From: Barnesiella sp. WM24
Lineage (GTDB): Bacteria; Bacteroidota; Bacteroidia; Bacteroidales; Muribaculaceae
Reading direction: 5' to 3'
Length of the DNA stretch: 64,000 bases
NCBI RefSeq assembly: GCF_004570975.1
Contig: NZ_SPPC01000001.1
Location: 124,001 to 188,000, forward strand
Both the position numbers and the translations under genes were made by a program. Positions 1-64,000 of the stretch are shown here, piece after piece (position 1 is the first letter of the stretch; every line of letters starts with the position of its first letter). The notes under the pieces were generated by a model. It had not been told where the DNA came from, ran no database searches, and saw nothing but the letters and a program-made list of their open reading frames with translations.

Positions 1-658
1 TTCAAAATACCCTTCCTTCCGAGCCTTCACTAATCGTACACGAAAGAAAATAGTACAAACGGGTGAAAAAAAGGATACTGAAAATGCTAACGAAAATATT
101 GACATATCTGATTCAACAAAGCAACTAAAAGATCTTAAATCCGCAATCTACACAGTAAAAAAGATGGGAATTACCCCATCTTCCGAAATGCTATCAAAAT
201 TACATGAATTAGAGAAAGCCCTTACAACCTCTAAACTATATCCAGTAGTTTTTGCGGCAGTAAAGGAAATATCAAAATCTATAGACTTTAAATTGACAGT
301 TATAGCCAAAGACGGGGATATATATTTTGATTTCAATGATGATATTCTTGATATAAGTCAGAATCTCGATAATTTTATTCAGTATCAGGAAAGTTCCTCC
401 AAAGCAAGAAAGCGCCGACCCAATCTTAACTTTTATCAGATGGGGCTAATCGATGGTGATGTTCTAACTTTCGTCGCTGATGAAAGTATCAATGCTACGG
501 TCGTTAGCGAAAATAAGGTTGAGTATAACGGCAAGAAATATTCTCTGACTAAACTCACTCAAAAACTCAAGGGGTTGGATCATGCAATTCAGCCAACCGG
601 TGAGTGGAGATTAGAGGAACAGAATCTACTTGACCTCTACAACGAAACATATTCATAG
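1..658 (+). CDS. C-terminal part of a protein with a RAMA-like modified-DNA-reader domain (5' end outside window)
   Basis: The reading frame is open from the first full codon at position 2, so the gene begins left of the window and the ATG at 164 is probably internal. The visible N-terminal stretch is basic and then helical. The last ~75 residues have the pattern FYQMGLIDGDVLTF ... VEYNGKKYSLTKL ... GEWRLEEQNLLDLY, which resembles the RAMA (restriction enzyme adenine methylase associated) or DUF4357-type domains found at the ends of restriction and methylation proteins, where they are thought to read modified DNA. I see no catalytic motif in the visible part. The position at the head of a co-directional defence-like block supports a restriction or methylation link, but the full protein cannot be named from here. 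Confidence 0.5.
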   Translation, partial: SKYPSFRAFTNRTRKKIVQTGEKKDTENANENIDISDSTKQLKDLKSAIYTVKKMGITPSSEMLSKLHELEKALTTSKLYPVVFAAVKEISKSIDFKLTVIAKDGDIYFDFNDDILDISQNLDNFIQYQESSSKARKRRPNLNFYQMGLIDGDVLTFVADESINATVVSENKVEYNGKKYSLTKLTQKLKGLDHAIQPTGEWRLEEQNLLDLYNETYS

Positions 659-736
659 CAATTCCAACCATCAAATTCTCATAACCATCGAAGTTTGATA
701 TAAAATAACTATTACCCACCATAGTTCTTGATTCGA

Positions 737-1720
737 ATGGCAACTCTTAACAAACTCAGTACTCATTATCTATTTTCGGATGATGGACATTTTATGGACG
801 CATTTATTTTTAATAAATGCGAATACCAATTATTGGGGATTATTCAGGAAGTAAAGAGATTAGTAAGTGCAGATATAGAAGTAAGCGTACAGCCACTTTT
901 AGAAGGTAGCCTTTGGAGTAGATTAAAGTTTACAGCCAAAGATGGAAAAGAAATTAAACTCCAATGGGTTATTGCTCTCGTTATAGCATTATCTGTTAAT
1001 CCCCTATCTACTTCCTTAGATAATGTTCTTAATTGGGCATTTGAATACATTAAAGATGGTTCCTATATACACAATCTAAAGAAAGAAAAAGAACGTCTTG
1101 AATTAGAAAAGGAAGTAAGAGAACTGCGTGCAGATTCATTAAAACATGCAACAGTAGACATTCAGAATAAGATAAAACGAAGAGTATCGAATCTATATTG
1201 TGAAGCAAAAAAAGAATCTCGTATTACAGGCATCGGCTTTTCTTCATCCGTTGGTAATGCTGACAATAATGAAATTGTTATCAATCGACATTCTTTCGAT
1301 GCATATATTATCACTGACGCGATGGAGGATGAAAATACAATTTATAACGTCAGAATTGATATTATTGCGCCTGTGCTTCGCAAACGAAAAATTAAATGGC
1401 AAGGAGTCTATAATTCTCAGCCAGTTCCTTTTAAGTTAAGCGATGTAGATTTTAGAAATTCTGTTTTAAAAGGCGATGTGGATTTTACAGGCGGTACATA
1501 TATTATATGTGACCTAAAAATCTACACTTCGGTTGATAAAGAAGGAGAAACTAAAATTAGTGGATATGAAGTTATAGAAGTACACTCATGCGGGAAAGAT
1601 GATAATCCTCCAGAAATAACGACCGGTGAAAGGAAACGTCAACTACAACGTCAGGCTAATAATTCTCCAACCCTTTTTGACTTTGATGTTGATTCTGATT
1701 TAAAAGATGACGCTTCATAA
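737..1720 (+). CDS. Unknown protein paired with the downstream kinase-fold gene
   Basis: I do not recognise this family. The first good start is the ATG at 737; a TTG at 728 would add only three residues. The protein has about 327 residues: a mixed N-terminal part, a short hydrophobic helix near residues 80-100 (WVIALVIALSV), a charged coiled-coil-like stretch (KKEKERLELEKEVRELRADS) near 115-135, and a beta-rich C-terminal half. No signal peptide is visible. The stop lies 2 bases before the ATG of the kinase-fold gene at 1723, so the two are almost certainly translated together. The pairing suggests a substrate, sensor or adaptor for the kinase, which is inference. Confidence 0.6.
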   Translation: MATLNKLSTHYLFSDDGHFMDAFIFNKCEYQLLGIIQEVKRLVSADIEVSVQPLLEGSLWSRLKFTAKDGKEIKLQWVIALVIALSVNPLSTSLDNVLNWAFEYIKDGSYIHNLKKEKERLELEKEVRELRADSLKHATVDIQNKIKRRVSNLYCEAKKESRITGIGFSSSVGNADNNEIVINRHSFDAYIITDAMEDENTIYNVRIDIIAPVLRKRKIKWQGVYNSQPVPFKLSDVDFRNSVLKGDVDFTGGTYIICDLKIYTSVDKEGETKISGYEVIEVHSCGKDDNPPEITTGERKRQLQRQANNSPTLFDFDVDSDLKDDAS

Positions 1721-1722
1721 AA

Positions 1723-2388
1723 ATGGCACAAGGAAAAATCGATAAATTAAAACAGGAATTTTCACTCAAATATCCCCATATAAGGCTTACGGGACTACTT
1801 GGGACTGGTAATCACGGAATTGCCTTTGCCATACCTGATGAGAAAGTTCTGAAATTAACTTCTGATTCGGTATGCAAGGCTCTTCAAGGTAGCCATTGTA
1901 AACATCTCTGTGATATAGAATCTATGGGAGCGTTTTACTCTGGTATTGAGGAGCGAATGTATACTTGGATTATTATGGAACGACTGTATAAATCACCTGA
2001 ACAAGAATGGGTCAATCAAGCTTTCCGTGATTTCAGACATGCATGGTTTTCTCTTTTTCCAGATAATCCAATCACCAATTATCTAACTTGGAGCGACCTT
2101 TGGTCGATATACAAATACAAAGAAACAGCTAAAATCAATCGATGTATAATGTTGTGTAACGATTATATATCACATATCAATGAGAATGAGGATACGCTTA
2201 TGAAACTTTCAGATCAACAAATATCCACACGGATTCAATACGTATCTGTTTTCTTTGAGTTCATAGAAAAGGCGTATGCTGAATTGTTTAGTATCTGTCC
2301 TTACGGACGAATCGACTTGAATGAAGGAAACTTTATGTTTGATAAGAAAGGCAATCTAAAAGTCCTCGATATGCAAACAGCGATGTAA
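1723..2388 (+). CDS. Small protein-kinase-fold protein
   Basis: The 221-residue protein has the layout of a minimal protein kinase. A glycine-rich loop lies at residues 24-35 (GLLGTGNHGIAF), a lysine in beta-3 at K44 (KVLKLT), and a hinge-like IIMERL near 84-89. A catalytic-loop equivalent R-I-D-L-N-E-G-N has D198 and N203, and a metal-binding aspartate stands at D216 (VLDMQT) in place of DFG. The chain ends five residues after D216, so the activation segment and C-lobe helices that normally follow are missing or rearranged. It may be a minimal kinase, an aminoglycoside-kinase-like enzyme or a pseudokinase. It follows the unknown gene at 737 with a 2-base gap and lies within a defence-like block. 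The fold is supported by motifs; the substrate is unknown. Confidence 0.6.
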   Translation: MAQGKIDKLKQEFSLKYPHIRLTGLLGTGNHGIAFAIPDEKVLKLTSDSVCKALQGSHCKHLCDIESMGAFYSGIEERMYTWIIMERLYKSPEQEWVNQAFRDFRHAWFSLFPDNPITNYLTWSDLWSIYKYKETAKINRCIMLCNDYISHINENEDTLMKLSDQQISTRIQYVSVFFEFIEKAYAELFSICPYGRIDLNEGNFMFDKKGNLKVLDMQTAM

Positions 2389-2410
2389 AAATTACACTAA
2401 TATAATACAG

Positions 2411-2806
2411 ATGGCTAAGAAGTTTGAGATACGAAATAGCACGGTGGAATTCCAGATCTTTCAGATTGAGGGGAAGGAGTACGGTGTGCAGGTTGTGTAC
2501 CGGGATGAAAGTATCTGGTGCACACAGAAGGCTATGGCGCAGCTTTTTGATTGCTCCACTGATAACATCGGGTTACATCTGAAAAATATATATGATACCG
2601 GAGAGTTATTGCAAGAGGCAACTACCGAGAAATTCTCGGGAGTTCAAACCGAAGATGAGCGTCAGGTACATCGCATCTCAAATTCTATTATGCCAACAGT
2701 TTTGCTGAGTCGTAGTTTGAAAAAACACCTCATTATTCAAGATCGCCTATTCCAATCGGACTTCAACCGTTTTAACGATAACGTCCTTTCGTTAGATTCA
2801 GAATAA
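2411..2806 (+). CDS. Shortened RhuM-like protein
   Basis: The N-terminal ~90 residues match the RhuM virulence-protein family: an IRNSTVEFQIFQIEGKE opening, then an HTH-like region (WCTQKAMAQLFDCSTDNIG) and ERQVHR. Family members usually run to about 300 residues and continue into a YNLDAI-type core, but here the sequence jumps after ERQVHR to an unrelated-looking 35-residue tail and stops at 131 residues. This suggests an internal deletion, leaving an HTH-like fragment. The gene ends 9 bases before the Fic gene; RhuM and Fic genes are often neighbours in Bacteroidota. Whether the remnant still regulates or restrains Fic is not known. Confidence 0.6.
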   Translation: MAKKFEIRNSTVEFQIFQIEGKEYGVQVVYRDESIWCTQKAMAQLFDCSTDNIGLHLKNIYDTGELLQEATTEKFSGVQTEDERQVHRISNSIMPTVLLSRSLKKHLIIQDRLFQSDFNRFNDNVLSLDSE

Positions 2807-2815
2807 TCATTAGAG

Positions 2816-3937
2816 ATGTCATACAAAGAAAAATATCAAGGGCTTGAGCAGTATCTGACTTCCGGTGAGCCGGGAGTGGAGGAGCGTGCCCGTAACTGGT
2901 CTATTGCTATCGGGTTACAGGATGTTGACCGATTGAAGCCATCGGAGTTTTTGCTTGAACAAGCCAAGGCAAACATAGAAGGTTCGCTTTCAAGTGAGGA
3001 AGTTGGCAAACGTCTGGAGGAGTATTATAGCCAGAGGTCTGTCCGCGAGCAAGCTGAAGTTGACGGGACTTTTGAGGCAGACCAAGTTTCAAACCGAATC
3101 AATCTACTTTTAGCAGAGAAGGCTTTTTCATTCTCGCCTATGGAGTTGTCCCGCATTCATGGCTTTCTCTTCAAAGATGTCCTTTCTCATGCCGGACAGT
3201 ACCGCACCTATAATATTACCAAGAATCAGTGGATTCTTGATGGCGATACTATCGGCTATGGTAGTGCAAACTCTTTGTCAGAACTTCTGACATATGATTT
3301 TAGTGAAGAGAAAAAATTTGATTATAGTGCTGTTTCTTCCGTTGAGGCTATAAGACATATCACGCGATTCATTTCAGACATTTGGCAGATTCATGCCTTT
3401 GGGGAAGGGAACACTAGAACGACCGCAGTCTTCCTTATCAAGTATTTGAGAAGTTTTGGGTTCGATGTGAATAATGAGAGCTTTGAAAAGCACTCATGGT
3501 TCTTCCGTAATGCCCTCGTTCGTTCTCAATACGAGAATATACCTAAGGGCGTTCACCGTACATTTGAACCACTTGAACGATTCATGAATTTTGCGGTATT
3601 TGGCATACCGGCAGATCTCCGTAACCGAACTCTTCACATCCGGTGGGAAGAGTCAAAATCTCGAAATGACGTTTGGGAATCTCCTAAACGCCAAAATGAC
3701 GTTTTGGAAACGTCAGAAGAATTATCCGCACGACTTACATTGAAAGAAATGGCTGTTATCAGGCTTATAATGAACGACCCGCAAATTTCAATAGCAAATA
3801 TTGCAACTAAAACAAGTCTGAGTAAACGGACGGTCGATCGTGCCATAGCTTCGCTTAAAGAGAAAGCAATCCTCTCACGAATTGGGGCTAAGAATAATGC
3901 AACTTGGATTATTAACAATACGCCTTCGGAATTATGA
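2816..3937 (+). CDS. Fic-family AMPylase with built-in VbhA-like region and winged helix
   Basis: The Fic active-site motif HAFGEGNTRT sits at residues 193-202 and keeps the catalytic histidine, the acidic residue and the anion-binding arginine, so the protein should transfer AMP (or another nucleotide moiety) to a target side chain. Residues 41-72 (EFLLEQAKANIEG ... SSEEV) resemble the VbhA antitoxin domain, whose glutamate normally blocks the ATP site. Here the IEG is present, but the usual serine or threonine four residues before the glutamate is a lysine. Residues ~310-370 form a winged-helix-like DNA-binding end. The 373-residue length suits a full self-inhibited Fic protein. The gene lies directly after the RhuM remnant and before the DUF6361 operon. 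Confidence 0.88.
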   Translation: MSYKEKYQGLEQYLTSGEPGVEERARNWSIAIGLQDVDRLKPSEFLLEQAKANIEGSLSSEEVGKRLEEYYSQRSVREQAEVDGTFEADQVSNRINLLLAEKAFSFSPMELSRIHGFLFKDVLSHAGQYRTYNITKNQWILDGDTIGYGSANSLSELLTYDFSEEKKFDYSAVSSVEAIRHITRFISDIWQIHAFGEGNTRTTAVFLIKYLRSFGFDVNNESFEKHSWFFRNALVRSQYENIPKGVHRTFEPLERFMNFAVFGIPADLRNRTLHIRWEESKSRNDVWESPKRQNDVLETSEELSARLTLKEMAVIRLIMNDPQISIANIATKTSLSKRTVDRAIASLKEKAILSRIGAKNNATWIINNTPSEL

Positions 3938-4004
3938 GCATGAAATCTATACTGTGTTTTATTATAATAAAATGTTGTTACACTTGGATATACTATTACG
4001 ACGA

Positions 4005-5234
4005 ATGGAAATAGGATTTGTGAGTTTTAATCAAGAGGCTCTGAACCGTGCTAACAAGGTGATGAAACTATTGCAGGGTCAAGGAGCGATTGACGAACTT
4101 GGGCTTGGACGTATCCGAGATGCTTTCTCAAATACCATGTTCCCGGGCATGTCAGTCTTGCAGACTCATGCCAAATATTTCTTGTTAATGCCGGCACTCT
4201 ATGCCCATCTCGAAAAGACACGAATATCCGACACCCGCGAAGCGCGTACCATTGTGCGCGAACAGGAAGTTAAGCTGACATATCGTCTTATTGAAGGGTC
4301 CTCAAAAGATACTACCGGTATTATCGGCGCAGATATGTTGAAGGAAAGTCGAGGCGCGAAATATGTAAAGTATGATCCAGCCTATGTATATCAAGCCGGA
4401 ATGGAAACATATGGACTAATTCCTTCCGGAGGCAATATCTATGCAACTCTTGCTGAGCGTTCTGCCATCTATCAAAACATGCCGAGAAAACATAAGGGAA
4501 CCGAAGAAAATGGAGATGATTCGGATGACCTGACAGGTAATCGTCAGCTATTCAAAACTTGTGGTGTGAACTATAATTTCAATAGCAAAGCGCAGTTATC
4601 TATTACATTAATGCGTAAAGAGGCTGAATTTCTCAAGCAGCAGATAGTGACTACTACTCATGGTTCGTTGCTTAGTTATCTGCTTGACAGTGGCCTATAC
4701 GAGAGGGTCCCCGCCTTCTCGTTCGATGATGATGACTTGGGTACATTATTAAAAGATAATGTACCAGATGAATTATATCTAACCTACAATTTAGCTTTGC
4801 GTTATTCACGATTTGCCTATCTACTACGACTGAGATATGCTATGCAATATGATATACTAGTCGGAGCTGAAGAATCAGCAGAAATTGAGGCGGCGGAATT
4901 TAGTAGGCTACTGACTAAATACGCATATGAATTTACTCCAGACTCTATCAATGAGATAATCCAGTTCGTGTCGTCAAAAGTGACCGAGGAGTCATGCAAG
5001 CTTTTTATCAAAAAGAGTGCTCAACTCATTGCGGAAAAGAATTTTGACGAACTTGATAGACAAATCGTACTGAGAGAGAAAACCATCAAGGGTCTAAAAA
5101 GAAGTAAACTCCTAAACTATAAAGACATGCCGCAAGGAAAACCATTTGAATCTCCCCAGCCAATGGCTTACCGATGGAATACAATTGTTCGAACTGTGTT
5201 GTCTGAAATTGAGGAAGGATTGAGCAATGAATGA
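4005..5234 (+). CDS. DUF6361-family protein, first gene of a putative antiphage trio
   Basis: I chose the ATG at 4005 because the conserved-looking start MEIGFVSFNQEALNRANK follows it; the frame is open upstream to 3882, but that part overlaps fic and looks random. The ~409-residue protein is rich in helices, has no membrane segment and contains an acidic linker near residues 158-170. I place it in the DUF6361 group from overall pattern; no catalytic motif is evident. Its last 8 bases overlap the start of the PLD gene, which is next to the helicase, so the three products are probably made in fixed ratio and work together. The function is inferred only from this context. Confidence 0.7.
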   Translation: MEIGFVSFNQEALNRANKVMKLLQGQGAIDELGLGRIRDAFSNTMFPGMSVLQTHAKYFLLMPALYAHLEKTRISDTREARTIVREQEVKLTYRLIEGSSKDTTGIIGADMLKESRGAKYVKYDPAYVYQAGMETYGLIPSGGNIYATLAERSAIYQNMPRKHKGTEENGDDSDDLTGNRQLFKTCGVNYNFNSKAQLSITLMRKEAEFLKQQIVTTTHGSLLSYLLDSGLYERVPAFSFDDDDLGTLLKDNVPDELYLTYNLALRYSRFAYLLRLRYAMQYDILVGAEESAEIEAAEFSRLLTKYAYEFTPDSINEIIQFVSSKVTEESCKLFIKKSAQLIAEKNFDELDRQIVLREKTIKGLKRSKLLNYKDMPQGKPFESPQPMAYRWNTIVRTVLSEIEEGLSNE

Positions 5235-7035
5235 CTTGGTATATAATGAAATAGTTGCAACTCCAGGCTATGAGTTGGAATTTGCAGTCGGTACGACCTA
5301 CAGTCTTGATGCGGAGGCATTCCTCGCCATCGCCTTGTCTTTTGCTCGTCTTGGTGACGTAACCGATGCTGATTTCCAATCTCCATTCCGTCTGCTTGAA
5401 GGTTTGCGTCAAGCAAATAATCGTATTGCCCTCTTTTGTAATCGTGCCGGATTACAACCGCCCCTACGCATGAATCCACTGTATGCCATGCTTGACAAGA
5501 GTGTATTTGAGGTTGCAGACGAGCATAAAGGAAAAGAATTGGCTAACTTCCATCCGAAAATATGGGTGATAAAAGAGCGTTCGCTTGACGACCGTACCAA
5601 GCGTCAGATAAAACTTGTGGTAATGAGTCGTAATCTCACAAAAGATTCAAGTCTAGATATCGCGGCTACAATGACAGCACCTCTTGATGTAAAGACTTCT
5701 GCTGAACTTCGCCGCAAACATCAACCTCTTAAAGATTTATTGATGATTCTTGCGGAGAAGGCTAATCCTGACAAGAAAAAGAAGATTCGAAAACTTGTCA
5801 ACGACCTCGACTCAATGGGTAAATTTGTTCTTGATTCTCCTTTCGAAGATTATGAGTTTCTTCCGATTCATTTCGGCGAGAATCTGAATCCGAAAATAGA
5901 CATTACAAGAGATTTAGCAGGACAGAAGATGATGATAGTATCACCCTTCATTGATAAGACACCCCTCAAGAGTGACGGCAATTCAAATCCTATTCAGTGG
6001 CTCAATGAATATAAGCCATCGAGCGAAAAGGTGCTGATTACTCGCATTGATAGTCTTACACCTGAAATCTTGAGTATTTATTCCAGCAATAAACGTGAGA
6101 TTTGGGTTATGTCGCAGGTTGCGGAACAAAATGATATTCAGCCGATGAATCTTCATGCCAAGATGTATTTTTCTTGGGCTCCGGAAACTTATCCGAATGG
6201 AATCTATTATTGGCTTGGTTCGGCAAATGCTACTGAAAGTGGCTTCAACCAAAATTCGGAGTTCCTTCTCAGGCTATCAATGCCTATAGGTAGAGGTCGA
6301 TTTGAGACGTTCAAATCTGAATTTTGCGATGAGAAAAAGCAATTGTGTGAACAAATAACGTCATTACCAAAATCTGAAAGCAGCCAAGAGGATCATTCTA
6401 TTACTATTGCTATACGCAAAAACTTGATTAGTAGGAATAACCTCTCAGCCGAGGTTATTGAAATTGAAGGAGAATATACTGTTGTTATCTCAGCTAAGAA
6501 GTGTAATGGCATTAATGGCCGAATAACATTTGCCCCAATTCAAGAGCCTTGTAATGAGTCAGAGCTAATGCCGGATGCGCTGATATGTAAATTGAACGGT
6601 ATATCACGAATCCAGCTTTCGGAATTTTATATTCTTAAGGTCATTCCATTTGATGAGACAATCAAACCAATTAGAATGGCAATAAAGATTCCAACAAAAG
6701 GTATTCCTGAGGATCGCGATAATCATATATTCCGTTCGTTGATAAATACTTCTGATAAGTTTCTCAACTACGTCGAGATGATGATTACGAACCGTCCACA
6801 AGAGTTCGCGTCAATAATGATGCAAACCGATGAGGCAAAATCTATGGGAGAAAATACTTTTGCTAATCATAAAGGTAATACACTTTATGAATCTTTGCTT
6901 CGTATTGCTGCCACTAATCCAGAAAGATTGGAAGAAATTGAAGAATTAGTAAATCGACTGGATGCGACAGTCGTCCCTGATTCTTTCCGTCAGATGTCTG
7001 ACATGTTCAAACGTTCAATCAAAAAACTTCGTTGA
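5227..7035 (+). CDS. Phospholipase-D-superfamily nuclease-like protein (antiphage type)
   Basis: Two HxK half-sites typical of PLD-superfamily nucleases are visible. The first is HPKIWVI at about residues 109-115, followed by SRNLTKDSSLD; the second is HAKMYF at about residue 310, followed by LGSANATESGFNQNSE, including the GSxN-type serine and asparagine. The enzyme is therefore likely to cleave nucleic-acid phosphodiester bonds through a covalent histidine intermediate. The C-terminal ~200 residues are of unknown role. The start ATG overlaps the end of the DUF6361 gene by 8 bases, and the helicase starts 2 bases after its stop. PLD plus SF2 helicase recalls DISARM (DrmC with DrmA), but the DrmB marker is absent, so I do not assign that name. 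Confidence 0.82.
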   Translation: MNDLVYNEIVATPGYELEFAVGTTYSLDAEAFLAIALSFARLGDVTDADFQSPFRLLEGLRQANNRIALFCNRAGLQPPLRMNPLYAMLDKSVFEVADEHKGKELANFHPKIWVIKERSLDDRTKRQIKLVVMSRNLTKDSSLDIAATMTAPLDVKTSAELRRKHQPLKDLLMILAEKANPDKKKKIRKLVNDLDSMGKFVLDSPFEDYEFLPIHFGENLNPKIDITRDLAGQKMMIVSPFIDKTPLKSDGNSNPIQWLNEYKPSSEKVLITRIDSLTPEILSIYSSNKREIWVMSQVAEQNDIQPMNLHAKMYFSWAPETYPNGIYYWLGSANATESGFNQNSEFLLRLSMPIGRGRFETFKSEFCDEKKQLCEQITSLPKSESSQEDHSITIAIRKNLISRNNLSAEVIEIEGEYTVVISAKKCNGINGRITFAPIQEPCNESELMPDALICKLNGISRIQLSEFYILKVIPFDETIKPIRMAIKIPTKGIPEDRDNHIFRSLINTSDKFLNYVEMMITNRPQEFASIMMQTDEAKSMGENTFANHKGNTLYESLLRIAATNPERLEEIEELVNRLDATVVPDSFRQMSDMFKRSIKKLR

Positions 7036-7037
7036 TT

Positions 7038-10022
7038 ATGGCAATATATGATTTTCAAAGGGCTACTGCCGATCGCATTGCCGATATATTTCGACAGGCA
7101 ACAATCGATACAAATGGTAATGAGATAAAATCCGGAGGTCAGCGTAGAGTGCTTCTTGCTGATGAAGTCGGCCTCGGAAAGACCCACGTTGCATCTGCCG
7201 TAATCGACCGAGTGCGAGAAATGCGCAAGGCTGTCAACGACGATATGTTTCGTGTGGTTTATGTTTGCTCAAATATGAGTATTGCAAACCAAAATATAGA
7301 GAAACTCGGTATAAAAAACAAGGCGGATGTTACGGAGAGCCGTCTCTCAATGCAGCATCTGACAATTCGCGAGCGGGAAGCAAAAATAGTTAATTCAAAA
7401 AGCGGTAAAATGGGAGAAATTATTATACCGCTTACTCCTTCAACATCATTCTCCTTGCGTGGAAACAGCAAGGGTAATGCTGCCGAAAGAGCTTTGATAG
7501 TGACTATTTTAGAAAGATTTGACGAGTTCTCCAACTTCCAGCATCACTTGTCACGGTTGTTTCAAGCCAACTCAGGCGATAGTGGATGGGGATATTGGTT
7601 GAAGCGTTATTCCAAAAGGGTTAGTGATCTTGGTCAATCTTATATAAAAGATGTGCATCAGTATCTTTATAGCAATCAAACATTTTTGGATATTCAGGAA
7701 GAATTGATTGGAAATTTAAAAAATGGAGACCTTTCAAACTTAGACAGCACTAGAATTATAAATATGTTGCGCCGAATATTTGCAGACCTTAGTATGTCTA
7801 TGCTTGAGCCTGATCTTATCATTATGGATGAGTTTCAGAGATTCAGTTCGTTGTTGGATTATAACGATGAAAGCGAGCAGAGTGTGATTGCCAAAAAGTT
7901 TTTTGAACAAGAAGGCGGCCAACAACCACTAATATTACTTCTGTCCGCAACTCCGTATAAGCCATTCTCTACTCTTGAGGAACTAACCGAGTATAATGCC
8001 GACGAGCATTATGAAGATTTCAATCGACTGATGAATTTCCTATTTAGCGGTGAAAATGAGTTCCATGAGCTCTGGTCTGACTATTCCCATAAATTATCAC
8101 ATATTCGCACAGAAAAATTCGATGTGATACTTGCCTCCAAGCAATTAGCTGAAAAGAAGATGTATCACGGAATGTGTCGCACAGAAAGACTAAATGAAGG
8201 GCTAATCTCTACTGAGGCAGTAGCCGAAATTCCGATTTCTACCGATGATATTCTCTCATTTTGCGAAATGCAGAGAATTATTTCTGCATGTAAGGAAGCT
8301 TCTGGGCGAAGTTCAAAACTACGTTTTTCATTGTCAAATGTACCAATGGAATATGTCAAATCATCGCCATATCTGCTTTCGTTCATGGACACCTATGAGC
8401 TAAAGCAAAAAATTTCTACAGTCTATCAAGGCCGATTCAAGGGATTACCCGAACCTTCCGAACAGGTTCTCCTTAGAGAAAAAGATATATCTCAGTTCCA
8501 TAAGATTCCCATGCGGAATGCCCGTATGCAATATTTGCGCGATATGATGTTGCCCAAAGGACGTGGAACAGAACTTCTACTCTGGGTTCCAGCGTCACGT
8601 CCCTATTACACCACCAATGCAGAAAATCCTTTCGTAAAGAATCATGGTTTTTCAAAAGTGCTTGTCTTCTCAGCGTGGGAGATGGTACCACGAATGATTG
8701 CTACACTCATGACCTATGAAGCGGAGCGCGAAGTTATTTTCTCAAAATATAAGAAGGCTGGGTATGATAAGCGCACAGGTGGTAATCGCCTTAAGCCAGA
8801 TGCTCAAAGTATTCTGGTATATCCCTCTAAATTCCTTGCATCACTTTATATTCCATCAGATTTTTATGGAGAAAAACTACACATAATCAAGACTCACATA
8901 AAACGTCAGATTTCTAACGCTGTCCAAGGGATTCCAACATCAGAACGTCGAAACTATGGTAAGATATTGCGTGTGATTGAATGGCTCGATAATCCCGAAA
9001 CAGAACGTCCGGATGAGATGCCAGCTAATACTATTGAGATTCTCACCGATATGGCTATCGCTGCTCCCGGTGTATGCCTTTATCGCATATTAAAAGATTT
9101 TGATATGGCGCGTGAGGCAGCCAAGGGATTCATAACCATATTCAACCGTCGATTATCGGGATACATCATTGATAAAATTCAAGATAAGTATCACGAAGAT
9201 GAGTTCTTCTTGGATGGGGTTATTGACTATTGCGTACTTGGAAACCTACAGACCGTTCTTGATGAATACTATCATTTATGCTCAACGCCTGATAATTTCA
9301 TCAAAAAGATGAACGATGCGTTCATAAATGTTTCAACGCTCCGTATTGACACTGATAACTCTTTCGGTTCTGCCGACGGGAATAAGTTCGCTATGCGTGT
9401 GTCATACGCCGTACCTTTTACAAAGGCGAAAAATACTGCCGATGAAAAGAGCGAGGTACGCAGTAACAATATAAGAACCGCATTTCAATCACCATTTTAT
9501 CCTTTCATTATTGCCAGTACATCCGTTGGTCAAGAGGGACTCGACTTCCACTGGTATTGCCGAAAGATTGTTCATTGGAACTTACCTTCAAATCCACAAG
9601 ATCTTGAGCAACGTGAAGGTCGAATTAACCGATACAAATGCTTGGCAATTCGACGAAATATTGCCAAGATTTTTCCAGATATTTACGACTGGGATAAACT
9701 ATTTGACAGCGCTAACGAAGAAGTCAGAAAACAGTTTGGTAAGCGTTATTCAGAAATGGTGCCCAACTGGTGTCTTCCCACCGAATGGCTTCATGATCCG
9801 AATATTGATATTGAATGGATTGAGCGAATAGTACCTCAATATCCTATGAGTAGCGATATTGATAAATATCACCGACTTATTGACGTGCTATCACTATATC
9901 GGTTGACTATGGGTCAACCAAGACAAGAAGAATTACTTGAAATGCTAGAAACGCTGCGTCTTGACGATAAACAGATAAGGCAATTATTATTTGATCTATC
10001 GCCAATCTCACGGCATAAGTAA
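7038..10022 (+). CDS. Large SF2 (DEAD/SNF2-like) helicase of the DUF6361-PLD operon
   Basis: The 994-residue protein carries the SF2 motifs in order: a Walker A loop ADEVGLGKTH near residue 40, a DEFQ motif II (IIMDEFQRFSS) near 262, motif III LLLSATPYK near 300, and motifs V and VI (STSVGQEGLDFHW; LEQREGRINRYK) near 825-865. It should use ATP to move along or remodel DNA. The ATG at 7038 is preferred to an in-frame TTG two codons earlier. It is the last gene of the run; the next genes are on the other strand. Long inserts between motifs III and V probably hold partner- or substrate-binding surfaces. A role as the motor of a DNA-targeting defence complex is inferred. Confidence 0.88.
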   Translation: MAIYDFQRATADRIADIFRQATIDTNGNEIKSGGQRRVLLADEVGLGKTHVASAVIDRVREMRKAVNDDMFRVVYVCSNMSIANQNIEKLGIKNKADVTESRLSMQHLTIREREAKIVNSKSGKMGEIIIPLTPSTSFSLRGNSKGNAAERALIVTILERFDEFSNFQHHLSRLFQANSGDSGWGYWLKRYSKRVSDLGQSYIKDVHQYLYSNQTFLDIQEELIGNLKNGDLSNLDSTRIINMLRRIFADLSMSMLEPDLIIMDEFQRFSSLLDYNDESEQSVIAKKFFEQEGGQQPLILLLSATPYKPFSTLEELTEYNADEHYEDFNRLMNFLFSGENEFHELWSDYSHKLSHIRTEKFDVILASKQLAEKKMYHGMCRTERLNEGLISTEAVAEIPISTDDILSFCEMQRIISACKEASGRSSKLRFSLSNVPMEYVKSSPYLLSFMDTYELKQKISTVYQGRFKGLPEPSEQVLLREKDISQFHKIPMRNARMQYLRDMMLPKGRGTELLLWVPASRPYYTTNAENPFVKNHGFSKVLVFSAWEMVPRMIATLMTYEAEREVIFSKYKKAGYDKRTGGNRLKPDAQSILVYPSKFLASLYIPSDFYGEKLHIIKTHIKRQISNAVQGIPTSERRNYGKILRVIEWLDNPETERPDEMPANTIEILTDMAIAAPGVCLYRILKDFDMAREAAKGFITIFNRRLSGYIIDKIQDKYHEDEFFLDGVIDYCVLGNLQTVLDEYYHLCSTPDNFIKKMNDAFINVSTLRIDTDNSFGSADGNKFAMRVSYAVPFTKAKNTADEKSEVRSNNIRTAFQSPFYPFIIASTSVGQEGLDFHWYCRKIVHWNLPSNPQDLEQREGRINRYKCLAIRRNIAKIFPDIYDWDKLFDSANEEVRKQFGKRYSEMVPNWCLPTEWLHDPNIDIEWIERIVPQYPMSSDIDKYHRLIDVLSLYRLTMGQPRQEELLEMLETLRLDDKQIRQLLFDLSPISRHK

Positions 10023-10111
10023 TTCTTTAATAATCTGAGTAATAATATCGTGATATAGACGTTTCTTTGAGTAAAATACTGAAGTCTGTAGTTTTGAAGC
10101 GTTTTTCAGAT

Positions 10112-10693
10112 TTACTTCCTTGCTATTTCGAGCTGTTTCAGGATTTTTGCCCTGACTTGCTCGAATGAGAGTGGAGTGAAATTATTGTTGTCAACTCCGA
10201 CATCAAGTTGAGTCGGATAAAGATACTGGAGACGACCAGCATCTATTCCGGTGTTGGAGGGGCGAGTGTGAACGTGTCCGAACAACTGCCACACGTCATC
10301 CTTGTACCCTCCATCAAAACACAGGTAGGGATAGTGGCTGAGGTAGATTTTCTTTTTCCCTATCTCTATGCGCATTGCCATTGCAACGTGTTCAAAGCGT
10401 TCGATAAAGCCCTGCCTGATGTTCTTGAGGTCGTGATTGCCGAGAATCAGATAAATCTTGCCGTTGAGTCGATTAAGTATTTTATTCCATTCGGCTGTGC
10501 CTCCAAGGCAAAAGTCTCCGAGGTGGAACACTGTATCGTCTTCACCGACAACACTATTCCAGTTGTCTATCATCGCCTCGTTCATCTCATCAGTGCTTTT
10601 GAAAGGACGCTGACAATATTGGATGATATTGGTATGATTGAAATGGGTGTCAGACGTGAAGAGCACCTTATCACCATCAAATTTATAGTTCAT
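10112..10693 (-). CDS. Calcineurin-like metallophosphoesterase
   Basis: All the metal-ligand motifs of the calcineurin-like phosphoesterase fold are present in order: SDTHFNH (residues 14-20), HLGDF near 60, LGNHD near 85, LSHYP, and GHVH near 140. The 193-residue length matches small cytosolic members. The substrate cannot be told from sequence. Its start overlaps the end of the second phosphoesterase by 11 bases, so the two form an operon transcribed leftwards. It is unlikely to belong to the defence block on its left, which ends on the opposite strand. Confidence 0.88.
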   Translation of the reverse strand: MNYKFDGDKVLFTSDTHFNHTNIIQYCQRPFKSTDEMNEAMIDNWNSVVGEDDTVFHLGDFCLGGTAEWNKILNRLNGKIYLILGNHDLKNIRQGFIERFEHVAMAMRIEIGKKKIYLSHYPYLCFDGGYKDDVWQLFGHVHTRPSNTGIDAGRLQYLYPTQLDVGVDNNNFTPLSFEQVRAKILKQLEIARK

Positions 10694-11462
10694 TGTCTTC
10701 GATTTCTATTATGGCATCCCGGCGGAAACTGGTTTGCTCTCCGTGAAATGTGTAGCCAAGCTGATTGCAGATACACCGGGTATTGCCTATTATTTTGTTT
10801 ATGTTTCGATGTGAATGACCATATATCCAATAGTCTATACGGCTGTCGGCTATATAGTTGCCCAATTCCACGGTGAATGCGCCGTTGATTGGACTTCTTT
10901 TGAACTCATCAGCCATCAGCGCAAAAGAAGGCACGTGGTGAGTTGCGACAATCACGTGTTGAGCGTTGCTTTCAGCAACACTCCGCTCAATGAATTCGCG
11001 GCACATTTCATGTTCCTGATTGAAACGTTGTGCAGAAAGTCGGAACTGTCCGTTGCGTATTCTATGGAAATCGGTTACACCTCGTACCGTCTGGAATTCC
11101 TCGTGGGGAGGAATCTTTGCCCAAAGAGTAGATGCTATAAGCTCTATATCCTTAGAGATGGTAATAACGCAGTTATAGACTGCCTTTACATTCGGGCGAA
11201 TATTGAGTTGCCAACCTTCATAAAGCTCGTTGATGTCGAAACTTTTGTAGAGTTCATGATTTCCTGGAATGACTACAGTTTGCCGGAAGTTCTCGGCACA
11301 CCAATCCCAGAACGGATGCCGTTCGTAGTTTTCATCTCCGAGATAACCGATGTCACCGGCAAGAACGAGTATGTCGCCGACGGGCAGTAAGGGATTACCT
11401 TTGAGCCATCTGCTGTTTTCATGAAACTCCAGATGTAAATCAGATGCGTATTGGATTTTCAT
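10683..11462 (-). CDS. Second calcineurin-like metallophosphoesterase
   Basis: The protein begins with MKIQYASDLHLEF, placing the first metal ligands at residues 8-10, followed by GDIGYLG near 37, IPGNHE near 69, ATHHVPS near 172 and YGHSH near 217. All metal-binding motifs are intact, so an active phosphoesterase is expected. At 259 residues it is longer than its downstream neighbour and not a close copy, so the tandem is not a recent duplication. It is the first gene of the leftward two-gene operon. No signal peptide is visible, so it acts in the cytosol. The substrate is unknown. Confidence 0.88.
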   Translation of the reverse strand: MKIQYASDLHLEFHENSRWLKGNPLLPVGDILVLAGDIGYLGDENYERHPFWDWCAENFRQTVVIPGNHELYKSFDINELYEGWQLNIRPNVKAVYNCVITISKDIELIASTLWAKIPPHEEFQTVRGVTDFHRIRNGQFRLSAQRFNQEHEMCREFIERSVAESNAQHVIVATHHVPSFALMADEFKRSPINGAFTVELGNYIADSRIDYWIYGHSHRNINKIIGNTRCICNQLGYTFHGEQTSFRRDAIIEIEDNEL

Positions 11463-11554
11463 ACATTTTTTGTTTAGTTGTTGAAACGTTGGTACTTACT
11501 GTGTCCGCAGCTAATCGTGGTGGAGAAGGTTATACCAGTATGGACACAAAAAAA

Positions 11555-11593
11555 CAACTGTCGGGAAGCGTGGTAAAGACTTTCCGACAGTTG
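11555..11593. repeat. Inverted repeat in the gene-free stretch 11463-11933
   Basis: A perfect 10-base arm CAACTGTCGG at 11555-11564 pairs with CCGACAGTTG at 11584-11593; the stem can extend by a G-T and two A-T pairs. On the minus strand the hairpin is followed by a run of seven T, so it reads as a leftward terminator, although no leftward gene lies just to its right. The rest of 11463-11933 holds no gene I can support, only short chance frames and an AT-rich stretch leading to the hip promoter. Confidence 0.5.
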
Positions 11594-11933
11594 GTGTATT
11601 TCAGTTCGTCTGTTTTGACGATTAATTTATCTCGGTAGAGCCACTGAAACAACGCAGTCGGGAATATCCGCGTAATGATGTTGTATTTGCTGACAGCACA
11701 CAAGGTATGCTTTCGGAGCGTTTTAAGCTCTGAATGGCTGTTGTAGTTGCTGTATTATAGTGCTGCCTAAACATCTGTTTCAGAATTTGTGGGCACAAAG
11801 TTAATACTTTTTCACAATTCAACCAAATTATTTTTAGAATATGAATACTTTACGCCTAATCTCGTTCATAAAAGTACAACATATAATACTCTATTCGTTC
11901 CAAAGACTTTTACTGGGCAATTGTATTAATGAA

Positions 11934-12011
11934 AGTATGCTTTATCATACTCTTATTTGGTTGCGTCAGGATTTCTTGCTATATTTGCACAAAAGTTTAC
12001 TATGTCATACT
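11934..12011 (+). promoter_or_regulatory. hipBST promoter with two flanking operator-like sites
   Basis: The promoter has TTG at 11957-11959 and a -7 box TATATTTG at 11980-11987, with 20 bases between them, matching the Bacteroidota consensus. Two 18-base sites flank it. Site 1 at 11934-11951 is a perfect AGTATG-N6-CATACT palindrome. Site 2 at 11994-12011 has the same geometry with a weaker left half, AGTTTA-N6-CATACT, and touches the hipB start codon. This is how an autorepressing HTH antitoxin would control the operon. Binding by HipB is inferred. Confidence 0.7.
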
Positions 12012-12212
12012 ATGGAGCTTAAAGATATCATGAAGCAACGTAGGGAAATCCTATCCCTCACACAACAGGATCTCGCTGAAATGGCGCAGGTCGGAGTTGC
12101 CACAATCAAGGATATTGAGCGTGGCAAGGGAAATCCTGCACTAAACACCGTAAAGAAGATTCTTGAAGTGCTTGGTATTGAGATAGATTATAAGGTACGA
12201 CAGACTATATAA
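12012..12212 (+). CDS. hipB: HipB-like HTH antitoxin
   Basis: The 66-residue protein is a single Xre-type helix-turn-helix domain (QRREILSLTQQDLAEMAQV ... TIKDIERGKGNPAL), which binds DNA as a dimer and, in Hip systems, represses the operon. The ATG at 12012 is chosen because it begins the domain and follows the promoter and operators; the frame upstream to 11841 contains the promoter and is not coding. It lies 13 bases before the hipS-like gene. In the three-gene HipBST arrangement HipB mainly supplies DNA binding, while the separate HipS neutralises the kinase. Confidence 0.85.
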   Translation: MELKDIMKQRREILSLTQQDLAEMAQVGVATIKDIERGKGNPALNTVKKILEVLGIEIDYKVRQTI

Positions 12213-12225
12213 TTACCGTTGACAG

Positions 12226-12555
12226 ATGAGAGAATTAGCAGTATATTACAATGATACAGAAGCCGGAATACTTACTGAAAAATATCCCGGTGCAGACTAT
12301 ACGTTCCAGTACAAAGAAGACTATATAAATTCCGCATTGCCTCCGATTTCAGCGACTTTACCCAAGCAAAGCACCGCATTCAATTCCGAGCATCTTTTCC
12401 CATTTTTTTCTAATATGGTTCCTGAAGGAGCCAATCGACGGGTTATATGCCGTTCGCTAAGAATTGATGAGAATGATTTTTTCGGGATTCTTGAAGCTAT
12501 GGCCGACAAAGACTTCATCGGAGCAGTAAATATAAGGAGAATTAACAATGACTGA
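12226..12555 (+). CDS. hipS: HipS-like protein (separate HipA N-terminal subdomain)
   Basis: The 109 residues correspond to the N-terminal subdomain of the HipA kinase (MRELAVYYNDTEAGILTE ... SEHLFPFFSNMVPEGANRR) encoded as its own gene. In the Escherichia coli HipBST system this short protein is the antitoxin that binds the HipT kinase. It overlaps the kinase start by 8 bases, indicating coupled translation. Size, order (HTH, HipS, kinase) and overlap all match HipBST rather than two-gene HipBA. The antitoxin role here is inferred from that family. Confidence 0.82.
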   Translation: MRELAVYYNDTEAGILTEKYPGADYTFQYKEDYINSALPPISATLPKQSTAFNSEHLFPFFSNMVPEGANRRVICRSLRIDENDFFGILEAMADKDFIGAVNIRRINND

Positions 12556-13552
12556 AATAAAAAACTGTCCGTCCCTACTTTTAGATGGCTTTAATACATA
12601 TAGCCCCAAAGCGACAAAAATGCTCTTTAACGGAGTAAAGGTAAATTCTATTCTCAATTTTGATATTGATGAATTTAGAAATGCCGGTGAGATTGCCGAT
12701 GCGATGCACCGTATTTCTGTCTCCGGTGTGCAAGAAAAATTCCCTGCAATAATTAAATCGGGCGAAATCAGAATTGCGGGGGACGATGAACGCTCTACTC
12801 ATATCCTGAAACCTGCACCTTGGGATAAAACGCTTCGTGATCGCAAACTTATTCCAGCTAATGAGCACCTGACCATGCAGATAGCATCGCAGGTCTATGG
12901 CATACATACAGCAGCTAATGGATTGTGTTTCACATCCAAAGGTCAGCCGGTATATATCACACGCCGTTTCGATATTCTGCCCGACAGCTCAAAACTGCCG
13001 ATGGAAGATTTCGCTTCGTTAGTCGGCAAAAACGAACAGACCGCCGGCCTTCATTTCAAATATAATGGTAGCTACGAGGATATTGCCAAGGCAATTCGGG
13101 CAAACGTCGCTGCATGGATGGTTGATATGGAACGATTCTTTGAATTAGTCGTATTCAACTATATCTATGCAAACGGCGATGCTCACCTTAAAAATTTCTC
13201 ACTGATTCTTAATGGGCAAGATTACCGCTTAGCTCCCGCATACGACCTTCTTAATACCAGCCTTCATGTGAACGGAGATGATCTTGGACTTGACGGAGGA
13301 CTATCACCCGACATTGAGAAAAGTGACATGTTTGATAAAACCGGACATCCCTGCCGTCTCGACTTCGAGCGATTCGGCAACAAAATCGGCTTGGTAAAAA
13401 GACGTATGAATAAAATCCTCAACAAGTACACCTCCCTACCCGATGGCACAATAAAACTCATTGCCCAAAGCTTCCTCCCCGACAAAGCGAAACGCAACTA
13501 CACCCGTATCGTAAACGAGCGAATCACCCGCTTCATCAGAGAATCGGAGTGA
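12548..13552 (+). CDS. hipT: HipT-like serine/threonine kinase toxin
   Basis: The 334-residue protein carries the HipA-type kinase core without the N-terminal subdomain. The gly-rich loop reads RISVSGVQEKF, placing serines at exactly residues 57 and 59, the two autophosphorylated serines of E. coli HipT (S-I-S there, S-V-S here). The catalytic loop NGDAHLKNF has the aspartate at D211, and the metal-binding aspartate in LAPAYDLLNT is D233. All key residues are present, so an active kinase toxin is expected. The E. coli relative phosphorylates tryptophanyl-tRNA synthetase; the target here is not known. It is the last gene of the hip operon. Confidence 0.88.
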   Translation: MTEIKNCPSLLLDGFNTYSPKATKMLFNGVKVNSILNFDIDEFRNAGEIADAMHRISVSGVQEKFPAIIKSGEIRIAGDDERSTHILKPAPWDKTLRDRKLIPANEHLTMQIASQVYGIHTAANGLCFTSKGQPVYITRRFDILPDSSKLPMEDFASLVGKNEQTAGLHFKYNGSYEDIAKAIRANVAAWMVDMERFFELVVFNYIYANGDAHLKNFSLILNGQDYRLAPAYDLLNTSLHVNGDDLGLDGGLSPDIEKSDMFDKTGHPCRLDFERFGNKIGLVKRRMNKILNKYTSLPDGTIKLIAQSFLPDKAKRNYTRIVNERITRFIRESE

Positions 13553-13638
13553 TTATTGTAGAGATTCAAGATAAGCTGATTTTCGCCGGTTTTGTACGCG
13601 CATCTGTATGTCGCAAAAAGTTAAAGTTGCTATATCCC

Positions 13639-13669
13639 TTTGATAATCGGATTATTATAGCTAAATTTG
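13639..13669 (+). promoter_or_regulatory. Orphan promoter-like sequence before an integrase relic
   Basis: TTTG at 13639-13642 and TAAATTTG at 13662-13669 are separated by 19 bases, a good Bacteroidota promoter match. No intact gene follows, only the integrase relic that starts about 200 bases later, so this may be the promoter of the lost integrase. The rest of 13553-13880 shows no gene. Confidence 0.45.
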
Positions 13670-13884
13670 CATTAAGTCACTGTTGTCGGTTTGGCAAATG
13701 CGGCTTGTAACGATTTAAGTAGCAGACGGTTAACTACTTACAAACGTAGAAAATGCACGTCACTTGTACGGATTAGAATTATACCCATCTGTATATCAAT
13801 AAATTAACCGCTTCTGCATCGGAAGCGGCAGTGACATTCTGCATTGCGGAGAGCATTGGGCTATCGCCCGATGGCGGCTACTGT

Positions 13885-14228
13885 ATGCGCATCCGCACAC
13901 AGAAGACAAAGACACAGGCGACATTGCCGTGAGCGATGAAGCATTGTCATATTGCGGTGAAGATGGACGTGGGATGGGATTCAAAGGGTTGAGCTGTGCC
14001 GACACTCTCTAACCGTTCAAGAAATGCCTCAAAGATGCCGGTATCAAGAAGAAAATCACCTTTCACGGACTCCGTCACACTTACGCTACACTCCTGATTA
14101 CCAACGGCACTGACATCTACACCGTCAGCAAAATGCTTACGCATAAAAACGTTGTCACGACTCAGATCTACGCCGAAGTCATAAATTATAAGAAACGCGA
14201 TGCCGCCAACTCAATCACCATCAAATAA
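13885..14228 (+). pseudogene. Relic of a tyrosine recombinase (C-terminal catalytic end)
   Basis: Translation across frames gives the end of a Bacteroidota tyrosine integrase: MRIRTQKTKT, then after a one-base shift VSDEALSYCGE, and after an in-frame TAA at ~14010 the catalytic block ITFHGLRHTYATLL (arginine), THKNV (histidine region) and TTQIYAEV (tyrosine). At least one frameshift, one stop and the missing N-terminal half show it is dead. It marks a former insertion beside the hip operon. Confidence 0.8.
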
Positions 14229-14348
14229 ACTTTAACATGCGTAAACAATATATTTGTAGGACAAACATACGCCAAGAGCGTAAGCTGCAATATCATTGTT
14301 GAGTGTTTGACTCGAACAGGGCATACCAAGTTGATTAGAAAATATGAA

Positions 14349-14387
14349 AGTCCATAACTTGCTGATTCGGCATCGAAGTTATGGACT
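14349..14387 (-). terminator. Hairpin terminator of the secreted-protein gene
   Basis: A perfect 12-base inverted repeat (AGTCCATAACTT at 14349-14360, AAGTTATGGACT at 14376-14387) with a 15-base loop lies just beyond the stop of the leftward gene at 14413. On the minus strand it is followed by TTTCATATTTTC. Confidence 0.7.
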
Positions 14388-14412
14388 CTATGGGGTTAGC
14401 GAAAAGGTGCAG

Positions 14413-15030
14413 TTAATTTTCGTACATAGGATCTAAATATTTTGGTTCTGACTTTTCAGATTTAAGACAATTTTCGGGGTGTATACCGAAACAATAGAAC
14501 ACTGTTGTTTTTTCATCTCGGTCATTGGGATTAAGAACACGAACCCCATATTCTCCTTCTTGAGCCGGAAATGTTAATATGTATGATGACTTACCATATT
14601 TTTTTCCATTGAAGTTTATATACTCCATATTGCCTTCTGAAACATTCCCCAGCCAATTTACGTTGGCTAATTCAGTTTTACGCTCTTTTTTCTTTTCCTC
14701 AAACTTTACTAATTGTATAAAGGTTGTAGGGTCTGTCTCATTGTCTTTGCATCTAACAACTAATGTGATTGTTCCTGTCTGAGGAATTTGAGTGGTTGCT
14801 CTGCCATTTTTGAGTACGGCCTTTCTGCGTATATTACCTATGCCAACTAGAAGTCGACCAGCGGAAGCAGATGTTTTTACTTGAGGGATTGATTTTTCAG
14901 TTGGAATTGAGAGCGTATCACCGTCAACTTTTAAGACTGCAACTTCTCCTGCCCATTCCGGCTCAAATTTCTGAGCCGAAGCGAACAAGCCCAACGCGAT
15001 AAAGAAACTTAATAGAATGTACTTTTTCAT
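14413..15030 (-). CDS. Secreted or periplasmic protein of unknown function
   Basis: The first ~20 residues form a classic signal peptide: MKK, a hydrophobic core (YILLSFFIALGLFA) and an SAQ cleavage-like end without a lipobox cysteine. The mature ~185 residues are rich in beta-type sequence with a lysine-rich middle (KFEEKKKERKTE) and two cysteines near the end. I do not recognise a domain. A hairpin terminator follows, and the gene diverges from the orphan antitoxin gene to the right. An envelope role is the only inference that can be made. Confidence 0.7.
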   Translation of the reverse strand: MKKYILLSFFIALGLFASAQKFEPEWAGEVAVLKVDGDTLSIPTEKSIPQVKTSASAGRLLVGIGNIRRKAVLKNGRATTQIPQTGTITLVVRCKDNETDPTTFIQLVKFEEKKKERKTELANVNWLGNVSEGNMEYINFNGKKYGKSSYILTFPAQEGEYGVRVLNPNDRDEKTTVFYCFGIHPENCLKSEKSEPKYLDPMYEN

Positions 15031-15152
15031 AAAAACTGTCTAAATATTGAATAGCTACGCAAAAATAATTATAATCTGCGAAAAATTAGTGGAATACTTC
15101 AAAATTGTTGGCTTAAATTCACAAATTACTTCGCTAAGGTAAACTTTTTCGT

Positions 15153-15160
15153 TAATTTTG
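15153..15160 (+). promoter_or_regulatory. -7 promoter box ahead of the orphan antitoxin gene
   Basis: TAATTTTG at 15153-15160 matches TAnnTTTG. A -33 element about 19 bases upstream is weak (TTCG). Transcription would begin just before the ATG at 15179, the probable original start of the antitoxin frame. Confidence 0.4.
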
Positions 15161-15238
15161 GCATTATAATAACGAATTATGGAACAGAATAAAGGACTCC
15201 GAAAAATGAATTGCTGAACTTTCGACGAACTTCTTGAT

Positions 15239-15490
15239 ATGGAGTACGGCGAAAAAGGAACGCCTAGCCGCAATGAGTTTGAGAAGGATGCTCAAATATT
15301 TTGCTTAGCAACCACCTTGAAAGAGGAAAGGCAAAAAGCCGGACTTACACAACAAGAGTTAGCAGAGCGTATCGGCACAAAGAAAACCTATATCTCCCGT
15401 CTTGAAAACGGCAAAGCCGATGTTCAGCTCAATACCCTCTTCCGAATTTTTGAGGAACTTGGCAGACGGGTATCGCTAACTATTTTATAA
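15239..15490 (+). CDS. HigA-like HTH antitoxin, orphan, with broken 5' end
   Basis: The 83-residue protein has a clean Xre helix-turn-helix (LKEERQKAGLTQQELAERIG ... YISRLENGKADVQLNTL) and ends GRRVSLTIL, as in HigA-type antitoxins next to RelE/HigB toxins. The same frame extends upstream to an ATG at 15179 (MEQNKGLRKMNC) but is broken by a TGA at 15215-15217 just before TFDELLD, which belongs to the family's usual N-terminus. Translation must restart at 15239. No toxin gene lies upstream or downstream. It is therefore a toxinless, N-terminally shortened antitoxin, perhaps kept as a regulator or anti-addiction protein. Confidence 0.75.
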   Translation: MEYGEKGTPSRNEFEKDAQIFCLATTLKEERQKAGLTQQELAERIGTKKTYISRLENGKADVQLNTLFRIFEELGRRVSLTIL

Positions 15491-15539
15491 TAACATCCAA
15501 AATCGCCTCCAAAAAAAACAATATACAAACTTAAATAAT

Positions 15540-16409
15540 ATGGAAAACAGAACTATAAGGTTGATTTATCCACAGTGGCAAGGTGCTGATATTGCACGGT
15601 GGATTCCCCAATTAGCTCCGGATGATGCCTCAAGAGGATATTACCTTGGCTCGATGCTGCTTGAATTTCTTGCTCCCAAATCGGATTGCGAGACGTTCCG
15701 TGTTCCTGTATCTACTGATATTTCAAAAAGAGTTGTTAAGGACGGAGTATTAGACCGTGATGCCCTTGTATTACAGACAAAGGCGGCACTTGACACCTTG
15801 AAGATTGCAAATCCGGATAAGGTTGTGACTCTCGGTGGAGAGTGTTCGGTCAGTGTGCCCGTCTTTACATATCTGGCGGATAAATACAGTGATGATGTAG
15901 TGGTGGTTTGGGTTGATGCCCACCCCGACATCACATTGCCCGGCGATGATTATACCGGGTATCATGCAATGGCATTGTCAGCTATCATGGGAAAAGGTGA
16001 TGAGAGTATTATCAGACAACTTCCGGCTAAAGTCTCTCTCGATCGAATCTGCCTCGCAGGACTAAGGGAGTGCGAATATCCTTACATTGAAAAACGAGTG
16101 GACGATTTTGGCTTAGCACATTTTTCCCCAGCAGAGCTTGCGTCCAATAGCGAACCCATTATCGACTGGTTACGCAAAAGCAATGTATCGAAAGTAATGA
16201 TTCACTTCGATATGGACGTTATGGACCCTTCCGATATTCTTGCAGCAGTAGCCGACGGACCCGAAGGAGGATTAAAACTTACGGAAGTTGTCCGCCTCAT
16301 CAATGACATTGCCCGCGAGAAAGAGCTTGTGGCATTGACAGTGGCAGAGCCTATGCCTCGCCTGGCAATACGCCTCAAACAGATGCTTTCGGAGCTACCA
16401 CTATTATAG
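15540..16409 (+). CDS. Arginase/agmatinase-family protein
   Basis: The ureohydrolase fold is shown by DAHPD near residue 127 and HFDMDVMDPSD near 222, which supply most manganese ligands. The first ligand motif, normally GGDHS, reads GGECS here, so the histidine is a cysteine; this occurs in some arginase-family branches and makes the substrate uncertain. The 289-residue length is typical. The gene stands alone with its own terminator 25 bases after the stop. It may hydrolyse a guanidino or amidino compound such as arginine, agmatine or formiminoglutamate. The family is certain; the activity is not. Confidence 0.82.
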   Translation: MENRTIRLIYPQWQGADIARWIPQLAPDDASRGYYLGSMLLEFLAPKSDCETFRVPVSTDISKRVVKDGVLDRDALVLQTKAALDTLKIANPDKVVTLGGECSVSVPVFTYLADKYSDDVVVVWVDAHPDITLPGDDYTGYHAMALSAIMGKGDESIIRQLPAKVSLDRICLAGLRECEYPYIEKRVDDFGLAHFSPAELASNSEPIIDWLRKSNVSKVMIHFDMDVMDPSDILAAVADGPEGGLKLTEVVRLINDIAREKELVALTVAEPMPRLAIRLKQMLSELPLL

Positions 16410-16433
16410 AACCAATTGACCTTCATAATCTTC

Positions 16434-16476
16434 CACGACCAACCTTACGACAACGGTAAGATTGGTCGTGTTTATA
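16434..16476 (+). terminator. Rho-independent terminator of the arginase-family gene
   Basis: Arms at 16434-16448 and 16456-16470 pair over 15 positions with one mismatch around a 7-base loop and are followed by TTTAT. The rest of the gap 16410-16646 is AT-rich and should hold the promoter of the next gene, which I could not place. Confidence 0.8.
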
Positions 16477-16646
16477 CCCTTAACATATCATATAATAAAT
16501 ATTATTGCCCGATTTTAGCCATGATATGATATATTGCTATAAGATTAACAAAGCCCCAATATCTGGTTTCTTATGAACAAATCGCGGGGTTAAATTGTCT
16601 ATATTGGTGATAAAATATTTTAATTCCACTTTTTATACATCTAAAA

Positions 16647-18053
16647 ATGACAGAGATGCCCCCGCGATTGAGGAACACACTTCCCCCTACCAGGGACAAA
16701 ATGATTATCTGGAGTGCAGTAGTTGCCGGATGCGGCATTATGGCTCTGCTTGGCAGACATGCCGCCATTCACCGTTTTGGCACCGACCTATTTACCGGCA
16801 ATGTACTCTTTGCCGTTTTCTTTGTCCTCTCAATCGGTCTTTATTGCGGTTTCCAATCGGTAATCGAAGACGTGTTCAACCGCCTTTCGGCTCTTTTTCG
16901 CCGCCGTGAAGTCATGGCTATTGCCGAGACTCCGACCGGTGAAAAGGTCTCGGTATCCACGACAGATGTACAAGAAATACAGGAACAATGCTCAGAGCCG
17001 ATTCAAGAAACTGCTTGTGTAGCAGAGAGCAAAGGAGAATCGAAAGTCGCCATTCCCATGAATGAAAACCGACCGTTTGAGGTATTGGAAATTGTAGACG
17101 ATATGCGTCATATACGTTTCCCTGATGGAGAAGAGGCTTATGTAGGCATGGAATTATCTGACGATGAGATTATGATTGAGAAATCATATAATGATTCGAG
17201 AGACTATGATGCTGAACTTGAGGAAGCATACAACGTATATCTTGACTCTATGACTGATGAGGAGCGTTATGACCATGAGCATGGAGTTACCCGCATTCAA
17301 AAGAAGCGGGAATATGATGAAGATGTAGGTTTCTTCTCATCGGTATGCATTCAGGATGTCCACAAGAATCCGGATGGGTCCACTTTGATAGAGGAAACAG
17401 AGCAAGAGGTTTACGTTACTCCAGATGGGTCGGTGTATTATCTTGAGGACATGGGTCCAATTTGTGATTTTTATGAGAAACATAAAGACAATATCGAATC
17501 GCATGAGGAGATAATGACACGAAAGCAGCGATGTGATGAGGCGTTTAACGAACTAAAACGTCACGAAGAACTATATAATCTTGAACAAGTGTCGTTTATC
17601 TGTGCATATATCACACATACGATGGAACAGTTCATGGAGTCTCACGAACTGGACAAACTACACAATAATGCGAAAATTTGGACAGTCAATCCGTTAGCCC
17701 AGTTCGATGCTGTTCAGCTACGGAGCAATCACCTGTCAAAAGAAGACTTGAAACATCTTGGCTATAATGTCGGGAAATTCCTGAAACTGAAAGGCGAAAA
17801 CATCGCCTTATTCATCAAGAATGTATTTGCTGAAAGTTTCGGCACCGTGCAGGTGGGAACTATTATTGCGAAACTTGCCGATAGGAATCCGGGGAAAGAC
17901 CGCATTCCTTTACTCTCTGCCAAAGAAATGAATTATCTTTTCGAGCATTATAAACGCTATAAGACCATTAATCTCGACATTATTCCCAAGAGACTGGCTG
18001 AGGAAGAGGTTAAAGCCAAATTAGAGGCAGCTAAAAAGAAGAATAGGAAATAA
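16647..18053 (+). CDS. Membrane-anchored acidic protein of unknown function
   Basis: Two hydrophobic segments lie near residues 19-36 and 50-72 (IIWSAVVAGCGIMALLG; VLFAVFFVLSIGLYCGF), followed by a basic stretch and a long, strongly acidic cytosolic part of about 370 residues. The C-terminal third (LSKEDLKHLGYNVGKFL ... TIIAKLADRNPGKDRIPLL) looks like a folded helical domain, and the chain ends in a lysine-rich tail. I do not recognise the family. A second start at about 16701, just before the first membrane segment, is possible. The gene is single, with a terminator after it. Confidence 0.65.
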   Translation: MTEMPPRLRNTLPPTRDKMIIWSAVVAGCGIMALLGRHAAIHRFGTDLFTGNVLFAVFFVLSIGLYCGFQSVIEDVFNRLSALFRRREVMAIAETPTGEKVSVSTTDVQEIQEQCSEPIQETACVAESKGESKVAIPMNENRPFEVLEIVDDMRHIRFPDGEEAYVGMELSDDEIMIEKSYNDSRDYDAELEEAYNVYLDSMTDEERYDHEHGVTRIQKKREYDEDVGFFSSVCIQDVHKNPDGSTLIEETEQEVYVTPDGSVYYLEDMGPICDFYEKHKDNIESHEEIMTRKQRCDEAFNELKRHEELYNLEQVSFICAYITHTMEQFMESHELDKLHNNAKIWTVNPLAQFDAVQLRSNHLSKEDLKHLGYNVGKFLKLKGENIALFIKNVFAESFGTVQVGTIIAKLADRNPGKDRIPLLSAKEMNYLFEHYKRYKTINLDIIPKRLAEEEVKAKLEAAKKKNRK

Positions 18054-18078
18054 TAAGGGAACTTTCCGGTATAGTATC

Positions 18079-18120
18079 GGCGAATAGCCGCGACTTTTGT
18101 CATGGTTATTCGCCCTTTTG
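18079..18120. terminator. Terminator between convergent genes
   Basis: GGCGAATAGCC at 18079-18089 pairs with GGTTATTCGCC at 18104-18114 with one G-T pair, followed by CTTTTG on the plus strand. It ends the membrane-protein gene and may also serve the leftward acetyltransferase gene. Confidence 0.7.
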
Positions 18121-18645
18121 TTATAAATCAAGCTTATAAAGCACATGAACACACAGCGGAGAATCATCAGACAGATTAGGATGCCTGAACTCTCCGGCCT
18201 TTACCATTCCAATCTTCTGCATCACACGCTCTGACGTGGCATTTATCTTGGAGGTGAAAGAAAACAGCCTTTCAATTCCCGCAATCTTTGCCAGACTCAG
18301 CACAGCTTTGGCGGCTTCGGTTGCATATCCCTGATTGTGATAATCAGCGGCAAGACGCCACCCTATTTCAACGCCTGGAGTGAAGTCGGCATCAAAACCT
18401 ATTTCATGCAGTCCAACATATCCGATAAACTCACCTGTGGATTTTATTTCCACTGCATATAATCCCCAGCCTTTAAAGTCAAACTCATTCTGAATACGAT
18501 TGTAGAAAGCCTCTGCCTCAGCATCACTCAGTGTTGCCGGGAAATAGCGCATAACACGTGAATCCTTGTTCATATTGGCGAACAAAGGTAAATCCCCCTG
18601 CTTCCACGAGCGAAGAATCAATCGGCCTGTTTCGATGTAGTTCAT
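18121..18645 (-). CDS. GNAT N-acetyltransferase (RimJ/RimL-like)
   Basis: The opening (IETGRLILRSWKQGDL) and the acetyl-CoA-binding region (VEIGWRLAADYHNQGYATEAAKA) are typical of the Acetyltransf_3 branch of the GNAT fold, as is the 174-residue length. It should transfer an acetyl group from acetyl-CoA to an amine, either a protein N-terminus or a small molecule; the substrate is not predictable. Its ATG shares one base with the stop of the upstream small gene, so the two are co-translated. Confidence 0.85.
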   Translation of the reverse strand: MNYIETGRLILRSWKQGDLPLFANMNKDSRVMRYFPATLSDAEAEAFYNRIQNEFDFKGWGLYAVEIKSTGEFIGYVGLHEIGFDADFTPGVEIGWRLAADYHNQGYATEAAKAVLSLAKIAGIERLFSFTSKINATSERVMQKIGMVKAGEFRHPNLSDDSPLCVHVLYKLDL

Positions 18646-18974
18646 TATTTCTCAAATTGAGATTCGATATAAGCAAACAACTCAGGATTGTTACACATCG
18701 GATGTTGAAGACTTTTACCTCCTTTGAAGCCATGTAATTTCAAAACTGATTCATCAAGTTTCTCTCCTGTATATTCCTCTATCGCCTTTAATCTCCAAGT
18801 CATGTGCATTGGCGGAGTTTCAATCCAATAATTGCCGTCAGCACGCAGTTCCTCAGCTACAACTTCTGTTTTATAAATAATTTTACGCTCCTTAGAGCTG
18901 AAGACTATATGTTTCTCAACATATTTCTTTGTTAGATTAAAATTTCGTATTACATTTGCAGTTGCAGACCGCAT
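18645..18974 (-). CDS. Small protein of unknown function upstream of the acetyltransferase
   Basis: The 109-residue frame is supported by its 1-base overlap with the acetyltransferase gene and by a well-folded-looking C-terminal half (MTWRLKAIEEYTGEKL ... HGFKGGKSLQHPM). The start is uncertain. The ATG at 18974 places the first ~17 codons across a strong plus-strand promoter for the RNA gene to the right, so the real start may lie inside the frame. I do not recognise the family. Confidence 0.5.
   Translation of the reverse strand: MRSATANVIRNFNLTKKYVEKHIVFSSKERKIIYKTEVVAEELRADGNYWIETPPMHMTWRLKAIEEYTGEKLDESVLKLHGFKGGKSLQHPMCNNPELFAYIESQFEK
18928..18958 (+). promoter_or_regulatory. Strong promoter facing the 6S-like RNA
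   Basis: TTTG at 18928-18931 and TACATTTG at 18951-18958 are 19 bases apart, a near-ideal Bacteroidota promoter. Transcription would start near 18965 and run through a GC-rich leader that can form GCATC/GATGC and CCCC/GGGG pairs, then into the RNA at 19056. Confidence 0.65.
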
Positions 18975-19055
18975 CGCAGGAGCCCCGGTCTGGGGTTTAG
19001 AGAGGCGGGATGCAGAGACATAATATAAAGCGTTTACTCGACGCTTGATTCTTGA

Positions 19056-19249
19056 CTATCGGGAATTCTCGCAAAATTCACATTGGAGTCAGGGATGAAG
19101 CAACGGTAGATGCCCGTGGATATGTATTATATTGTATTCAGCAGTGTACTCCGTGAGGAGCTATCGCTGAATACACTTGACACATATTCAAGCGTGGGCT
19201 TCTGCGTTGCCGTCCAACTCCAATAGGCAATGCGAGAAGCCTCCGATAG
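19056..19249 (+). ncRNA. ssrS: 6S-like RNA
   Basis: The 194 bases form one long, interrupted hairpin. Nested helices are CTATCGG/CCGATAG (19056-19062 with 19243-19249), TTCTCGC/GCGAGAA (19066-19072 with 19232-19238), ATTGGAGT/ACTCCAAT (19082-19089 with 19217-19224), GCAACG/CGTTGC (19100-19105 with 19205-19210) and GCCC/GGGC. The tip is a hairpin TATTCAGC/GCTGAATA at 19135-19173. Length, rod shape and bulged arms are those of 6S RNA, which mimics an open promoter and binds RNA polymerase. A strong promoter lies upstream. The exact ends are not known. Between it and 19341 I see only a T-run near 19282. Confidence 0.68.
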
Positions 19250-19340
19250 TGGGACGAGCAACAAGTACAGACAACTCACGCTTTTTTCGTACCCGCTCGA
19301 ATCAGGAGATGTCTATAGAGCACAAAACAATAAACCAGTC

Positions 19341-20852
19341 GTGGCTCGCAGGTCATCACATACTTCTTCATCTCGCCGTTCTCGCAATGGCAAAAAGAAT
19401 AGTTCAACTTCAAGATTTTTAATCATTGGAGGCTCAATCTGTGTAATAGCAATCATTGGTCTCTTGGTCTGGTTCCTCACAAGAACTCCTTCATATACAT
19501 TTCAACGCTCCCAGCTTGACAAGTACGTCGAGATGACTCAGAACGTGCATTTGCTGAATGATGGCGCATCGGTGTATGTTGATATGTCAGACGGCATGAA
19601 TTACGCATACTCTACCCCTGGAAGCAAGGAGATGCTTCAAGCAATTATAAATAAACTTGCAGCAAACCAAGCTATCAAGTTCTATGGATTAGCTGATGAG
19701 AAAATAACTCCATTGGATTATTCTCATACGCAACTTTATAATTATATGCTTAATCGTAACAGCTATGATAAACAGAAAGCTCCGATTGAAGCCACATTGC
19801 AAAAAATAATATCCGAGAACCAACCGGCACTCCTTATGACCGATTTTGAAGAATATAAGGGGCAGGTTATAGAACAAGCCGCTTACGCAAAAAAATATTT
19901 CATTACATGGCTTGCTAATGGTAATAACATAACCTTTTACAAATGGGACTTTGTGGAAAAAGGGAAAGCCAAGCATATGTTCTTGGCTGTATTTGATGAT
20001 AATGCCAATCGGCTAAATTCATTAGTTACAAATGCAGTTATTATGACGGCTCCTAATACCGAGAGATACGTTCTCGGGAGCCGCAATTTTGCTTATCCTA
20101 CCAGTACGCAATATATATCCTTAAAACAAGGGGGTAACTACCATAATAACGATGGTGTCGATGTTGTAACAGCTGTAATGGAAAATGGAGGATCTAATGA
20201 CTACATAAGTTATGCCAAACCTTATGCCACTGAAAATGGAGCTCCCGGTCAGTTCGCACCCTTAGACATATCTCTTGGCGCATACGCAGAATACTATCCA
20301 CTTGGTGTAAATTGGACTGATGCCATTGCTAATGCCAAACGTATGCAGGAAGCCGGAATTCCAGATGACATCAAATATGACCATCTGTTAAGTGACTTGT
20401 ATATTGATTTCGGAGCTCAAAACGGTTTCAATATTGAAAATGTAGAAGTCCGCGTTTTTGATATGTGTGAAACCATGATGACAATTTCAGCGAAAGGAGA
20501 CTCTATAAAAATAGAAGAAATAGAACGAATTGATAAGCCCGAAGTTAATATGTTCCTTACAGCATCAATGCATGATGGTAAAGGTTTGCCTATTGGCTGG
20601 AAAGAAATAACTGTTGATTTTGACAATCTTTTTAATGGCACATTTATCGGGGGCATCAATCCCACAAATCTATTTAGAGCCAACATTGTCATCTCAAAAG
20701 CCACTCCAAATATAGCTGAAGTAAACAACTTCTTTGGCTGGCCCGGGAATCCATCGTTAGCCAATTCTATTAAAGAAACATTGACCGCAGGTTCATCAAA
20801 TCCTCAAGGTCGTATTCTTTATACATATTATATAAAAACCATATCTGAATAA
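19341..20852 (+). CDS. Membrane-anchored protein with a VWA-like domain (Ter-type cluster)
   Basis: A positively charged, serine-rich N-terminus leads to one membrane helix (FLIIGGSICVIAIIGLLVWFL) near residues 25-46. The large domain after it contains VYVDMSDGMNYAYS near residue 80, resembling a MIDAS-type DxSxxM site of a von Willebrand A fold, and later LLMTDFEEYKG. The frame is open back to an ATG at 19230, but that lies in the 3' arm of the RNA, so I prefer the GTG at 19341; the start is uncertain. It is the first of nine co-directional genes. VWA proteins recur in TerD-linked stress clusters, which fits a scaffold role at the membrane. Confidence 0.68.
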   Translation: MARRSSHTSSSRRSRNGKKNSSTSRFLIIGGSICVIAIIGLLVWFLTRTPSYTFQRSQLDKYVEMTQNVHLLNDGASVYVDMSDGMNYAYSTPGSKEMLQAIINKLAANQAIKFYGLADEKITPLDYSHTQLYNYMLNRNSYDKQKAPIEATLQKIISENQPALLMTDFEEYKGQVIEQAAYAKKYFITWLANGNNITFYKWDFVEKGKAKHMFLAVFDDNANRLNSLVTNAVIMTAPNTERYVLGSRNFAYPTSTQYISLKQGGNYHNNDGVDVVTAVMENGGSNDYISYAKPYATENGAPGQFAPLDISLGAYAEYYPLGVNWTDAIANAKRMQEAGIPDDIKYDHLLSDLYIDFGAQNGFNIENVEVRVFDMCETMMTISAKGDSIKIEEIERIDKPEVNMFLTASMHDGKGLPIGWKEITVDFDNLFNGTFIGGINPTNLFRANIVISKATPNIAEVNNFFGWPGNPSLANSIKETLTAGSSNPQGRILYTYYIKTISE

Positions 20853-20868
20853 ATAAAACACTTACCAT

Positions 20869-21210
20869 ATGGAACAAGTATCAATCACATCTGCCTATAT
20901 GTGGGCAATCGTAATCATGGTGTCATTTTTTCTGCTCGCCGTGATAATCTCAAACCTCATTCTGTTTAAACCAAACAATCCAGGAACCACAACTCGCAGA
21001 ATTTGTTTTTGGGTACTGTGTGTTGCAACTGGTGTCGTTGGATTTATAATCAACTTCGCCATTGGCGAAGGCATTACAGTTCCGGTCATACAAAGCAATT
21101 ACTTCATGCACTCAGGAATAGCTGCCGGTGTTTGTGTTGTTGTTTACATTCTCATCGGTTTTGTTGTCAGCAAACTTTTCCCCAACTCTAAAGTTGGCAC
21201 GTGGTTCTAA
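20869..21210 (+). CDS. Small three-helix membrane protein
   Basis: The 113 residues contain three hydrophobic segments, near 10-34, 45-66 and 83-107, with short loops and no catalytic motif. I do not recognise the family. It lies 16 bases after the VWA-like gene and 17 bases before the tubulin-like gene, so it is part of the same operon and may be the membrane dock for the complex. Confidence 0.7.
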   Translation: MEQVSITSAYMWAIVIMVSFFLLAVIISNLILFKPNNPGTTTRRICFWVLCVATGVVGFIINFAIGEGITVPVIQSNYFMHSGIAAGVCVVVYILIGFVVSKLFPNSKVGTWF

Positions 21211-21227
21211 CGCACAAAGAGAAATAA

Positions 21228-22898
21228 ATGAACGATAAAGTATTCCTAATATCCATCGGCGGTACCGGAATGAGGTGCCTTGAATCTTTCGTGCATTTAT
21301 GCGCGGCCGGACTATTTGATAACCATACCATTGAGATTCTTACTCTTGATACCGACCAAAATAATGGTAATAAGGATCGAGTCGAGAGTCTGATAGGGCT
21401 CTACAACAAAGTTAAAACAAACGACGCATCGAATCAGGGTGGAGAACAACGCAGTAATACGTTCTTCTCTGCCAAGTTAAACTTATATAGATTTTTTACT
21501 GACTATTCTTCACCGAATAGGCAAACCCTACATGCTTTGGCATCAACTAAAAATCTTACCGACGAACAGCGACAAGACAACCAAGACCTTTCAGACCTCC
21601 TGTTTGAACGAGATTCAGTTCAGCAATTCAAACTTGATCATGGATACAGAGCACAAACTCATCTTGGCTCAATGCTCATGTATCATGGTATAATTGAAGC
21701 TGCAATAAACGCCAAAAAAGGCGGAGATGCTGTAAAGACACAAGAGAAAGAACTTGCCAGATATCTTGAACTTCTCAATAAACACGCTGCAACCGCACGA
21801 GTATTTGTTTTCGGAAGTGTATTTGGAGGAACTGGCGCTTCATCTATACCAGTAATACCTATCGCAATAAGTGAAGCCCTTAAAATCCTTACAGGCGGTA
21901 ACAATGAGTTAAACCTGAAAAAAGTTCTTTTCGGATCTACTCTTTTAACCGACTACTTCACATTCAAAACGCCTACAACTCAGCAACTGACTATAGATAA
22001 AATCATTGCTGACGCCAATAATTTTGCTCTAAACTCTCAAGCAGCTTTAAGTTTCTATAATGATGATACAACCGTAAAGAAGACTTATAAGCGTATGTAC
22101 CACATTGGCTGGCCGAGCAGTTTGAAAATAAACTATTCAGATGGTAAATCCGGGAATGTGGTTACAGGAGGGCATGAACAGCGAAACGATTGTCATGTTG
22201 CAGAGTTGATGTGTGCAGTTGCTGCATATGACTTCTTTAACGAAGATCGTGCAAAGCTTGAAAAAATAGGCGAAGCCGAGTACGATTTTAGAACAGTTGC
22301 AGTCGATGACAATGGCAATATGCAATTGTCTGGAGCAAGTTTTGTGGGGGCTGAACGCGGTGAAGTATTCGAGAATAAACTCGGAGCCTTACTATCCTTG
22401 GCTCACATTATATTGTCAAAATTTGAAGGTGCGCACGAAGGCACCTGTGGAACCGCTCAGTTGCTTAATTATCTCGACTCGGCAAAATTCACTAATTTCA
22501 ACGAACTTTCTGATGCACAATGCGCCGAGATAGATGAGTATCTCAAGGAATTTGGATACAAATTCGTTAAGAGCAGCGTCGTATTCGGGTGGATATACCA
22601 AGTATTCAAATCAGTAGGTGCCGGGAAATTTATTTTTGCTCCTGAAGCATTTATTACAGACATCAACGGTCTACATAACATTGACCCCGGAACCATCTTC
22701 GCAGATGAAGCTCATCACTGGGACAAATCAGGTGTAGCTGTGCTAAATTCTTCATCAGACAGGCGTTTCAATACACTTATAAGCCTACTCAAGAGTGAAG
22801 ATACAATCCCCGATGAGGCACAAGCAACAACTCTTAAAGAGGAGTTTCTCGCACAAATGTATAATGCGGTTACTATTGCTCAACATTTTAACGAATAA
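21228..22898 (+). CDS. Tubulin-like GTPase-fold protein
   Basis: The N-terminus KVFLISIGGTGMRCLES is a Rossmann-type glycine-rich loop, and FVFGSVFGGTGASSIPVI near residues 192-210 is the tubulin/FtsZ signature (GGTG[ST]). I therefore place it in the Tubulin_2 group of divergent bacterial tubulin-like proteins, which occur next to SrfB, VWA and Ter genes. At 556 residues it is longer than FtsZ, with a C-terminal domain of unknown role. It may bind GTP and polymerise or act as a switch. It lies 2 bases before the SrfB-like gene. Confidence 0.75.
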   Translation: MNDKVFLISIGGTGMRCLESFVHLCAAGLFDNHTIEILTLDTDQNNGNKDRVESLIGLYNKVKTNDASNQGGEQRSNTFFSAKLNLYRFFTDYSSPNRQTLHALASTKNLTDEQRQDNQDLSDLLFERDSVQQFKLDHGYRAQTHLGSMLMYHGIIEAAINAKKGGDAVKTQEKELARYLELLNKHAATARVFVFGSVFGGTGASSIPVIPIAISEALKILTGGNNELNLKKVLFGSTLLTDYFTFKTPTTQQLTIDKIIADANNFALNSQAALSFYNDDTTVKKTYKRMYHIGWPSSLKINYSDGKSGNVVTGGHEQRNDCHVAELMCAVAAYDFFNEDRAKLEKIGEAEYDFRTVAVDDNGNMQLSGASFVGAERGEVFENKLGALLSLAHIILSKFEGAHEGTCGTAQLLNYLDSAKFTNFNELSDAQCAEIDEYLKEFGYKFVKSSVVFGWIYQVFKSVGAGKFIFAPEAFITDINGLHNIDPGTIFADEAHHWDKSGVAVLNSSSDRRFNTLISLLKSEDTIPDEAQATTLKEEFLAQMYNAVTIAQHFNE

Positions 22899-22900
22899 CT

Positions 22901-25900
22901 ATGGCAGAAAAATCGCTTACAATAGATGTGAACACATCAGCCATTCCTTCTGGTGATCTCAATAAATGGAAGGAGTTGGGCAATACCTCTGTGTTCATCA
23001 AAAATATAATCACACCACAATTAAGCAAACATACAAATGTCGGTCAACTCGTGTCCGGCATCCCGACTGCTTTCGCTCGCGTTGACTTGTTCAAAACAGC
23101 GCTTGACCATGTTGCGACAAGTGGAGGTGATACTACCACGAATAATCTTGTTGGCTATTATAGTCAATTAGTTGACGAATGGAAAGGTCTTATTGCTTGT
23201 ATGGCACTCGATTATGCACATATCAGCGTAAGAAAAATCGCACTCTCATACAGCGATGGCAAAGATGTCGCAAAAACAAATAATGTTTACGAGCCTAAAG
23301 GTGCATTTGGAAATATGCTTCTTCGCCGTAGAAATCGTTGGTGCGACCAAAATCTTACTGACAATCAGACAGCGACTCCGTTTATTAACGTAATAAAATA
23401 TAGGAACACGGTTGTCGGTGCCACTGCTCCTGAATCGTTATTGTTCACATCCACAGGCTACAAATGTGATGCATCAGATGAACGCCCATGGATTGATGTC
23501 TTAACGGGTAAATTCATTGACCCTTTAAAATCATCAATGAAACCCATGCAAGTCGCGACCTTACATGCCTATGTTAGTCATATCCTGCAAGGATTAGGCG
23601 AAGCAGAGGAATATTATAAGTCGCTTCCTGCCGGGGAAGGTGTTAATTATATCTCAATACGCACTTTACTCAACTCTTGGAAACAAGAAATTGAAGAACG
23701 TGCTGCAAGAGATGGATTTGAACTTTCTATTGGCAGTACTCCTCCTGTGAGTGCAGCTTTTGGTGGACCTTTTGAGAAACTATTCTGTCATAAGGATATT
23801 CTCAATGGCGTTGAAGGTGTCATTTCGGAAACAGAAATGAACGGAGGTGTAGAATTCGATCCCAAAAATCTCTTGCTCGAAGATAATGCTCATATCGCCA
23901 AACTTGACTTAAATATTAGTGCGACAGAATTTAAGAATCTTCCAATTCTTGTTCTGACAGCCGACGTCAAGGGGATGCATGACAAAGCATATTTTGCACT
24001 TCCATTAAGTGCTCAAGGCTTAAACGTTTTTGGAAAAAATGTTGCCACCTTGGTTGGAATGTCTGGCTCATCGAGTGCAATTGCATCAACCCTTAAAGCG
24101 ACATATGACCCGTCTGTGCGCACAGATAACCTTGAAGTAATCCTTACTTTGGTTACTGACTCTGGCATACGTAGACAGTTCAAGAAAGTATATACTTCCG
24201 ATGGAGAAATCAAAAATAAGGATATTTTAATTTGGCCTAATTTCGTTTCTCCACAATGGAATGCCTACTTTATGTATAACGAACTGCCTCACAACGGCAC
24301 CAGTACGTCATATCGTGCTTTTCCATTCGTCGGTGATATGCAAGGCGACTATTTCCGAATTGTCGTTGATAGAGAGCAAGCTCCTGTTCTCCTAAGTCGC
24401 GACGGAAGAATAGTTGCGCCAGACAGGGTTGTCAAATCGGAGCTATTGGTTCTTTCTGATGAAGCAGTTGCAGACAACCCTTACAAATACGAGATATATC
24501 GCTCAAACAAGCCGTTCAAAGGGGTAAGACTTCTTTCTCCTACCGGCAACGAAGGTGGCTATCTTCTCATAAACTATAGTTCTGCTCAAGGCGCGAACTT
24601 ACCTCATGATTGGATGCGCCCCGGTGCTCACTCATCGTTGAATCCTGTCCGTTTGGGAATTGACTTTGGAAGTACCAATACATCAATCGCATATTCGAGC
24701 GACAGCACTCAGGAACAAGGATTTTCGTTTGGGAATCAGCGTGTTTCACTAATGGGGAATGAACTTCCCGGGAAGCCGTTATTCCCTCGTGAGAATCAAG
24801 TTTTCTTTTTTCAAGGTGCAGGTCCGAGCGTTATGTCAAACGCTATCAAGAGCGTGTTGACTATTCATGATAATCGTCGCTTGCCTGCACTTAAAACTGG
24901 CGAAACACTCAAAATGAGGAACGAGCGTGAAGTCGTAGGCGGTTTCCCAAGCTTTGCTGATAATCTTCCGTTCTCCAATTCCGAAAAGAATAAAATCACT
25001 TTGTTCTATCCTAATGGGGTTGGAGAAGTTACCCAAATCCATAATATGAAATGGGAGGACACCGATGATGATAAAGCTCATAAGAGTGCATTCTTGCGGA
25101 CTCTTATGCTTCAAGTTTATGCTACGCTGTTTGCCCAGGGTTTAGTACCTAATAGCATAAAATGGTCTTATCCATCTGCGATGGCGGGGCAACTTCTGTA
25201 TTCATATCAGAGTATTTGGGAGACGCTAAAATCGATTTCACCGGTTTTGAAAGAAAACGGCGAAAGATACGAGTTAAATGTTAGCCGCTATACTGATACC
25301 CGTTCGTTAGGAACCGATATTGGTACCGGGGTGTTTGGTACAGTGGGGCAAACATCAACCGGTTCCGAAAGTGGTTTTGGTGGCGGTTTCGGAGGCGGCT
25401 TCGGCAGTATAGATTCTTCCTTCGGGGGCGGTTTTGGAAGTAAGGGTTCCTCGGACTTCGGAGGCAGTTTCGGCGGAGATTTTGGCAGTGACAACTCTTT
25501 CGATGATAATGTTGGATTTGGTGCACTGGAAAACAAAGCTCCTGCCGAAGAGAACTCGTCTGAGGATTTTATGCCCGATAACCCGGACAAAGAGGTGTCG
25601 TATGATCCGGAGCCTCTATACACGATGACGAATGCAAATTCAAATCCGAGCCTATCAGAAGCGGAAGCAGTTGCCAATTTCATTTCGGTGAAATATGGCA
25701 CTGAAACCAACGTCTTAAATCTTTGCTTTGATGTCGGTGGTAGTACCACCGATATATCGGCTTTATTCTACCTTAAGAATGGAGTCACTATGATAAAGCA
25801 AAATTCATTGCGTTTTGCTGCTCAACGTGTATCACAATCTGTTGCAAAATTTCCTCAATTCAAGAAGGTTTTAAGCTCCATTTGTGCCGAATACAAAATC

Positions 25901-26815
25901 CAAATGGTTGGACTTAATTTCGGTAATGACACATACAATGAGCATACAGCGCCATACTTCTTCGATCAAATCGTTAATCGTCTTAACGATAATCAACTGG
26001 AACATCTATATCGGCGCATTGCAGCTGATTGTCCTCAGCTAATGTGCGTTAACATGTATGTAACCGGTCTTTTGATGTTCTATGCCGGGCAAGTCGCACA
26101 CAAACTTATTGATGATCTGAATAAGACTCCTGAGACCGAATGGCCTGCTCGTCGCAAACCTAATGTCCGTGTTACGTTTGCAGGTAAAGGCTCCCGACTT
26201 TTCCAATGGCTTAATACCATTAATTCTGCAGCAGCTAAGCAATATTATGGACAGATGTTCGTAATGGGATATGGTAAAAACCATCTAATGGAAACCCTCG
26301 CTGGATGGCAACATATTGAACTGCCTCAGCTTCATGATACTAATATCAAATATGAAGTATCGAAAGGCTTAGCCAAGGGAGATACCATTCTTCAGCGTCC
26401 ACGTACTCAGCAGCCTTCCGAAATTATCGGAGAGTCAGGATTTGAGTTGACCGGTAATGACAATATACCTCGGCCAATAGAGTTTACCAACTCCATTACT
26501 CCTGCGATGCTTGGCCAAATTGGTGTACGTCTTCGTGCCGATAACACTAAATCTCAAGCCGATAAATTCACTGAATTTTGTAGCTTCTTCTATCAAGCCG
26601 CTCGCCAACTCTTTAATTGGTCGGTTAATCCAGCCGAGCTTGAGGTCGCCTGTCGTGATATGAACATTTCGGGTTATGTACAGAATATGCCGGAATTCCG
26701 TTCGGCAAGACGAGAAGCACAGGAGGGCGGTAAACCTTTCAGCTTCGTTGCTCCTATCATTATCCTTGAGGGTATGAAATTCTATGAAAACACGTTGTTG
26801 AGACTATTAAGATGA
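22901..26815 (+). CDS. Very large SrfB-like actin/Hsp70-fold ATPase with a Gly-Phe-rich insert
   Basis: The 1304-residue protein has an unknown N-terminal ~560 residues followed by an ASKHA (actin/Hsp70) ATPase core split by a long insert. Phosphate-1 is RLGIDFGSTNTSIAYS near 587, phosphate-2 is LCFDVGGSTTDISALF near 944, and VTFAGKGSRLF near 1095 fits the adenosine site. Residues ~825-870 are a low-complexity run of FGGGFG-type repeats with serine and aspartate, then an acidic linker. The general plan resembles SrfB virulence-factor proteins. It overlaps the next gene by 4 bases. A chaperone- or filament-like partner of the tubulin-like protein is inferred. Confidence 0.75.
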   Translation: MAEKSLTIDVNTSAIPSGDLNKWKELGNTSVFIKNIITPQLSKHTNVGQLVSGIPTAFARVDLFKTALDHVATSGGDTTTNNLVGYYSQLVDEWKGLIACMALDYAHISVRKIALSYSDGKDVAKTNNVYEPKGAFGNMLLRRRNRWCDQNLTDNQTATPFINVIKYRNTVVGATAPESLLFTSTGYKCDASDERPWIDVLTGKFIDPLKSSMKPMQVATLHAYVSHILQGLGEAEEYYKSLPAGEGVNYISIRTLLNSWKQEIEERAARDGFELSIGSTPPVSAAFGGPFEKLFCHKDILNGVEGVISETEMNGGVEFDPKNLLLEDNAHIAKLDLNISATEFKNLPILVLTADVKGMHDKAYFALPLSAQGLNVFGKNVATLVGMSGSSSAIASTLKATYDPSVRTDNLEVILTLVTDSGIRRQFKKVYTSDGEIKNKDILIWPNFVSPQWNAYFMYNELPHNGTSTSYRAFPFVGDMQGDYFRIVVDREQAPVLLSRDGRIVAPDRVVKSELLVLSDEAVADNPYKYEIYRSNKPFKGVRLLSPTGNEGGYLLINYSSAQGANLPHDWMRPGAHSSLNPVRLGIDFGSTNTSIAYSSDSTQEQGFSFGNQRVSLMGNELPGKPLFPRENQVFFFQGAGPSVMSNAIKSVLTIHDNRRLPALKTGETLKMRNEREVVGGFPSFADNLPFSNSEKNKITLFYPNGVGEVTQIHNMKWEDTDDDKAHKSAFLRTLMLQVYATLFAQGLVPNSIKWSYPSAMAGQLLYSYQSIWETLKSISPVLKENGERYELNVSRYTDTRSLGTDIGTGVFGTVGQTSTGSESGFGGGFGGGFGSIDSSFGGGFGSKGSSDFGGSFGGDFGSDNSFDDNVGFGALENKAPAEENSSEDFMPDNPDKEVSYDPEPLYTMTNANSNPSLSEAEAVANFISVKYGTETNVLNLCFDVGGSTTDISALFYLKNGVTMIKQNSLRFAAQRVSQSVAKFPQFKKVLSSICAEYKIQMVGLNFGNDTYNEHTAPYFFDQIVNRLNDNQLEHLYRRIAADCPQLMCVNMYVTGLLMFYAGQVAHKLIDDLNKTPETEWPARRKPNVRVTFAGKGSRLFQWLNTINSAAAKQYYGQMFVMGYGKNHLMETLAGWQHIELPQLHDTNIKYEVSKGLAKGDTILQRPRTQQPSEIIGESGFELTGNDNIPRPIEFTNSITPAMLGQIGVRLRADNTKSQADKFTEFCSFFYQAARQLFNWSVNPAELEVACRDMNISGYVQNMPEFRSARREAQEGGKPFSFVAPIIILEGMKFYENTLLRLLR

Positions 26816-28803
26816 ACGGAGACAGCTATAAAATAATCATATCCATATCTCACCATCGCATTTCCTTTGAATACTGGCAACGCGATGGTGAGAACAAACT
26901 TGTATCGCTCCCTAATGGAAATTGGCCCGCCCCATTGGCTTTCTATTGCTCCGATACAGGTATTGTAATTGGGGATGATGCTGTCCGTGCAGCCCATTCT
27001 GGAACCACTAACGCTTTCGATAATTACTTTGAACGATTAGTGGAGGATAGCACATATACTATTGGAGGTCAAACTCGTCCAATTAGGAATCTATTGCTAG
27101 ATGCATCGGAATCTATTTTTCGAGATTTTTTCCGTCATGTCTTGTTTAATAGATTTGGCTCTTTGAGCGACAATCGGGCTAATATGCCTCTGACAATTGT
27201 ATGTGAGTCAGACATAAAGCCTAATGAAAGAGCCTTACTTCATGGTTTATTCAAGGACAGCGGATATAATCGAGTCAGAGTCGTTGATTATGATTGTTAT
27301 ATAAATAGATATATTAATGAATCCTTATCTAACGAATATGTCTGCGACAAAGTCGTGGTCGCTTGGGCAGAAGGTGCTGATTTAACGTTCTCTATATTCG
27401 GTGTGAATAATGATTTCGCTCCCATTGTCAAAAGTTTTGAAAACTTAGGAATTGATCCGCGAAAGAAGTATGTTGAGAAGATGATATGGGAAAGGGTTAT
27501 AGGTCAGAATCCATGGCTCCAAAAGTCAGATGAAGAAGATGCAATAAGTAAAGCTGCATCCGACTTTTTAAGTTCATCGCTGCCATTGGTCAATGATACA
27601 ATCTTGCTTTCCGACGGGCAGCAATACCATTATAGCCTTAATAGGAACACAATAGACTATATCCAAAATTCTGACGTAGTATCTATAAAGGACACTTTGG
27701 AACAATTCCTTAAAGAGAATGGAATTATAAATCGTTCAAGGGTTCTTCTTCTGCTGCGTGGAATTGTTGCCGGTAATTCATATTTTGAACAAAATCTTAG
27801 CCCCGGATTTTCAAAAACTATTAGGACAGATAAAAAACTTCGAGATAACACGATGAACCTCATTATCTCTGAAGTAGTTCCTATGTTTGAACCTGAGACA
27901 ATTATTGTTGAATCTCCCGTTGATGTTAATCCTCCGCGGGAAAGCGACAATCAAATTAAAATAAAGGAAATTTCAAAGAAATGGAGACTGGTTAAGGCCG
28001 AGGCCAATGGAAAGCAGCGTGGTGGACAGCCCGACATGGCACTACAGATGCTTAAGGACTTTCTTTCTGAATGTCAAGCCATATCAGGAGTTGATAATGT
28101 AATCGCAGAAATTTCTACTGAAATTGCGAAATATAATATCACTCAAGCACCAGTTGTCAATCATAATTCAATTAAATCATTTGAACGGCAATGGCGAGAG
28201 ATTAAGGCTACAGCGAAAGGAAAAGTCAGGTCGGGAAATTTATCTGATGCTCGTTCCATTCTTCAAAGTTTTCTCAATTCTTTGGAAAAGGAACCAGGAA
28301 CAGACAGTCTTATTAGCTCCGTTCAAAACGAACTTTCATTGATTGCCGCTGATGAACCTAAGCGATCTAAATCCAGGCATAAAGATGGTGACATTCACCC
28401 TAACGGCAAATGGGTTTGGGTTGCTTCTGCGGCTAACGGAAATGGTGACTGGCGCGTTATTGATGGAAGAATTCACAATCAGACCAAGCAATATAAAGAA
28501 TCCGCCAGAGAAAAGAATAACGATGGAGATTCTTTAATAGCACAAGGTAAACTCAAGGAAGCTCGCGATTGGTATAGGAGCCAAAACAACAACGTTATGG
28601 CTCGTATACTTTCTGACATAATACGTTCTCAAAAAGGCGTGGAATTAAGGAAAGCCGCTATCGAAGAATATAGAAAATCAAAAAATCGCGAACAAATTTC
28701 CCGTATCATCAAAGAGATTGAAGAATATATAGATTTATGCGAAAAAGCTGGTCTCAATTCTTCTGAATATAAAAAACTGCTTGCAGACTACCGAAAAATA
28801 TAA
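26812..28803 (+). CDS. Second actin/Hsp70-like protein with C-terminal helical repeats
   Basis: The first ~370 residues follow the Hsp70-like plan (YKIIISISHHRISFEYW; PLTIVCESDIKPNERALL; VVVAWAEGADLTFSIFG) but the phosphate loops are degenerate, so ATP hydrolysis is doubtful. The C-terminal part holds two ~60-residue repeats beginning KWRLVKAEANGKQRGGQPD and QWREIKATAKGKVRSGNLSD, which look like TPR-type helical hairpins, and then a final coiled region. It overlaps the SrfB-like gene by 4 bases and ends 19 bases before the first TerD gene. It probably acts as an adaptor between the large ATPase and the TerD proteins. Confidence 0.65.
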   Translation: MNGDSYKIIISISHHRISFEYWQRDGENKLVSLPNGNWPAPLAFYCSDTGIVIGDDAVRAAHSGTTNAFDNYFERLVEDSTYTIGGQTRPIRNLLLDASESIFRDFFRHVLFNRFGSLSDNRANMPLTIVCESDIKPNERALLHGLFKDSGYNRVRVVDYDCYINRYINESLSNEYVCDKVVVAWAEGADLTFSIFGVNNDFAPIVKSFENLGIDPRKKYVEKMIWERVIGQNPWLQKSDEEDAISKAASDFLSSSLPLVNDTILLSDGQQYHYSLNRNTIDYIQNSDVVSIKDTLEQFLKENGIINRSRVLLLLRGIVAGNSYFEQNLSPGFSKTIRTDKKLRDNTMNLIISEVVPMFEPETIIVESPVDVNPPRESDNQIKIKEISKKWRLVKAEANGKQRGGQPDMALQMLKDFLSECQAISGVDNVIAEISTEIAKYNITQAPVVNHNSIKSFERQWREIKATAKGKVRSGNLSDARSILQSFLNSLEKEPGTDSLISSVQNELSLIAADEPKRSKSRHKDGDIHPNGKWVWVASAANGNGDWRVIDGRIHNQTKQYKESAREKNNDGDSLIAQGKLKEARDWYRSQNNNVMARILSDIIRSQKGVELRKAAIEEYRKSKNREQISRIIKEIEEYIDLCEKAGLNSSEYKKLLADYRKI

Positions 28804-28822
28804 TCATATAATATCAACAACA

Positions 28823-29455
28823 ATGGCAAAAAAATTCGACCTTTCAAAAGGTGAAAAGTTCTCACTCGGCAAAGGTGATGAGCTTTCAGCAATTCAGGTT
28901 GACCTGAATTGGAAATCAGGTGCAGACCTTGATGCATCCGCGTTCCTCCTTAACGATGATGGTGTAATAACCGAAGATGCTGACTTTGTTTATTACAAGT
29001 CCAACAACCGTTCCGAAGCTTACGACCGCACAAAATTCGGCAGCAAGAAAAACTGGCGTGACAACACAGTCCCTGTCAGCTTCGATGGCTCAGTAGTGGG
29101 TTCCGCTGATGACCTTGGTGATGGAGAGGATGATGGCGGCGAGGAAGCCGGCGAAACCATGCACGTTGACCTTTCCAAGGTTCGTCCCGAAATCACAGAA
29201 ATAGTCTTCTGCGTAACCATTTACGATGAGGAAGGTAAAACAACATTCAAGAATGTTCGAGATCCTCAAATCGTTATCACAAACGAAGAAACTGGCGAAG
29301 AACTGTGTTCCTACAATCTCAAAGAGCACTTCTCATCTGAGACAGCTGTAGTTGCCGGTGCTCTCGTTCTTAACGAAGATGGAGACTGGGAGTTTGAGGC
29401 TATAGGCAAAGGCTACGATGGTGGGCTTCAAACCCTTGTTGACATGTACCAGTAA
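28823..29455 (+). CDS. TerD-family calcium-binding stress protein (copy 1)
   Basis: The start MAKKFDLSKGEKFSLGKGD followed by VDLNWKSGADLDASAFLL and DFVYYKSNNR is the TerD pattern; the aspartates of the DLDAS and acidic loop regions bind calcium in this family. I chose the ATG at 28823 because an upstream frame overlaps the previous gene without adding conserved sequence. A glycine- and acid-rich loop (GDGEDDGGEEAGE) near residues 94-107 enlarges the usual acidic site. The 210-residue length is normal. It is cytosolic, with no signal peptide. The next gene is a diverged copy 8 bases downstream. Confidence 0.88.
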   Translation: MAKKFDLSKGEKFSLGKGDELSAIQVDLNWKSGADLDASAFLLNDDGVITEDADFVYYKSNNRSEAYDRTKFGSKKNWRDNTVPVSFDGSVVGSADDLGDGEDDGGEEAGETMHVDLSKVRPEITEIVFCVTIYDEEGKTTFKNVRDPQIVITNEETGEELCSYNLKEHFSSETAVVAGALVLNEDGDWEFEAIGKGYDGGLQTLVDMYQ

Positions 29456-29463
29456 AGTAAGCT

Positions 29464-30087
29464 ATGGGTAAATTCAACCTCAAAAAACTCGATGGTGGCG
29501 ATAGATTTGCCCTATCGAAAAGTCTTGGCCTCGACAACATCCGTGTCGAGCTTACATGGCAAAAAGGGGATTTAGACACGCAAGCTTGGCTTCTGAACCT
29601 TGACGGAATCATTGTTAATGACGAGGGTTTCGTATTCTACAACTCTGTAAATCGTACTGAAAAGTTCGATCGCGCCAAATTTGGTAATAAGAAAAACTAT
29701 CTTGATTCTACTCGTCCCATGAGTGCCGACGGAGCAGTCCTCGGAGCAAAAGACGAGATGGAAGGAGGTATTGAAACTATCAATATCTGCCTTGGCAAGA
29801 TCGCTCCTGAAGTGCAAGAAGTTGCAATTCCCGCAACCGTATACGTCCCCAATGATGATAATGTCGAGACATTTGGCGAGGTTGAAAACGCCAAGATTAC
29901 TGTTATCGATGAAGAATCCGGCGAGGCACTATGTTTCTACGAACTCAGCAAAGATTATAAATCCGAAGATGCACTCGTTGCCGCTCGCTTTATAATCAAT
30001 GATGAGGGCGAATGGGAGTTTGAAGCAGTCGGCAATGGTTATAACGGTGGCTTGCAGACTCTTGTTGACATGTATACAGAAGAATAA
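29464..30087 (+). CDS. TerD-family stress protein (copy 2)
   Basis: The protein has 207 residues in the same order as copy 1: FNLKKLDGGDRFALSK, VELTWQKGDLDTQAWLLN, GFVFYNSVNRTEKFDRAKFG and a final YNGGLQTLVDMY that copy 1 also carries. Copy 2 lacks the long acidic loop and has a normal one, so the two should differ in calcium affinity. The shared end and spacing point to an old tandem duplication. It lies 12 bases before the CW_7 protein gene. Confidence 0.88.
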   Translation: MGKFNLKKLDGGDRFALSKSLGLDNIRVELTWQKGDLDTQAWLLNLDGIIVNDEGFVFYNSVNRTEKFDRAKFGNKKNYLDSTRPMSADGAVLGAKDEMEGGIETINICLGKIAPEVQEVAIPATVYVPNDDNVETFGEVENAKITVIDEESGEALCFYELSKDYKSEDALVAARFIINDEGEWEFEAVGNGYNGGLQTLVDMYTEE

Positions 30088-30099
30088 AATTCATTCATT

Positions 30100-30753
30100 A
30101 TGGCAAAACAAGACAAAAGTAAGTTTCAATTAAATAAAGGAACTGACCACGGATTCGACATTTCAAAGGGTGGGAAACGTAAATTCGACCTCTCTAAGGA
30201 TGACGATGAACCGGTTGTTGCTCCTGTAGCACAACCACAACCAACAGATTCGGTTAATTCAGTTAACCCGACCCCCGAACCAGAAGAGAAAAAGAATGGC
30301 AAGTGGCTTTGGGTAATACTGGCTATAATTGTTATCATTCTTCTGATTTGGTGGTTGCTTCCCGGTAAATCAACAGAATCCTCACCTATAGTTGAGAAAG
30401 AAACTATTGAGGAGGTAACAACACCCGCTGAAAATACTGAGGAAGTGTCCAATGAAGCAGAAATTCTTTCCGGAGGAGATGCTGTAGAAGAAAACGCCAA
30501 TAATGACGAAAGTTCTAATCCATCAGAGGCTGTTGTAAATACTCAAGAGACCACCCCTGCCGCTCCCCAAACCACTAATAATGTTGCCACTAACAATGCT
30601 CCATCTGTCGTTTCCAATGACGTTGAGGCAGAAGCTATAAAAGTTATTCGTGGCGAGTATGGCATTGGACAAGAGCGTAAGGATAAGCTTGGTAAGCATT
30701 ACGAAGCTATTCAACGCCGTGTTAATGAACTGAAACGAGAAGGCGCATTTTGA
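30100..30753 (+). CDS. Single-pass membrane protein linking TerD-like N-terminus to a CW_7 domain
   Basis: The N-terminal ~35 residues repeat short motifs seen at the start of the TerD proteins (FQLNKG, FDISKG, FDLSKD). After a proline-rich spacer comes one membrane helix (WLWVILAIIVIILLIWWLL) near residues 69-88, then a long Thr/Glu/Asn/Pro-rich stalk. The C-terminal ~38 residues (AIKVIRGEYGIGQERKDKLG, then YEAIQRRVN) match the CW_7 domain of Cpl-7-type lysozymes, which binds peptidoglycan. The N-terminus would face the cytosol and the CW_7 domain the wall. It is followed by a terminator, so the calcium ATPase has a separate or read-through transcript. Confidence 0.75.
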   Translation: MAKQDKSKFQLNKGTDHGFDISKGGKRKFDLSKDDDEPVVAPVAQPQPTDSVNSVNPTPEPEEKKNGKWLWVILAIIVIILLIWWLLPGKSTESSPIVEKETIEEVTTPAENTEEVSNEAEILSGGDAVEENANNDESSNPSEAVVNTQETTPAAPQTTNNVATNNAPSVVSNDVEAEAIKVIRGEYGIGQERKDKLGKHYEAIQRRVNELKREGAF

Positions 30754-30774
30754 CGCAGCCTGACGTATCCTTTG

Positions 30775-30815
30775 GGGTGAAGAGGTTGAGTTTACTTGGC
30801 TTCTTCACCCTATTT
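30775..30815 (+). terminator. Terminator after the CW_7 protein gene
   Basis: GGGTGAAGA at 30775-30783 pairs with TCTTCACCC at 30802-30810, followed by TATTTCTT. It separates the Ter-type operon from the calcium ATPase gene. Confidence 0.65.
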
Positions 30816-30838
30816 CTTAAACAATACTTCAATATTAT

Positions 30839-33691
30839 ATGCCAAATAATCACACTTATACTGGCTTGACCGACGCGGAAGTGTTGGAGAGCCGCAGAAA
30901 GAATGGCGTCAATATTCTGACGCCTCCAGAACAAGACCCTTGGTGGAAAGAGTTTTTAGATAAATTCTCCGATCCGCTGATTATTATCCTGTTGGTCGCA
31001 GGTGTGTTGTCCATCGGAATCTCATTTTATGAGTTTTTCGGACTTGGTCAGGACTGGAAAGTGTTCTTTGAACCAATCGGCATTTTTGTCGCTATCGGTC
31101 TTGCAACAACACTTGCCTTCATCTTTGAGCAGAAAGCCAACAAAGCCTTTAAGATTCTCAATCAGGTAAATGACGATGAGCTGGTTGAGGTGATGAGAAA
31201 CGGCTCTATGACTACTATCCCCAGAAAAGATGTGGTTGTAGGTGACATAGTAATTCTTAATACCGGTGACGAGATACCCGCCGACGGAGAATTGCTTGAT
31301 GCTGTTACGCTGAGTGTTGATGAATCAACTCTTACAGGAGAGCCTCTCTGTGCCAAGACCACCGACAAAGCACACTTTGACAAGGATGCAACCTATCCAT
31401 CAAACCATGTAATGCGTGGTACAAAGGTCATGGAAGGTCATGGCATAATGCGCGTTCTCAAAGTGGGCGATGCTACCGAAATGGGCAAGGTATTTGAGGA
31501 AGCTCAGATTGATGACTCAGTCAAGACTCCTCTCAATGAGCAACTTGACGGTCTTGCTGACTGGATTACCAATGTAAGTTACATATTTGCCGGACTCATA
31601 ATCGTCGGTCAGTTGATCCACTTCCTCGGTTGGGGTGCATGGCAGGCATGGACGTTAGTAATACCCGTGGCTCTGTTTTTCTGGCTTGTTATCAAGAAAT
31701 TTGAAGACTGGTCAAAAGCCAAGTGTATTCTCACAATCGTAGGATTCTTCATCGTCTTCTTTGCTATGGTGATTGGAGCGTTCTCAATGCTCAATTCCGG
31801 TGCCGACAGTGCCATGTGGTCGCTCCTCCTTGCCCATACGCTCAAGACGCTGATGGTTGCCGTTACCCTTATCGTGGTTGCAGTGCCCGAAGGTCTGCCG
31901 ATGGCAGTAACACTCTCTTTGGCATACTCGATGAGCCGTATGCTCAAGACCAACAACCTTGTCCGCAAGATGCACGCCTGTGAGACAATGGGTGCCACAA
32001 CTGTGATTTGTACCGATAAGACCGGTACTCTGACTCAGAACCAGATGCAGGTTTACAAGACCAATTTCTTCGGTGAACCCTCTGACAAGGTTCTCTACGA
32101 AGGAATAGCAGTAAACTCGACCGCACAGCTCGACCTCTCAGGTGACAAACATCAAGTGCTTGGTAATCCTACCGAAGGCGCTCTGTTGCTTTGGCTCAAA
32201 GAGCGAGGCGCCAATTATCTTGACCTGCGCAATGGTGCAACCCGACTTGAAGAACTGCCGTTCACTACTGAACGTAAATATATGGCGACTGTCGTAAAAT
32301 CTGCGACTGGAAAGAACATCCTCTATATCAAAGGGGCTCCAGAAATAGTATTCAGTATGTGCAAGAACACCCATGGGGTTACAAAGGCTGAAATTGACGC
32401 ACAGCTGCTTGAATATCAGAATCAGGCAATGCGCACTCTCGGCTTTGCATATCAGGAACTTGACGATAAGGACGCAACAATCGCTGACGGCAAAGTGGTT
32501 GCCGATAACCTGACGTTCCTTGGGATTGTTGCAATCTCTGACCCTGTCCGTATTGACGTGCCCGACGCGGTCTTTGAGGTTATTGATGCCGGAATCAAAG
32601 TTAAGATTGTAACCGGTGACACTCCCGGAACTGCAAAAGAAATCGGTCGTCAAATTGGTCTTTGGAACGATGTGACAGATACTGACCGCAATATCATCAC
32701 CGGTACGGAATTTGCCGAACTTTCCGATAAGCAACTAAAGGAGCGTGTGGGCGAACTTAAAATCATTGCCCGCGCCCGACCTATGGACAAGAAGCGTCTC
32801 GTAGAGGCTCTGCAGGCCAACAACGAAGTTGTTGCCGTAACAGGAGACGGAACAAATGACGCTCCTGCGCTCAAAACCGCCCATGTCGGTCTTTCGATGG
32901 GCGACGGCACATCTGTTGCCAAAGAAGCATCCGACATCACCATCATCGACAACTCATTCTCTTCAATCGGTCGTGCCGTGATGTGGGGTCGCTCCCTCTA
33001 CAAGAATATCCAGCGTTTCCTCCTGTTCCAGCTCACGGTCAATGTCGCAGCCTGTTTCCTCGTGCTTTTCGGATCATTCATGGGAACAGAATCGCCCCTT
33101 ACCGTTACGCAGATGCTCTGGGTAAACCTCATCATGGATACCTTCGGAGCAATGGCCCTTGCATCACTTCCTCCCTCTCAGAGAGTGATGGATGAAAAGC
33201 CCCGTAAGCGTGAAGCCTCCATTCTCTCAAAACCGATGCTATGGGAGCTATGCAGTGTAGGCTTTATCTTCTTTGCCATCACCCTTGGATTCTATTGGCT
33301 TTTCAACCATGCAGAGGTCACCTCTATACCGCAAATGTTCCATACCACAATAGGTTCTGCAGCGGAAATGACACCATACGAAGCAACGCTCTTGTTCTCG
33401 ATATTCGTATGGACACACTTCTGGTATATGTTCAATGCCCGTAGCTTCGAGACTGGCGAAAGCGTGTTCAAGCTGAAAATGAGCCAAGGCTTCTGGACTA
33501 TTGTTGGCATTATAGTTATCGGTCAGCTGTTTATTACCGAGATTGCATACGAGTTCTTCAACGTAGAGCCGATGCTTCATACCCTTGACTGGAGTTTCAA
33601 TCCCTCGGGAGCACTCGACCTTGCAATCATCGTAGTAGTATCATCGCTTGTCCTTTGGGTAAGAGAAATATACAGACTGTTCAAGAAATAA
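30839..33691 (+). CDS. PMCA-type calcium-transporting P-type ATPase
   Basis: All P2-type ATPase motifs are present: the actuator STLTGEP near residue 164, the ion-binding VAVPEGLP at 347-354, the phosphorylated aspartate D393 in CTDKTGTLT, the nucleotide-binding KGAPE, and GDGTNDAPAL in the hinge. Ten membrane segments can be placed in the 950 residues. The pattern fits plasma-membrane-type calcium pumps, so it should export Ca2+ from the cytosol using ATP. There is no extra C-terminal regulatory domain. Its place directly after two calcium-binding TerD genes supports a joint calcium role, although a terminator and an 85-base gap lie between. Two further terminator-like hairpins follow. Confidence 0.9.
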   Translation: MPNNHTYTGLTDAEVLESRRKNGVNILTPPEQDPWWKEFLDKFSDPLIIILLVAGVLSIGISFYEFFGLGQDWKVFFEPIGIFVAIGLATTLAFIFEQKANKAFKILNQVNDDELVEVMRNGSMTTIPRKDVVVGDIVILNTGDEIPADGELLDAVTLSVDESTLTGEPLCAKTTDKAHFDKDATYPSNHVMRGTKVMEGHGIMRVLKVGDATEMGKVFEEAQIDDSVKTPLNEQLDGLADWITNVSYIFAGLIIVGQLIHFLGWGAWQAWTLVIPVALFFWLVIKKFEDWSKAKCILTIVGFFIVFFAMVIGAFSMLNSGADSAMWSLLLAHTLKTLMVAVTLIVVAVPEGLPMAVTLSLAYSMSRMLKTNNLVRKMHACETMGATTVICTDKTGTLTQNQMQVYKTNFFGEPSDKVLYEGIAVNSTAQLDLSGDKHQVLGNPTEGALLLWLKERGANYLDLRNGATRLEELPFTTERKYMATVVKSATGKNILYIKGAPEIVFSMCKNTHGVTKAEIDAQLLEYQNQAMRTLGFAYQELDDKDATIADGKVVADNLTFLGIVAISDPVRIDVPDAVFEVIDAGIKVKIVTGDTPGTAKEIGRQIGLWNDVTDTDRNIITGTEFAELSDKQLKERVGELKIIARARPMDKKRLVEALQANNEVVAVTGDGTNDAPALKTAHVGLSMGDGTSVAKEASDITIIDNSFSSIGRAVMWGRSLYKNIQRFLLFQLTVNVAACFLVLFGSFMGTESPLTVTQMLWVNLIMDTFGAMALASLPPSQRVMDEKPRKREASILSKPMLWELCSVGFIFFAITLGFYWLFNHAEVTSIPQMFHTTIGSAAEMTPYEATLLFSIFVWTHFWYMFNARSFETGESVFKLKMSQGFWTIVGIIVIGQLFITEIAYEFFNVEPMLHTLDWSFNPSGALDLAIIVVVSSLVLWVREIYRLFKK

Positions 33692-33704
33692 AATTTGAAA
33701 CCCC

Positions 33705-33737
33705 GATAGCGCATCGGGGCTATCCCGGTGCGCTATC
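33705..33737 (+). terminator. Terminator after the calcium ATPase gene
   Basis: GATAGCGCA at 33705-33713 pairs with TGCGCTATC at 33729-33737. An alternative smaller stem CCCCGAT/ATCGGGG overlaps the left arm, so two mutually exclusive folds are possible. Confidence 0.6.
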
Positions 33738-33752
33738 TTAACAAATACACTT

Positions 33753-34205
33753 ATGGTTAAACTGCGTCATTTTGAATGGGAAAATGAGTTGACTGACGAT
33801 GTATGTCGGTTCGTTAAAGCTCATGAGAGTATGTATAAAACGGCTCTCTATGAAGTACGTAATGGCAAAAAAGAATCACATTGGATTTGATATACTCTTC
33901 CTCAATTACGTGGTTTGGGACAATCATATAATGCGCATTATTACGGTATTAGTGGATTAGATGAGGCTCGAAAATATCTAGAGAATCCTATTCTGTCAGC
34001 TCACATGAATGATATTCTAAATGAACTTCTTAATCTCTCTACAAACAATCCAGAAGACATTTTTGGAAAATTAGATGCTCAAAAGTTAAAGTCCTCAATG
34101 ACACTTTTTGATTTAGTAGCACCTGACGGCGTATATTCTCGTATTCTCGACAAATTCTTCAATGGAAAAAGGGATAATCGTACATTATATCTTATAAAGT
34201 CGTGA
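33753..34205 (+). pseudogene. DUF1810-family gene broken by one TGA
   Basis: From the ATG at 33753 the frame reads RFVKAHESMYKTALYEVRNG and KKESHWI, then TGA at 33888-33890, then in the same frame YTLPQLRGLGQSYNAHYYGI ... LKSSMTLFDLVAPDG ... LDKFF. This is the DUF1810 family from end to end, and the TGA stands where the family has the second tryptophan of SHWxW, so a TGG to TGA change killed it. No other defect is visible, so the loss is recent, or the residue is read through. It overlaps the next gene by 4 bases. Confidence 0.85.
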
Positions 34206-34516
34206 AAACTCAATTGATCTCACATCTTTCTACTTTAGAAAAAGCATCTGTAGTTTTAGCAATAGCGTTAATTCTGTGTCTGCTTCCTCTTCCTTACGGG
34301 TTTTATACAATCATTCGTCTTGCAACCGCCGTCATTGCAGGATGCTGGGCATATCATTTCTATAACCGAAGGATGACTTCGTTTGCTATTACAGCTGGAG
34401 CTATAGCTTTATTATATCAGCCTTTCCTGAAAATCACCCTTGACCGCTTGACATGGAATATTATTGATGTTATATTTGCAGGTCTAATTGTACTCATTAT
34501 CTTTAAGAAGAAATAG
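34202..34516 (+). CDS. Small multi-pass membrane protein (DUF6804-like)
   Basis: The 104 residues contain three to four hydrophobic segments (ASVVLAIALILCLLPLPYGF; LATAVIAGCWAYHFY; ITAGAIALLYQPFL; IIDVIFAGLIVLIIF) and end in FKKK. It begins with a GTG that overlaps the stop of the DUF1810 frame. The arrangement resembles DUF6804 proteins. The function is unknown. Confidence 0.65.
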   Translation: MKTQLISHLSTLEKASVVLAIALILCLLPLPYGFYTIIRLATAVIAGCWAYHFYNRRMTSFAITAGAIALLYQPFLKITLDRLTWNIIDVIFAGLIVLIIFKKK

Positions 34517-34573
34517 ACAGGATATTATGAAGAGTACTAATGTCTGTGTTTCAAATATTACTTATTAAGACTT

Positions 34574-35896
34574 ATGAAGAAAAAAGTTTGCATAGTAGTT
34601 GGAATCATATTGTTCATAATACTTTGCGCAATTTTTGTATGTGACCAATCCGTGGCATATAATGCAAAGGGGCGGCTATATGAAAACGTAGATAGTATTC
34701 CGCATCGTAATGTAGGTCTTATTCTTGGGACATCGCCAATTTCAACCTGGACTGGGCGTAGGAACTATTATTTTGACCATCGGATTAAAGCCGGAGCAGA
34801 TCTATATAAAGCCGGTAAGGTTGATTGGCTTGTCGTCAGTGGCGGAGATTACCGTAACACTGAGAATGGATATGACGAGCCTGTTGCCATGCGCGATTCC
34901 TTGATGAAGCAAGGCGTTGATTCTACACGGATTATTCTTGACTACGACGGTACACGTACTCTTAATTCTATTGCAAAAATGCGGGATGTGTATTGTCAGG
35001 ACTCGATAACCATCATCTCTCAGAAATACCACAATGAACGAGCATTATATCAGGCGAAACATCTTGGAATTGAGGCAATAGGATTTAATGCCACGACTCC
35101 CGGGCGACGCACTTCATGGTGGCGGAATCGCGGCAGAGAGGTTTTGGCACGCGTCAAGTTATTTATGGATATTATCCGAGGAGTCCATCCCGATATCAAG
35201 GAGCCAATGATCATAGATTTCACAAAGACTCAGCCTGATGTACTTTCCATTTCACATATCAAAACCGAATATGGCGATTTGATTTGTCTAAAACCCGATA
35301 TGACTGGGCAGAAAATGGATATGATGTGTGGAGAAATTCCCTCGCCGGAGAACGATTCCATCATTTTAGCTTTTGCAGGTGCTTTTACCGGGACAGAGTT
35401 TGATAAAGGACACGCAAATGTGGCTGGAGATCACGTTGCAGGAGGCAAGCGTTTCAAGGGTTATCGATGCAAGCGTAATACCGGAGCATTTACATGGTCT
35501 TCGCCTTCCGGGCCACAATTCCATTACAAAGATTATACCTCTGCTTTGGATAGTGCTGCACAAGAAGGTGGCATGGGCTTCGCGCAAGAAATGATGATTC
35601 ACAATGGCAACGCTGTTAAGACAACACGCCCTCTTAGAAATATAAACGTGTTCCGCGCCTTATGTCTTGATTCCGACAATCAGTTGGCTCTCTATGAAAG
35701 TCAAGGTATCGTCACCTTTGGAAATTTCATTGACGCATTACTCTCTCAGGGTGTGAAAGAGGCGTTATACACCGATATGGGACAAGGCTGGAATTACTGT
35801 TTCTATCGCGTCAACCAGTCAGAAAAATCTCCCAAATATCTTCACTCCATATCATTACCTTATGCATCCAATTTAATTGTAATTAAAATTATATAG
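34574..35896 (+). CDS. SanA/YdcF-like domain fused to a phosphodiester-glycosidase-like domain
   Basis: An N-terminal membrane anchor (VCIVVGIILFIILCAIFV) is followed by a DUF218/SanA-type domain, residues ~40-210 (VGLILGTSPIS ... WLVVSGGDYRN ... IISQKYHNERALYQAKHLG), normally linked to envelope integrity and vancomycin exclusion. Residues ~225-440 form a second domain (LAFAGAFTG, GFAQEMMIHNGN, FGNFIDALLSQGVKEALYTD) resembling the NAGPA/phosphodiester-glycosidase group. SanA-type proteins are usually about 220 residues, so the 440-residue fusion is unusual. A periplasm-facing envelope role is inferred. An IS630 lies just after its stop. Confidence 0.68.
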   Translation: MKKKVCIVVGIILFIILCAIFVCDQSVAYNAKGRLYENVDSIPHRNVGLILGTSPISTWTGRRNYYFDHRIKAGADLYKAGKVDWLVVSGGDYRNTENGYDEPVAMRDSLMKQGVDSTRIILDYDGTRTLNSIAKMRDVYCQDSITIISQKYHNERALYQAKHLGIEAIGFNATTPGRRTSWWRNRGREVLARVKLFMDIIRGVHPDIKEPMIIDFTKTQPDVLSISHIKTEYGDLICLKPDMTGQKMDMMCGEIPSPENDSIILAFAGAFTGTEFDKGHANVAGDHVAGGKRFKGYRCKRNTGAFTWSSPSGPQFHYKDYTSALDSAAQEGGMGFAQEMMIHNGNAVKTTRPLRNINVFRALCLDSDNQLALYESQGIVTFGNFIDALLSQGVKEALYTDMGQGWNYCFYRVNQSEKSPKYLHSISLPYASNLIVIKII

Positions 35897-35910
35897 GATA
35901 AGTAAGTCGT

Positions 35911-36997
35911 AAAAATTAATTTATACTAAGCCGCATGGGCAAAATTGATATTGAGTTCAGATCGAAGTGCAGCCAATGCACGGTTGGTTGCATAGAGCAG
36001 GGAATCTGTGGAGCAATAATCCGCAGGTCTGAGCCATTGCCCTTGAGAATTCTCCAAAGCGTCTCGGCGATATTCAGATGCGGGCTGTATGGCGGCAGGA
36101 AAAAGAGATACAATCCACGCTTCTCCCAGATAGACCGAAGCTCCCGCATGAGTTTGCATCTGTGGACGCTCGCATTGTCAAGAACCACGAAAGTGTTCTT
36201 GCGGATACGGAGCGAAAGCCTGTCAAGGAAGTCAGCGACCTTGTCGGCGGTCATGTTCTCGGTGGTAGAGAACCTCATACCGATTATTTCGGTCGATCAT
36301 TCCGAAAATATTGAGTCTCAGACCTCTTTCAGATGGAATATAGACATCTTCACCGCGGAACTGCCATCCGTGTAGCGCATATTCCTCAGTGCAGATGTGG
36401 CTTTCATCTCCATAATGAATGTCGATGAGACCATCTTTTCCTGTTGTACGAGTTCTTGCAGCTTATCGGTCTTATGCGCATAGAGTTGCGGCGAGGGTTT
36501 CCCCTTTGGACGTTTCCTTATACGTCTATATCCCGCGCCAAGGCGGATAAAAAAGCCATGAAGGTACTCTCGGAGGCTTCTTCCCCCGGAAGCTTGCTGC
36601 CATGCCTCTTTCGCTTTCTTCACGCTCTGCCTGTCGTTCTCTATGGCTTTGCGTACCGACTCTTCGTCCGAGCAGTCCATTATTGGCTTCCGACCTCGTC
36701 CGGGACGTGTTTCCAGTCCTTTGATTCCTTCGGTCTCGAAGCGTTTCACCCGGGAATTGACTGATATATGGGTCATGTCGGTCTGTTCTCCAACCTGTTC
36801 CGAAGTCAGGCCGGTGGATTTCTGAAGCACTGCGCGACAGCGCATGCGGTATGCGTGGCTCTTGCCTTGGCGAAAGCCTTCCTCTAATTGCAGACTTTGC
36901 TGGTCTGTCAGTTGTATAACTTTGATTTTTGCGATAGCGATGTGTCTTTATGTGTTTACACAACGATACGAAAAAATTTTGATATAAATTAATTTTC
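35911..36997 (-). mobile_element. Degenerate IS630-family insertion sequence
   Basis: Terminal inverted repeats AAAATTAATTTATA (35912-35925) and TATAAATTAATTTT (36983-36996) bound about 1.09 kb, the usual IS630 size, around a broken transposase. It inserted a few bases after the SanA-like gene and just before the recombinase of the type I restriction locus. TA dinucleotides lie near both ends, as expected of IS630/Tc1 targets, but the exact ends are uncertain. Confidence 0.8.
35916..36941 (-). pseudogene. IS630 transposase, broken by several frameshifts
   Basis: The HTH part (QLEEGFRQGKSHAYRMRCRA ... GLETRPGRGRKPIMD) and the DDE end (FVVLDNASVHRCKLM ... FLPPYSPHLNIAETLW) lie in different frames. 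The expected ATG at the 5' end reads ATC (36939-36941). At least four small indels are needed to join the pieces, including an extra G in a G-run near 36580 and a missing A near 36437. It cannot be active. Confidence 0.85.
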
Positions 36998-37008
36998 AAC
37001 ATATATAT

Positions 37009-37060
37009 ATATACCGCCATTTAATCCGTCAATAATTTGACTGAATATATGGCGGTATAT
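37009..37060 (-). terminator. Inverted repeat downstream of the recombinase gene
   Basis: ATATACCGCCAT (37009-37020) and ATGGCGGTATAT (37049-37060) form a perfect 12-base pair around 28 bases, just past the stop of the leftward recombinase. It is probably its terminator, although it lacks a strict T-run. It could also be a recombination-related repeat. Confidence 0.5.
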
Positions 37061-37068
37061 TTTGACTG

Positions 37069-37998
37069 TCAGAGGGAGCGGAGCATCTTGTCGATGCACT
37101 TCTTCTTTTGCTCTGCTCCGGGATGGACATAGAGGTTGAGGGTCGTAGAGATGTCGGCATGGCCGAGAATGACGCTGACGGTCTTGTAGTCGCAGTTGCT
37201 TTCGATGCAGCGTGTGGCGAAACTATGTCGAAGTCCGTGGAATTTCAGCGGCGGTATGCCAAGCTGCTTCATCAGCTTCATGTAATAGTTGCGGTAGGTG
37301 CGCGGCTCAATGGGGTGCGACTCGTTGCTTATGACGTAGTAGTCGCCGTTGACCACCTTTTTCAAAGGTCGTATCATCGTCATAAGGGTTTTGTTTAGGG
37401 GTATCTCGCGGGTGGAGTTTGCGGTCTTGGGTGTGTTGACCACAATCTGAGTGTGTTTGGTGCCGTCATCTTCGAGAACATAAATTCTCTCTACCGTGCG
37501 CTGCACTGCCAGCATGGAGCGTTCAATGTCGAGATCGCTCCATTTCAAGCCGCAAACTTCGCCGATGCGTAGACCGGTAGTAAGGCAGATGTATATGCCG
37601 AGATTGCGGAATGTGAAGTTCTGACTGATGTAGTCCAGAATCTTGCGGTGGTTTGCTGCTGTCAGGACTTCTATGTCCTGTTTATCGGGAGCGGTCGGAT
37701 ATTTGATATCCCACTCGTAGTGCTGGAGATAACCGCGTTTCTCACCGAACCGGACTATCATTTTTAGGACTATGAGTATGTCCTTGACGTACTTCTGACT
37801 CAGACCGGTGTTAAGTCGGTCGATTACAAACGACTGCACATCCACTTCGGTCACGTCATAAAGACTGCCGAAAGTCGGAAGGATTTGATTTTCTACTATC
37901 AGCGCGTAGGCTGAGTATGTGGATTGCTTCACATACTGTCGCTTGTCCTTTTTCCAAAGGATAGCGAGGTCTTTGATGGTGATTTTTTCTTTTTCCAT
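37069..37998 (-). CDS. Tyrosine recombinase of the hsdS switching locus
   Basis: The 309-residue protein has the N-terminal SAM-like core-binding part and the full catalytic set: TGLRIGEVCGL (first arginine), FHGLRHSFATR (histidine and second arginine), LGHADISTT (histidine) and LNLYVHPG (tyrosine). Its length and position, directly beside inverted hsdS cassettes, match recombinases that invert type I restriction specificity genes in Bacteroidota. It would cut and rejoin DNA at the inverted repeats listed below. It is transcribed away from the silent cassette, with a hairpin after the stop. Confidence 0.88.
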   Translation of the reverse strand: MEKEKITIKDLAILWKKDKRQYVKQSTYSAYALIVENQILPTFGSLYDVTEVDVQSFVIDRLNTGLSQKYVKDILIVLKMIVRFGEKRGYLQHYEWDIKYPTAPDKQDIEVLTAANHRKILDYISQNFTFRNLGIYICLTTGLRIGEVCGLKWSDLDIERSMLAVQRTVERIYVLEDDGTKHTQIVVNTPKTANSTREIPLNKTLMTMIRPLKKVVNGDYYVISNESHPIEPRTYRNYYMKLMKQLGIPPLKFHGLRHSFATRCIESNCDYKTVSVILGHADISTTLNLYVHPGAEQKKKCIDKMLRSL

Positions 37999-38041
37999 AT
38001 TCGATGAAATGAATTGATTAGGATAATTAAAGAAAAAATCG

Positions 38042-38115
38042 CTCCAATTCGCCCGCTGAGAGAGCGCAAGGCAACGCTCCCGCTCTGCGCTTCCCCGGCT
38101 TCACCGAGCCGTGGA
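38042..38115 (+). repeat. Outer inverted repeat of the hsdS switch (silent-cassette copy)
   Basis: CTCCAATTCGCCCGCT (38042-38057) is the exact reverse complement of 40965-40980, and 38087-38115 matches 40934-40962 inverted with two mismatches in 29. Between the two blocks this copy has 29 bases and the other only 2; the extra 27 bases keep the frame. Confidence 0.85.
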
Positions 38116-39152
38116 AGAAACTTAAGTTCAAAGAAATTCTAAAAATTGGGAATGGTAAAGATTATAAACATTTGGAAAAAGGTGATGTTCCTGTGTTCGG
38201 TTCTGGAGGCTTAATGACCAGAGTTAATCAAGCTCTTTTTGTGGGAGAAACTGTTTTCATTGGAAGAAAAGGCTCGATAGATCGCCCGTTTTATTATAAT
38301 GGTGCATTTTGGACTGTTGATACATTGTTCTATACCCACTCATTTTCTGGTGTGTATCCGCGTTTCGTGCTGTATCTTTTCCAAAATATAGACTGGTATA
38401 AATATAATGAAGCATCAGGAGTTCCAAGCTTATCAAAAAAAACAATTGAAAATATTGAATGTAGTATCCCGTCTATACACGAACAGAGAAAATTAATAAA
38501 ATTGATATCGCTAATTGACGAGCGCATTGCGACCCAAAGGAGGCTGATTGAGGATTTGGAAAAACTAAAGTCCTCAATTGTAGACAGAGTATTCTCAGAC
38601 GTGAGCGGTGAAGTCGTTAAATATCGTGACGTATTAGAGGTCTCAAATCTACGCAATGATGGCAAAGCTGATTATAGTATATTGTCAGCCAGCCAAGAGT
38701 TTGGAATGATTGAGAGAGAAAGCCTTGATATTGATATAAAGGCAGAAGCGAAGTCAGTAAAGGCTTATAAGCGAGTTCATGCTGGAGATTATATTTTGCA
38801 TCTTCGCAGCTTTCAAGGAGGGCTTGCCTTTGCCGAAGTTGAAGGCATTTGCAGCCCAGCTTATACGATTCTTCGACCAAATAAAAGATTGGAGTATGGC
38901 TATCTGAAGGAATACTTCAACAGCCCAAAGTTTATAAAGTCTTTGGTTCTCGTCACCTATGGTATCAGAGATGGTAGGTCTATAAATGTAGATGAGTTTT
39001 TGGAGATGAACATTTCAATTCATTCCAAAAACAGACAAGCAGAAATAGTAAAAAACCTCTCCATGTTTAGTTTTAAGCTGAATGTTGAAGCCTCGATTCT
39101 GAATAGATACGAACAACAAAGAAGCTATTTCCTTAAAGAGATGTTTATATAA
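38046..39152 (+). pseudogene. hsdS: Silent full-length hsdS cassette without a start codon
   Basis: The frame begins within the outer repeat (NSPAERAQGNAPALRFPGF) after an in-frame TAA and has no usable start until an internal ATG at 38172, so it is not translated as it stands. It encodes both target-recognition domains with the central helix IDERIATQRRLIEDL near residues 158-172 and the end RYEQQRSYFLKEMF. Both recognition domains differ from those of the expressed hsdS. It lies opposite to hsdR-hsdM-hsdS. Inversion across the repeats would join its domains to the expressed start and change the recognised DNA sequence. Confidence 0.85.
38513..38557 (+). repeat. Central inverted repeat of the hsdS switch (silent-cassette copy)
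   Basis: This 45-base block encodes the conserved spacer helix between recognition domains. It is the reverse complement of 40420-40464 with two mismatches, so recombination here would exchange only one recognition domain. Confidence 0.85.
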
Positions 39153-39768
39153 ACAATTTTGTAAGTAGATAATTTCTTTGATAAGTGAAGTTGCTGAGTA
39201 TTTCTTCTTCAGTGGATATTTTTTTGACAATCAATTGGAGTGCATTGAAAATCTTTATCTGATTCTCTTTGATAGGCAGGGAGAATTTCATGTTCATTAA
39301 CGATGGCTTATGTAGATTAAATCTGGTACAGCCCTGTGCAAAAGGGATTATTTTTCTGCGAAAATATGATGTTGAAGTAAGGTATCCCAAATAGGGCGGA
39401 TAGACCAACTCGGACTCTGGGATATGTATGCCAAAACAAAAACTATTTAAATATAGCTCTTTGTCATCTCCCATATATACCGCAGTATACCCGGTTTCTT
39501 CTGGAGTTTCCGATGATAGAGTAATTAGTAGATCTCCTTGTCGTACCTTGTTCTGTTTTTCTCCATCTCCAATCTCAACATAATCAAAATTGCAATCGGT
39601 TATTACTTGATTCTGATATACATTCAGATATGTGATGAAAGGTTTTCCTTTTCCAAAATCTTCGGCAGATTTCCCGGTCAACCCTCCATAATCGTTGCCA
39701 ATTTCACTAAACGATATCTTGTAATTCGTGGTCAACGTCGCATATAGTGTTTCATTTATTGAGGACAT
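39145..39768 (-). CDS. Silent half hsdS cassette (one recognition domain)
   Basis: The 207 residues contain one target-recognition domain (FSEIGNDYGGLTGKSAEDFG ... FAQGCTRFNLHKPSLMNM) and the closing helix ending YQRNYLLTKLFI, like the C-terminal half of HsdS. A remnant of the central repeat (ATCCTCAATC at about 39783-39792, plus strand) sits just upstream, so it is a spare second domain that could be swapped into hsdS. Its 3' end overlaps the silent full cassette by 8 bases. Translation from its own ATG at 39768 is possible but probably not functional. Confidence 0.72.
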   Translation of the reverse strand: MSSINETLYATLTTNYKISFSEIGNDYGGLTGKSAEDFGKGKPFITYLNVYQNQVITDCNFDYVEIGDGEKQNKVRQGDLLITLSSETPEETGYTAVYMGDDKELYLNSFCFGIHIPESELVYPPYLGYLTSTSYFRRKIIPFAQGCTRFNLHKPSLMNMKFSLPIKENQIKIFNALQLIVKKISTEEEILSNFTYQRNYLLTKLFI

Positions 39769-39794
39769 TGATTGAAATATATCCTCAATCTATG

Positions 39795-41006
39795 TCACAC
39801 GAACATCTTAGAAAGAAAGTATTCTCGCTGAACTGTATAATTGGCTAAAACGGACTTTTCAAGAACAATCTTATGCGTAATCGTGTCCAAGCATTTTGCG
39901 AGGGTTAATGCTTCGCTTTCACTTGTTGGCAGAGGAACGCTATTTGCTAAAAATCCACTATTTGTGATGTTGATTGTATTTTTCGCACCTTTCTGAATTA
40001 TTGGATGAAGATAGTTGAAAGTATTTACTTCACTCTCAAAGTAATATTCTAACAACATACCCATCCAATCATGTATGGGGACGAATACTCCATATAAAGG
40101 GGAAATGGCAGCTGGTTCTTTTTGAGTGTTGCGTTTGACTATGCCATATGGAAAACTTCCAGTCGGGCTTTTAGTGTATATAATATCCCCATAGCGGGCG
40201 ACATTGTAGTGTCCGGTTTCTTTGGCTGCAAACGAGCGACCGAGATATTCTATTTGATTTACAACTCCCTCAGAAACCGATACCGAGCAAACATCATATC
40301 CATTATAGTTCCTTTCGCCTCGCTCGGTTAGAATTTCGGTTAACGTGGTAAATTTCCAAGACTTTTTGGATAATCCTTTTTTTATTGCATCTTGCAGTAT
40401 AGCACTCCGTAGGGATATAAAATCCTCAATCAGCCTCCTTTGGGTAGCTATGCGCTCGTCAATTAAATCAATGAATTCTGCTATTTTGTTTTGCTCCCTT
40501 TCGCACGGAAAGAAAAACTCAAAGGAATTAAGGTCTGAAGACGTAATCTGATTAATCCTCGCTCCGAGGTTTTCAGAAACTTGAGCTTGGTAGCGTTTGG
40601 TATTAAGTTGGTGATGAATGAATCGGTTTTGATTACTGCGATACACCATCATAAAAGCTCCGAATGTTAGCCCACTAAGACTCTTCGGTATAATTGCATT
40701 CTTCCCAATTAAACGAGCACTACCATTTCGTGAGCAGATTAAAATATCATCTTCTTGCGTAAAAAGAGCTGGCCTTATCTTTTTGGAAACTCTTACTATG
40801 TCATTGAAATCTAATGCTCCATCCTGTATATTTGACGAGCGCAATACAATGATTCCATCCTCCTGAACAACATCTTTAGGGGAGTATGTCAGCCCTATAA
40901 GAGAAGTGCCTAAATCGCCAAGCGCAAATTTACTCCACGGATCGGTGAAGCCGGGGAAACGCAAAGCGGGCGAATTGGAGTTTTTGTTGTTTTCAGTGTC
41001 AGCCAT
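39795..41006 (-). CDS. hsdS: Expressed type I specificity subunit HsdS
   Basis: The 403-residue protein has two target-recognition domains separated by the helix LIDERIATQRRLIEDFISL near residue 190 and a second helix at the end (NYTVQREYFLSKMFV). It is read from the ATG at 41006; a TTG four codons upstream is less likely. It sets the DNA sequence that the methylase and nuclease recognise. It lies 38 bases after hsdM in the same direction, so this is the live copy. Its ends and centre carry the inverted repeats shared with the silent cassette. Confidence 0.88.
   Translation of the reverse strand: MADTENNKNSNSPALRFPGFTDPWSKFALGDLGTSLIGLTYSPKDVVQEDGIIVLRSSNIQDGALDFNDIVRVSKKIRPALFTQEDDILICSRNGSARLIGKNAIIPKSLSGLTFGAFMMVYRSNQNRFIHHQLNTKRYQAQVSENLGARINQITSSDLNSFEFFFPCEREQNKIAEFIDLIDERIATQRRLIEDFISLRSAILQDAIKKGLSKKSWKFTTLTEILTERGERNYNGYDVCSVSVSEGVVNQIEYLGRSFAAKETGHYNVARYGDIIYTKSPTGSFPYGIVKRNTQKEPAAISPLYGVFVPIHDWMGMLLEYYFESEVNTFNYLHPIIQKGAKNTINITNSGFLANSVPLPTSESEALTLAKCLDTITHKIVLEKSVLANYTVQREYFLSKMFV
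40420..40464 (-). repeat. Central inverted repeat of the hsdS switch (expressed copy)
   Basis: It pairs with 38513-38557 in inverted orientation, with 43 of 45 bases identical. Confidence 0.85.
40934..40980 (-). repeat. Outer inverted repeat of the hsdS switch (expressed copy)
   Basis: It pairs with 38042-38115 in inverted orientation and lies at the beginning of the expressed hsdS. The segment between the outer repeats is about 2.9 kb. Confidence 0.85.
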
Positions 41007-41044
41007 CGGGATTTTCAATCTTTACGGTTCTACATTAAGGATTC

Positions 41045-42589
41045 TTATTCCACGATTCCAAGTTCGCGGAGATAGACCTCGATTTGCGCGTCGAGTTCTG
41101 AGCGTTTCGCTTCAAGTTCTTTGATTTCGGCCATTACAGCCTTGATGTCGATTTCTTCCTCTTCCTCGAATGTGTCCACATATCGGGGGATATTGAGGTT
41201 ATAATCGTTGTCGGCTATTTCCTGAAGCGAAGCCAGATGGCTGTATTTTTCGATTTCAGTACGATTGCGATAGGTGTCGACAATCTTCTGTATGTGTTCA
41301 GGGCGCAGTTTGTTTTGCGTCTTAACCTTCTCAAACTCCCGGCTTGCATCTATAAAAAGAATGGAATCATCCTCTTTGCGGCATTTTTTGGCTACGATGA
41401 TGCAGGTAGGTATTCCTGTGCCGTAGAAGATATTTGGAGGCAAACCTATAATAGCGTCAATGTAGTTCTTGTTCTCAATAAGATAACGGCGTATCTTTCC
41501 CTCGGCGTTGCCACGGAACAATACACCGTGAGGAGCTACACAGGCGAGTGTGCCGCCATCATTGAGGTGATGAATCATGTGCAGGATGAAAGCGTAGTCC
41601 GCTTTCGATTTCGGAGCCAGTGCCCCGGCTTTGCTGAAACGGTCATCGGAGTTGAATTTCTCCGCTGCGCTCCATTGAGCCGAAAATGGAGGATTTGCAA
41701 CCACGGCATCAAACTCTCTGTCAGGAAAAGCATCCGCTTCAAGTGTGTCACCGTTTTCTATGGTGAAATCCTTGTACTTGACACCATGAAGGAGCATATT
41801 CATACGGGCAAGATTGAACGTGGTGGGGTTCTTCTCCTGTCCATAGATTGTGTCGGCATTGCCGTTGCGGGCTGTGCGTAGAAGAAGGGAGCCGGAACCG
41901 CAAGTAGGGTCATATACATCGCGCAGACGTGTCTTGCCGGTGGTCACGACTTCGGCGAGAATCTGGCTGACTTCCTGCGGAGTGTAGAATTCGCCGGCCT
42001 TCTTGCCGGCACCAGCGGCAAACTGTCCGATCATATACTCGTAGGCATCGCCGAGAATATCGATATCGGAGGCTTCGTTAAGTCCGAAGTCTATGCCGTT
42101 GAGGGCTACAAGCACGTTGGAAATTAGCGTATTTTTATCATCGGCAGACTTTCCCAACTTCGGCGAAGCGAGGTCAATATCAGAGAAAAGACCTCCGAAG
42201 TCCTCGTTGCTGTCCTGTCCGACCGTGCTGTCCTCAATTTTCTTCAGAGAGCGTTCAAGCTGAGGCAGAATGTTCTCTTTGCGGTCAATCGCATCGATTA
42301 TACTCGAAAAAAGAAATTCCGGTTCGAGGAAATATCCGAGGTTGCTCAGACACTCGTCTTTTATGTCGGCTTTCAGCTCGGCATCGTCGCTTGCCCAAGC
42401 GTCCTTGAATGTGACGCCGTCCTCCGACAATATGTCATCGGCATACATTTCTATCTTCTCGGATAGGTATTTGTAGAATATGAATCCGAGGGTGAAATAC
42501 ATAAAATCGCTCGCCGACATATTGCCGCGAAGGTTGTTTGCCACAGTCCAAAGCTGACTGCGAAGCTGCTGTTGAAGTTCCTCGCTCAT
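41045..42589 (-). CDS. hsdM: Type I DNA adenine methyltransferase HsdM
   Basis: The 514-residue protein has the N-terminal helical domain of HsdM, the SAM-binding motif DPTCGSGSLL near residue 230 and the catalytic NPPF motif (VVANPPFSAQW) near 308, which marks an N6-adenine methylase. The C-terminal helices end in a coiled stretch (IKAVMAEIKELEAKRSELDA) that contacts HsdS. It begins 3 bases after the hsdR stop and precedes hsdS, giving the order R-M-S. Confidence 0.92.
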   Translation of the reverse strand: MSEELQQQLRSQLWTVANNLRGNMSASDFMYFTLGFIFYKYLSEKIEMYADDILSEDGVTFKDAWASDDAELKADIKDECLSNLGYFLEPEFLFSSIIDAIDRKENILPQLERSLKKIEDSTVGQDSNEDFGGLFSDIDLASPKLGKSADDKNTLISNVLVALNGIDFGLNEASDIDILGDAYEYMIGQFAAGAGKKAGEFYTPQEVSQILAEVVTTGKTRLRDVYDPTCGSGSLLLRTARNGNADTIYGQEKNPTTFNLARMNMLLHGVKYKDFTIENGDTLEADAFPDREFDAVVANPPFSAQWSAAEKFNSDDRFSKAGALAPKSKADYAFILHMIHHLNDGGTLACVAPHGVLFRGNAEGKIRRYLIENKNYIDAIIGLPPNIFYGTGIPTCIIVAKKCRKEDDSILFIDASREFEKVKTQNKLRPEHIQKIVDTYRNRTEIEKYSHLASLQEIADNDYNLNIPRYVDTFEEEEEIDIKAVMAEIKELEAKRSELDAQIEVYLRELGIVE

Positions 42590-42592
42590 ATA

Positions 42593-45412
42593 TTATTCCC
42601 AGTTGTATATTTCTATAATTTTACGGAGTTTCTGAATAATGCGGTTGAACACGCTCCGGCGTTGTTTCAGACCGAGTTTCTTTTTCTTGATGGCATCCTG
42701 AAGTATCTCGTCTTTCTCGCGATGGAGATAGTCGTATTCCTCCATGAATTTATGAAGTGCCGCTCGGTCTATTTGTTCCTCCTCGGCAAGTTGCTCTACG
42801 GCTCGGTCTTTTGCCTTGCGTACATATTCCACCAGCCGGGATTCAAGATCTATGGTGCCGTCAGCCTTCGACCGCTGGAACTCATCCTGATTGGCATCGA
42901 CATTTTCGCTGATAAACCCGTCGATAAGCTCAGCCTTGCTTCGCATCTCGGCATCACGAATCATCGTGTCAAGAATTTCCCTGCGTTTTTCTGAATAATC
43001 TTCGCTTGTCGGGTCAAGGTCGTGTATCAGAGCGAGGATATAAGCCACGTTGATAACATCGCTGTGGAGCAATTCGAGGCAGAAGTCAATATCTTCAAGC
43101 GTCGTTTCCGGATCATCGCCATAAGCGGCGGCGGGTTCTGCGGCTACTTTTGCCGGTTTGGCACCGAAGTTCTGGGCAATGTCAAGATACTTGCTGCGGA
43201 AATCCTGAAACTCCTGCTCCGTCATTATGAAAGAAATATCCGAAGGAGAATATTCCTCATAAATCTGCATTTCTGCATGTTTCTTGATTATGTCGCGGAA
43301 AGCAAGCACAAACGCCACTTTGTCGTTCTCGCTTTCAAGATTGTCTATCTCATCGATATTCGGGTATTTCGACAGGAACTGTTCAGTCTTTTCAATGTAT
43401 TCGCGCTTGACATCCTTGAATGGCGGGCGCACTATATCCTCGATAGGATTATTGTCGGAAAACAGCTTTATAGACGCATCTACGTTGCTTTTGAGGTCGC
43501 GGAAGCAGATTACCTTGCCGAATCGTTTTTTCTCATTCAGCACGCGGTTTGTGCGACTGAATGCCTGCAACAGTCCGTGATATTCAAGATTTTTATCGAC
43601 ATAGAGAGTGTTGAGTTTCTTGGCATCGAACCCGGTAAGGAACATACCGACGACAAGCAACAAGTCCAGCGGCTTCATCTTCGGGTCTTTCTTCTTCATC
43701 CTCTTGTTGATATCATCATAGTAGAGTCCGAAGTTTTCTACCGAATGGGATGTGCCGAAGGTATTGTTGTAGTCATCTATAATTTCCTGCATCTCATCGG
43801 CCGCAACTTTCGGGTTTGCAAAACCACGGTTCATGCCGGTGGCTTCATCATCCTGACTGCCGTTTGCCGCGTATGTGAATATCGCACCGATTTTGATATC
43901 GGAGTTCAACTCCTTGAAAATTTTGTAGTAGCGCAAAAGCATCGGCACGGACTGAACGGCAAATAGAGCGTTGTACTCGCCATCAAAAGTGGATTTGCTG
44001 AAGTTGTTGAGTATAAACCGTGCGACTTCACGCATACGGCTCTCGCTTTCAGGATCAAATTCAGCGTTGCCGGTGTAATATTCAACAAGGAAGCCCAATA
44101 CATTGTCGTCGGCAATCGCATCTTTGATCAGATACTTATGCAGACAATTACCGAAAATTTCTTTGGTTGTACGGTCATTTTTAGAGTTTTCTACGAATAT
44201 CGGAGTGCCGGTGAAACCAAATATCTGAAGATTGTTGAAGAAATTGACGATATTCTTGTGACTCTCTCCGAAATGGCTTCGATGACACTCATCAAAAATC
44301 ATCACGACCTTTTTGTCACGCACTTCCTGAATATGGCGGTTATAATAATCTTTTGTGACCGCACAATTCAGCTTTTGGATAGTGGTTATTATGATTTTTG
44401 AATCGCTGCCGAGACGCTGAATCAGCTCTTTGGTATTGTCTGTGCCATCAACGGCTCCCGGCTCAAAAGCTTCATATTCAGCTTGAGTCTGTGTGTCGAG
44501 GTCGTGACGGTCAACGACAAAAAGAACCTTGTCAATTTCATCGACCTCCGAGACGAGCTGTGCCGCCTTAAACGAAGTCAAGGTTTTTCCTGCCCCGGTT
44601 GTATGCCATATATATCCGTTGTCGTTGCTGTTGACAACCCGGTCAAGAATCTCCTCAACAGCATAATATTGATATGGGCGCAAAACCATCAGGCATTTGT
44701 CTCCTTCATGGAGTACTATATATTTGCTGATTATTTTGCCAAGTGTACACGGGTCAAAAAATTCAGCAGCGAAAAGGCTGAGTTGGTTGAACGGATTATT
44801 TTTCCTGTCAGTCCAGTTAAACGTGAACTTGTAACCACTGTTGGGGTTATTGGCAAAATAGCGTGTGTTCACGCCGTTGGAAATCACGAAAATCTGAATA
44901 TAGTTGAACAGGCCGTGGAACGATGTCTTGTGGTAGCGTTGAACCTGATTGTATGCCTGTTTCAGTTCCACTCCACGTTTCTTCAGCTCAATCTGCACCA
45001 AAGGCAGACCGTTAATCAATATAGTAACGTCATAGCGACATTGGCGACGACCTTCTACTGTAATCTGGTTGGAAACTTGAAATTCATTCTGACACCATTT
45101 TTGACGGTTTAGAAATTCGAGCCATACACGCTGCCCGTTATCAAGTTCTAATGGCAGTAGATCTCGCAACTTCTTGGCTTTCTCAAACGTTGTACCGCCT
45201 TCAAGATAGAGCATGACCTTATTGAACTCATTATCTGTAAGTTCTGTTCGACCATGCGACGCAAGCTCTTTGGCATTGTGTTTCTCCAACTGTCGTTTGA
45301 AATTGGATATAAGGTTGGCTTCCTCATTGATTTCAACGTATTCATACGCCATATCAGTGAGGGTCTTTATCAAGCCTTTTTCCAGTGCATCTTCGCTTTG
45401 AGTAAGTGCCAT
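42593..45412 (-). CDS. hsdR: Type I restriction endonuclease subunit HsdR
   Basis: The 939-residue protein begins with the HsdR_N nuclease region (PLVQIELKKRG, an ExK of the PD-ExK type, near residue 136). It is followed by the translocase motor: Walker A IWHTTGAGKTLTSF near 272, DECHRSHFGE near 374, FTGTPIF, and a motif VI region QAFSRTNRV. It pulls DNA past the bound complex and cuts distant from the site. The gene leads the hsdRMS operon. All motifs are intact, so the system should restrict DNA. Confidence 0.92.
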   Translation of the reverse strand: MALTQSEDALEKGLIKTLTDMAYEYVEINEEANLISNFKRQLEKHNAKELASHGRTELTDNEFNKVMLYLEGGTTFEKAKKLRDLLPLELDNGQRVWLEFLNRQKWCQNEFQVSNQITVEGRRQCRYDVTILINGLPLVQIELKKRGVELKQAYNQVQRYHKTSFHGLFNYIQIFVISNGVNTRYFANNPNSGYKFTFNWTDRKNNPFNQLSLFAAEFFDPCTLGKIISKYIVLHEGDKCLMVLRPYQYYAVEEILDRVVNSNDNGYIWHTTGAGKTLTSFKAAQLVSEVDEIDKVLFVVDRHDLDTQTQAEYEAFEPGAVDGTDNTKELIQRLGSDSKIIITTIQKLNCAVTKDYYNRHIQEVRDKKVVMIFDECHRSHFGESHKNIVNFFNNLQIFGFTGTPIFVENSKNDRTTKEIFGNCLHKYLIKDAIADDNVLGFLVEYYTGNAEFDPESESRMREVARFILNNFSKSTFDGEYNALFAVQSVPMLLRYYKIFKELNSDIKIGAIFTYAANGSQDDEATGMNRGFANPKVAADEMQEIIDDYNNTFGTSHSVENFGLYYDDINKRMKKKDPKMKPLDLLLVVGMFLTGFDAKKLNTLYVDKNLEYHGLLQAFSRTNRVLNEKKRFGKVICFRDLKSNVDASIKLFSDNNPIEDIVRPPFKDVKREYIEKTEQFLSKYPNIDEIDNLESENDKVAFVLAFRDIIKKHAEMQIYEEYSPSDISFIMTEQEFQDFRSKYLDIAQNFGAKPAKVAAEPAAAYGDDPETTLEDIDFCLELLHSDVINVAYILALIHDLDPTSEDYSEKRREILDTMIRDAEMRSKAELIDGFISENVDANQDEFQRSKADGTIDLESRLVEYVRKAKDRAVEQLAEEEQIDRAALHKFMEEYDYLHREKDEILQDAIKKKKLGLKQRRSVFNRIIQKLRKIIEIYNWE

Positions 45413-45735
45413 CTAAAAATAATAAAACTCCGGGGCAGTTTTCTGAGGGCTGACCGAGCCTGTAACGACTGCTTTGGAGTTTTGGGATTTGTTTGGATTA
45501 GCGGAATTGCTTCCGTTAAGTCTTAATCGTTTCGGTCATCTTCAGAATTATGAGGTTACTATATTGCAAAATTAGCGAAATTTTTTGAGATGGCATTTGA
45601 ATATGCTTGGAAATTTGAGCTTACTTATGAGATTAAGGGTTAAGGGTTATATTATGCATCCCAACTAAAGAACCCGGGTATTTTCTCGCAATTGGAGATT
45701 AACCCCATAACTCTCATTCCAAGATTCAAAAGGTG
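45413..45735 (-). promoter_or_regulatory. Gene-free stretch carrying the probable hsdR promoter
   Basis: On the minus strand TAATTTTG (plus-strand 45567-45574) matches a -7 box for hsdR, but I see no clear -33 element, so this is tentative. The rest has a small CGGAA/TTCCG hairpin near 45500 and a GGGTTAAGGGTTA direct repeat near 45635. No gene is visible. Confidence 0.35.
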
Positions 45736-45957
45736 CTATGCGACTTTGCCGGTTTCGATTTCGGATTTGAGGAACTGGAAGATATAGACTGCCCCCTGAT
45801 AGTAGAGACCACATTCGGGGTCGTTGAGTTTCGCGAAAGTGGTTGATAAATAAAGCTCGTCAAGGGCGCGGTGTATGTCCCAGCCATATTCTGCCATAAG
45901 CATTTCAGTGAGTTCAGCCGCAAGGCATTCTATTTGGAACTGTATGTCTTGTGTCAT
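45736..45957 (-). CDS. DUF3791-family small protein (second copy of the cassette)
   Basis: The 73-residue helical protein (QIECLAAELTEMLMAEYGWD ... RALDELYLSTTFAKLND) fits the DUF3791 family. Its ATG overlaps the DUF3990 stop by 4 bases (ATGA), so it is the last gene of the four-gene operon. DUF3791 genes flank DUF3990 genes on both sides here, as if a pair of small partner proteins binds one enzyme. The antitoxin role is inferred. Confidence 0.72.
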   Translation of the reverse strand: MTQDIQFQIECLAAELTEMLMAEYGWDIHRALDELYLSTTFAKLNDPECGLYYQGAVYIFQFLKSEIETGKVA

Positions 45958-46442
45958 AATTCGATGCGTTTTAAGAGTTGTATGGCTTTGGGTGTGCCGA
46001 AAAAGTATTGTACAGCATGGCCGCCCTTGAATCTCAGTTCTTCGACCAATGCAGATGCCGACAGATAGCCCATTATGAAACGGCGAATCTGAACGCCAAC
46101 AGTATCATCGGCAATAGGCCCGATAACAATATCGTAAGGATGAGCCGGAATGTCGGAGTTGTTCTTGCGGTTCATCACCACAAATTCCGCCCATTCTTCG
46201 GAATAGTCAGGGAAAATCTTGATGTTAAGCCCGCCCCTTTTCGCTTCGTCTTCATCGAACTCAAAGCACGATAAAGTGGCGGCTCCTTCGCTGAGGAATC
46301 GGGTTGTCCGGACAGCCATTTCCATGGCTTGATCCGGATTGGCATTGAGATAGAAGCCCTGTCCGAAATCCTTGCCACGCTTACTGCGTGAGAGGTCAAT
46401 ATGCTCAATGGATACGTTTGACCCGTGATAGAGGCGTATCAT
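45954..46442 (-). CDS. DUF3990-family protein, probable ADP-ribosyltransferase-type toxin
   Basis: The start MIRLYHGSNVSIEHIDLS, then KRGKDFGQGFYLNANPDQAMEMA shortened here to its key parts (RLYHGS, GKDFGQGFYL), matches DUF3990, a family thought to share the ADP-ribosyltransferase fold, in which YHG and GFYL shape the NAD pocket. I chose the ATG at 46442 because it overlaps the upstream DUF3791 stop (ATGA). The 162-residue length suits a toxin. It lies between two DUF3791 genes behind an HTH gene. Activity and target are not shown by sequence. Confidence 0.75.
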   Translation of the reverse strand: MIRLYHGSNVSIEHIDLSRSKRGKDFGQGFYLNANPDQAMEMAVRTTRFLSEGAATLSCFEFDEDEAKRGGLNIKIFPDYSEEWAEFVVMNRKNNSDIPAHPYDIVIGPIADDTVGVQIRRFIMGYLSASALVEELRFKGGHAVQYFFGTPKAIQLLKRIEL

Positions 46443-46663
46443 AATTTCCCTCCTTCCCGTTGGCAAATGACCTGAAGGTCTGAAACAGCGTCATCAATGG
46501 AAAGGGTATGTTCGGCGGCATAACAGTCAAGAAGGAAATCTATGCCCGTGAAACGGCGCAGATATGCGTAGGCCTGCATATTGGAGAGATTATATCGCTG
46601 TGCGAAAGCTCCGACACAAGCCACCACATATTCAATTCTATTAAATATTTCTTTCTTGTCCAT
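46439..46663 (-). CDS. DUF3791-family small protein (first copy)
   Basis: The 74 residues (KEIFNRIEYVVACVGAFAQR ... AYAYLRRFTGIDFLLDC) are helical and match DUF3791. It lies 2 bases after the HTH gene and overlaps DUF3990 by 4 bases. It is only distantly similar to the copy at 45736, so the two are not a recent duplication. Confidence 0.75.
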   Translation of the reverse strand: MDKKEIFNRIEYVVACVGAFAQRYNLSNMQAYAYLRRFTGIDFLLDCYAAEHTLSIDDAVSDLQVICQREGGKL

Positions 46664-46665
46664 GA

Positions 46666-46875
46666 CTATGCTTTATTGCTTACGATTAAATCTTTAACAT
46701 CAATATCAAGTAACTCTGAAATCCTCACAAGCGTATCAAGGGAGGGCTGCATTTTGTTGGAGCACCATCGGGAAACCGTAGCTTCATTTTTACCGACTTG
46801 CTCGGCAAGCCATTTACCGGTTTTACCATTCTCAACCAATGCAACTTTTATCCTATTTATCTTCTGTGATTCCAT
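46666..46875 (-). CDS. HTH regulator of the DUF3791/DUF3990 operon
   Basis: This 69-residue Xre-type helix-turn-helix protein (NRIKVALVENGKTGKWLAEQ, then VGKNEATVSRWCSNKMQPSL) is the first gene of the operon and probably represses it. It is strikingly similar to the HTH protein before the Zorya genes at 57334: about 37 of 60 aligned positions are identical by hand count. Both may belong to a regulator family that serves defence genes in this group. Direct repeats that could be its operators lie just upstream. Confidence 0.82.
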   Translation of the reverse strand: MESQKINRIKVALVENGKTGKWLAEQVGKNEATVSRWCSNKMQPSLDTLVRISELLDIDVKDLIVSNKA

Positions 46876-46919
46876 TTCACTTGTTTTGCTTACTGATTAC
46901 AATTCTTTGATCTTAAACG

Positions 46920-46981
46920 CAAATCTACAATTAAATTCTGAGATTACCACCAAAATAAAGATAAATTCTGCAACTACCCAC
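46920..46981 (-). promoter_or_regulatory. -7 box and direct repeats ahead of the HTH gene
   Basis: On the minus strand TAGATTTG (plus-strand 46920-46927) is a good -7 box. Two direct repeats sharing TAAATTCTG and an ACCAC/ACCCAC end lie at 46931-46950 and 46961-46981, spaced 30 bases apart, about three helical turns. They are likely operators for the HTH protein. The -33 element is not clear. Confidence 0.5.
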
Positions 46982-47010
46982 AAAGATGCCAGACAATTAT
47001 AGACAAAACA

Positions 47011-47038
47011 CCGCCGAGAGGGTGGTGACTCTCGGCGG
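47011..47038 (-). terminator. Strong terminator of the mobilization-gene operon
   Basis: CCGCCGAGAG and CTCTCGGCGG (47011-47020 and 47029-47038) form a perfect 10-base stem with an 8-base loop. On the minus strand the stem is followed by TGTTTTGTC, just beyond the stop at 47047. Confidence 0.85.
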
Positions 47039-47046
47039 CGTTGGAA

Positions 47047-47799
47047 TTAGTCTTCTGCTGGGCTGAAGTAGAGGAAAGTCTTGTCGAAATCTCCTTTTTG
47101 CTCCCAGTAGCGGATTACGTCTTTGATGCTATCTTGCTCATGGGACGTTCCTGTGAAGAAATCCTTTTCGTGATTCAATAGGAGTTGAAGTTCTTTTTCG
47201 CTCTTGTAGAGTGTACGCTCTCTGCGGTAGAGCCATTCGGTTTCGATAAGTCGGCTGTTCTGATTCAACAGATAGAAGAATCCATAACCGAAACCTCCGG
47301 CGGCGAGAAGTAGAACCGCAAAGATGGTATAGACCCAATGTGGGGTTGCACGCCACCATTGCCCCCAGATTATCGACTGGGCTTTGTAGCGCATGTCGTT
47401 TACCACGTCATAGAGCTTTCTTCGCTCATCCGCAAACTCCCTGCGGAATCCTTCATAAAGAGCGTCCTTGACCTTGTCTCCAAAATTGTCGGACAGTACA
47501 TCCGCAACTCCTTTCGACAGACTACCCGGCAGTTGCTCCATGACTTTTTTGAGTGTGCCGTCGGTTGAGGTTGCCGTCAGCTTTTCATCAAGCAGTTTGC
47601 TGACGCTTTCATTGGTTGCTATGTTGTCGGGCAATTTCACCGTTATCGGCCCTGGATTGACTGCTTGTGGCGGTGGCGTTGCCTTTGCCTTTGCCTTGGT
47701 TTCGAGGGTCTCGATGCGTGTGCCGTGGTTGGTAACTGTCTTTTGCAGGTCGTCAATCTGCTCACCTTGTTTCTTGACGTCATCATATAGCTTTGACAT
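47047..47799 (-). CDS. Membrane protein of the mobilization operon
   Basis: The N-terminal third is coiled coil (LYDDVKKQGEQIDDLQKT; TRIETLETKAKA), the middle is a helical region, one or two hydrophobic segments lie near residues 155-180 (WVYTIFAVLLLAAGGFGYGFF), and the cytosolic tail is charged. Such proteins accompany relaxases in Bacteroidota mobilizable elements. It begins 2 bases after the relaxase-remnant gene and ends in a strong terminator. I do not recognise a named family. Confidence 0.65.
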   Translation of the reverse strand: MSKLYDDVKKQGEQIDDLQKTVTNHGTRIETLETKAKAKATPPPQAVNPGPITVKLPDNIATNESVSKLLDEKLTATSTDGTLKKVMEQLPGSLSKGVADVLSDNFGDKVKDALYEGFRREFADERRKLYDVVNDMRYKAQSIIWGQWWRATPHWVYTIFAVLLLAAGGFGYGFFYLLNQNSRLIETEWLYRRERTLYKSEKELQLLLNHEKDFFTGTSHEQDSIKDVIRYWEQKGDFDKTFLYFSPAED

Positions 47800-47801
47800 A
47801 T

Positions 47802-48530
47802 TCAGATTCTTCTTGATTTGCGTTTACGTCTGGCTTCTTCTTTCTTGATGGCGTTTTGAAACGCCTGTTCCTCCGGGTCGAAGCCGGGGCCGAGAGTGAA
47901 CAGATTTCCGATTGCCCCGACGGTGGCTTCAAGCACATCTTCCACAAGTGAGGACTTTTGCGTCGGGGTATATTCAACGGTTACTTTGGGGCGCGTCGGA
48001 GCGTAATCAGACTGTTGTTGTCCGTGCCTGCGGTTGAAATCAAAGAGGTTGTTCAGGCGGCGATATGTGAAAGCACGGTCGATTTTAGACCCGTTGACCG
48101 TTATGTCTCTGTCGGTAAATTTCACACCGATGTGTTTGCCGGTGTTGTGGTCATCATGGAATTTCACCTCAATTCCTGCACAGGCGAGTCGGCGCGGGAA
48201 CTCATCCCACGACTTACAGCCATAAATCGCCTGACTGATCCGCTCCTTGAATACCGGAATTCGGTCCTCGTATTTCTGTTTCAGCGGCGAGTATGTGAGT
48301 CCGTATTTGTCCTTGACAGCCTTGCAGATGACATCGTAAGAGCATCTGCCGTTGCGGTCAACATGCGAAGCCTTGAACTTCTGACCATCCTTGAAGTAGG
48401 AGAGGCCATAGACTTCGGTAGAACCCCGCCGGAATTTTTTCCGGACGGCAATGCCTTTCCGGGCGAGTTCACGCTGAAAACCTTTTCTCAAGATGATTAA
48501 AGAATTGACATTCGAAAATGATGTTTCCAC
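47802..48530 (-). CDS. C-terminal part of a mobilization relaxase
   Basis: The sequence FQRELARKGIAVRKKFRRG followed by VYGLSYFKDGQKFKASHVDR matches the middle-to-C-terminal part of Bacteroides-type relaxases. The N-terminal catalytic tyrosine and HxH motif of the family, about 150 residues, are absent, and the first ~12 residues look unrelated, so the protein is 5'-truncated with a new start. It is unlikely to nick DNA. It is co-transcribed with the membrane protein downstream. Confidence 0.68.
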   Translation of the reverse strand: METSFSNVNSLIILRKGFQRELARKGIAVRKKFRRGSTEVYGLSYFKDGQKFKASHVDRNGRCSYDVICKAVKDKYGLTYSPLKQKYEDRIPVFKERISQAIYGCKSWDEFPRRLACAGIEVKFHDDHNTGKHIGVKFTDRDITVNGSKIDRAFTYRRLNNLFDFNRRHGQQQSDYAPTRPKVTVEYTPTQKSSLVEDVLEATVGAIGNLFTLGPGFDPEEQAFQNAIKKEEARRKRKSRRI

Positions 48531-48611
48531 TCAACTACGAAGAATCCAAATAGAAACGCAAAGTTTTTATGTTGCAGCTCGCTGAGTAAAAGTATTCCTC
48601 TCTTCTCGGAG

Positions 48612-48649
48612 GGGGACGCCTAAACGGTGGGGGTGGCGAGTCCGTCCCC
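48612..48649. repeat. GC-rich hairpin near the relaxase remnant (possible oriT relic)
   Basis: GGGGACG (48612-48618) pairs with CGTCCCC (48643-48649) around a G-rich loop. Its place just upstream of the relaxase remnant, within a gene-free stretch, fits an origin of transfer, but no family nic consensus is recognised. Confidence 0.35.
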
Positions 48650-48692
48650 AAGAGTGAACTCAGACAAAAGTATATGTTGTAGAGGTAAACAG

Positions 48693-48746
48693 CAATACAA
48701 AAAAAAGGAGGCCGAAGTCTACCTAAGATTAAGTAATTTTGTATTG
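48693..48746. repeat. Inverted repeat in the gap before the integrase
   Basis: CAATACAAAA (48693-48702) and TTTTGTATTG (48737-48746) are perfect inverted copies 34 bases apart. They could be arm-type recombinase sites or the ends of a lost element. Apart from this and the hairpin above, 48531-48891 holds no gene I can support. Confidence 0.45.
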
Positions 48747-48891
48747 CTAATTATGAAACACTTAATCTCGGAACAGAACCACCAACATTACTTTCTGATA
48801 TTTTCAAATATATTTTAATTCTATTGAATATTAACGTGTTACTATTGGATATTTTTTAATTGAGTTTCTTTCTGTGTAAGGAAAAGTAAGA

Positions 48892-48936
48892 TTTTTGCAC
48901 GTTTTTGCACGTTAAAATTTATTCATTGTATCTTTG
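48892..48936 (+). promoter_or_regulatory. Integrase promoter with tandem TTTTTGCACG repeat
   Basis: TTTG at 48904-48907 and TATCTTTG at 48929-48936 are 21 bases apart and point at the integrase start at 48965. TTTTTGCACG occurs twice in direct tandem (48892-48901 and 48902-48911), overlapping the -33 box, so it could be a site for autoregulation or an attachment core. Confidence 0.65.
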
Positions 48937-48964
48937 CTGGAAAAACCTTTATACTCTCCGAAAG

Positions 48965-50392
48965 ATGGCAACATTTAGATTTGAACTCGACCATAAGCCG
49001 ACTCGTAATAAGACTTACAACCTATATCTGATGGTGACGGCTGCGGGTAAACGCATAAAGAAGAAAACCGGTATTCAGTTGAAACGCATTGACGACTTCA
49101 ACCCTCAATGCAAGGGTAACAACTGGATTCGTGCGAATGTTCCTGATGCAAAGGTCCTCGATGAGCAGTTGTGCCTTATGCTTGCACAAGCTAATGATGC
49201 TTATCAGGAATTAGCCTCAGATGGCGATGTGTCTTTCTGCTAAGGTTATAAAAATCTGGATGCGGAATATGTATCGCCATCTTTCTTAGCGTTTGCCCGA
49301 GAGCGTGCGCATATGATTTACGACAATGGCGACTGGCGCAACTGGCGTAAGTACTGCGGACTTATCAATAAGTTGGATGCATTCCGCAAGAAACGCCGCA
49401 TGGCTGATATAGCCGTCGATGACCTGACCGTTGATTTGCTGACCAGTTTCGACAATTTTCTCCATAAATGGGAGAATGAGCGGGAATCGGGAAAACTTCT
49501 GCATCCCAATACAATTGAGGTGCAGTTTAATATCCTACGGACTCTTGTGCATAGGGCGATTGAGGTAGGAATAATGGAAGCGTCAAAGGATCCGTTTCTC
49601 ATATTTAAATACAAGGGTGTAAAGACAACGAAGGAAAAACTGAGCGATACAGAGATGGAGCGTATCATCGCGCTCGAATTGGAAGAAGGATCGTTGATAT
49701 GGCACTGTAAGAATTATTTCCTGTTCAGTTATTATTGCGCAGGTATCCGAGCCGCAGACCTGATTCAACACCGGTGGCGTAACGTCACTGAAAATGGTCG
49801 TTTGCACTACCAAATGGGCAAGAACCATAAAGACCGAGACCTCTTGCTTGTCGATCAGGCTTTGGATATACTTCGGTATTATCATAATGATGATGTCAAA
49901 CAGGATGATTATATCTTCCCTTTGCTTGACAATGATGCACCGTTTGCAAAATTTGTCACCCAGGCAGATAAGGATAGAATAAAGCCGGTGTTGCGCCACC
50001 AGCTTTACCAGCAGATTTCAGCCAAGAATGCCCTCATCAATAAATATCTGAAAAAGATTGCGGAGAAGGCAGAAATCACAACGAATCTCACCATGCACAT
50101 TAGCCGCCATGCCTTTGCACATATAGCGCAGGAGGCCGGAGCCGAATCGTCTGCCATAAAGAATATTCTCGGTCATAGCAATCTCGCCACAACCGAGCGA
50201 TACATGGGCAGCTTCGATACATCCAAAACCGACAATACCCTGCGAACTCTTTTCAAAAAGAAGGCTGCGTTCAAGCATTCACAGCAAGAAGAAGCAGATA
50301 AAGCACTGTCTAAAGAAGAACAAGCTATCGAATTGCTAAAGGGTATGACCCCGGAACAAATCATGGCTGTCATTTCGGCAATCAACAAATAA
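48965..50392 (+). pseudogene. Tyrosine recombinase (mobile-element integrase) with an in-frame stop
   Basis: From the ATG at 48965 (MATFRFELDHKPTRNKTYN) the frame reads 92 residues of the arm-binding domain to a TAA at 49241-49243, then continues in the same frame (YKNLDAEYVSPSFLAFA) to a complete catalytic domain: CAGIRAADLIQ, MHISRHAFAHIA, LGHSNLATTERYMGSF. No frame is lost, so a single base change would restore a ~475-residue integrase. A re-started C-terminal protein from 49313 would lack arm binding. It belongs to the mobilizable element now split across 47-57 kb. Confidence 0.85.
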
Positions 50393-50404
50393 TGAGTAAA
50401 TTTG
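50374..50404 (+). promoter_or_regulatory. Promoter of the AlbA_2 gene
   Basis: TAAATTTG at 50397-50404 is a full -7 match; the -33 region is the weak TTCG at 50374-50377, 19 bases upstream. It begins within the end of the integrase gene. Confidence 0.5.
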
Positions 50405-50423
50405 CAGTCTAAACGACAAGTAT

Positions 50424-51932
50424 ATGTCTCTGACAAAAAATGAAATACGGTCGCTGTTGAGCGACATAGAGAATGAGCGCGTGGAGCGCACGTTATCCAC
50501 CGATAACACCAAGAAAATGTCGGAGGCTATCTGCTCGTTTGCCAATGATATCCGCAACACGAAGAAACCGGGATGTTTTCTTATCGGTGCTGATGATAAT
50601 GGCGTTCTCGACGGGCAGACTTTCACCGATGAACAATTGCGTTCATACGCAGGACTCCGTAATTCCGGAACGCTTCTTCCTCCACCGGCGATGATGGTCT
50701 ACAAAGAGACGTTTCCTGAAGGCGAGGTTGCGGTTATTGAAGTTCAGCCAAGCGAAGACACCCCGGTCAGATATAAAGGTGTAATCTGGATTAGAATCGG
50801 AGCGAGGAAAGCGGAAGCGAACACGGAGGAGGAACGCATCCTGACCGAAAAAGGACAGATACACAGTTCTTCTTTCGATGGTCGTCCGTGCCGCGAGGCT
50901 ACAATTGACAACATTGATGTCGAACTGTTCAAGAATGAGTATCTGCCAAAAGCTGTGTCTCCGGCAACATTGGCAAAGGACAAGCGCACGCCGATTCAGC
51001 AGATGGCATCATTGCGCCTTTTCGACACTCGATTTAATTGCCCCACCTATGCCGGACTCCTTTTATTGGGGCATGATCCGCAATATTTTATTCCGGGGGC
51101 ATACATTCAGTATGTTAAGTTCGCGGGTACGACACGAGCCACAAAGGTTTTGAAAGAAAATCGATTCAAGGGCAATCTTATCTCAATGCTGAAGGAACTG
51201 GAATATTTCATCAAGTATTCAATCGAGAGCAAGCGCCCCGAATTTGTCAGCGTATTGCGCGAAGAGCCACGCATCAACTATCCGTGGGAGGCGATTCGTG
51301 AGCTCGCCATGAACGCCGTGATGCACCGAGCCTATAACGGCAACAACTCCCCGATAAAATTCTACGAGTATAGCGACCGCATAGAGATTGACAATCCGGG
51401 CAATCTATATGGTAAAGTTAACCTGGAGAACTTCCCCAATGAAACCGTCTATCGCAATCCCAACATAGCCGAGATAATGCTGAATCTCGGTTATGTCAAC
51501 CGTTTCGGAAGCGGAGTGAATACCGTTTCGACACTTCTCGAAGAGAACAAAAGCAATCCTGCCGAGTTCCTTCTTGGTGACTACACGACCTTCAAGGTGG
51601 TTGTCCAGAACGCTGATGTCATAGAAAATAGCAACGATGTCATAGAAAAAAAGCCTAATGTCATAGTAAATGGCATAGAAAATGGCACCGATGGCACCGA
51701 TAAATCTGAATTTGGCACTGATAATGGCACCGATGGCACCAATGAAATGTCTCGTGAAGATGCGATTGTGAATCTAATGCGTAAAAATAAGCGGATAAGT
51801 ATTAAAGAAATCTCAGCTCAACTAAATATTCCGAGAAGAACCTTATTCCGAATTATTGATGCACTTAAGACTTCTAACCGAATAACAAGAGTCGGTTCTG
51901 AGAAATCCGGCACATGGGAAGTCATTGAATGA
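50424..51932 (+). CDS. AlbA_2 / ATP-binding / winged-helix protein
   Basis: The N-terminus to about residue 140 (SEAICSFANDIRNTKKPGCF ... IRIGARKAEANTEEERIL) is an AlbA_2 (Schlafen AAA_4) domain. Residues ~290-390 (WEAIRELAMNAVMHRAYNGN; IEIDNPGNL; RNPNIAEIMLNLGYVNRFG; GSGVNT) are a histidine-kinase-like ATPase domain as in RecG-like DNA-binding regulators. Residues ~445-502 are a winged helix (ISIKEISAQLNIPRRTLFRI). The linker at ~398-440 is repetitive (DVIE, GTDGTD) at DNA level. The protein probably regulates transcription or senses nucleic acid in the mobile element. Its role in defence is possible but unproved. Confidence 0.82.
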   Translation: MSLTKNEIRSLLSDIENERVERTLSTDNTKKMSEAICSFANDIRNTKKPGCFLIGADDNGVLDGQTFTDEQLRSYAGLRNSGTLLPPPAMMVYKETFPEGEVAVIEVQPSEDTPVRYKGVIWIRIGARKAEANTEEERILTEKGQIHSSSFDGRPCREATIDNIDVELFKNEYLPKAVSPATLAKDKRTPIQQMASLRLFDTRFNCPTYAGLLLLGHDPQYFIPGAYIQYVKFAGTTRATKVLKENRFKGNLISMLKELEYFIKYSIESKRPEFVSVLREEPRINYPWEAIRELAMNAVMHRAYNGNNSPIKFYEYSDRIEIDNPGNLYGKVNLENFPNETVYRNPNIAEIMLNLGYVNRFGSGVNTVSTLLEENKSNPAEFLLGDYTTFKVVVQNADVIENSNDVIEKKPNVIVNGIENGTDGTDKSEFGTDNGTDGTNEMSREDAIVNLMRKNKRISIKEISAQLNIPRRTLFRIIDALKTSNRITRVGSEKSGTWEVIE

Positions 51933-51958
51933 ATATGGACCGACATCCACAATGGATC

Positions 51959-51984
51959 AAATCGTCGGTTGTGACTGACGATTT
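51959..51984 (+). terminator. Weak hairpin after the AlbA_2 gene
   Basis: AAATCGTC and GACGATTT form an 8-base perfect stem with a 10-base loop, 26 bases after the stop. No T-run follows, so it is only a candidate. Confidence 0.4.
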
Positions 51985-52154
51985 GGAAATAATAGTCGTT
52001 ATCAGATAGATACATTTCGGTAATCGTGAATACCGAATTGGGAGAATATCATACGGTGCGTCTAATATGAACAGCTACACCACTGCTCTTATCCCAGTCA
52101 CATCTGGCAAGTATGATATAGGAGATAAATTGAAAAGTAAAGAACTTCATTCTA

Positions 52155-54965
52155 ATGAGAGATACTGGCATTGACGAATTAAAAAGGCTTAGGGCTGAGA
52201 ATGCCCGACTTAGGGCATTGCTGACGAAGCATGGAATCGTTGTAGAAGAGCCAACCTCGTCTGTAGTATCAACGCTATCTTTGCAGGAGAAGGTCGCGCT
52301 GTTTCGCAGTTTGTTTAAGGGTCGAGAGGATGTGTTTGCCCGGCGATGGTTCAGCGCCTCAACCGGGAAAAGCGGTTATCAGCCGGTATGCGCTCGGGAA
52401 TGGAACAGGGAGTATTGCGACAAGAAGAAATATAAATGCGCGGAGTGCCCAAACCGCGAATTCCAGCCGCTGGGCTATAATGACATTTACCGACATCTCG
52501 AAGGGAAAGACCAGAATGGACGCGATGTAGTCGGCGTTTATGCCATTCTTCCAGATAATTCATGCAGTTTTCTATGTTGCGACTTCGATGATAAGAGTTG
52601 CGAGCATGAGTATCAAGATGATGTAAGAGCATATGTGTCTGTTTGTCGCGAGTGGGGCGTTCCGGCATATATCGAGCGTTCTCGCTCCGGCAATGGCGCT
52701 CATGTCTGGATTCTGTTTGACGAACACATAAAAGCTCAGACGGCACGGCGATTGGGTAATGCAATTCTGACAGAGGCGATGGAACGAGAAGGTCTGATGT
52801 CATTCAAATCATACGACCGTTTCTTTCCCAATCAAGACTATATGCCTACGGGTGGATTCGGCAATCTTGTGGCTTTGCCGCTGCAAGGGAGAGTTCGTAA
52901 AGATGGTAACAGCGTGTTTGTGAATGATGACTTCATCCCCTTTACTGACCAATGGGCATATCTGCAAGGAATGAAGAAGATGACGGTCTCAGAGGTTGAG
53001 ATGTTAGTGTCGAGATATGACAGGGAGTCGCTTGGCGAATTGTCAAAGTCCAGCGAATCAGCACCATGGGAACGACCGTTGCCAAAGCCTATGAATAAGG
53101 CGGATTTCCCTAATCGCATCACCATTGTACGCTCATCCGGCATTTATATTCCGATAACGAACTTGTCAGCCAAAGCCATAAATCATCTCAAGCGTCTGGC
53201 GGCGTTCAAGAATCCGGAATTTTATGCGAAACTCGGAATGCGACTGCCTGCCTATAATCTTCCACGCATAATATCATGTTCGGAGATAACTGACGATTAT
53301 CTCATTCTACCAAGGGGTTGTGAAGAATCTGCCATAGATTTCCTCAGAGGAAATAATGTGGATGTTGAGATTCAGGATAAAACAAATCCGGGACTGCCTA
53401 TTGCGGTGGAATTCAACGGTCAGCTGTATCCTGAGCAAGAACAAGCGATTGAGGTACTTGCCCGGTATCGCTGCGGAACTCTGTATGCCACAACAGCCTT
53501 TGGCAAGACGGTGACCGCCGCTGCTATGATAGCACGCAAGAAAGTCAACACGCTGATATTGGTCCACACCAAAGCTCTGCTCGATCAATGGCGCAAACGT
53601 CTATTGGAATATCTGATGACTGATTTTCAACCGGAGGGGCAACCCAAAGGTCGTGGCCAACGTAAGAAATTCCAACAATTCGGAGTTTTGTCATCTAATG
53701 AGAATACACTAAACGGCAAAATTGACATTGCTCTACTGCAATCGTGCATTAATGACAATGTGGTAAAACCGTTTGTGCGTGAGTATGGCATGGTGATTGT
53801 CGATGAGTGCCATCATGCGCCAGCGTTCAACTTTGAGCGAATTCTATGTGAGGTAAACGCCCGCTATGTCTATGGACTCACAGCCACACCCATACGCAAG
53901 GACGGTCATCAGCCAATTATTTTCATGCAATGCGGCGAAATCCGTTATACGTCAGATTCAAAAGCACAACAGATCCAACAATCCTTCCGGCGACTTCTAA
54001 TCCCACGCTTTACTTCTCATCGCAATCTCAATGCTGATGGTAACAATTATGCACAGATTATCGATGAACTAATTGAAAACGAATCTCGCAATCGGCTTAT
54101 CCTTGACGATGTCGCATCAAATATTGCCGAAGGACGTACCCCGATAATCCTGACAGCACGAACAGCTCATGTCGACCTGCTGACTAATCAATGCCGCAAA
54201 ATATGTCAGAATGTGATACGTCTCGTGGGTAATGACTCAGCAAAAGCCAAGCGTGAGGTGATTACGCAACTGAACGCCATCCCGGCAAACGAACCATTGG
54301 TAGTTGTCGCCACCGGCAAATACGTCGGAGAAGGTTTTGACCTGCCGCGACTTGACACTCTGATGCTTGCCATGCCCGTGTCATGGAAGGGGCTGATTGC
54401 GCAGTACACCGGACGATTACATCGCAACTATCCCGGTAAAAACGAAACTCGTATCTATGATTACATCGACCTGCGCGTTCCGGTCTGTGACTCGATGTAC
54501 CGCAAGCGACTTCAAGGCTACAAAGCCGTAGGCTATTCCATCGCTGTCGCTAACGAAGGGTTGTTTGCCGAAACTACGACCGAGGCCATCTTTGATGCAA
54601 CGGATTTTGAAAGGCCATTTCATGACGACCTTGTATCAGCCAAACAAAGCATTGTAATATCGACAACACGTCTGCGCTGGAACCGAACACCTCGAATCAT
54701 TGACCTGTTAGCCGCTACTATATTACGTGGTATCAGTATCACAATCGTCATCTCTGAAACAGGATATCGCGAAGCCGAACTTCAGGCGATGGGCTTCAAC
54801 ATAATCCACCGTCCAGACAGCAAGATGCAATGCGCCATCATCGACCAACGTATCGGTTGGTACGGCAGTGTCAACCTCATAGGCAAATCCATTATGGATG
54901 CCACTACAATTCGCATCCAATATCCAGAACTCGTCGACACATTACTTGCAGCACTTGGTTTATGA
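52155..54965 (+). CDS. TOTE conflict-system protein: primase, SF2 helicase and degenerate PLD domain
   Basis: Residues 1-35 are a coiled coil (LKRLRAENARLRALL). Residues ~60-310 form an archaeo-eukaryotic primase region (FLCCDFDDKS; RSRSGNGAHVWILFDE; GNLVALPLQGR). Residues ~430-830 are an SF2 helicase (TTAFGKT near 448, IVDECHHAPA near 549, LTATPIRKDG, AQYTGRLHRN). The end resembles a PLD nuclease (AIIDQRIGWYGSVNLIG), but the HxK residues read K-M-Q, so nuclease activity is doubtful. This architecture is that of TOTE conflict proteins, thought to act on invading DNA or element replication. It lies alone between integrase-side and mob-side remnants of the mobile element. Confidence 0.85.
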   Translation: MRDTGIDELKRLRAENARLRALLTKHGIVVEEPTSSVVSTLSLQEKVALFRSLFKGREDVFARRWFSASTGKSGYQPVCAREWNREYCDKKKYKCAECPNREFQPLGYNDIYRHLEGKDQNGRDVVGVYAILPDNSCSFLCCDFDDKSCEHEYQDDVRAYVSVCREWGVPAYIERSRSGNGAHVWILFDEHIKAQTARRLGNAILTEAMEREGLMSFKSYDRFFPNQDYMPTGGFGNLVALPLQGRVRKDGNSVFVNDDFIPFTDQWAYLQGMKKMTVSEVEMLVSRYDRESLGELSKSSESAPWERPLPKPMNKADFPNRITIVRSSGIYIPITNLSAKAINHLKRLAAFKNPEFYAKLGMRLPAYNLPRIISCSEITDDYLILPRGCEESAIDFLRGNNVDVEIQDKTNPGLPIAVEFNGQLYPEQEQAIEVLARYRCGTLYATTAFGKTVTAAAMIARKKVNTLILVHTKALLDQWRKRLLEYLMTDFQPEGQPKGRGQRKKFQQFGVLSSNENTLNGKIDIALLQSCINDNVVKPFVREYGMVIVDECHHAPAFNFERILCEVNARYVYGLTATPIRKDGHQPIIFMQCGEIRYTSDSKAQQIQQSFRRLLIPRFTSHRNLNADGNNYAQIIDELIENESRNRLILDDVASNIAEGRTPIILTARTAHVDLLTNQCRKICQNVIRLVGNDSAKAKREVITQLNAIPANEPLVVVATGKYVGEGFDLPRLDTLMLAMPVSWKGLIAQYTGRLHRNYPGKNETRIYDYIDLRVPVCDSMYRKRLQGYKAVGYSIAVANEGLFAETTTEAIFDATDFERPFHDDLVSAKQSIVISTTRLRWNRTPRIIDLLAATILRGISITIVISETGYREAELQAMGFNIIHRPDSKMQCAIIDQRIGWYGSVNLIGKSIMDATTIRIQYPELVDTLLAALGL

Positions 54966-54981
54966 TATATTTAACAGATAT

Positions 54982-55294
54982 TTAGCTTCTGAACATTTCT
55001 TTTCGCTGAAATTCTCGCGAAGAGAGTCGTAACTGCCACCATAAGTTCGATAGAGTGCATTCAGCGAGGACAACTGATTGATGAGAAATCCGTGTGTTTT
55101 CATCGACAACAAAGACCGTGAAAGGATTCTGAAAAAAGAAAGTTTTTGATGAAAGCAGCCTTGTTGATGTCTTCGGACTGCTCGGACATTGAGAGGAATC
55201 GAGCATTTTCCTCTACATTGAACCGCTTGACGTAACGGTTCACGGAAGGGTCAGCCTTGGGTCTGCGACCTCCGTTGTTTGAGTATCTACCCAT
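54982..55294 (-). pseudogene. Relic of a MobC-like mobilization gene
   Basis: From the ATG at 55294 the frame reads GRYSNNGGRRPKADPSVNRY then RFNVEENARFLSM and KAAFIKNFLF, as in Bacteroidota mobilization accessory proteins. After a frameshift near 55150, the second frame continues with TVFVVDENTR and LWWQLRLSSREF. At least one shift and lost sequence make it non-functional. It is the mob-side remnant of the element whose relaxase remnant lies at 47802. Confidence 0.68.
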
Positions 55295-56476
55295 AAAAAT
55301 AAGAGATGGCATCGCAGATTGCTTCGCTGAGAAATGCCATAGGCGTTGAAAGGGGTTTCCGACTATGGAGGAAACCATTCCCTCGGAGAGCAAGGGTTGC
55401 GAGGCACCGGTTTTATTTCGAGTGCCTTGCAACACACCTTGCTCATCCATGTGGATGCCTGTTTTTCAGTGAATTGCCACATCCGGTCTTGGATGTTTCC
55501 ACGAATGTCATATTAAAGATACGAAAAAATTTCCGAAACTGCCAAATTCCGCTTTCACCCGTCTGCATATGGCGAAAATTTGGTTGAACAAGGGTTGAAA
55601 TTCGAAGACCAATGGAAGCGGGTCGTTTGAAAATTCTACCTACTGTCTTGACCGCGCAGGGGTACCATACTTGAATTCCGGCGTAACAGACGGCATTTGA
55701 CGGCAGATTCAGGCCCCAGATGCCCGATATATTCAGATATTTGGACTTGCACATCCATTGATGTTAACTTTGTCATATTCCTATGTAGAGGCAAGGATGT
55801 CAGTGTATGTACACTTTTGAGCATACTTCCTATTATAAGAATGTATATACGACTTGACAAACATCTATGAATCAATTCGCTTTTACGCACGCTCAGATAT
55901 AGTTATAGGCATAAATCCTGATTGCCATATTTATAAACGACTGTTTGATAGTGCTGATGTGAAAATATAGGAATATCTATTTGCAAGAACGCAAAAGCAT
56001 ATATCTGTTTGTGCATTCAAACATTTATACGTATAAATGTGGATTTGCAGCCACGCAGCTTCATAGCCACAAATCGCGACAGTTTCAGGCAATGCGAGGC
56101 AACATAATCCCGACATGTCTGAAAATTTGGGTAGACAGACGGCGTCATGCTATCTTTGTCTTAGAATTTCAGACTCCTCATATTCCACTGCCGGACTATT
56201 TGAGAAAAAGCCACAGAACTCGTGCTTGCTGAAATTTGCTTCCCGCCATATACCAGATTCTTTTGAATCAGCATATTTATCCGAGTACATACGCCGTCAC
56301 ATTCAGTTGATGAGTTTTGGAATGATTGATCGCCCTATGTCCAAAGGAGTATGCTGCTCAGAACGAACATCAATCATCCGAACTTTAACAGTAAGCTCGG
56401 ACAGCTCAAGGTGTGTAGATGTGGAAGCGTCCAATCTAATAGTCAAGATGTATGTTAACCCCAGAAATAGTGAATT
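55295..56476. other. Gene-poor 1.2-kb stretch between mob relic and DUF3408
   Basis: I find no gene that can be supported here. A minus-strand frame at 55636-55890 (MDVQVQISEYIGHLGPE) looks more protein-like than the rest and may be a relic, but I do not recognise it. A plus-strand frame at 56115-56618 runs into the DUF3408 gene in another frame and is probably chance. The main feature is the palindrome at 56021-56040. Confidence 0.5.
56021..56040. repeat. Perfect 20-base palindrome
   Basis: The sequence reads ACATTTATACGTATAAATGT and is its own reverse complement over all 20 bases. This is the size of a dimeric regulator operator or a partition/centromere-like site. It lies in a stretch without genes about 440 bases upstream of DUF3408. 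Confidence 0.6.
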
Positions 56477-57007
56477 ATGGCAAAAAGATATGACAACGAC
56501 TTTGATGCAGATGCCTTTGTGGAGAATTTCCGCGCTAAGGAAGCTCCGCCTTCCGCTCCCCGAAATATTACTGAGGAATCAATTCCCACGGCGCAAGAAC
56601 CTCCCTCCTCGGTGCTGACTAACCATAAGGGAAGTTCTGCATCAAAATTCCGCAATTCGGCTCTAACGACACAAACGGAAGAATACAGACGAAGATTTAT
56701 TGATGATCTGACGTATCTATGTCCACACTCCGGATGCTCAAATGTAAGAATCTGCCCTGAATTTGTGAAGCAGATCAGACAGTTGCAACTCCTATGTGGA
56801 AACCGCAAAGCCAATCTTACAACCTTCATCAACAACCTGCTCAAACATCACTTCGACGAATGGAAGGACGCAATCGTCAATCTCTCTAAAGAATATGACA
56901 ACCCCCTTGAGAAAATCTCAGTTAAACTCCGCTCCTACATCGCTCATGCTAATGATTCCGCAGGAGGAGTGGCAATCACTACACGAGAAACTCAACCGTC
57001 TCATTGA
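56477..57007 (+). CDS. DUF3408-family mobile-element protein
   Basis: The disordered N-terminal half leads to a folded C-terminal ~80 residues (EYRRRFIDDLTYLCPHSGCS ... NLTTFINNLLKHHFDEWKD), the DUF3408 pattern found beside mobilization and excision genes of Bacteroidota conjugative and mobilizable elements; it is thought to bind DNA. The end overlaps the excisionase gene by about 55 bases in another frame. The final ~25 residues are unlike the family, so the stop may have shifted. Confidence 0.75.
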   Translation: MAKRYDNDFDADAFVENFRAKEAPPSAPRNITEESIPTAQEPPSSVLTNHKGSSASKFRNSALTTQTEEYRRRFIDDLTYLCPHSGCSNVRICPEFVKQIRQLQLLCGNRKANLTTFINNLLKHHFDEWKDAIVNLSKEYDNPLEKISVKLRSYIAHANDSAGGVAITTRETQPSH

Positions 57008-57229
57008 GATAGTCGAGAAAACCCGGATTGGAAGTCCCGGCAAGGACTGGTTTGAATCCGACGAAGTCCGCGAAATCCTCGGCATCCCCCCAAGACGTGG
57101 CAGAACTACCGCGACCAACGCCTCATCCCCTTCTCCCAGATAGGCCGCAAAATCTACGTCAACCGCACCGACCTCGACGCCTTCCTCCGCCAGCACCGAA
57201 TAGGTGCACAGAAGCGACATTATAACTGA
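56952..57229 (+). pseudogene. Excisionase/HTH gene with a frameshift in a C-run
   Basis: The first frame reads IPQEEWQSLHEKLNRLIEIV then KDWFESDEVREILGIPP, the start of Bacteroidota HTH/excisionase proteins, and then loses sense. A shift of one base at the six-C run 57086-57091 restores KTWQNYRDQRLIPFSQIGRK and YVNRTDLDAFLRQHRIG to a TGA at 57227-57229. With seven C the gene would be a complete 93-codon frame. It is either inactive or switched by C-run slippage. Confidence 0.75.
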
Positions 57230-57244
57230 AATCTACCCCAAAAA

Positions 57245-57295
57245 GAGACGGCAATGACTATGTTTTACAGCATATTCGTTTGCCGTCTCATTTAT
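57245..57295 (+). terminator. Terminator after the excisionase
   Basis: GAGACGGCAA (57245-57254) pairs perfectly with TTGCCGTCTC (57280-57289) and is followed by ATTTATCTTT. It separates the mobile-element genes from the Zorya operon. Confidence 0.8.
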
Positions 57296-57333
57296 CTTTA
57301 GTTACTTTACGTTCAAATTTAATAAATCAATTA

Positions 57334-57543
57334 ATGGAGACAAAAACAGAACGCCAAAAACTAAACAGAATAAAAGCAGTATTAGCCGAAACAAGCCATA
57401 CTGGCAAATGGCTCGCCGAGCAACTTGGCAAAGACCCCGTAACCGTCTCCAAATGGTGTACCAACACCTCCCAACCTGATTTGTATACATTAAATAGAAT
57501 CTCGGAAATGTTGAACGTCAAGGTCGCAGATTTAATATACTGA
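57334..57543 (+). CDS. HTH regulator upstream of Zorya
   Basis: This 69-residue Xre-type protein (KLNRIKAVLAETSHTGKWLA, then DPVTVSKWCTNTSQPDLYTL) begins at the ATG at 57334; the frame upstream to 57280 contains the terminator arm. It ends 4 bases before zorA, so it is probably the operon's own regulator. It is close to the HTH protein at 46666 (about 37 of 60 aligned residues identical), linking control of two different defence modules. Confidence 0.82.
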   Translation: METKTERQKLNRIKAVLAETSHTGKWLAEQLGKDPVTVSKWCTNTSQPDLYTLNRISEMLNVKVADLIY

Positions 57544-57547
57544 AAAC

Positions 57548-59614
57548 ATGGATACCAATCAAATCACACTAATCTCATGCTGCGTCATTGGAGCCGCTTT
57601 TTTAGGTTTCATGTATGATGCCTTACGCATTTGGCTACGTGGCACGAAAACGATAGACCGCGCTAAAGATGAGGATGACCCGTTGGCCATCTTAGCAGAG
57701 TCAAAACTTGAGCCTAACGTAAAAGAATATCGCAAGAGCCTTGATATAGAAATTGAAGGTAACACAAAAAGCAATATTCCAGCGAGTGAATATTTCTCGG
57801 AATTTACTGTCTGCAAGTCATGCGGAATAAATACCCGTATCATAGATGCTGGTGCTGGAACTTTAGTTGGGCTTGGCCTTCTCGGTACTTTCCTCGGTCT
57901 TACTCTCGGCATTCAAGGATTTGATAGCAGTAATAGCGATAATATTCAATCAAGCATTCAATCTCTCCTTGACGGCATGGGAACTGCGTTCCTTACATCC
58001 CTGTTAGGAATGTTTCTTTCATTGCTTTATACAATATTTGAAAAAATTTGGAGGAATGGACTTGCAAAACGATTGTACGATCTAAACCAGAAGCTTGATG
58101 ACTCCAACTACATTGATGATGTCGAGCTTTCGACATACAATCAGAAATGTATTTCAGAGAAAGTTACGAAATCTATTTCAGAAGAATTAAACAATGTTGT
58201 AACTGCCTTATATGATAAAATAACACCTCTCTTGCAATACCAAAATGCAGATGGACACGACGTCCCTGTTGCTAATGCCGTTAGAGAGATTTTAACTAAT
58301 AACGAAGAACAGACGAGAGCATTGAAATCATTTTCATCAGACCTTGCATTGGAACTAAATGATCGTCTCGATGAGACTTTGTCGCGGCAGATGCAACTAC
58401 GACTTATTCCACTAATGGAAAGTGTGGATGCTACAACAAAAACTGTGGTTGACCATATTGATCAAATGGCTATTTCAGTTTCATCTCCTGCTACAGATAT
58501 GATTGAACGTGTTGTCGGAGACTTGAAAGATAGTTTGATGGGAATTATGGATGAGTTTAAGTCAACTCTTTCAAAAAATGCCACTAACGAACTTGAAAAT
58601 CTGGCGCTTTCTCTGGGAACGGCAACTAAGGCAATAGCGGAATTCCCTCAAAATATGTCGAATATCTCTGAAGTCTTACAACTGACGATAACCGAAGTTC
58701 GCAATTCCATTGCTGAAATTTCTAATTCCTCCGCAGCCGCGAATTCCTCAGCGATGAAACAAATGCAGGAACAAATCGTGTTTGCAACCAACTCAATAAG
58801 TAATGCAATTACAGAGGTTAAGGATGTGATGAATAACATCACACAATCTTCTGAACAATCGTCAAAAGACCTCATCGAAAAAGTTGCTAAGTCTACTTCT
58901 GATATGAGTAGCTTTATGCAGCAAACTATGGAGCAAATCTCAAGAGTGATGCAAGCGTCCGTTCAATCTATGTCTGATGATATTGCTGGCAAACAAACAG
59001 ATTTGCTCGCACTTCAAGAGGGAACAACTTCTGAAGTCAAGAAAGTTGTTGCTCAGTTAAGTGCGTCTTGGCAGGAATCTTCTGAGGCAATTCTCTCACA
59101 GACAGAGAACTTATTGTCTAGGTTTGACAATACCATAGAACGCATGAGTACAACGAACTCAGCTGTGAGCGGTACAATGGACTTATTCCAACAAGCTCAA
59201 TCAAATATTACAGGGACGACGGCTCATCTACAAACTATTACAGGGGATATGAGAACCGCAACTGAAACATTCAGAAAAGGACAGACAGAATATTCATTGA
59301 GCCTTGAAAAAGTTCAGAAAGAGACTGAGGGTAAACTTCATGAGGTCGTTGAACTTTTTGAAACCGCTGGTAATGCCACTGACGAATACGTTGAGAAATT
59401 CGAGATTATCAAAAATGGTCTTGGCCAAATATTCACCCAGATTCAAAACGGCTTAAGTGAATACAGCCGTTCTGTTAGCATATCATTGCAAAAGTATCTT
59501 GATTCTTATTCTAACAGCCTTACCTCAACGACTGATGCCCTTGCATCCACGATTGAACGTCAGAATGAGATGGTTGAGATGCTTGTCGAGACTGTAAACA
59601 ATCGTAGGAAGTAA
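57548..59614 (+). CDS. zorA: ZorA: MotA/TolQ/ExbB-like motor subunit of Zorya
   Basis: Three membrane helices are visible (near residues 6-28, 105-128 and 147-172), the last two with the glycine-rich GLGLLGTFLGLTLGIQG and MGTAFLTSLLGMFLSLLY typical of MotA/TolQ proteins. They are followed by a cytosolic tail of about 500 residues that is almost all coiled coil. ZorA forms the outer pentamer of a proton- or sodium-driven motor, and its long tail is essential for defence. zorA stop and zorB start share one base (TAATG). Length (688) and tail are typical. Confidence 0.9.
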   Translation: MDTNQITLISCCVIGAAFLGFMYDALRIWLRGTKTIDRAKDEDDPLAILAESKLEPNVKEYRKSLDIEIEGNTKSNIPASEYFSEFTVCKSCGINTRIIDAGAGTLVGLGLLGTFLGLTLGIQGFDSSNSDNIQSSIQSLLDGMGTAFLTSLLGMFLSLLYTIFEKIWRNGLAKRLYDLNQKLDDSNYIDDVELSTYNQKCISEKVTKSISEELNNVVTALYDKITPLLQYQNADGHDVPVANAVREILTNNEEQTRALKSFSSDLALELNDRLDETLSRQMQLRLIPLMESVDATTKTVVDHIDQMAISVSSPATDMIERVVGDLKDSLMGIMDEFKSTLSKNATNELENLALSLGTATKAIAEFPQNMSNISEVLQLTITEVRNSIAEISNSSAAANSSAMKQMQEQIVFATNSISNAITEVKDVMNNITQSSEQSSKDLIEKVAKSTSDMSSFMQQTMEQISRVMQASVQSMSDDIAGKQTDLLALQEGTTSEVKKVVAQLSASWQESSEAILSQTENLLSRFDNTIERMSTTNSAVSGTMDLFQQAQSNITGTTAHLQTITGDMRTATETFRKGQTEYSLSLEKVQKETEGKLHEVVELFETAGNATDEYVEKFEIIKNGLGQIFTQIQNGLSEYSRSVSISLQKYLDSYSNSLTSTTDALASTIERQNEMVEMLVETVNNRRK

Positions 59615-60309
59615 TGAAGCGGCGCAGGGTACATCACGAAGGCAATGCCGAGAACGTGTTTGCGTTATCGACAGGCGACCTTATGGCCGGACTTTTATTC
59701 ATCTTCATCTTACTACTTATGGGAGCTTTGCTTCAGGTGCAAGAGAAAGCTGAACAAGATGAAGAGATTATCCGGAAATATGACCAAATTAAGACACAAC
59801 TATATATTGATCTGCAAGAGGAATTTAAGGATGATTTGAAAGTATGGAGAGCAGAAATTGACTCAACTCTATGTGTTCGTTTTCAAGAGCCATCCATGCT
59901 ATTTGATAACAATCAAGCGACACTTAAAGAAAATTTCAAGGAAATTCTTAATGATTTTTATCCCCGGTACATAGCGATATTAAATAAACCTGAGTATCGA
60001 GATAATATTGAGGAAATCCGTATTGAAGGACATACCGACAGCAATGGCTCTTATTTTCATAACATGGAACTTTCGCAAAACCGAACACGCGCTGTACTTC
60101 AATACTGTATGGGACTTATGAAACCCGAGCAAATTGATTGGGCAAAAAACTTTATTACTGCGAATGGATTATCATCTAGCCATCCTATTCTTCGTGATGG
60201 TGTCGAAGACAAAAGTTTGTCTCGTCGCGTTGAATTTCGTGTAAGAACTAATGCTGAAAAACAACTTGAAGTAATAACTGAGAAACGAGCCTCGAATAGA
60301 CATGAGTAA
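59614..60309 (+). CDS. zorB: ZorB: MotB/OmpA-like motor subunit of Zorya
   Basis: A single membrane helix (GDLMAGLLFIFILLLMGALL) near residues 21-40 carries the aspartate needed for ion flow. The periplasmic OmpA-like domain shows IEGHTDSNGSYFHNMELSQN and later SRRVEFRV, which bind peptidoglycan. With ZorA it forms the membrane motor. It overlaps zorC by 8 bases. The 231-residue length is normal. Confidence 0.9.
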   Translation: MKRRRVHHEGNAENVFALSTGDLMAGLLFIFILLLMGALLQVQEKAEQDEEIIRKYDQIKTQLYIDLQEEFKDDLKVWRAEIDSTLCVRFQEPSMLFDNNQATLKENFKEILNDFYPRYIAILNKPEYRDNIEEIRIEGHTDSNGSYFHNMELSQNRTRAVLQYCMGLMKPEQIDWAKNFITANGLSSSHPILRDGVEDKSLSRRVEFRVRTNAEKQLEVITEKRASNRHE

Positions 60310-62275
60310 TGTATATGGATTGTTAAACCTTAATCGGGACATCCTTGAAAACTTTGCTTTGCAAGGGCGTTTGATTGAGAATAATGTCGAGACCGACAGG
60401 ATTCTCAGGAACGCCACACGCAAACTCAAAGCCATTGAGGACAGAATGCAAGACGATGGGAAACGACCCGATTTTAATTTACAGTCCATAGAGGAGGTAA
60501 TTGAAAAGGTCAAGCGAGAGGCTAATGGTACAAATGAAGAGTGGGCGCTAAAGGAACTGCGACTTGTTTCCTATTATATGGTTCGTCTTCGCAATGAGCA
60601 GAAAGTTTTCGACCATGCTTTATGGTTGCTTGAAAGCAACTGGAAGGATATATTCGTCAACGGACTTATGTTTTTCTTGATGAACTCATGGAATATATGT
60701 GCTGACAATTTATTGATAGGTGTAAGTGAACTCGTAAAGAGACATCTTATTAATTATAGCGGTTCAATCAAACGATATCTCATATTGAAGCGACAGACAG
60801 ACCTGCTCGAAAAAGCTGGCCCAGTTCGTTTGGCTACAATTCTTTCAGCTAAAAATATTCCGTTGGAGGATTCTCCGACCATATTAGGTTATAAAGCTTC
60901 TTCTCTATCATTCCCATATTTTTCAGATGTCATAATCAACTATTTTAAGCGTAAGCAAGAAATAGATTATGACGAAATGGAAAATATCTTCAGTAAACAT
61001 TCTCTTGACCGGACGAAGAAACTAATCTATGCTTATCTGGTTGAAAAAGCCGAAGACAGCGGAGATGGTAATTTCCAAGGAGCCGTTGTTCGTTCAGCCC
61101 GAAGAATATTAGGAGACATAAATGTATCAACTACATGGTCGCCATTTACAGGTGCTACCGCAGAAGATATTTGGCAATTAAATAAAGCAAAGGATTTAAT
61201 AATTGCATGGGGCGCACGAAAGACTGTCGATGCCTTCTTTGATGTTTGCGTTCAGGATCCAAGACGTCGGAAATGTTGGCTTGAATATGTTGGCAGTATT
61301 ATGGATTACAGAATTGTTGGTTCTACCTCAGTTCGTACTAAACTTCAGAGTAATTCAGAGGTTGCATCACTGTTGAAATCATGTTTTATTGAAACTAATT
61401 CAAGAGTATCAACCACTGCTGCTTTAGTGTTATTTATAAAAGATAAGGTCTTTGTTGAATTTTCTGATGTGGGGTCTCTTTATATATACAATTCATCAAA
61501 TCGTGTTATACATGACATAAAACGGAAACGCTACATCGACTCTACAGCTGATTTAAAGGATACTTCTATTGGAATGGCCATTGACCAGTATTCTTCATGG
61601 AGTTATCTTTATTATGATGAAGGAAGAATAACCCACCGCGGCGAATGGGAGGACCGATTCCGTCGTTGGATGCGTGAAAAAATGGAGATGCGTCCAGGTC
61701 AGAAGGTTAAGTATTCAATTCCTAAGCCAGCCCAGACAGATAATCGACAACGATTTGGAATTGAAAGATTAGAAGATGAGAAACCGGCTCCTAAATTCCA
61801 AGCTGTTATGCCAAAAGTTGAACGGCACGAATCTTCGTGGGGTGTGTCTGCCCCATCTCAACCATCTCTTTTCTCAGAAGAAGAGGCGCCAATACCCAAA
61901 TCGAGTCCATCTTCTGAATCCAACACGCCACATCCGGGCTATAGAATAAAGAGAGAGATTCGAGGACTTCAGAGTAAATGGGTTTTTGATGACACCTGTA
62001 GAGTTATGGCAGACACGGATGGCATCTATGTCCATCTGAAAAAGAATGGTCGCACATATTACATAGCTCCCAGCAAGATTACAAAATTTGAGGGATGCAG
62101 TATATGGCTTGTATCTTCATATAACTCTAACAAAAAGTACACTGTCCAATTAGCTATTCAGAATAAACTAACCGGAAAATCTTATACCAAGATTTGGGGT
62201 ACTATTGAGCGGAATGGTAGTGATATTGTATTTGCCCCATTAAATGGCGTTAAAGTTAACATTCATACACAATAA
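60302..62275 (+). CDS. zorC: ZorC-like protein with EH-signature region and extra C-terminal domain
   Basis: Residues ~1-420 fit ZorC: a helical part and an EH-signature-like region (PRRRKCWLEYVGSIMDYRIV ... ALVLFIKDKVFVEFSDVGSL, with key parts RRKCWLEY and VFVEFSD) as in the DNA-binding soluble subunit of type I Zorya. Residues ~470-545 are a disordered, proline-rich linker and ~550-657 a beta-rich end (IRGLQSKWVFDD; YTVQLAIQNKL) that I do not recognise and that may be an added domain. It overlaps zorB by 8 bases and is 2 bases from zorD. Confidence 0.82.
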   Translation: MSNVYGLLNLNRDILENFALQGRLIENNVETDRILRNATRKLKAIEDRMQDDGKRPDFNLQSIEEVIEKVKREANGTNEEWALKELRLVSYYMVRLRNEQKVFDHALWLLESNWKDIFVNGLMFFLMNSWNICADNLLIGVSELVKRHLINYSGSIKRYLILKRQTDLLEKAGPVRLATILSAKNIPLEDSPTILGYKASSLSFPYFSDVIINYFKRKQEIDYDEMENIFSKHSLDRTKKLIYAYLVEKAEDSGDGNFQGAVVRSARRILGDINVSTTWSPFTGATAEDIWQLNKAKDLIIAWGARKTVDAFFDVCVQDPRRRKCWLEYVGSIMDYRIVGSTSVRTKLQSNSEVASLLKSCFIETNSRVSTTAALVLFIKDKVFVEFSDVGSLYIYNSSNRVIHDIKRKRYIDSTADLKDTSIGMAIDQYSSWSYLYYDEGRITHRGEWEDRFRRWMREKMEMRPGQKVKYSIPKPAQTDNRQRFGIERLEDEKPAPKFQAVMPKVERHESSWGVSAPSQPSLFSEEEAPIPKSSPSSESNTPHPGYRIKREIRGLQSKWVFDDTCRVMADTDGIYVHLKKNGRTYYIAPSKITKFEGCSIWLVSSYNSNKKYTVQLAIQNKLTGKSYTKIWGTIERNGSDIVFAPLNGVKVNIHTQ

Positions 62276-62277
62276 AT

Positions 62278-64000
62278 ATGCTGACAGTAATAAGAAAAAA
62301 CAACGGTTATTTATTGGTTGTCGAGTATAATGGAAAGCCTTTGCATTTCAAAGAATGGGATGCAACTGATGCTTGTATATATTATATGCCATTGGCAACC
62401 CTTGTTGACAATGGTTTTGCCACCTATGATAAGGATGGGTGCCTTGTTCCATTTGATTCTATATATTATCTTGACAACCAAGATAGAGAACTGCTTGGAT
62501 TGCCATCGTGTTATCCATATGCAATCAGACTGAGAAGTATAGGTGATTTCAAAAGTCCTGATTTCCATTATTGCTTGGAGTATTTGACTCATGTTCCGGA
62601 TGGAGATATTCTACCCGTTAATACCTATGGGAATCAGATTGAACTGAGTGACGGTAGAAAGTATATCTTATCCCAGGCACAGTATAATCTAAAAAGATTA
62701 GTCGACAGATTTAATACCATAGATGAAGAAATTAAGACTTATGAGTACAATCTTCGTAAGTTTTCTGAAATTAAAACAGCTGCAATAACTGCCGGAATCG
62801 AACTCGACCCTTTTCTTGATGGTGAAAATGTATTTGTGCCCAACGAGATAAAGCTTGAAATATCCAGAGATGGGGATTCTTTAACGGTATTGCCTTCTGT
62901 TGATATAAAAGAAAAGGACAAATTCAAACGAACTTTTGACAGACAGCGACGCATTCTTAATGTATATCCTATTTCTGATGAGGATGGCAACAGAACTCGC
63001 GTGGTATTAAATGATACTCAAAAGGAGAATCTTGAACCAATCAAGAAGCATGGTTGCCGTTATTCCAATAATGATGAGATCCTGAATATTATAGAGCATC
63101 CCACCGAATATTTTGACCCGGACCAGTTTGACTTATCTGAATTTTACAGTGAGCGTGTAATTGATTTAGGTTTCTATAAGCCTAAATTTTATCCGTTTGT
63201 ATCACCCTATCGTTCCGAATGGATTGTGGGGGCCACTATTGAACATCCAATAGATGGAACAGCAAGCGTCACAGTCGAATCAGAGGATGAATTACAGGAA
63301 CTTGAAAAATCAATCGAGACCGCTGTTTCTGAGGAGAAAACCGTTTGTTCTTACCATGAGACAGAACTGGCAGTTGAAGATGCTAAGTTCTTGGCCGAAA
63401 TGGCAAGAAAGCAATTGTCAAATCCTAAGTCTCCTGTTAAAGTTGAAGATGATGGCAATGGCAAAAAGGTACTAATTATCGAAGAGAATGCTGAGTCCAC
63501 TGGTTATAGAGTCGGGAACCATAGTCTCTCTTCTGAATCTGAATATCCTCTTTATCAGAATACCAATCTTCGTAATGATTTTCATCTAAAAGCACATCAG
63601 GAGGAAGGCGTAGCTTGGTTGCAGTATTTATTTGGCAAGAAAGCACCCGGATGTTTGATGGCTGATGATATGGGCCTTGGTAAGACTCTCCAGTTATTAT
63701 ATTTTATTGATTGGCACGCACAAACTCATCCGAAGCATAAGCCTTATCTTATTGTTGCGCCAGTATCTCTAATTGAGAATTGGCTGAATGAGTATATGCG
63801 ATTCTTCAGTAAACCAATGAAGGTAACTACGCTCTCATCACAGCAGGTGCCTCGAAAGTTTGACAGAAAATCTATCGATATGATGCAACAATGCGACATC
63901 ATCATAACGAATTATGAAACTGTCAGAAACTGTCAGTTAAATTTTTGCGCTGTCAACTTTGATATTGTTGTGCTTGATGAGGCTCAAAAGGTTAAGACGC
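62278..64000 (+). CDS. zorD: ZorD: SNF2-type helicase-nuclease of Zorya (3' end outside window)
   Basis: The frame runs open from the ATG at 62278 to the end of the window, so the gene is incomplete here (574 codons seen). The N-terminal ~430 residues are unknown; then come the SNF2 helicase motifs: Walker A GCLMADDMGLGKT near residue 460, YLIVAPVSLIENWL, and DEAQKVKT near 567. In type I Zorya ZorD is a SNF2 ATPase with a nuclease domain. Finding ZorD rather than ZorE supports type I. The nuclease part should lie to the right of the window. Confidence 0.88.
   Translation, partial: MLTVIRKNNGYLLVVEYNGKPLHFKEWDATDACIYYMPLATLVDNGFATYDKDGCLVPFDSIYYLDNQDRELLGLPSCYPYAIRLRSIGDFKSPDFHYCLEYLTHVPDGDILPVNTYGNQIELSDGRKYILSQAQYNLKRLVDRFNTIDEEIKTYEYNLRKFSEIKTAAITAGIELDPFLDGENVFVPNEIKLEISRDGDSLTVLPSVDIKEKDKFKRTFDRQRRILNVYPISDEDGNRTRVVLNDTQKENLEPIKKHGCRYSNNDEILNIIEHPTEYFDPDQFDLSEFYSERVIDLGFYKPKFYPFVSPYRSEWIVGATIEHPIDGTASVTVESEDELQELEKSIETAVSEEKTVCSYHETELAVEDAKFLAEMARKQLSNPKSPVKVEDDGNGKKVLIIEENAESTGYRVGNHSLSSESEYPLYQNTNLRNDFHLKAHQEEGVAWLQYLFGKKAPGCLMADDMGLGKTLQLLYFIDWHAQTHPKHKPYLIVAPVSLIENWLNEYMRFFSKPMKVTTLSSQQVPRKFDRKSIDMMQQCDIIITNYETVRNCQLNFCAVNFDIVVLDEAQKVKT

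What the first reader, a model, noticed from the sequence alone, without database searches (positions are those of the whole stretch)
19341..33691. Nine-gene TerD / tubulin-like / SrfB-like / CW_7 / calcium-pump cluster: a candidate envelope-stress machine
Seen: one run of co-directional genes with 2-19 base gaps or overlaps encodes two membrane proteins (one VWA-like), a tubulin-fold protein, two actin-fold proteins, two TerD calcium binders and a wall-binding membrane protein, followed by a PMCA-type Ca2+ pump. Established: TerD binds calcium, and TerD genes have been linked by comparative genomics to VWA, tubulin-like and SrfB-like genes, but their joint function is largely unknown. Inference: a calcium-gated cytoskeletal or chaperone complex docks at the membrane and wall and responds to envelope damage or phage entry. 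Putting a tubulin fold and two actin folds in one operon is rare.
Basis: partly seen in the sequence, partly recalled or inferred. Interest (0 to 1): 0.85.

Follow-up and report, generated by a model that had tools for sequence, protein, structure and literature searches.

The report
Mobile TerD, tubulin and Hsp70 operon
A gut bacterium carries a transferable gene cluster that probably builds a complex running from the cell wall through the membrane to calcium-binding TerD proteins, a tubulin relative and Hsp70-like proteins inside the cell, and the wall-linked membrane protein carries copies of the TerD proteins' own tail, which suggests how the parts dock.

Summary
The nine genes are real and where stated. 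Eight (A-H, 19341-30753) form one tight run; the Ca2+ pump (I) follows 85 bases later behind a terminator-like hairpin. All 8 loci from the collection scan keep A-H in order. The pump adjoins in 4 of 11 assessable lineages, one very distant. Corrections: D is not a SrfB member but has Hsp70/actin ATP-site motifs; E is predicted as an Hsp70-type ATPase fold with degenerate motifs plus helical repeats; VWA for A rests on motifs only. The operon is patchy, and in one mobilizable element it sits behind an integrase and relaxase. New: H carries copies of the TerD N-terminal tail (three FxLxK units here) before its membrane helix. By eye, tail type agrees between H and its own TerD in 13 of 13 loci, with either a CW_7 or an OmpA wall domain. 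TerD (or TerD-like) and H are both present or both absent in all assessable loci. AlphaFold leaves the TerD tail disordered. My reading: H recruits TerD to membrane and wall through these segments, forming a Ca2+-responsive TerD/Hsp70/tubulin assembly. Docking and function are inferred, untested. In passing: a structured RNA without Rfam match lies upstream.

The parts
18967..19287 (+). structured non-coding RNA element upstream of gene A (leader or separate RNA); dispersed family, optional here
   Evidence: 10 copies share a fold, 105 pairs, 25 with both-sided changes; by eye present before the operon in the window, L017, L018, L019, not in L020-L023
19341..20852 (+). gene A: membrane-anchored extracytoplasmic protein with MIDAS-like motif (VWA-like, unproven); upstream start at 19230 possible
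   Evidence: one hydrophobic segment; D81, S83, D168 invariant in 17 of 17; no VWA profile support
20869..21210 (+). gene B: small membrane protein, three predicted helices
21228..22898 (+). gene C: tubulin-like GTPase-type protein
   Evidence: 12 of 12 relatives match Tubulin_2 and Tubulin at E <= 0.1, below cut-offs; GGTG signature invariant
22901..26815 (+). gene D: 1304-residue protein with Hsp70/actin ATP-site motifs and an F/G-rich insert; not SrfB
26812..28803 (+). gene E: predicted pseudo-Hsp70 ATPase fold followed by helical repeats
28823..29455 (+). gene F: TerD with free N-terminal tail FDLSKGEKFSLGKG
   Evidence: Pfam; AlphaFold body confident, residues 1-18 mostly under pLDDT 50
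29464..30087 (+). gene G: second TerD, same type of tail, shortened acidic loop
30100..30753 (+). gene H: wall anchor; N-terminal tail with three FxLxK units, one membrane helix, CW_7 domain
30773..30812 (+). terminator-like hairpin between H and I
   Evidence: 18 pairs, best of the scan
30839..33691 (+). gene I: PMCA-type Ca2+ pump, optional neighbour
   Evidence: TIGR01517; beside the operon in 4 of 11 assessable lineages

Best explanation
Genes A-H encode one mobile, envelope-spanning assembly. H is a wall anchor: its C-terminal CW_7 (elsewhere OmpA) domain holds peptidoglycan, one helix crosses the inner membrane, and its N-terminal tail, presumably cytosolic, carries copies of the TerD N-terminal tail. 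TerD proteins F and G, predicted Ca2+ binders, are gathered at the membrane because these segments use the same docking interaction as TerD's own free tails (most simply, tails dock on TerD bodies). The gathered TerDs feed into a tubulin-like GTPase (C) and an Hsp70-type pair (D with intact ATP motifs, E a pseudo-Hsp70 with helical repeats), with A as extracytoplasmic sensor-like domain and B as membrane partner. A rise of cytosolic Ca2+ after envelope damage would switch TerD; the pump, where present, resets Ca2+. Shown by sequence: gene content and order, co-inheritance of TerD and H, tail copies and agreement of tail type, mobility. Inferred: docking, TerD as the tail's receptor, NTP-driven assembly, Ca2+ as trigger, envelope stress or phage as the occasion.
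For: Order A-H in 8 of 8 close relatives. Core A-E without TerD in L057 and L058 and, split over two contigs, L063/L064. TerD or TerD-like and H: both in 14 loci (13 lineages), neither in 11, one alone in none of the assessable ones. Two or more strict tail units before a TM helix: 12 of 112 TM ORFs in the loci held plus the window, all of them H genes (11 distinct; L097 repeats that of L067); 0 of 27 in 20 canonical ter loci. The H tail scores higher against its own best TerD N-terminus than against all 222 background N-termini in 10 of 11 loci; for L062 its own TerD-like ranks 1 of 76. Tail type agrees between H and TerD in 13 of 13 loci by eye, in all four combinations with CW_7 or OmpA. 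TerD tail predicted disordered. E Hsp70-like. Pump adjacent in four lineages, one at 43% identity.
Against: No contact was tested; complexes could not be predicted here. L056 is weak: 6 of 222 background N-termini score as well. Own TerD ranks first of 76 in only 3 of 11 loci, so tail type, not fine detail, agrees. In V-type loci the tails are short: composition shuffles reach the regex count in 256 and 387 of 2000 (L062, L119), L068 was not shuffled, and none of the three passes the strict filter. Loci are related; 13 of 13 may be about four independent events. V-type TerD-like proteins have no Pfam match; the link to TerD is hhalign 85% and one weak cross-hit (E 4e-4). G lacks most of the acidic loop. 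The pump is missing in 7 of 11 assessable lineages and lies behind a terminator-like hairpin. VWA for A is unproven. Which side of the membrane the tail faces was not tested.
Confidence: 0.42

Rival explanations
1. The tail is a tag read by a third protein. TerD and H both present the same short segment to one receptor in the cell, most likely the Hsp70-type D (or the E repeats), so they compete for or are bridged by that receptor rather than bind each other.
For: The tail is a free segment in TerD; units are a short hydrophobic core flanked by basic residues, which recalls Hsp70 substrate motifs (recalled, not tested); D and E are always in the same operon.
Against: Canonical TerD proteins carry the same tail in ter loci where no C or D gene was listed near them, so the receptor would have to exist there too; TerD itself is the simplest common receptor.
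Confidence: 0.24
2. A defence or conflict system: the assembly senses an invader at the envelope and kills or arrests the cell.
For: Patchy distribution, transfer between genera, carriage on a mobilizable element, kinship in plan to proposed conflict systems with tubulin, HSP70 and vWA (PMC7159879, section 29 read).
Against: No recognised effector or toxin domain in A-I; PADLOC weak hits only. Not exclusive of the main reading.
Confidence: 0.2
3. A cytoskeletal or positioning system: tubulin-like filaments anchored to the wall by H organise shape, division or element segregation; TerD is structural.
For: Tubulin-like C with nucleotide signature; wall anchor H; two related C-D pairs lie on cyanobacterial plasmids.
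Against: E and D look like Hsp70-type ATPases rather than filament-forming actins; no evidence of polymerisation.
Confidence: 0.11
4. The neighbours are a loose cargo with separate functions that travel together on a mobile element.
For: Mobility; the pump is optional.
Against: Order A-H conserved in 8 of 8 close loci, TerD and H never apart in assessable loci, matched tails in 13 loci.
Confidence: 0.03

Closest known systems
GAP1-N2 GTPase-centred systems with tubulin, HSP70 and membrane vWA genes (Kaur et al. 2020, eLife, PMC7159879; section 29 and passages read)
   Same: Tubulin-domain genes beside TM proteins with extracellular vWA; HSP70 genes, some with only the HSP70 domain; wall-binding domains on membrane components; predicted regulated assemblies
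   Different: Those are built on a TRAFAC GTPase and GAP1, and the paper describes the tubulin and the HSP70 neighbourhoods as non-overlapping themes, mostly of Firmicutes and Actinobacteria. Here no such GTPase or GAP1 was matched, tubulin and two Hsp70-type genes are together, and TerD plus a tail-bearing wall anchor are added
Canonical ter operons (TerD paralogues with TerY-type VWA genes)
   Same: Several TerD genes with the same hydrophobic-x-L-x-K N-terminal tail
   Different: No membrane protein with the tail in 20 ter loci (0 of 27 TM ORFs); C and D relatives were not searched for by profile in those loci
SrfABC (SrfB = PF07520)
   Same: A large protein with an actin-type D-x-G-G-x-T-T-D motif beside other conserved genes; true SrfB genes occur in 3 of 7 genomes searched
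   Different: D is outside PF07520 and the profile alignment, 11% probability, centres on the phosphate motif
Huge gut 'Jug' phages with TerD genes and a PMCA-type Ca2+ pump (PMC12363816; section 13 and passages read)
   Same: TerD genes and a Ca2+ P-type ATPase in one genome, in phages predicted to infect Bacteroides or Phocaeicola
   Different: There the TerD genes and the pump are in separate transcripts; the word tubulin does not occur in that text

Membership tests
TerD (PF02342) | profile score above the curated cut-off, genes F and G | tested here: met
   146.5 and 111 bits, cut-off 25.3
TerD (PF02342) | TerD fold (gene F) | tested here: met
   [not shown]
TerD (PF02342) | Ca2+ binding | not testable with these tools
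   F keeps the DLD stretch and the acidic loop; G has a shortened loop
Tubulin/FtsZ superfamily (gene C) | GGTG nucleotide signature | tested here: met
   FGGTGASS invariant in 12 of 12
Tubulin/FtsZ superfamily (gene C) | Pfam curated cut-off | tested here: not met
   Tubulin_2 20.2 bits, cut-off 27; Tubulin 19, cut-off 33; both families at E <= 0.1 in 12 of 12 members
SrfB (PF07520) (gene D) | profile match | tested here: not met
   no match in G000 at E <= 1; hhalign 11%
Hsp70/actin ATPase superfamily (gene D) | phosphate-1, phosphate-2 and adenosine-type motifs in order | tested here: met
   GIDFGS-N, DVGGST-D and GKG-R invariant in 14 of 14; the naming of the motifs is recalled
Hsp70/actin ATPase superfamily (gene D) | profile match or fold | tested here: inconclusive
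   no HSP70 Pfam match in 14 of 14; Ssz1 chain 4gni at E 0.087; fold not predicted
Hsp70 ATPase domain (gene E) | fold | tested here: met
   [not shown]
Hsp70 ATPase domain (gene E) | canonical nucleotide motifs | tested here: not met
   KIIISISHHRIS and VVVAWAEGADLTF stand where the phosphate loops are expected
VWA (gene A) | MIDAS residues | tested here: inconclusive
   D81, S83 and D168 invariant in 17 of 17; the further MIDAS position was not identified
VWA (gene A) | profile match | tested here: inconclusive
   no VWA family in the Pfam scan of 17 members; hhalign to 10 TerY-type proteins 0.2%; fold not predicted
CW_7 (PF08230) (gene H) | profile score above cut-off | tested here: met
   43.6 bits, cut-off 25
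PMCA-type Ca2+ ATPase (TIGR01517) (gene I) | equivalog cut-off | tested here: met
   598.8 bits, cut-off 507.05
GAP1-N2 GTPase-centred system | TRAFAC GTPase and GAP1 genes | tested here: not met
   no such match among genes A-I and the gene at 16647-18053 (Pfam)
Known anti-phage system | PADLOC-DB (2023) match | tested here: not met
   only weak partial hits, best E 0.0035

The most novel reading that the evidence does not exclude
The N-terminal TerD tail is a docking code. TerD-family proteins assemble through free FxLxK-type tails, and wall-anchored membrane proteins (H, with either CW_7 or OmpA) carry copies of the same tail to nucleate Ca2+-responsive TerD assemblies at the inner membrane, which drive an Hsp70-pair/tubulin machine. 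The tail type changes together with its TerD, independently of the wall domain.
Probability: 0.33. Interest if true: 0.82.

Novelty: new variant of a known kind. Interest (0 to 1): 0.6.

Why it matters
What TerD proteins do has long been unclear. The matched tails turn a list of co-occurring genes into one testable contact: does the tail of a wall-anchored membrane protein bind TerD, and does Ca2+ change it? If so, TerD would be a Ca2+-sensing adaptor between cell wall and a cytosolic Hsp70/tubulin assembly, and canonical ter operons could be probed through the same tail. It would also add a branch without the GTPase to the proposed tubulin/HSP70/vWA systems, carried between gut bacteria on a mobilizable element.

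Tried and rejected
SrfB identity of D: rejected by the PF07520 search and profile comparison. SrfA match of H (NF040486, E 1.6e-5, 24.5 bits against a cut-off of 150) covers the TM helix and linker; not taken as membership. E against D and E against the 472-residue protein of L024: no usable profile similarity. VWA by profile: no support. PDB sequence searches with profiles of A, C, D and E gave nothing usable. PADLOC, tRNA in the window, phages collection for C, Rfam for the upstream element: nothing. In plasmids C has 5 weak hits, all cyanobacterial; I read two, each with a D-like gene after the tubulin-like one. D in viral contigs: one locus, L119. An attempt to compare the exact ends of the transferred block with L053 failed (anchors not found), so no attachment sites or target repeats are claimed. 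Literature: TerD+tubulin+SrfB gave 0 papers; the listings showed no paper that I recognised as describing this operon. The library holds open-licence papers only, so absence in print is not shown.

Rows dropped or caveated: L016 and L017 (same contig as L053) are near-copies of the window block, and L021 and L054 are one contig; each counted once in lineages. L029, L059, L060, L061 and L064 are cut by contig ends and are left out of the TerD/H co-occurrence count; L023 and L119 are left out of the pump count. TerD 1 of L021 and B of L018 were hidden by longer overlapping ORFs and recovered. The strict tail filter misses the three V-type H genes (L062, L068, L119). Part of the output was cut; the count was redone whole.
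Full report
WHAT IS THERE. The window holds nine co-directional genes at 19341-33691 as described. Eight of them, A-H, follow each other with gaps of 16, 17, 2, -4, 19, 8 and 12 bases; gene I, the pump, starts 85 bases after H, behind an 18-pair terminator-like hairpin at 30773-30812. Pfam and NCBIfam confirm TerD for F and G, CW_7 for H and a PMCA-type pump for I. C is tubulin-like: each of 12 relatives matches Tubulin_2 and Tubulin at E <= 0.1, though the window's protein stays below the curated cut-offs, and the GGTG signature is invariant.

CONSERVATION. A scan of genome contigs with D gave 8 loci. All 8 keep A-B-C-D-E-F-G-H in order with differing flanks (one TerD and one B hidden by overlapping ORFs were recovered); two of the 8, L016 and L017, are near-copies of the window block. 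In whole genomes D is patchy: 6 of 197 other genomes sampled in the order, 12 of 197 in the family and 0 of 13 other genomes of the genus, 3 of 394 in the phylum, one of them weak. L057 and L058, and L063 with L064, hold A-E without TerD and H; more distant ones hold C-D with other neighbours, such as a PP2C phosphatase gene in L024. Two cyanobacterial plasmids hold a tubulin-like gene followed by a D-like gene. A six-frame profile scan finds TerD or TerD-like and H together in 14 loci (13 lineages), neither in 11 (L024-L028, L057, L058, L063, L065, L066, L069), and one alone only where a contig ends (L061).

MOBILITY. The block 18905-33738 is 93% identical to a locus in a genome of another genus, with abrupt ends. 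In L119, from viral contigs, the run A-H with two TerD-like genes lies directly behind an integrase gene, with relaxase and MobC-type genes before it, so the operon rides on a mobilizable element there.

THE TAIL. H starts with three repeats (FQLNKG, FDISKG, FDLSKD) before its single TM helix; F and G start with two of the same kind. The tandem is a usual start of TerD: proteins of 20 ter loci in the phylum begin with INLQKG-type units. Among 112 distinct ORFs with a first TM helix at residue 25-170 in all loci held plus the window, 12 have two or more strict units before it, and all 12 are H genes (11 distinct); none of the 27 such ORFs in the 20 ter loci does. In 10 of 11 loci the H tail scores higher against its own best TerD N-terminus than against each of 222 background N-termini; in L056, 6 of 222 do as well; its own TerD ranks first of 76 TerD N-termini in 3 of 11 loci. 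Shuffling the H tails reaches the observed unit number in at most 6 of 2000 shuffles in ten loci, but in 256 and 387 of 2000 in the V-type L062 and L119, whose tails are short. By eye, the tail type of H and TerD agrees in 13 of 13 loci: F-type in the window, L018-L023, L055 and L056; mixed F/I/L in L067; V/I-type with basic residues in L062, L119 and L068. The wall domain varies independently: CW_7 in F-type loci and in V-type L062 (by similarity to H) and L119, OmpA in L067 and in V-type L068. So the tail follows the TerD and not the wall domain. These loci are related; I count about four independent occasions. The V-type TerD-like proteins lack a Pfam match; without their tails they align to TerD with 85% probability over 82 columns, against 0.4% for a VWA control, and their profile finds the L056 TerD at E 4e-4.

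THE PUMP. I adjoins the operon in 4 of 11 assessable lineages: the window group, L019 (with an ion-channel gene between), L021 and the distant L067, where the pump is 43% identical. It was not found in L018, L020, L022, L055, L056, L062 (only 1.6 kb readable beyond H) or L068. So it is an optional partner, but its return in a distant lineage argues for a Ca2+ link. A 2025 preprint reports TerD genes and such a pump in huge gut phages predicted to infect Bacteroides (PMC12363816, section 13 and passages read).

HOW IT MOST LIKELY WORKS. Shown by sequence: content, order, co-inheritance of TerD and H, tail copies and agreement of tail type, mobility. Inferred: H holds wall and membrane and gathers TerD through tail-type docking; Ca2+ changes TerD; a tubulin-like GTPase and an Hsp70-type pair build or remodel the assembly; A reports from outside. 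The nearest published systems are the GAP1-N2 GTPase-centred ones with tubulin, HSP70 and membrane vWA genes (PMC7159879, section 29 and passages read); this operon shows no match to the GTPase and GAP1 that define them, so it may work like them but is not a member.

VERDICT. Observation confirmed with corrected calls for D and E and a caveat on A; interpretation partly supported; the matched tails are the new and testable part.

Noticed in passing
window 18967-19287 (+), upstream of gene A: A structured non-coding RNA element of about 320 bases belonging to a dispersed family: a 406-base query (18925-19330) finds matches in 92 of 119 family genomes, own included, and a 196-position covariance model in 15 of 149 order genomes, own included. 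Ten copies share a fold with 105 pairs, 25 with both-sided changes; 9 of 9 other copies read precede a co-oriented ORF; no Rfam match to the element. A TAnnTTTG-like box (promoter motif recalled) lies just before it.
   Followed up: partly
L119 1-17829 (IMGVR_UViG_2857903310_000004): A contig filed as viral holds integrase, relaxase and MobC-type genes and the A-H operon behind the integrase: it looks like a mobilizable element.
   Followed up: partly
[not shown]
   Followed up: no
window 35916-36845 (-): Two adjacent ORFs with DDE_3 and helix-turn-helix matches look like a split IS630-type transposase (family name recalled), about 2 kb beyond the right end of the transferred block.
   Followed up: no
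L024 204-701 and 8274-9053: A distant C-D locus has a membrane protein with a weak DUF2135 match (E 0.011) and a DLDLHL stretch, possibly an extracytoplasmic stand-in for TerD, and a PP2C phosphatase gene after D.
   Followed up: no
L016: A near-copy of the block sits in a MAG labelled Candidatus Saccharibacteria; a binning error seems likely.
   Followed up: no
window 25400-25600 (gene D): The Hsp70-like gene D of the close relatives carries an F/G-rich low-complexity insert of about 140 residues that distant relatives lack.
   Followed up: partly
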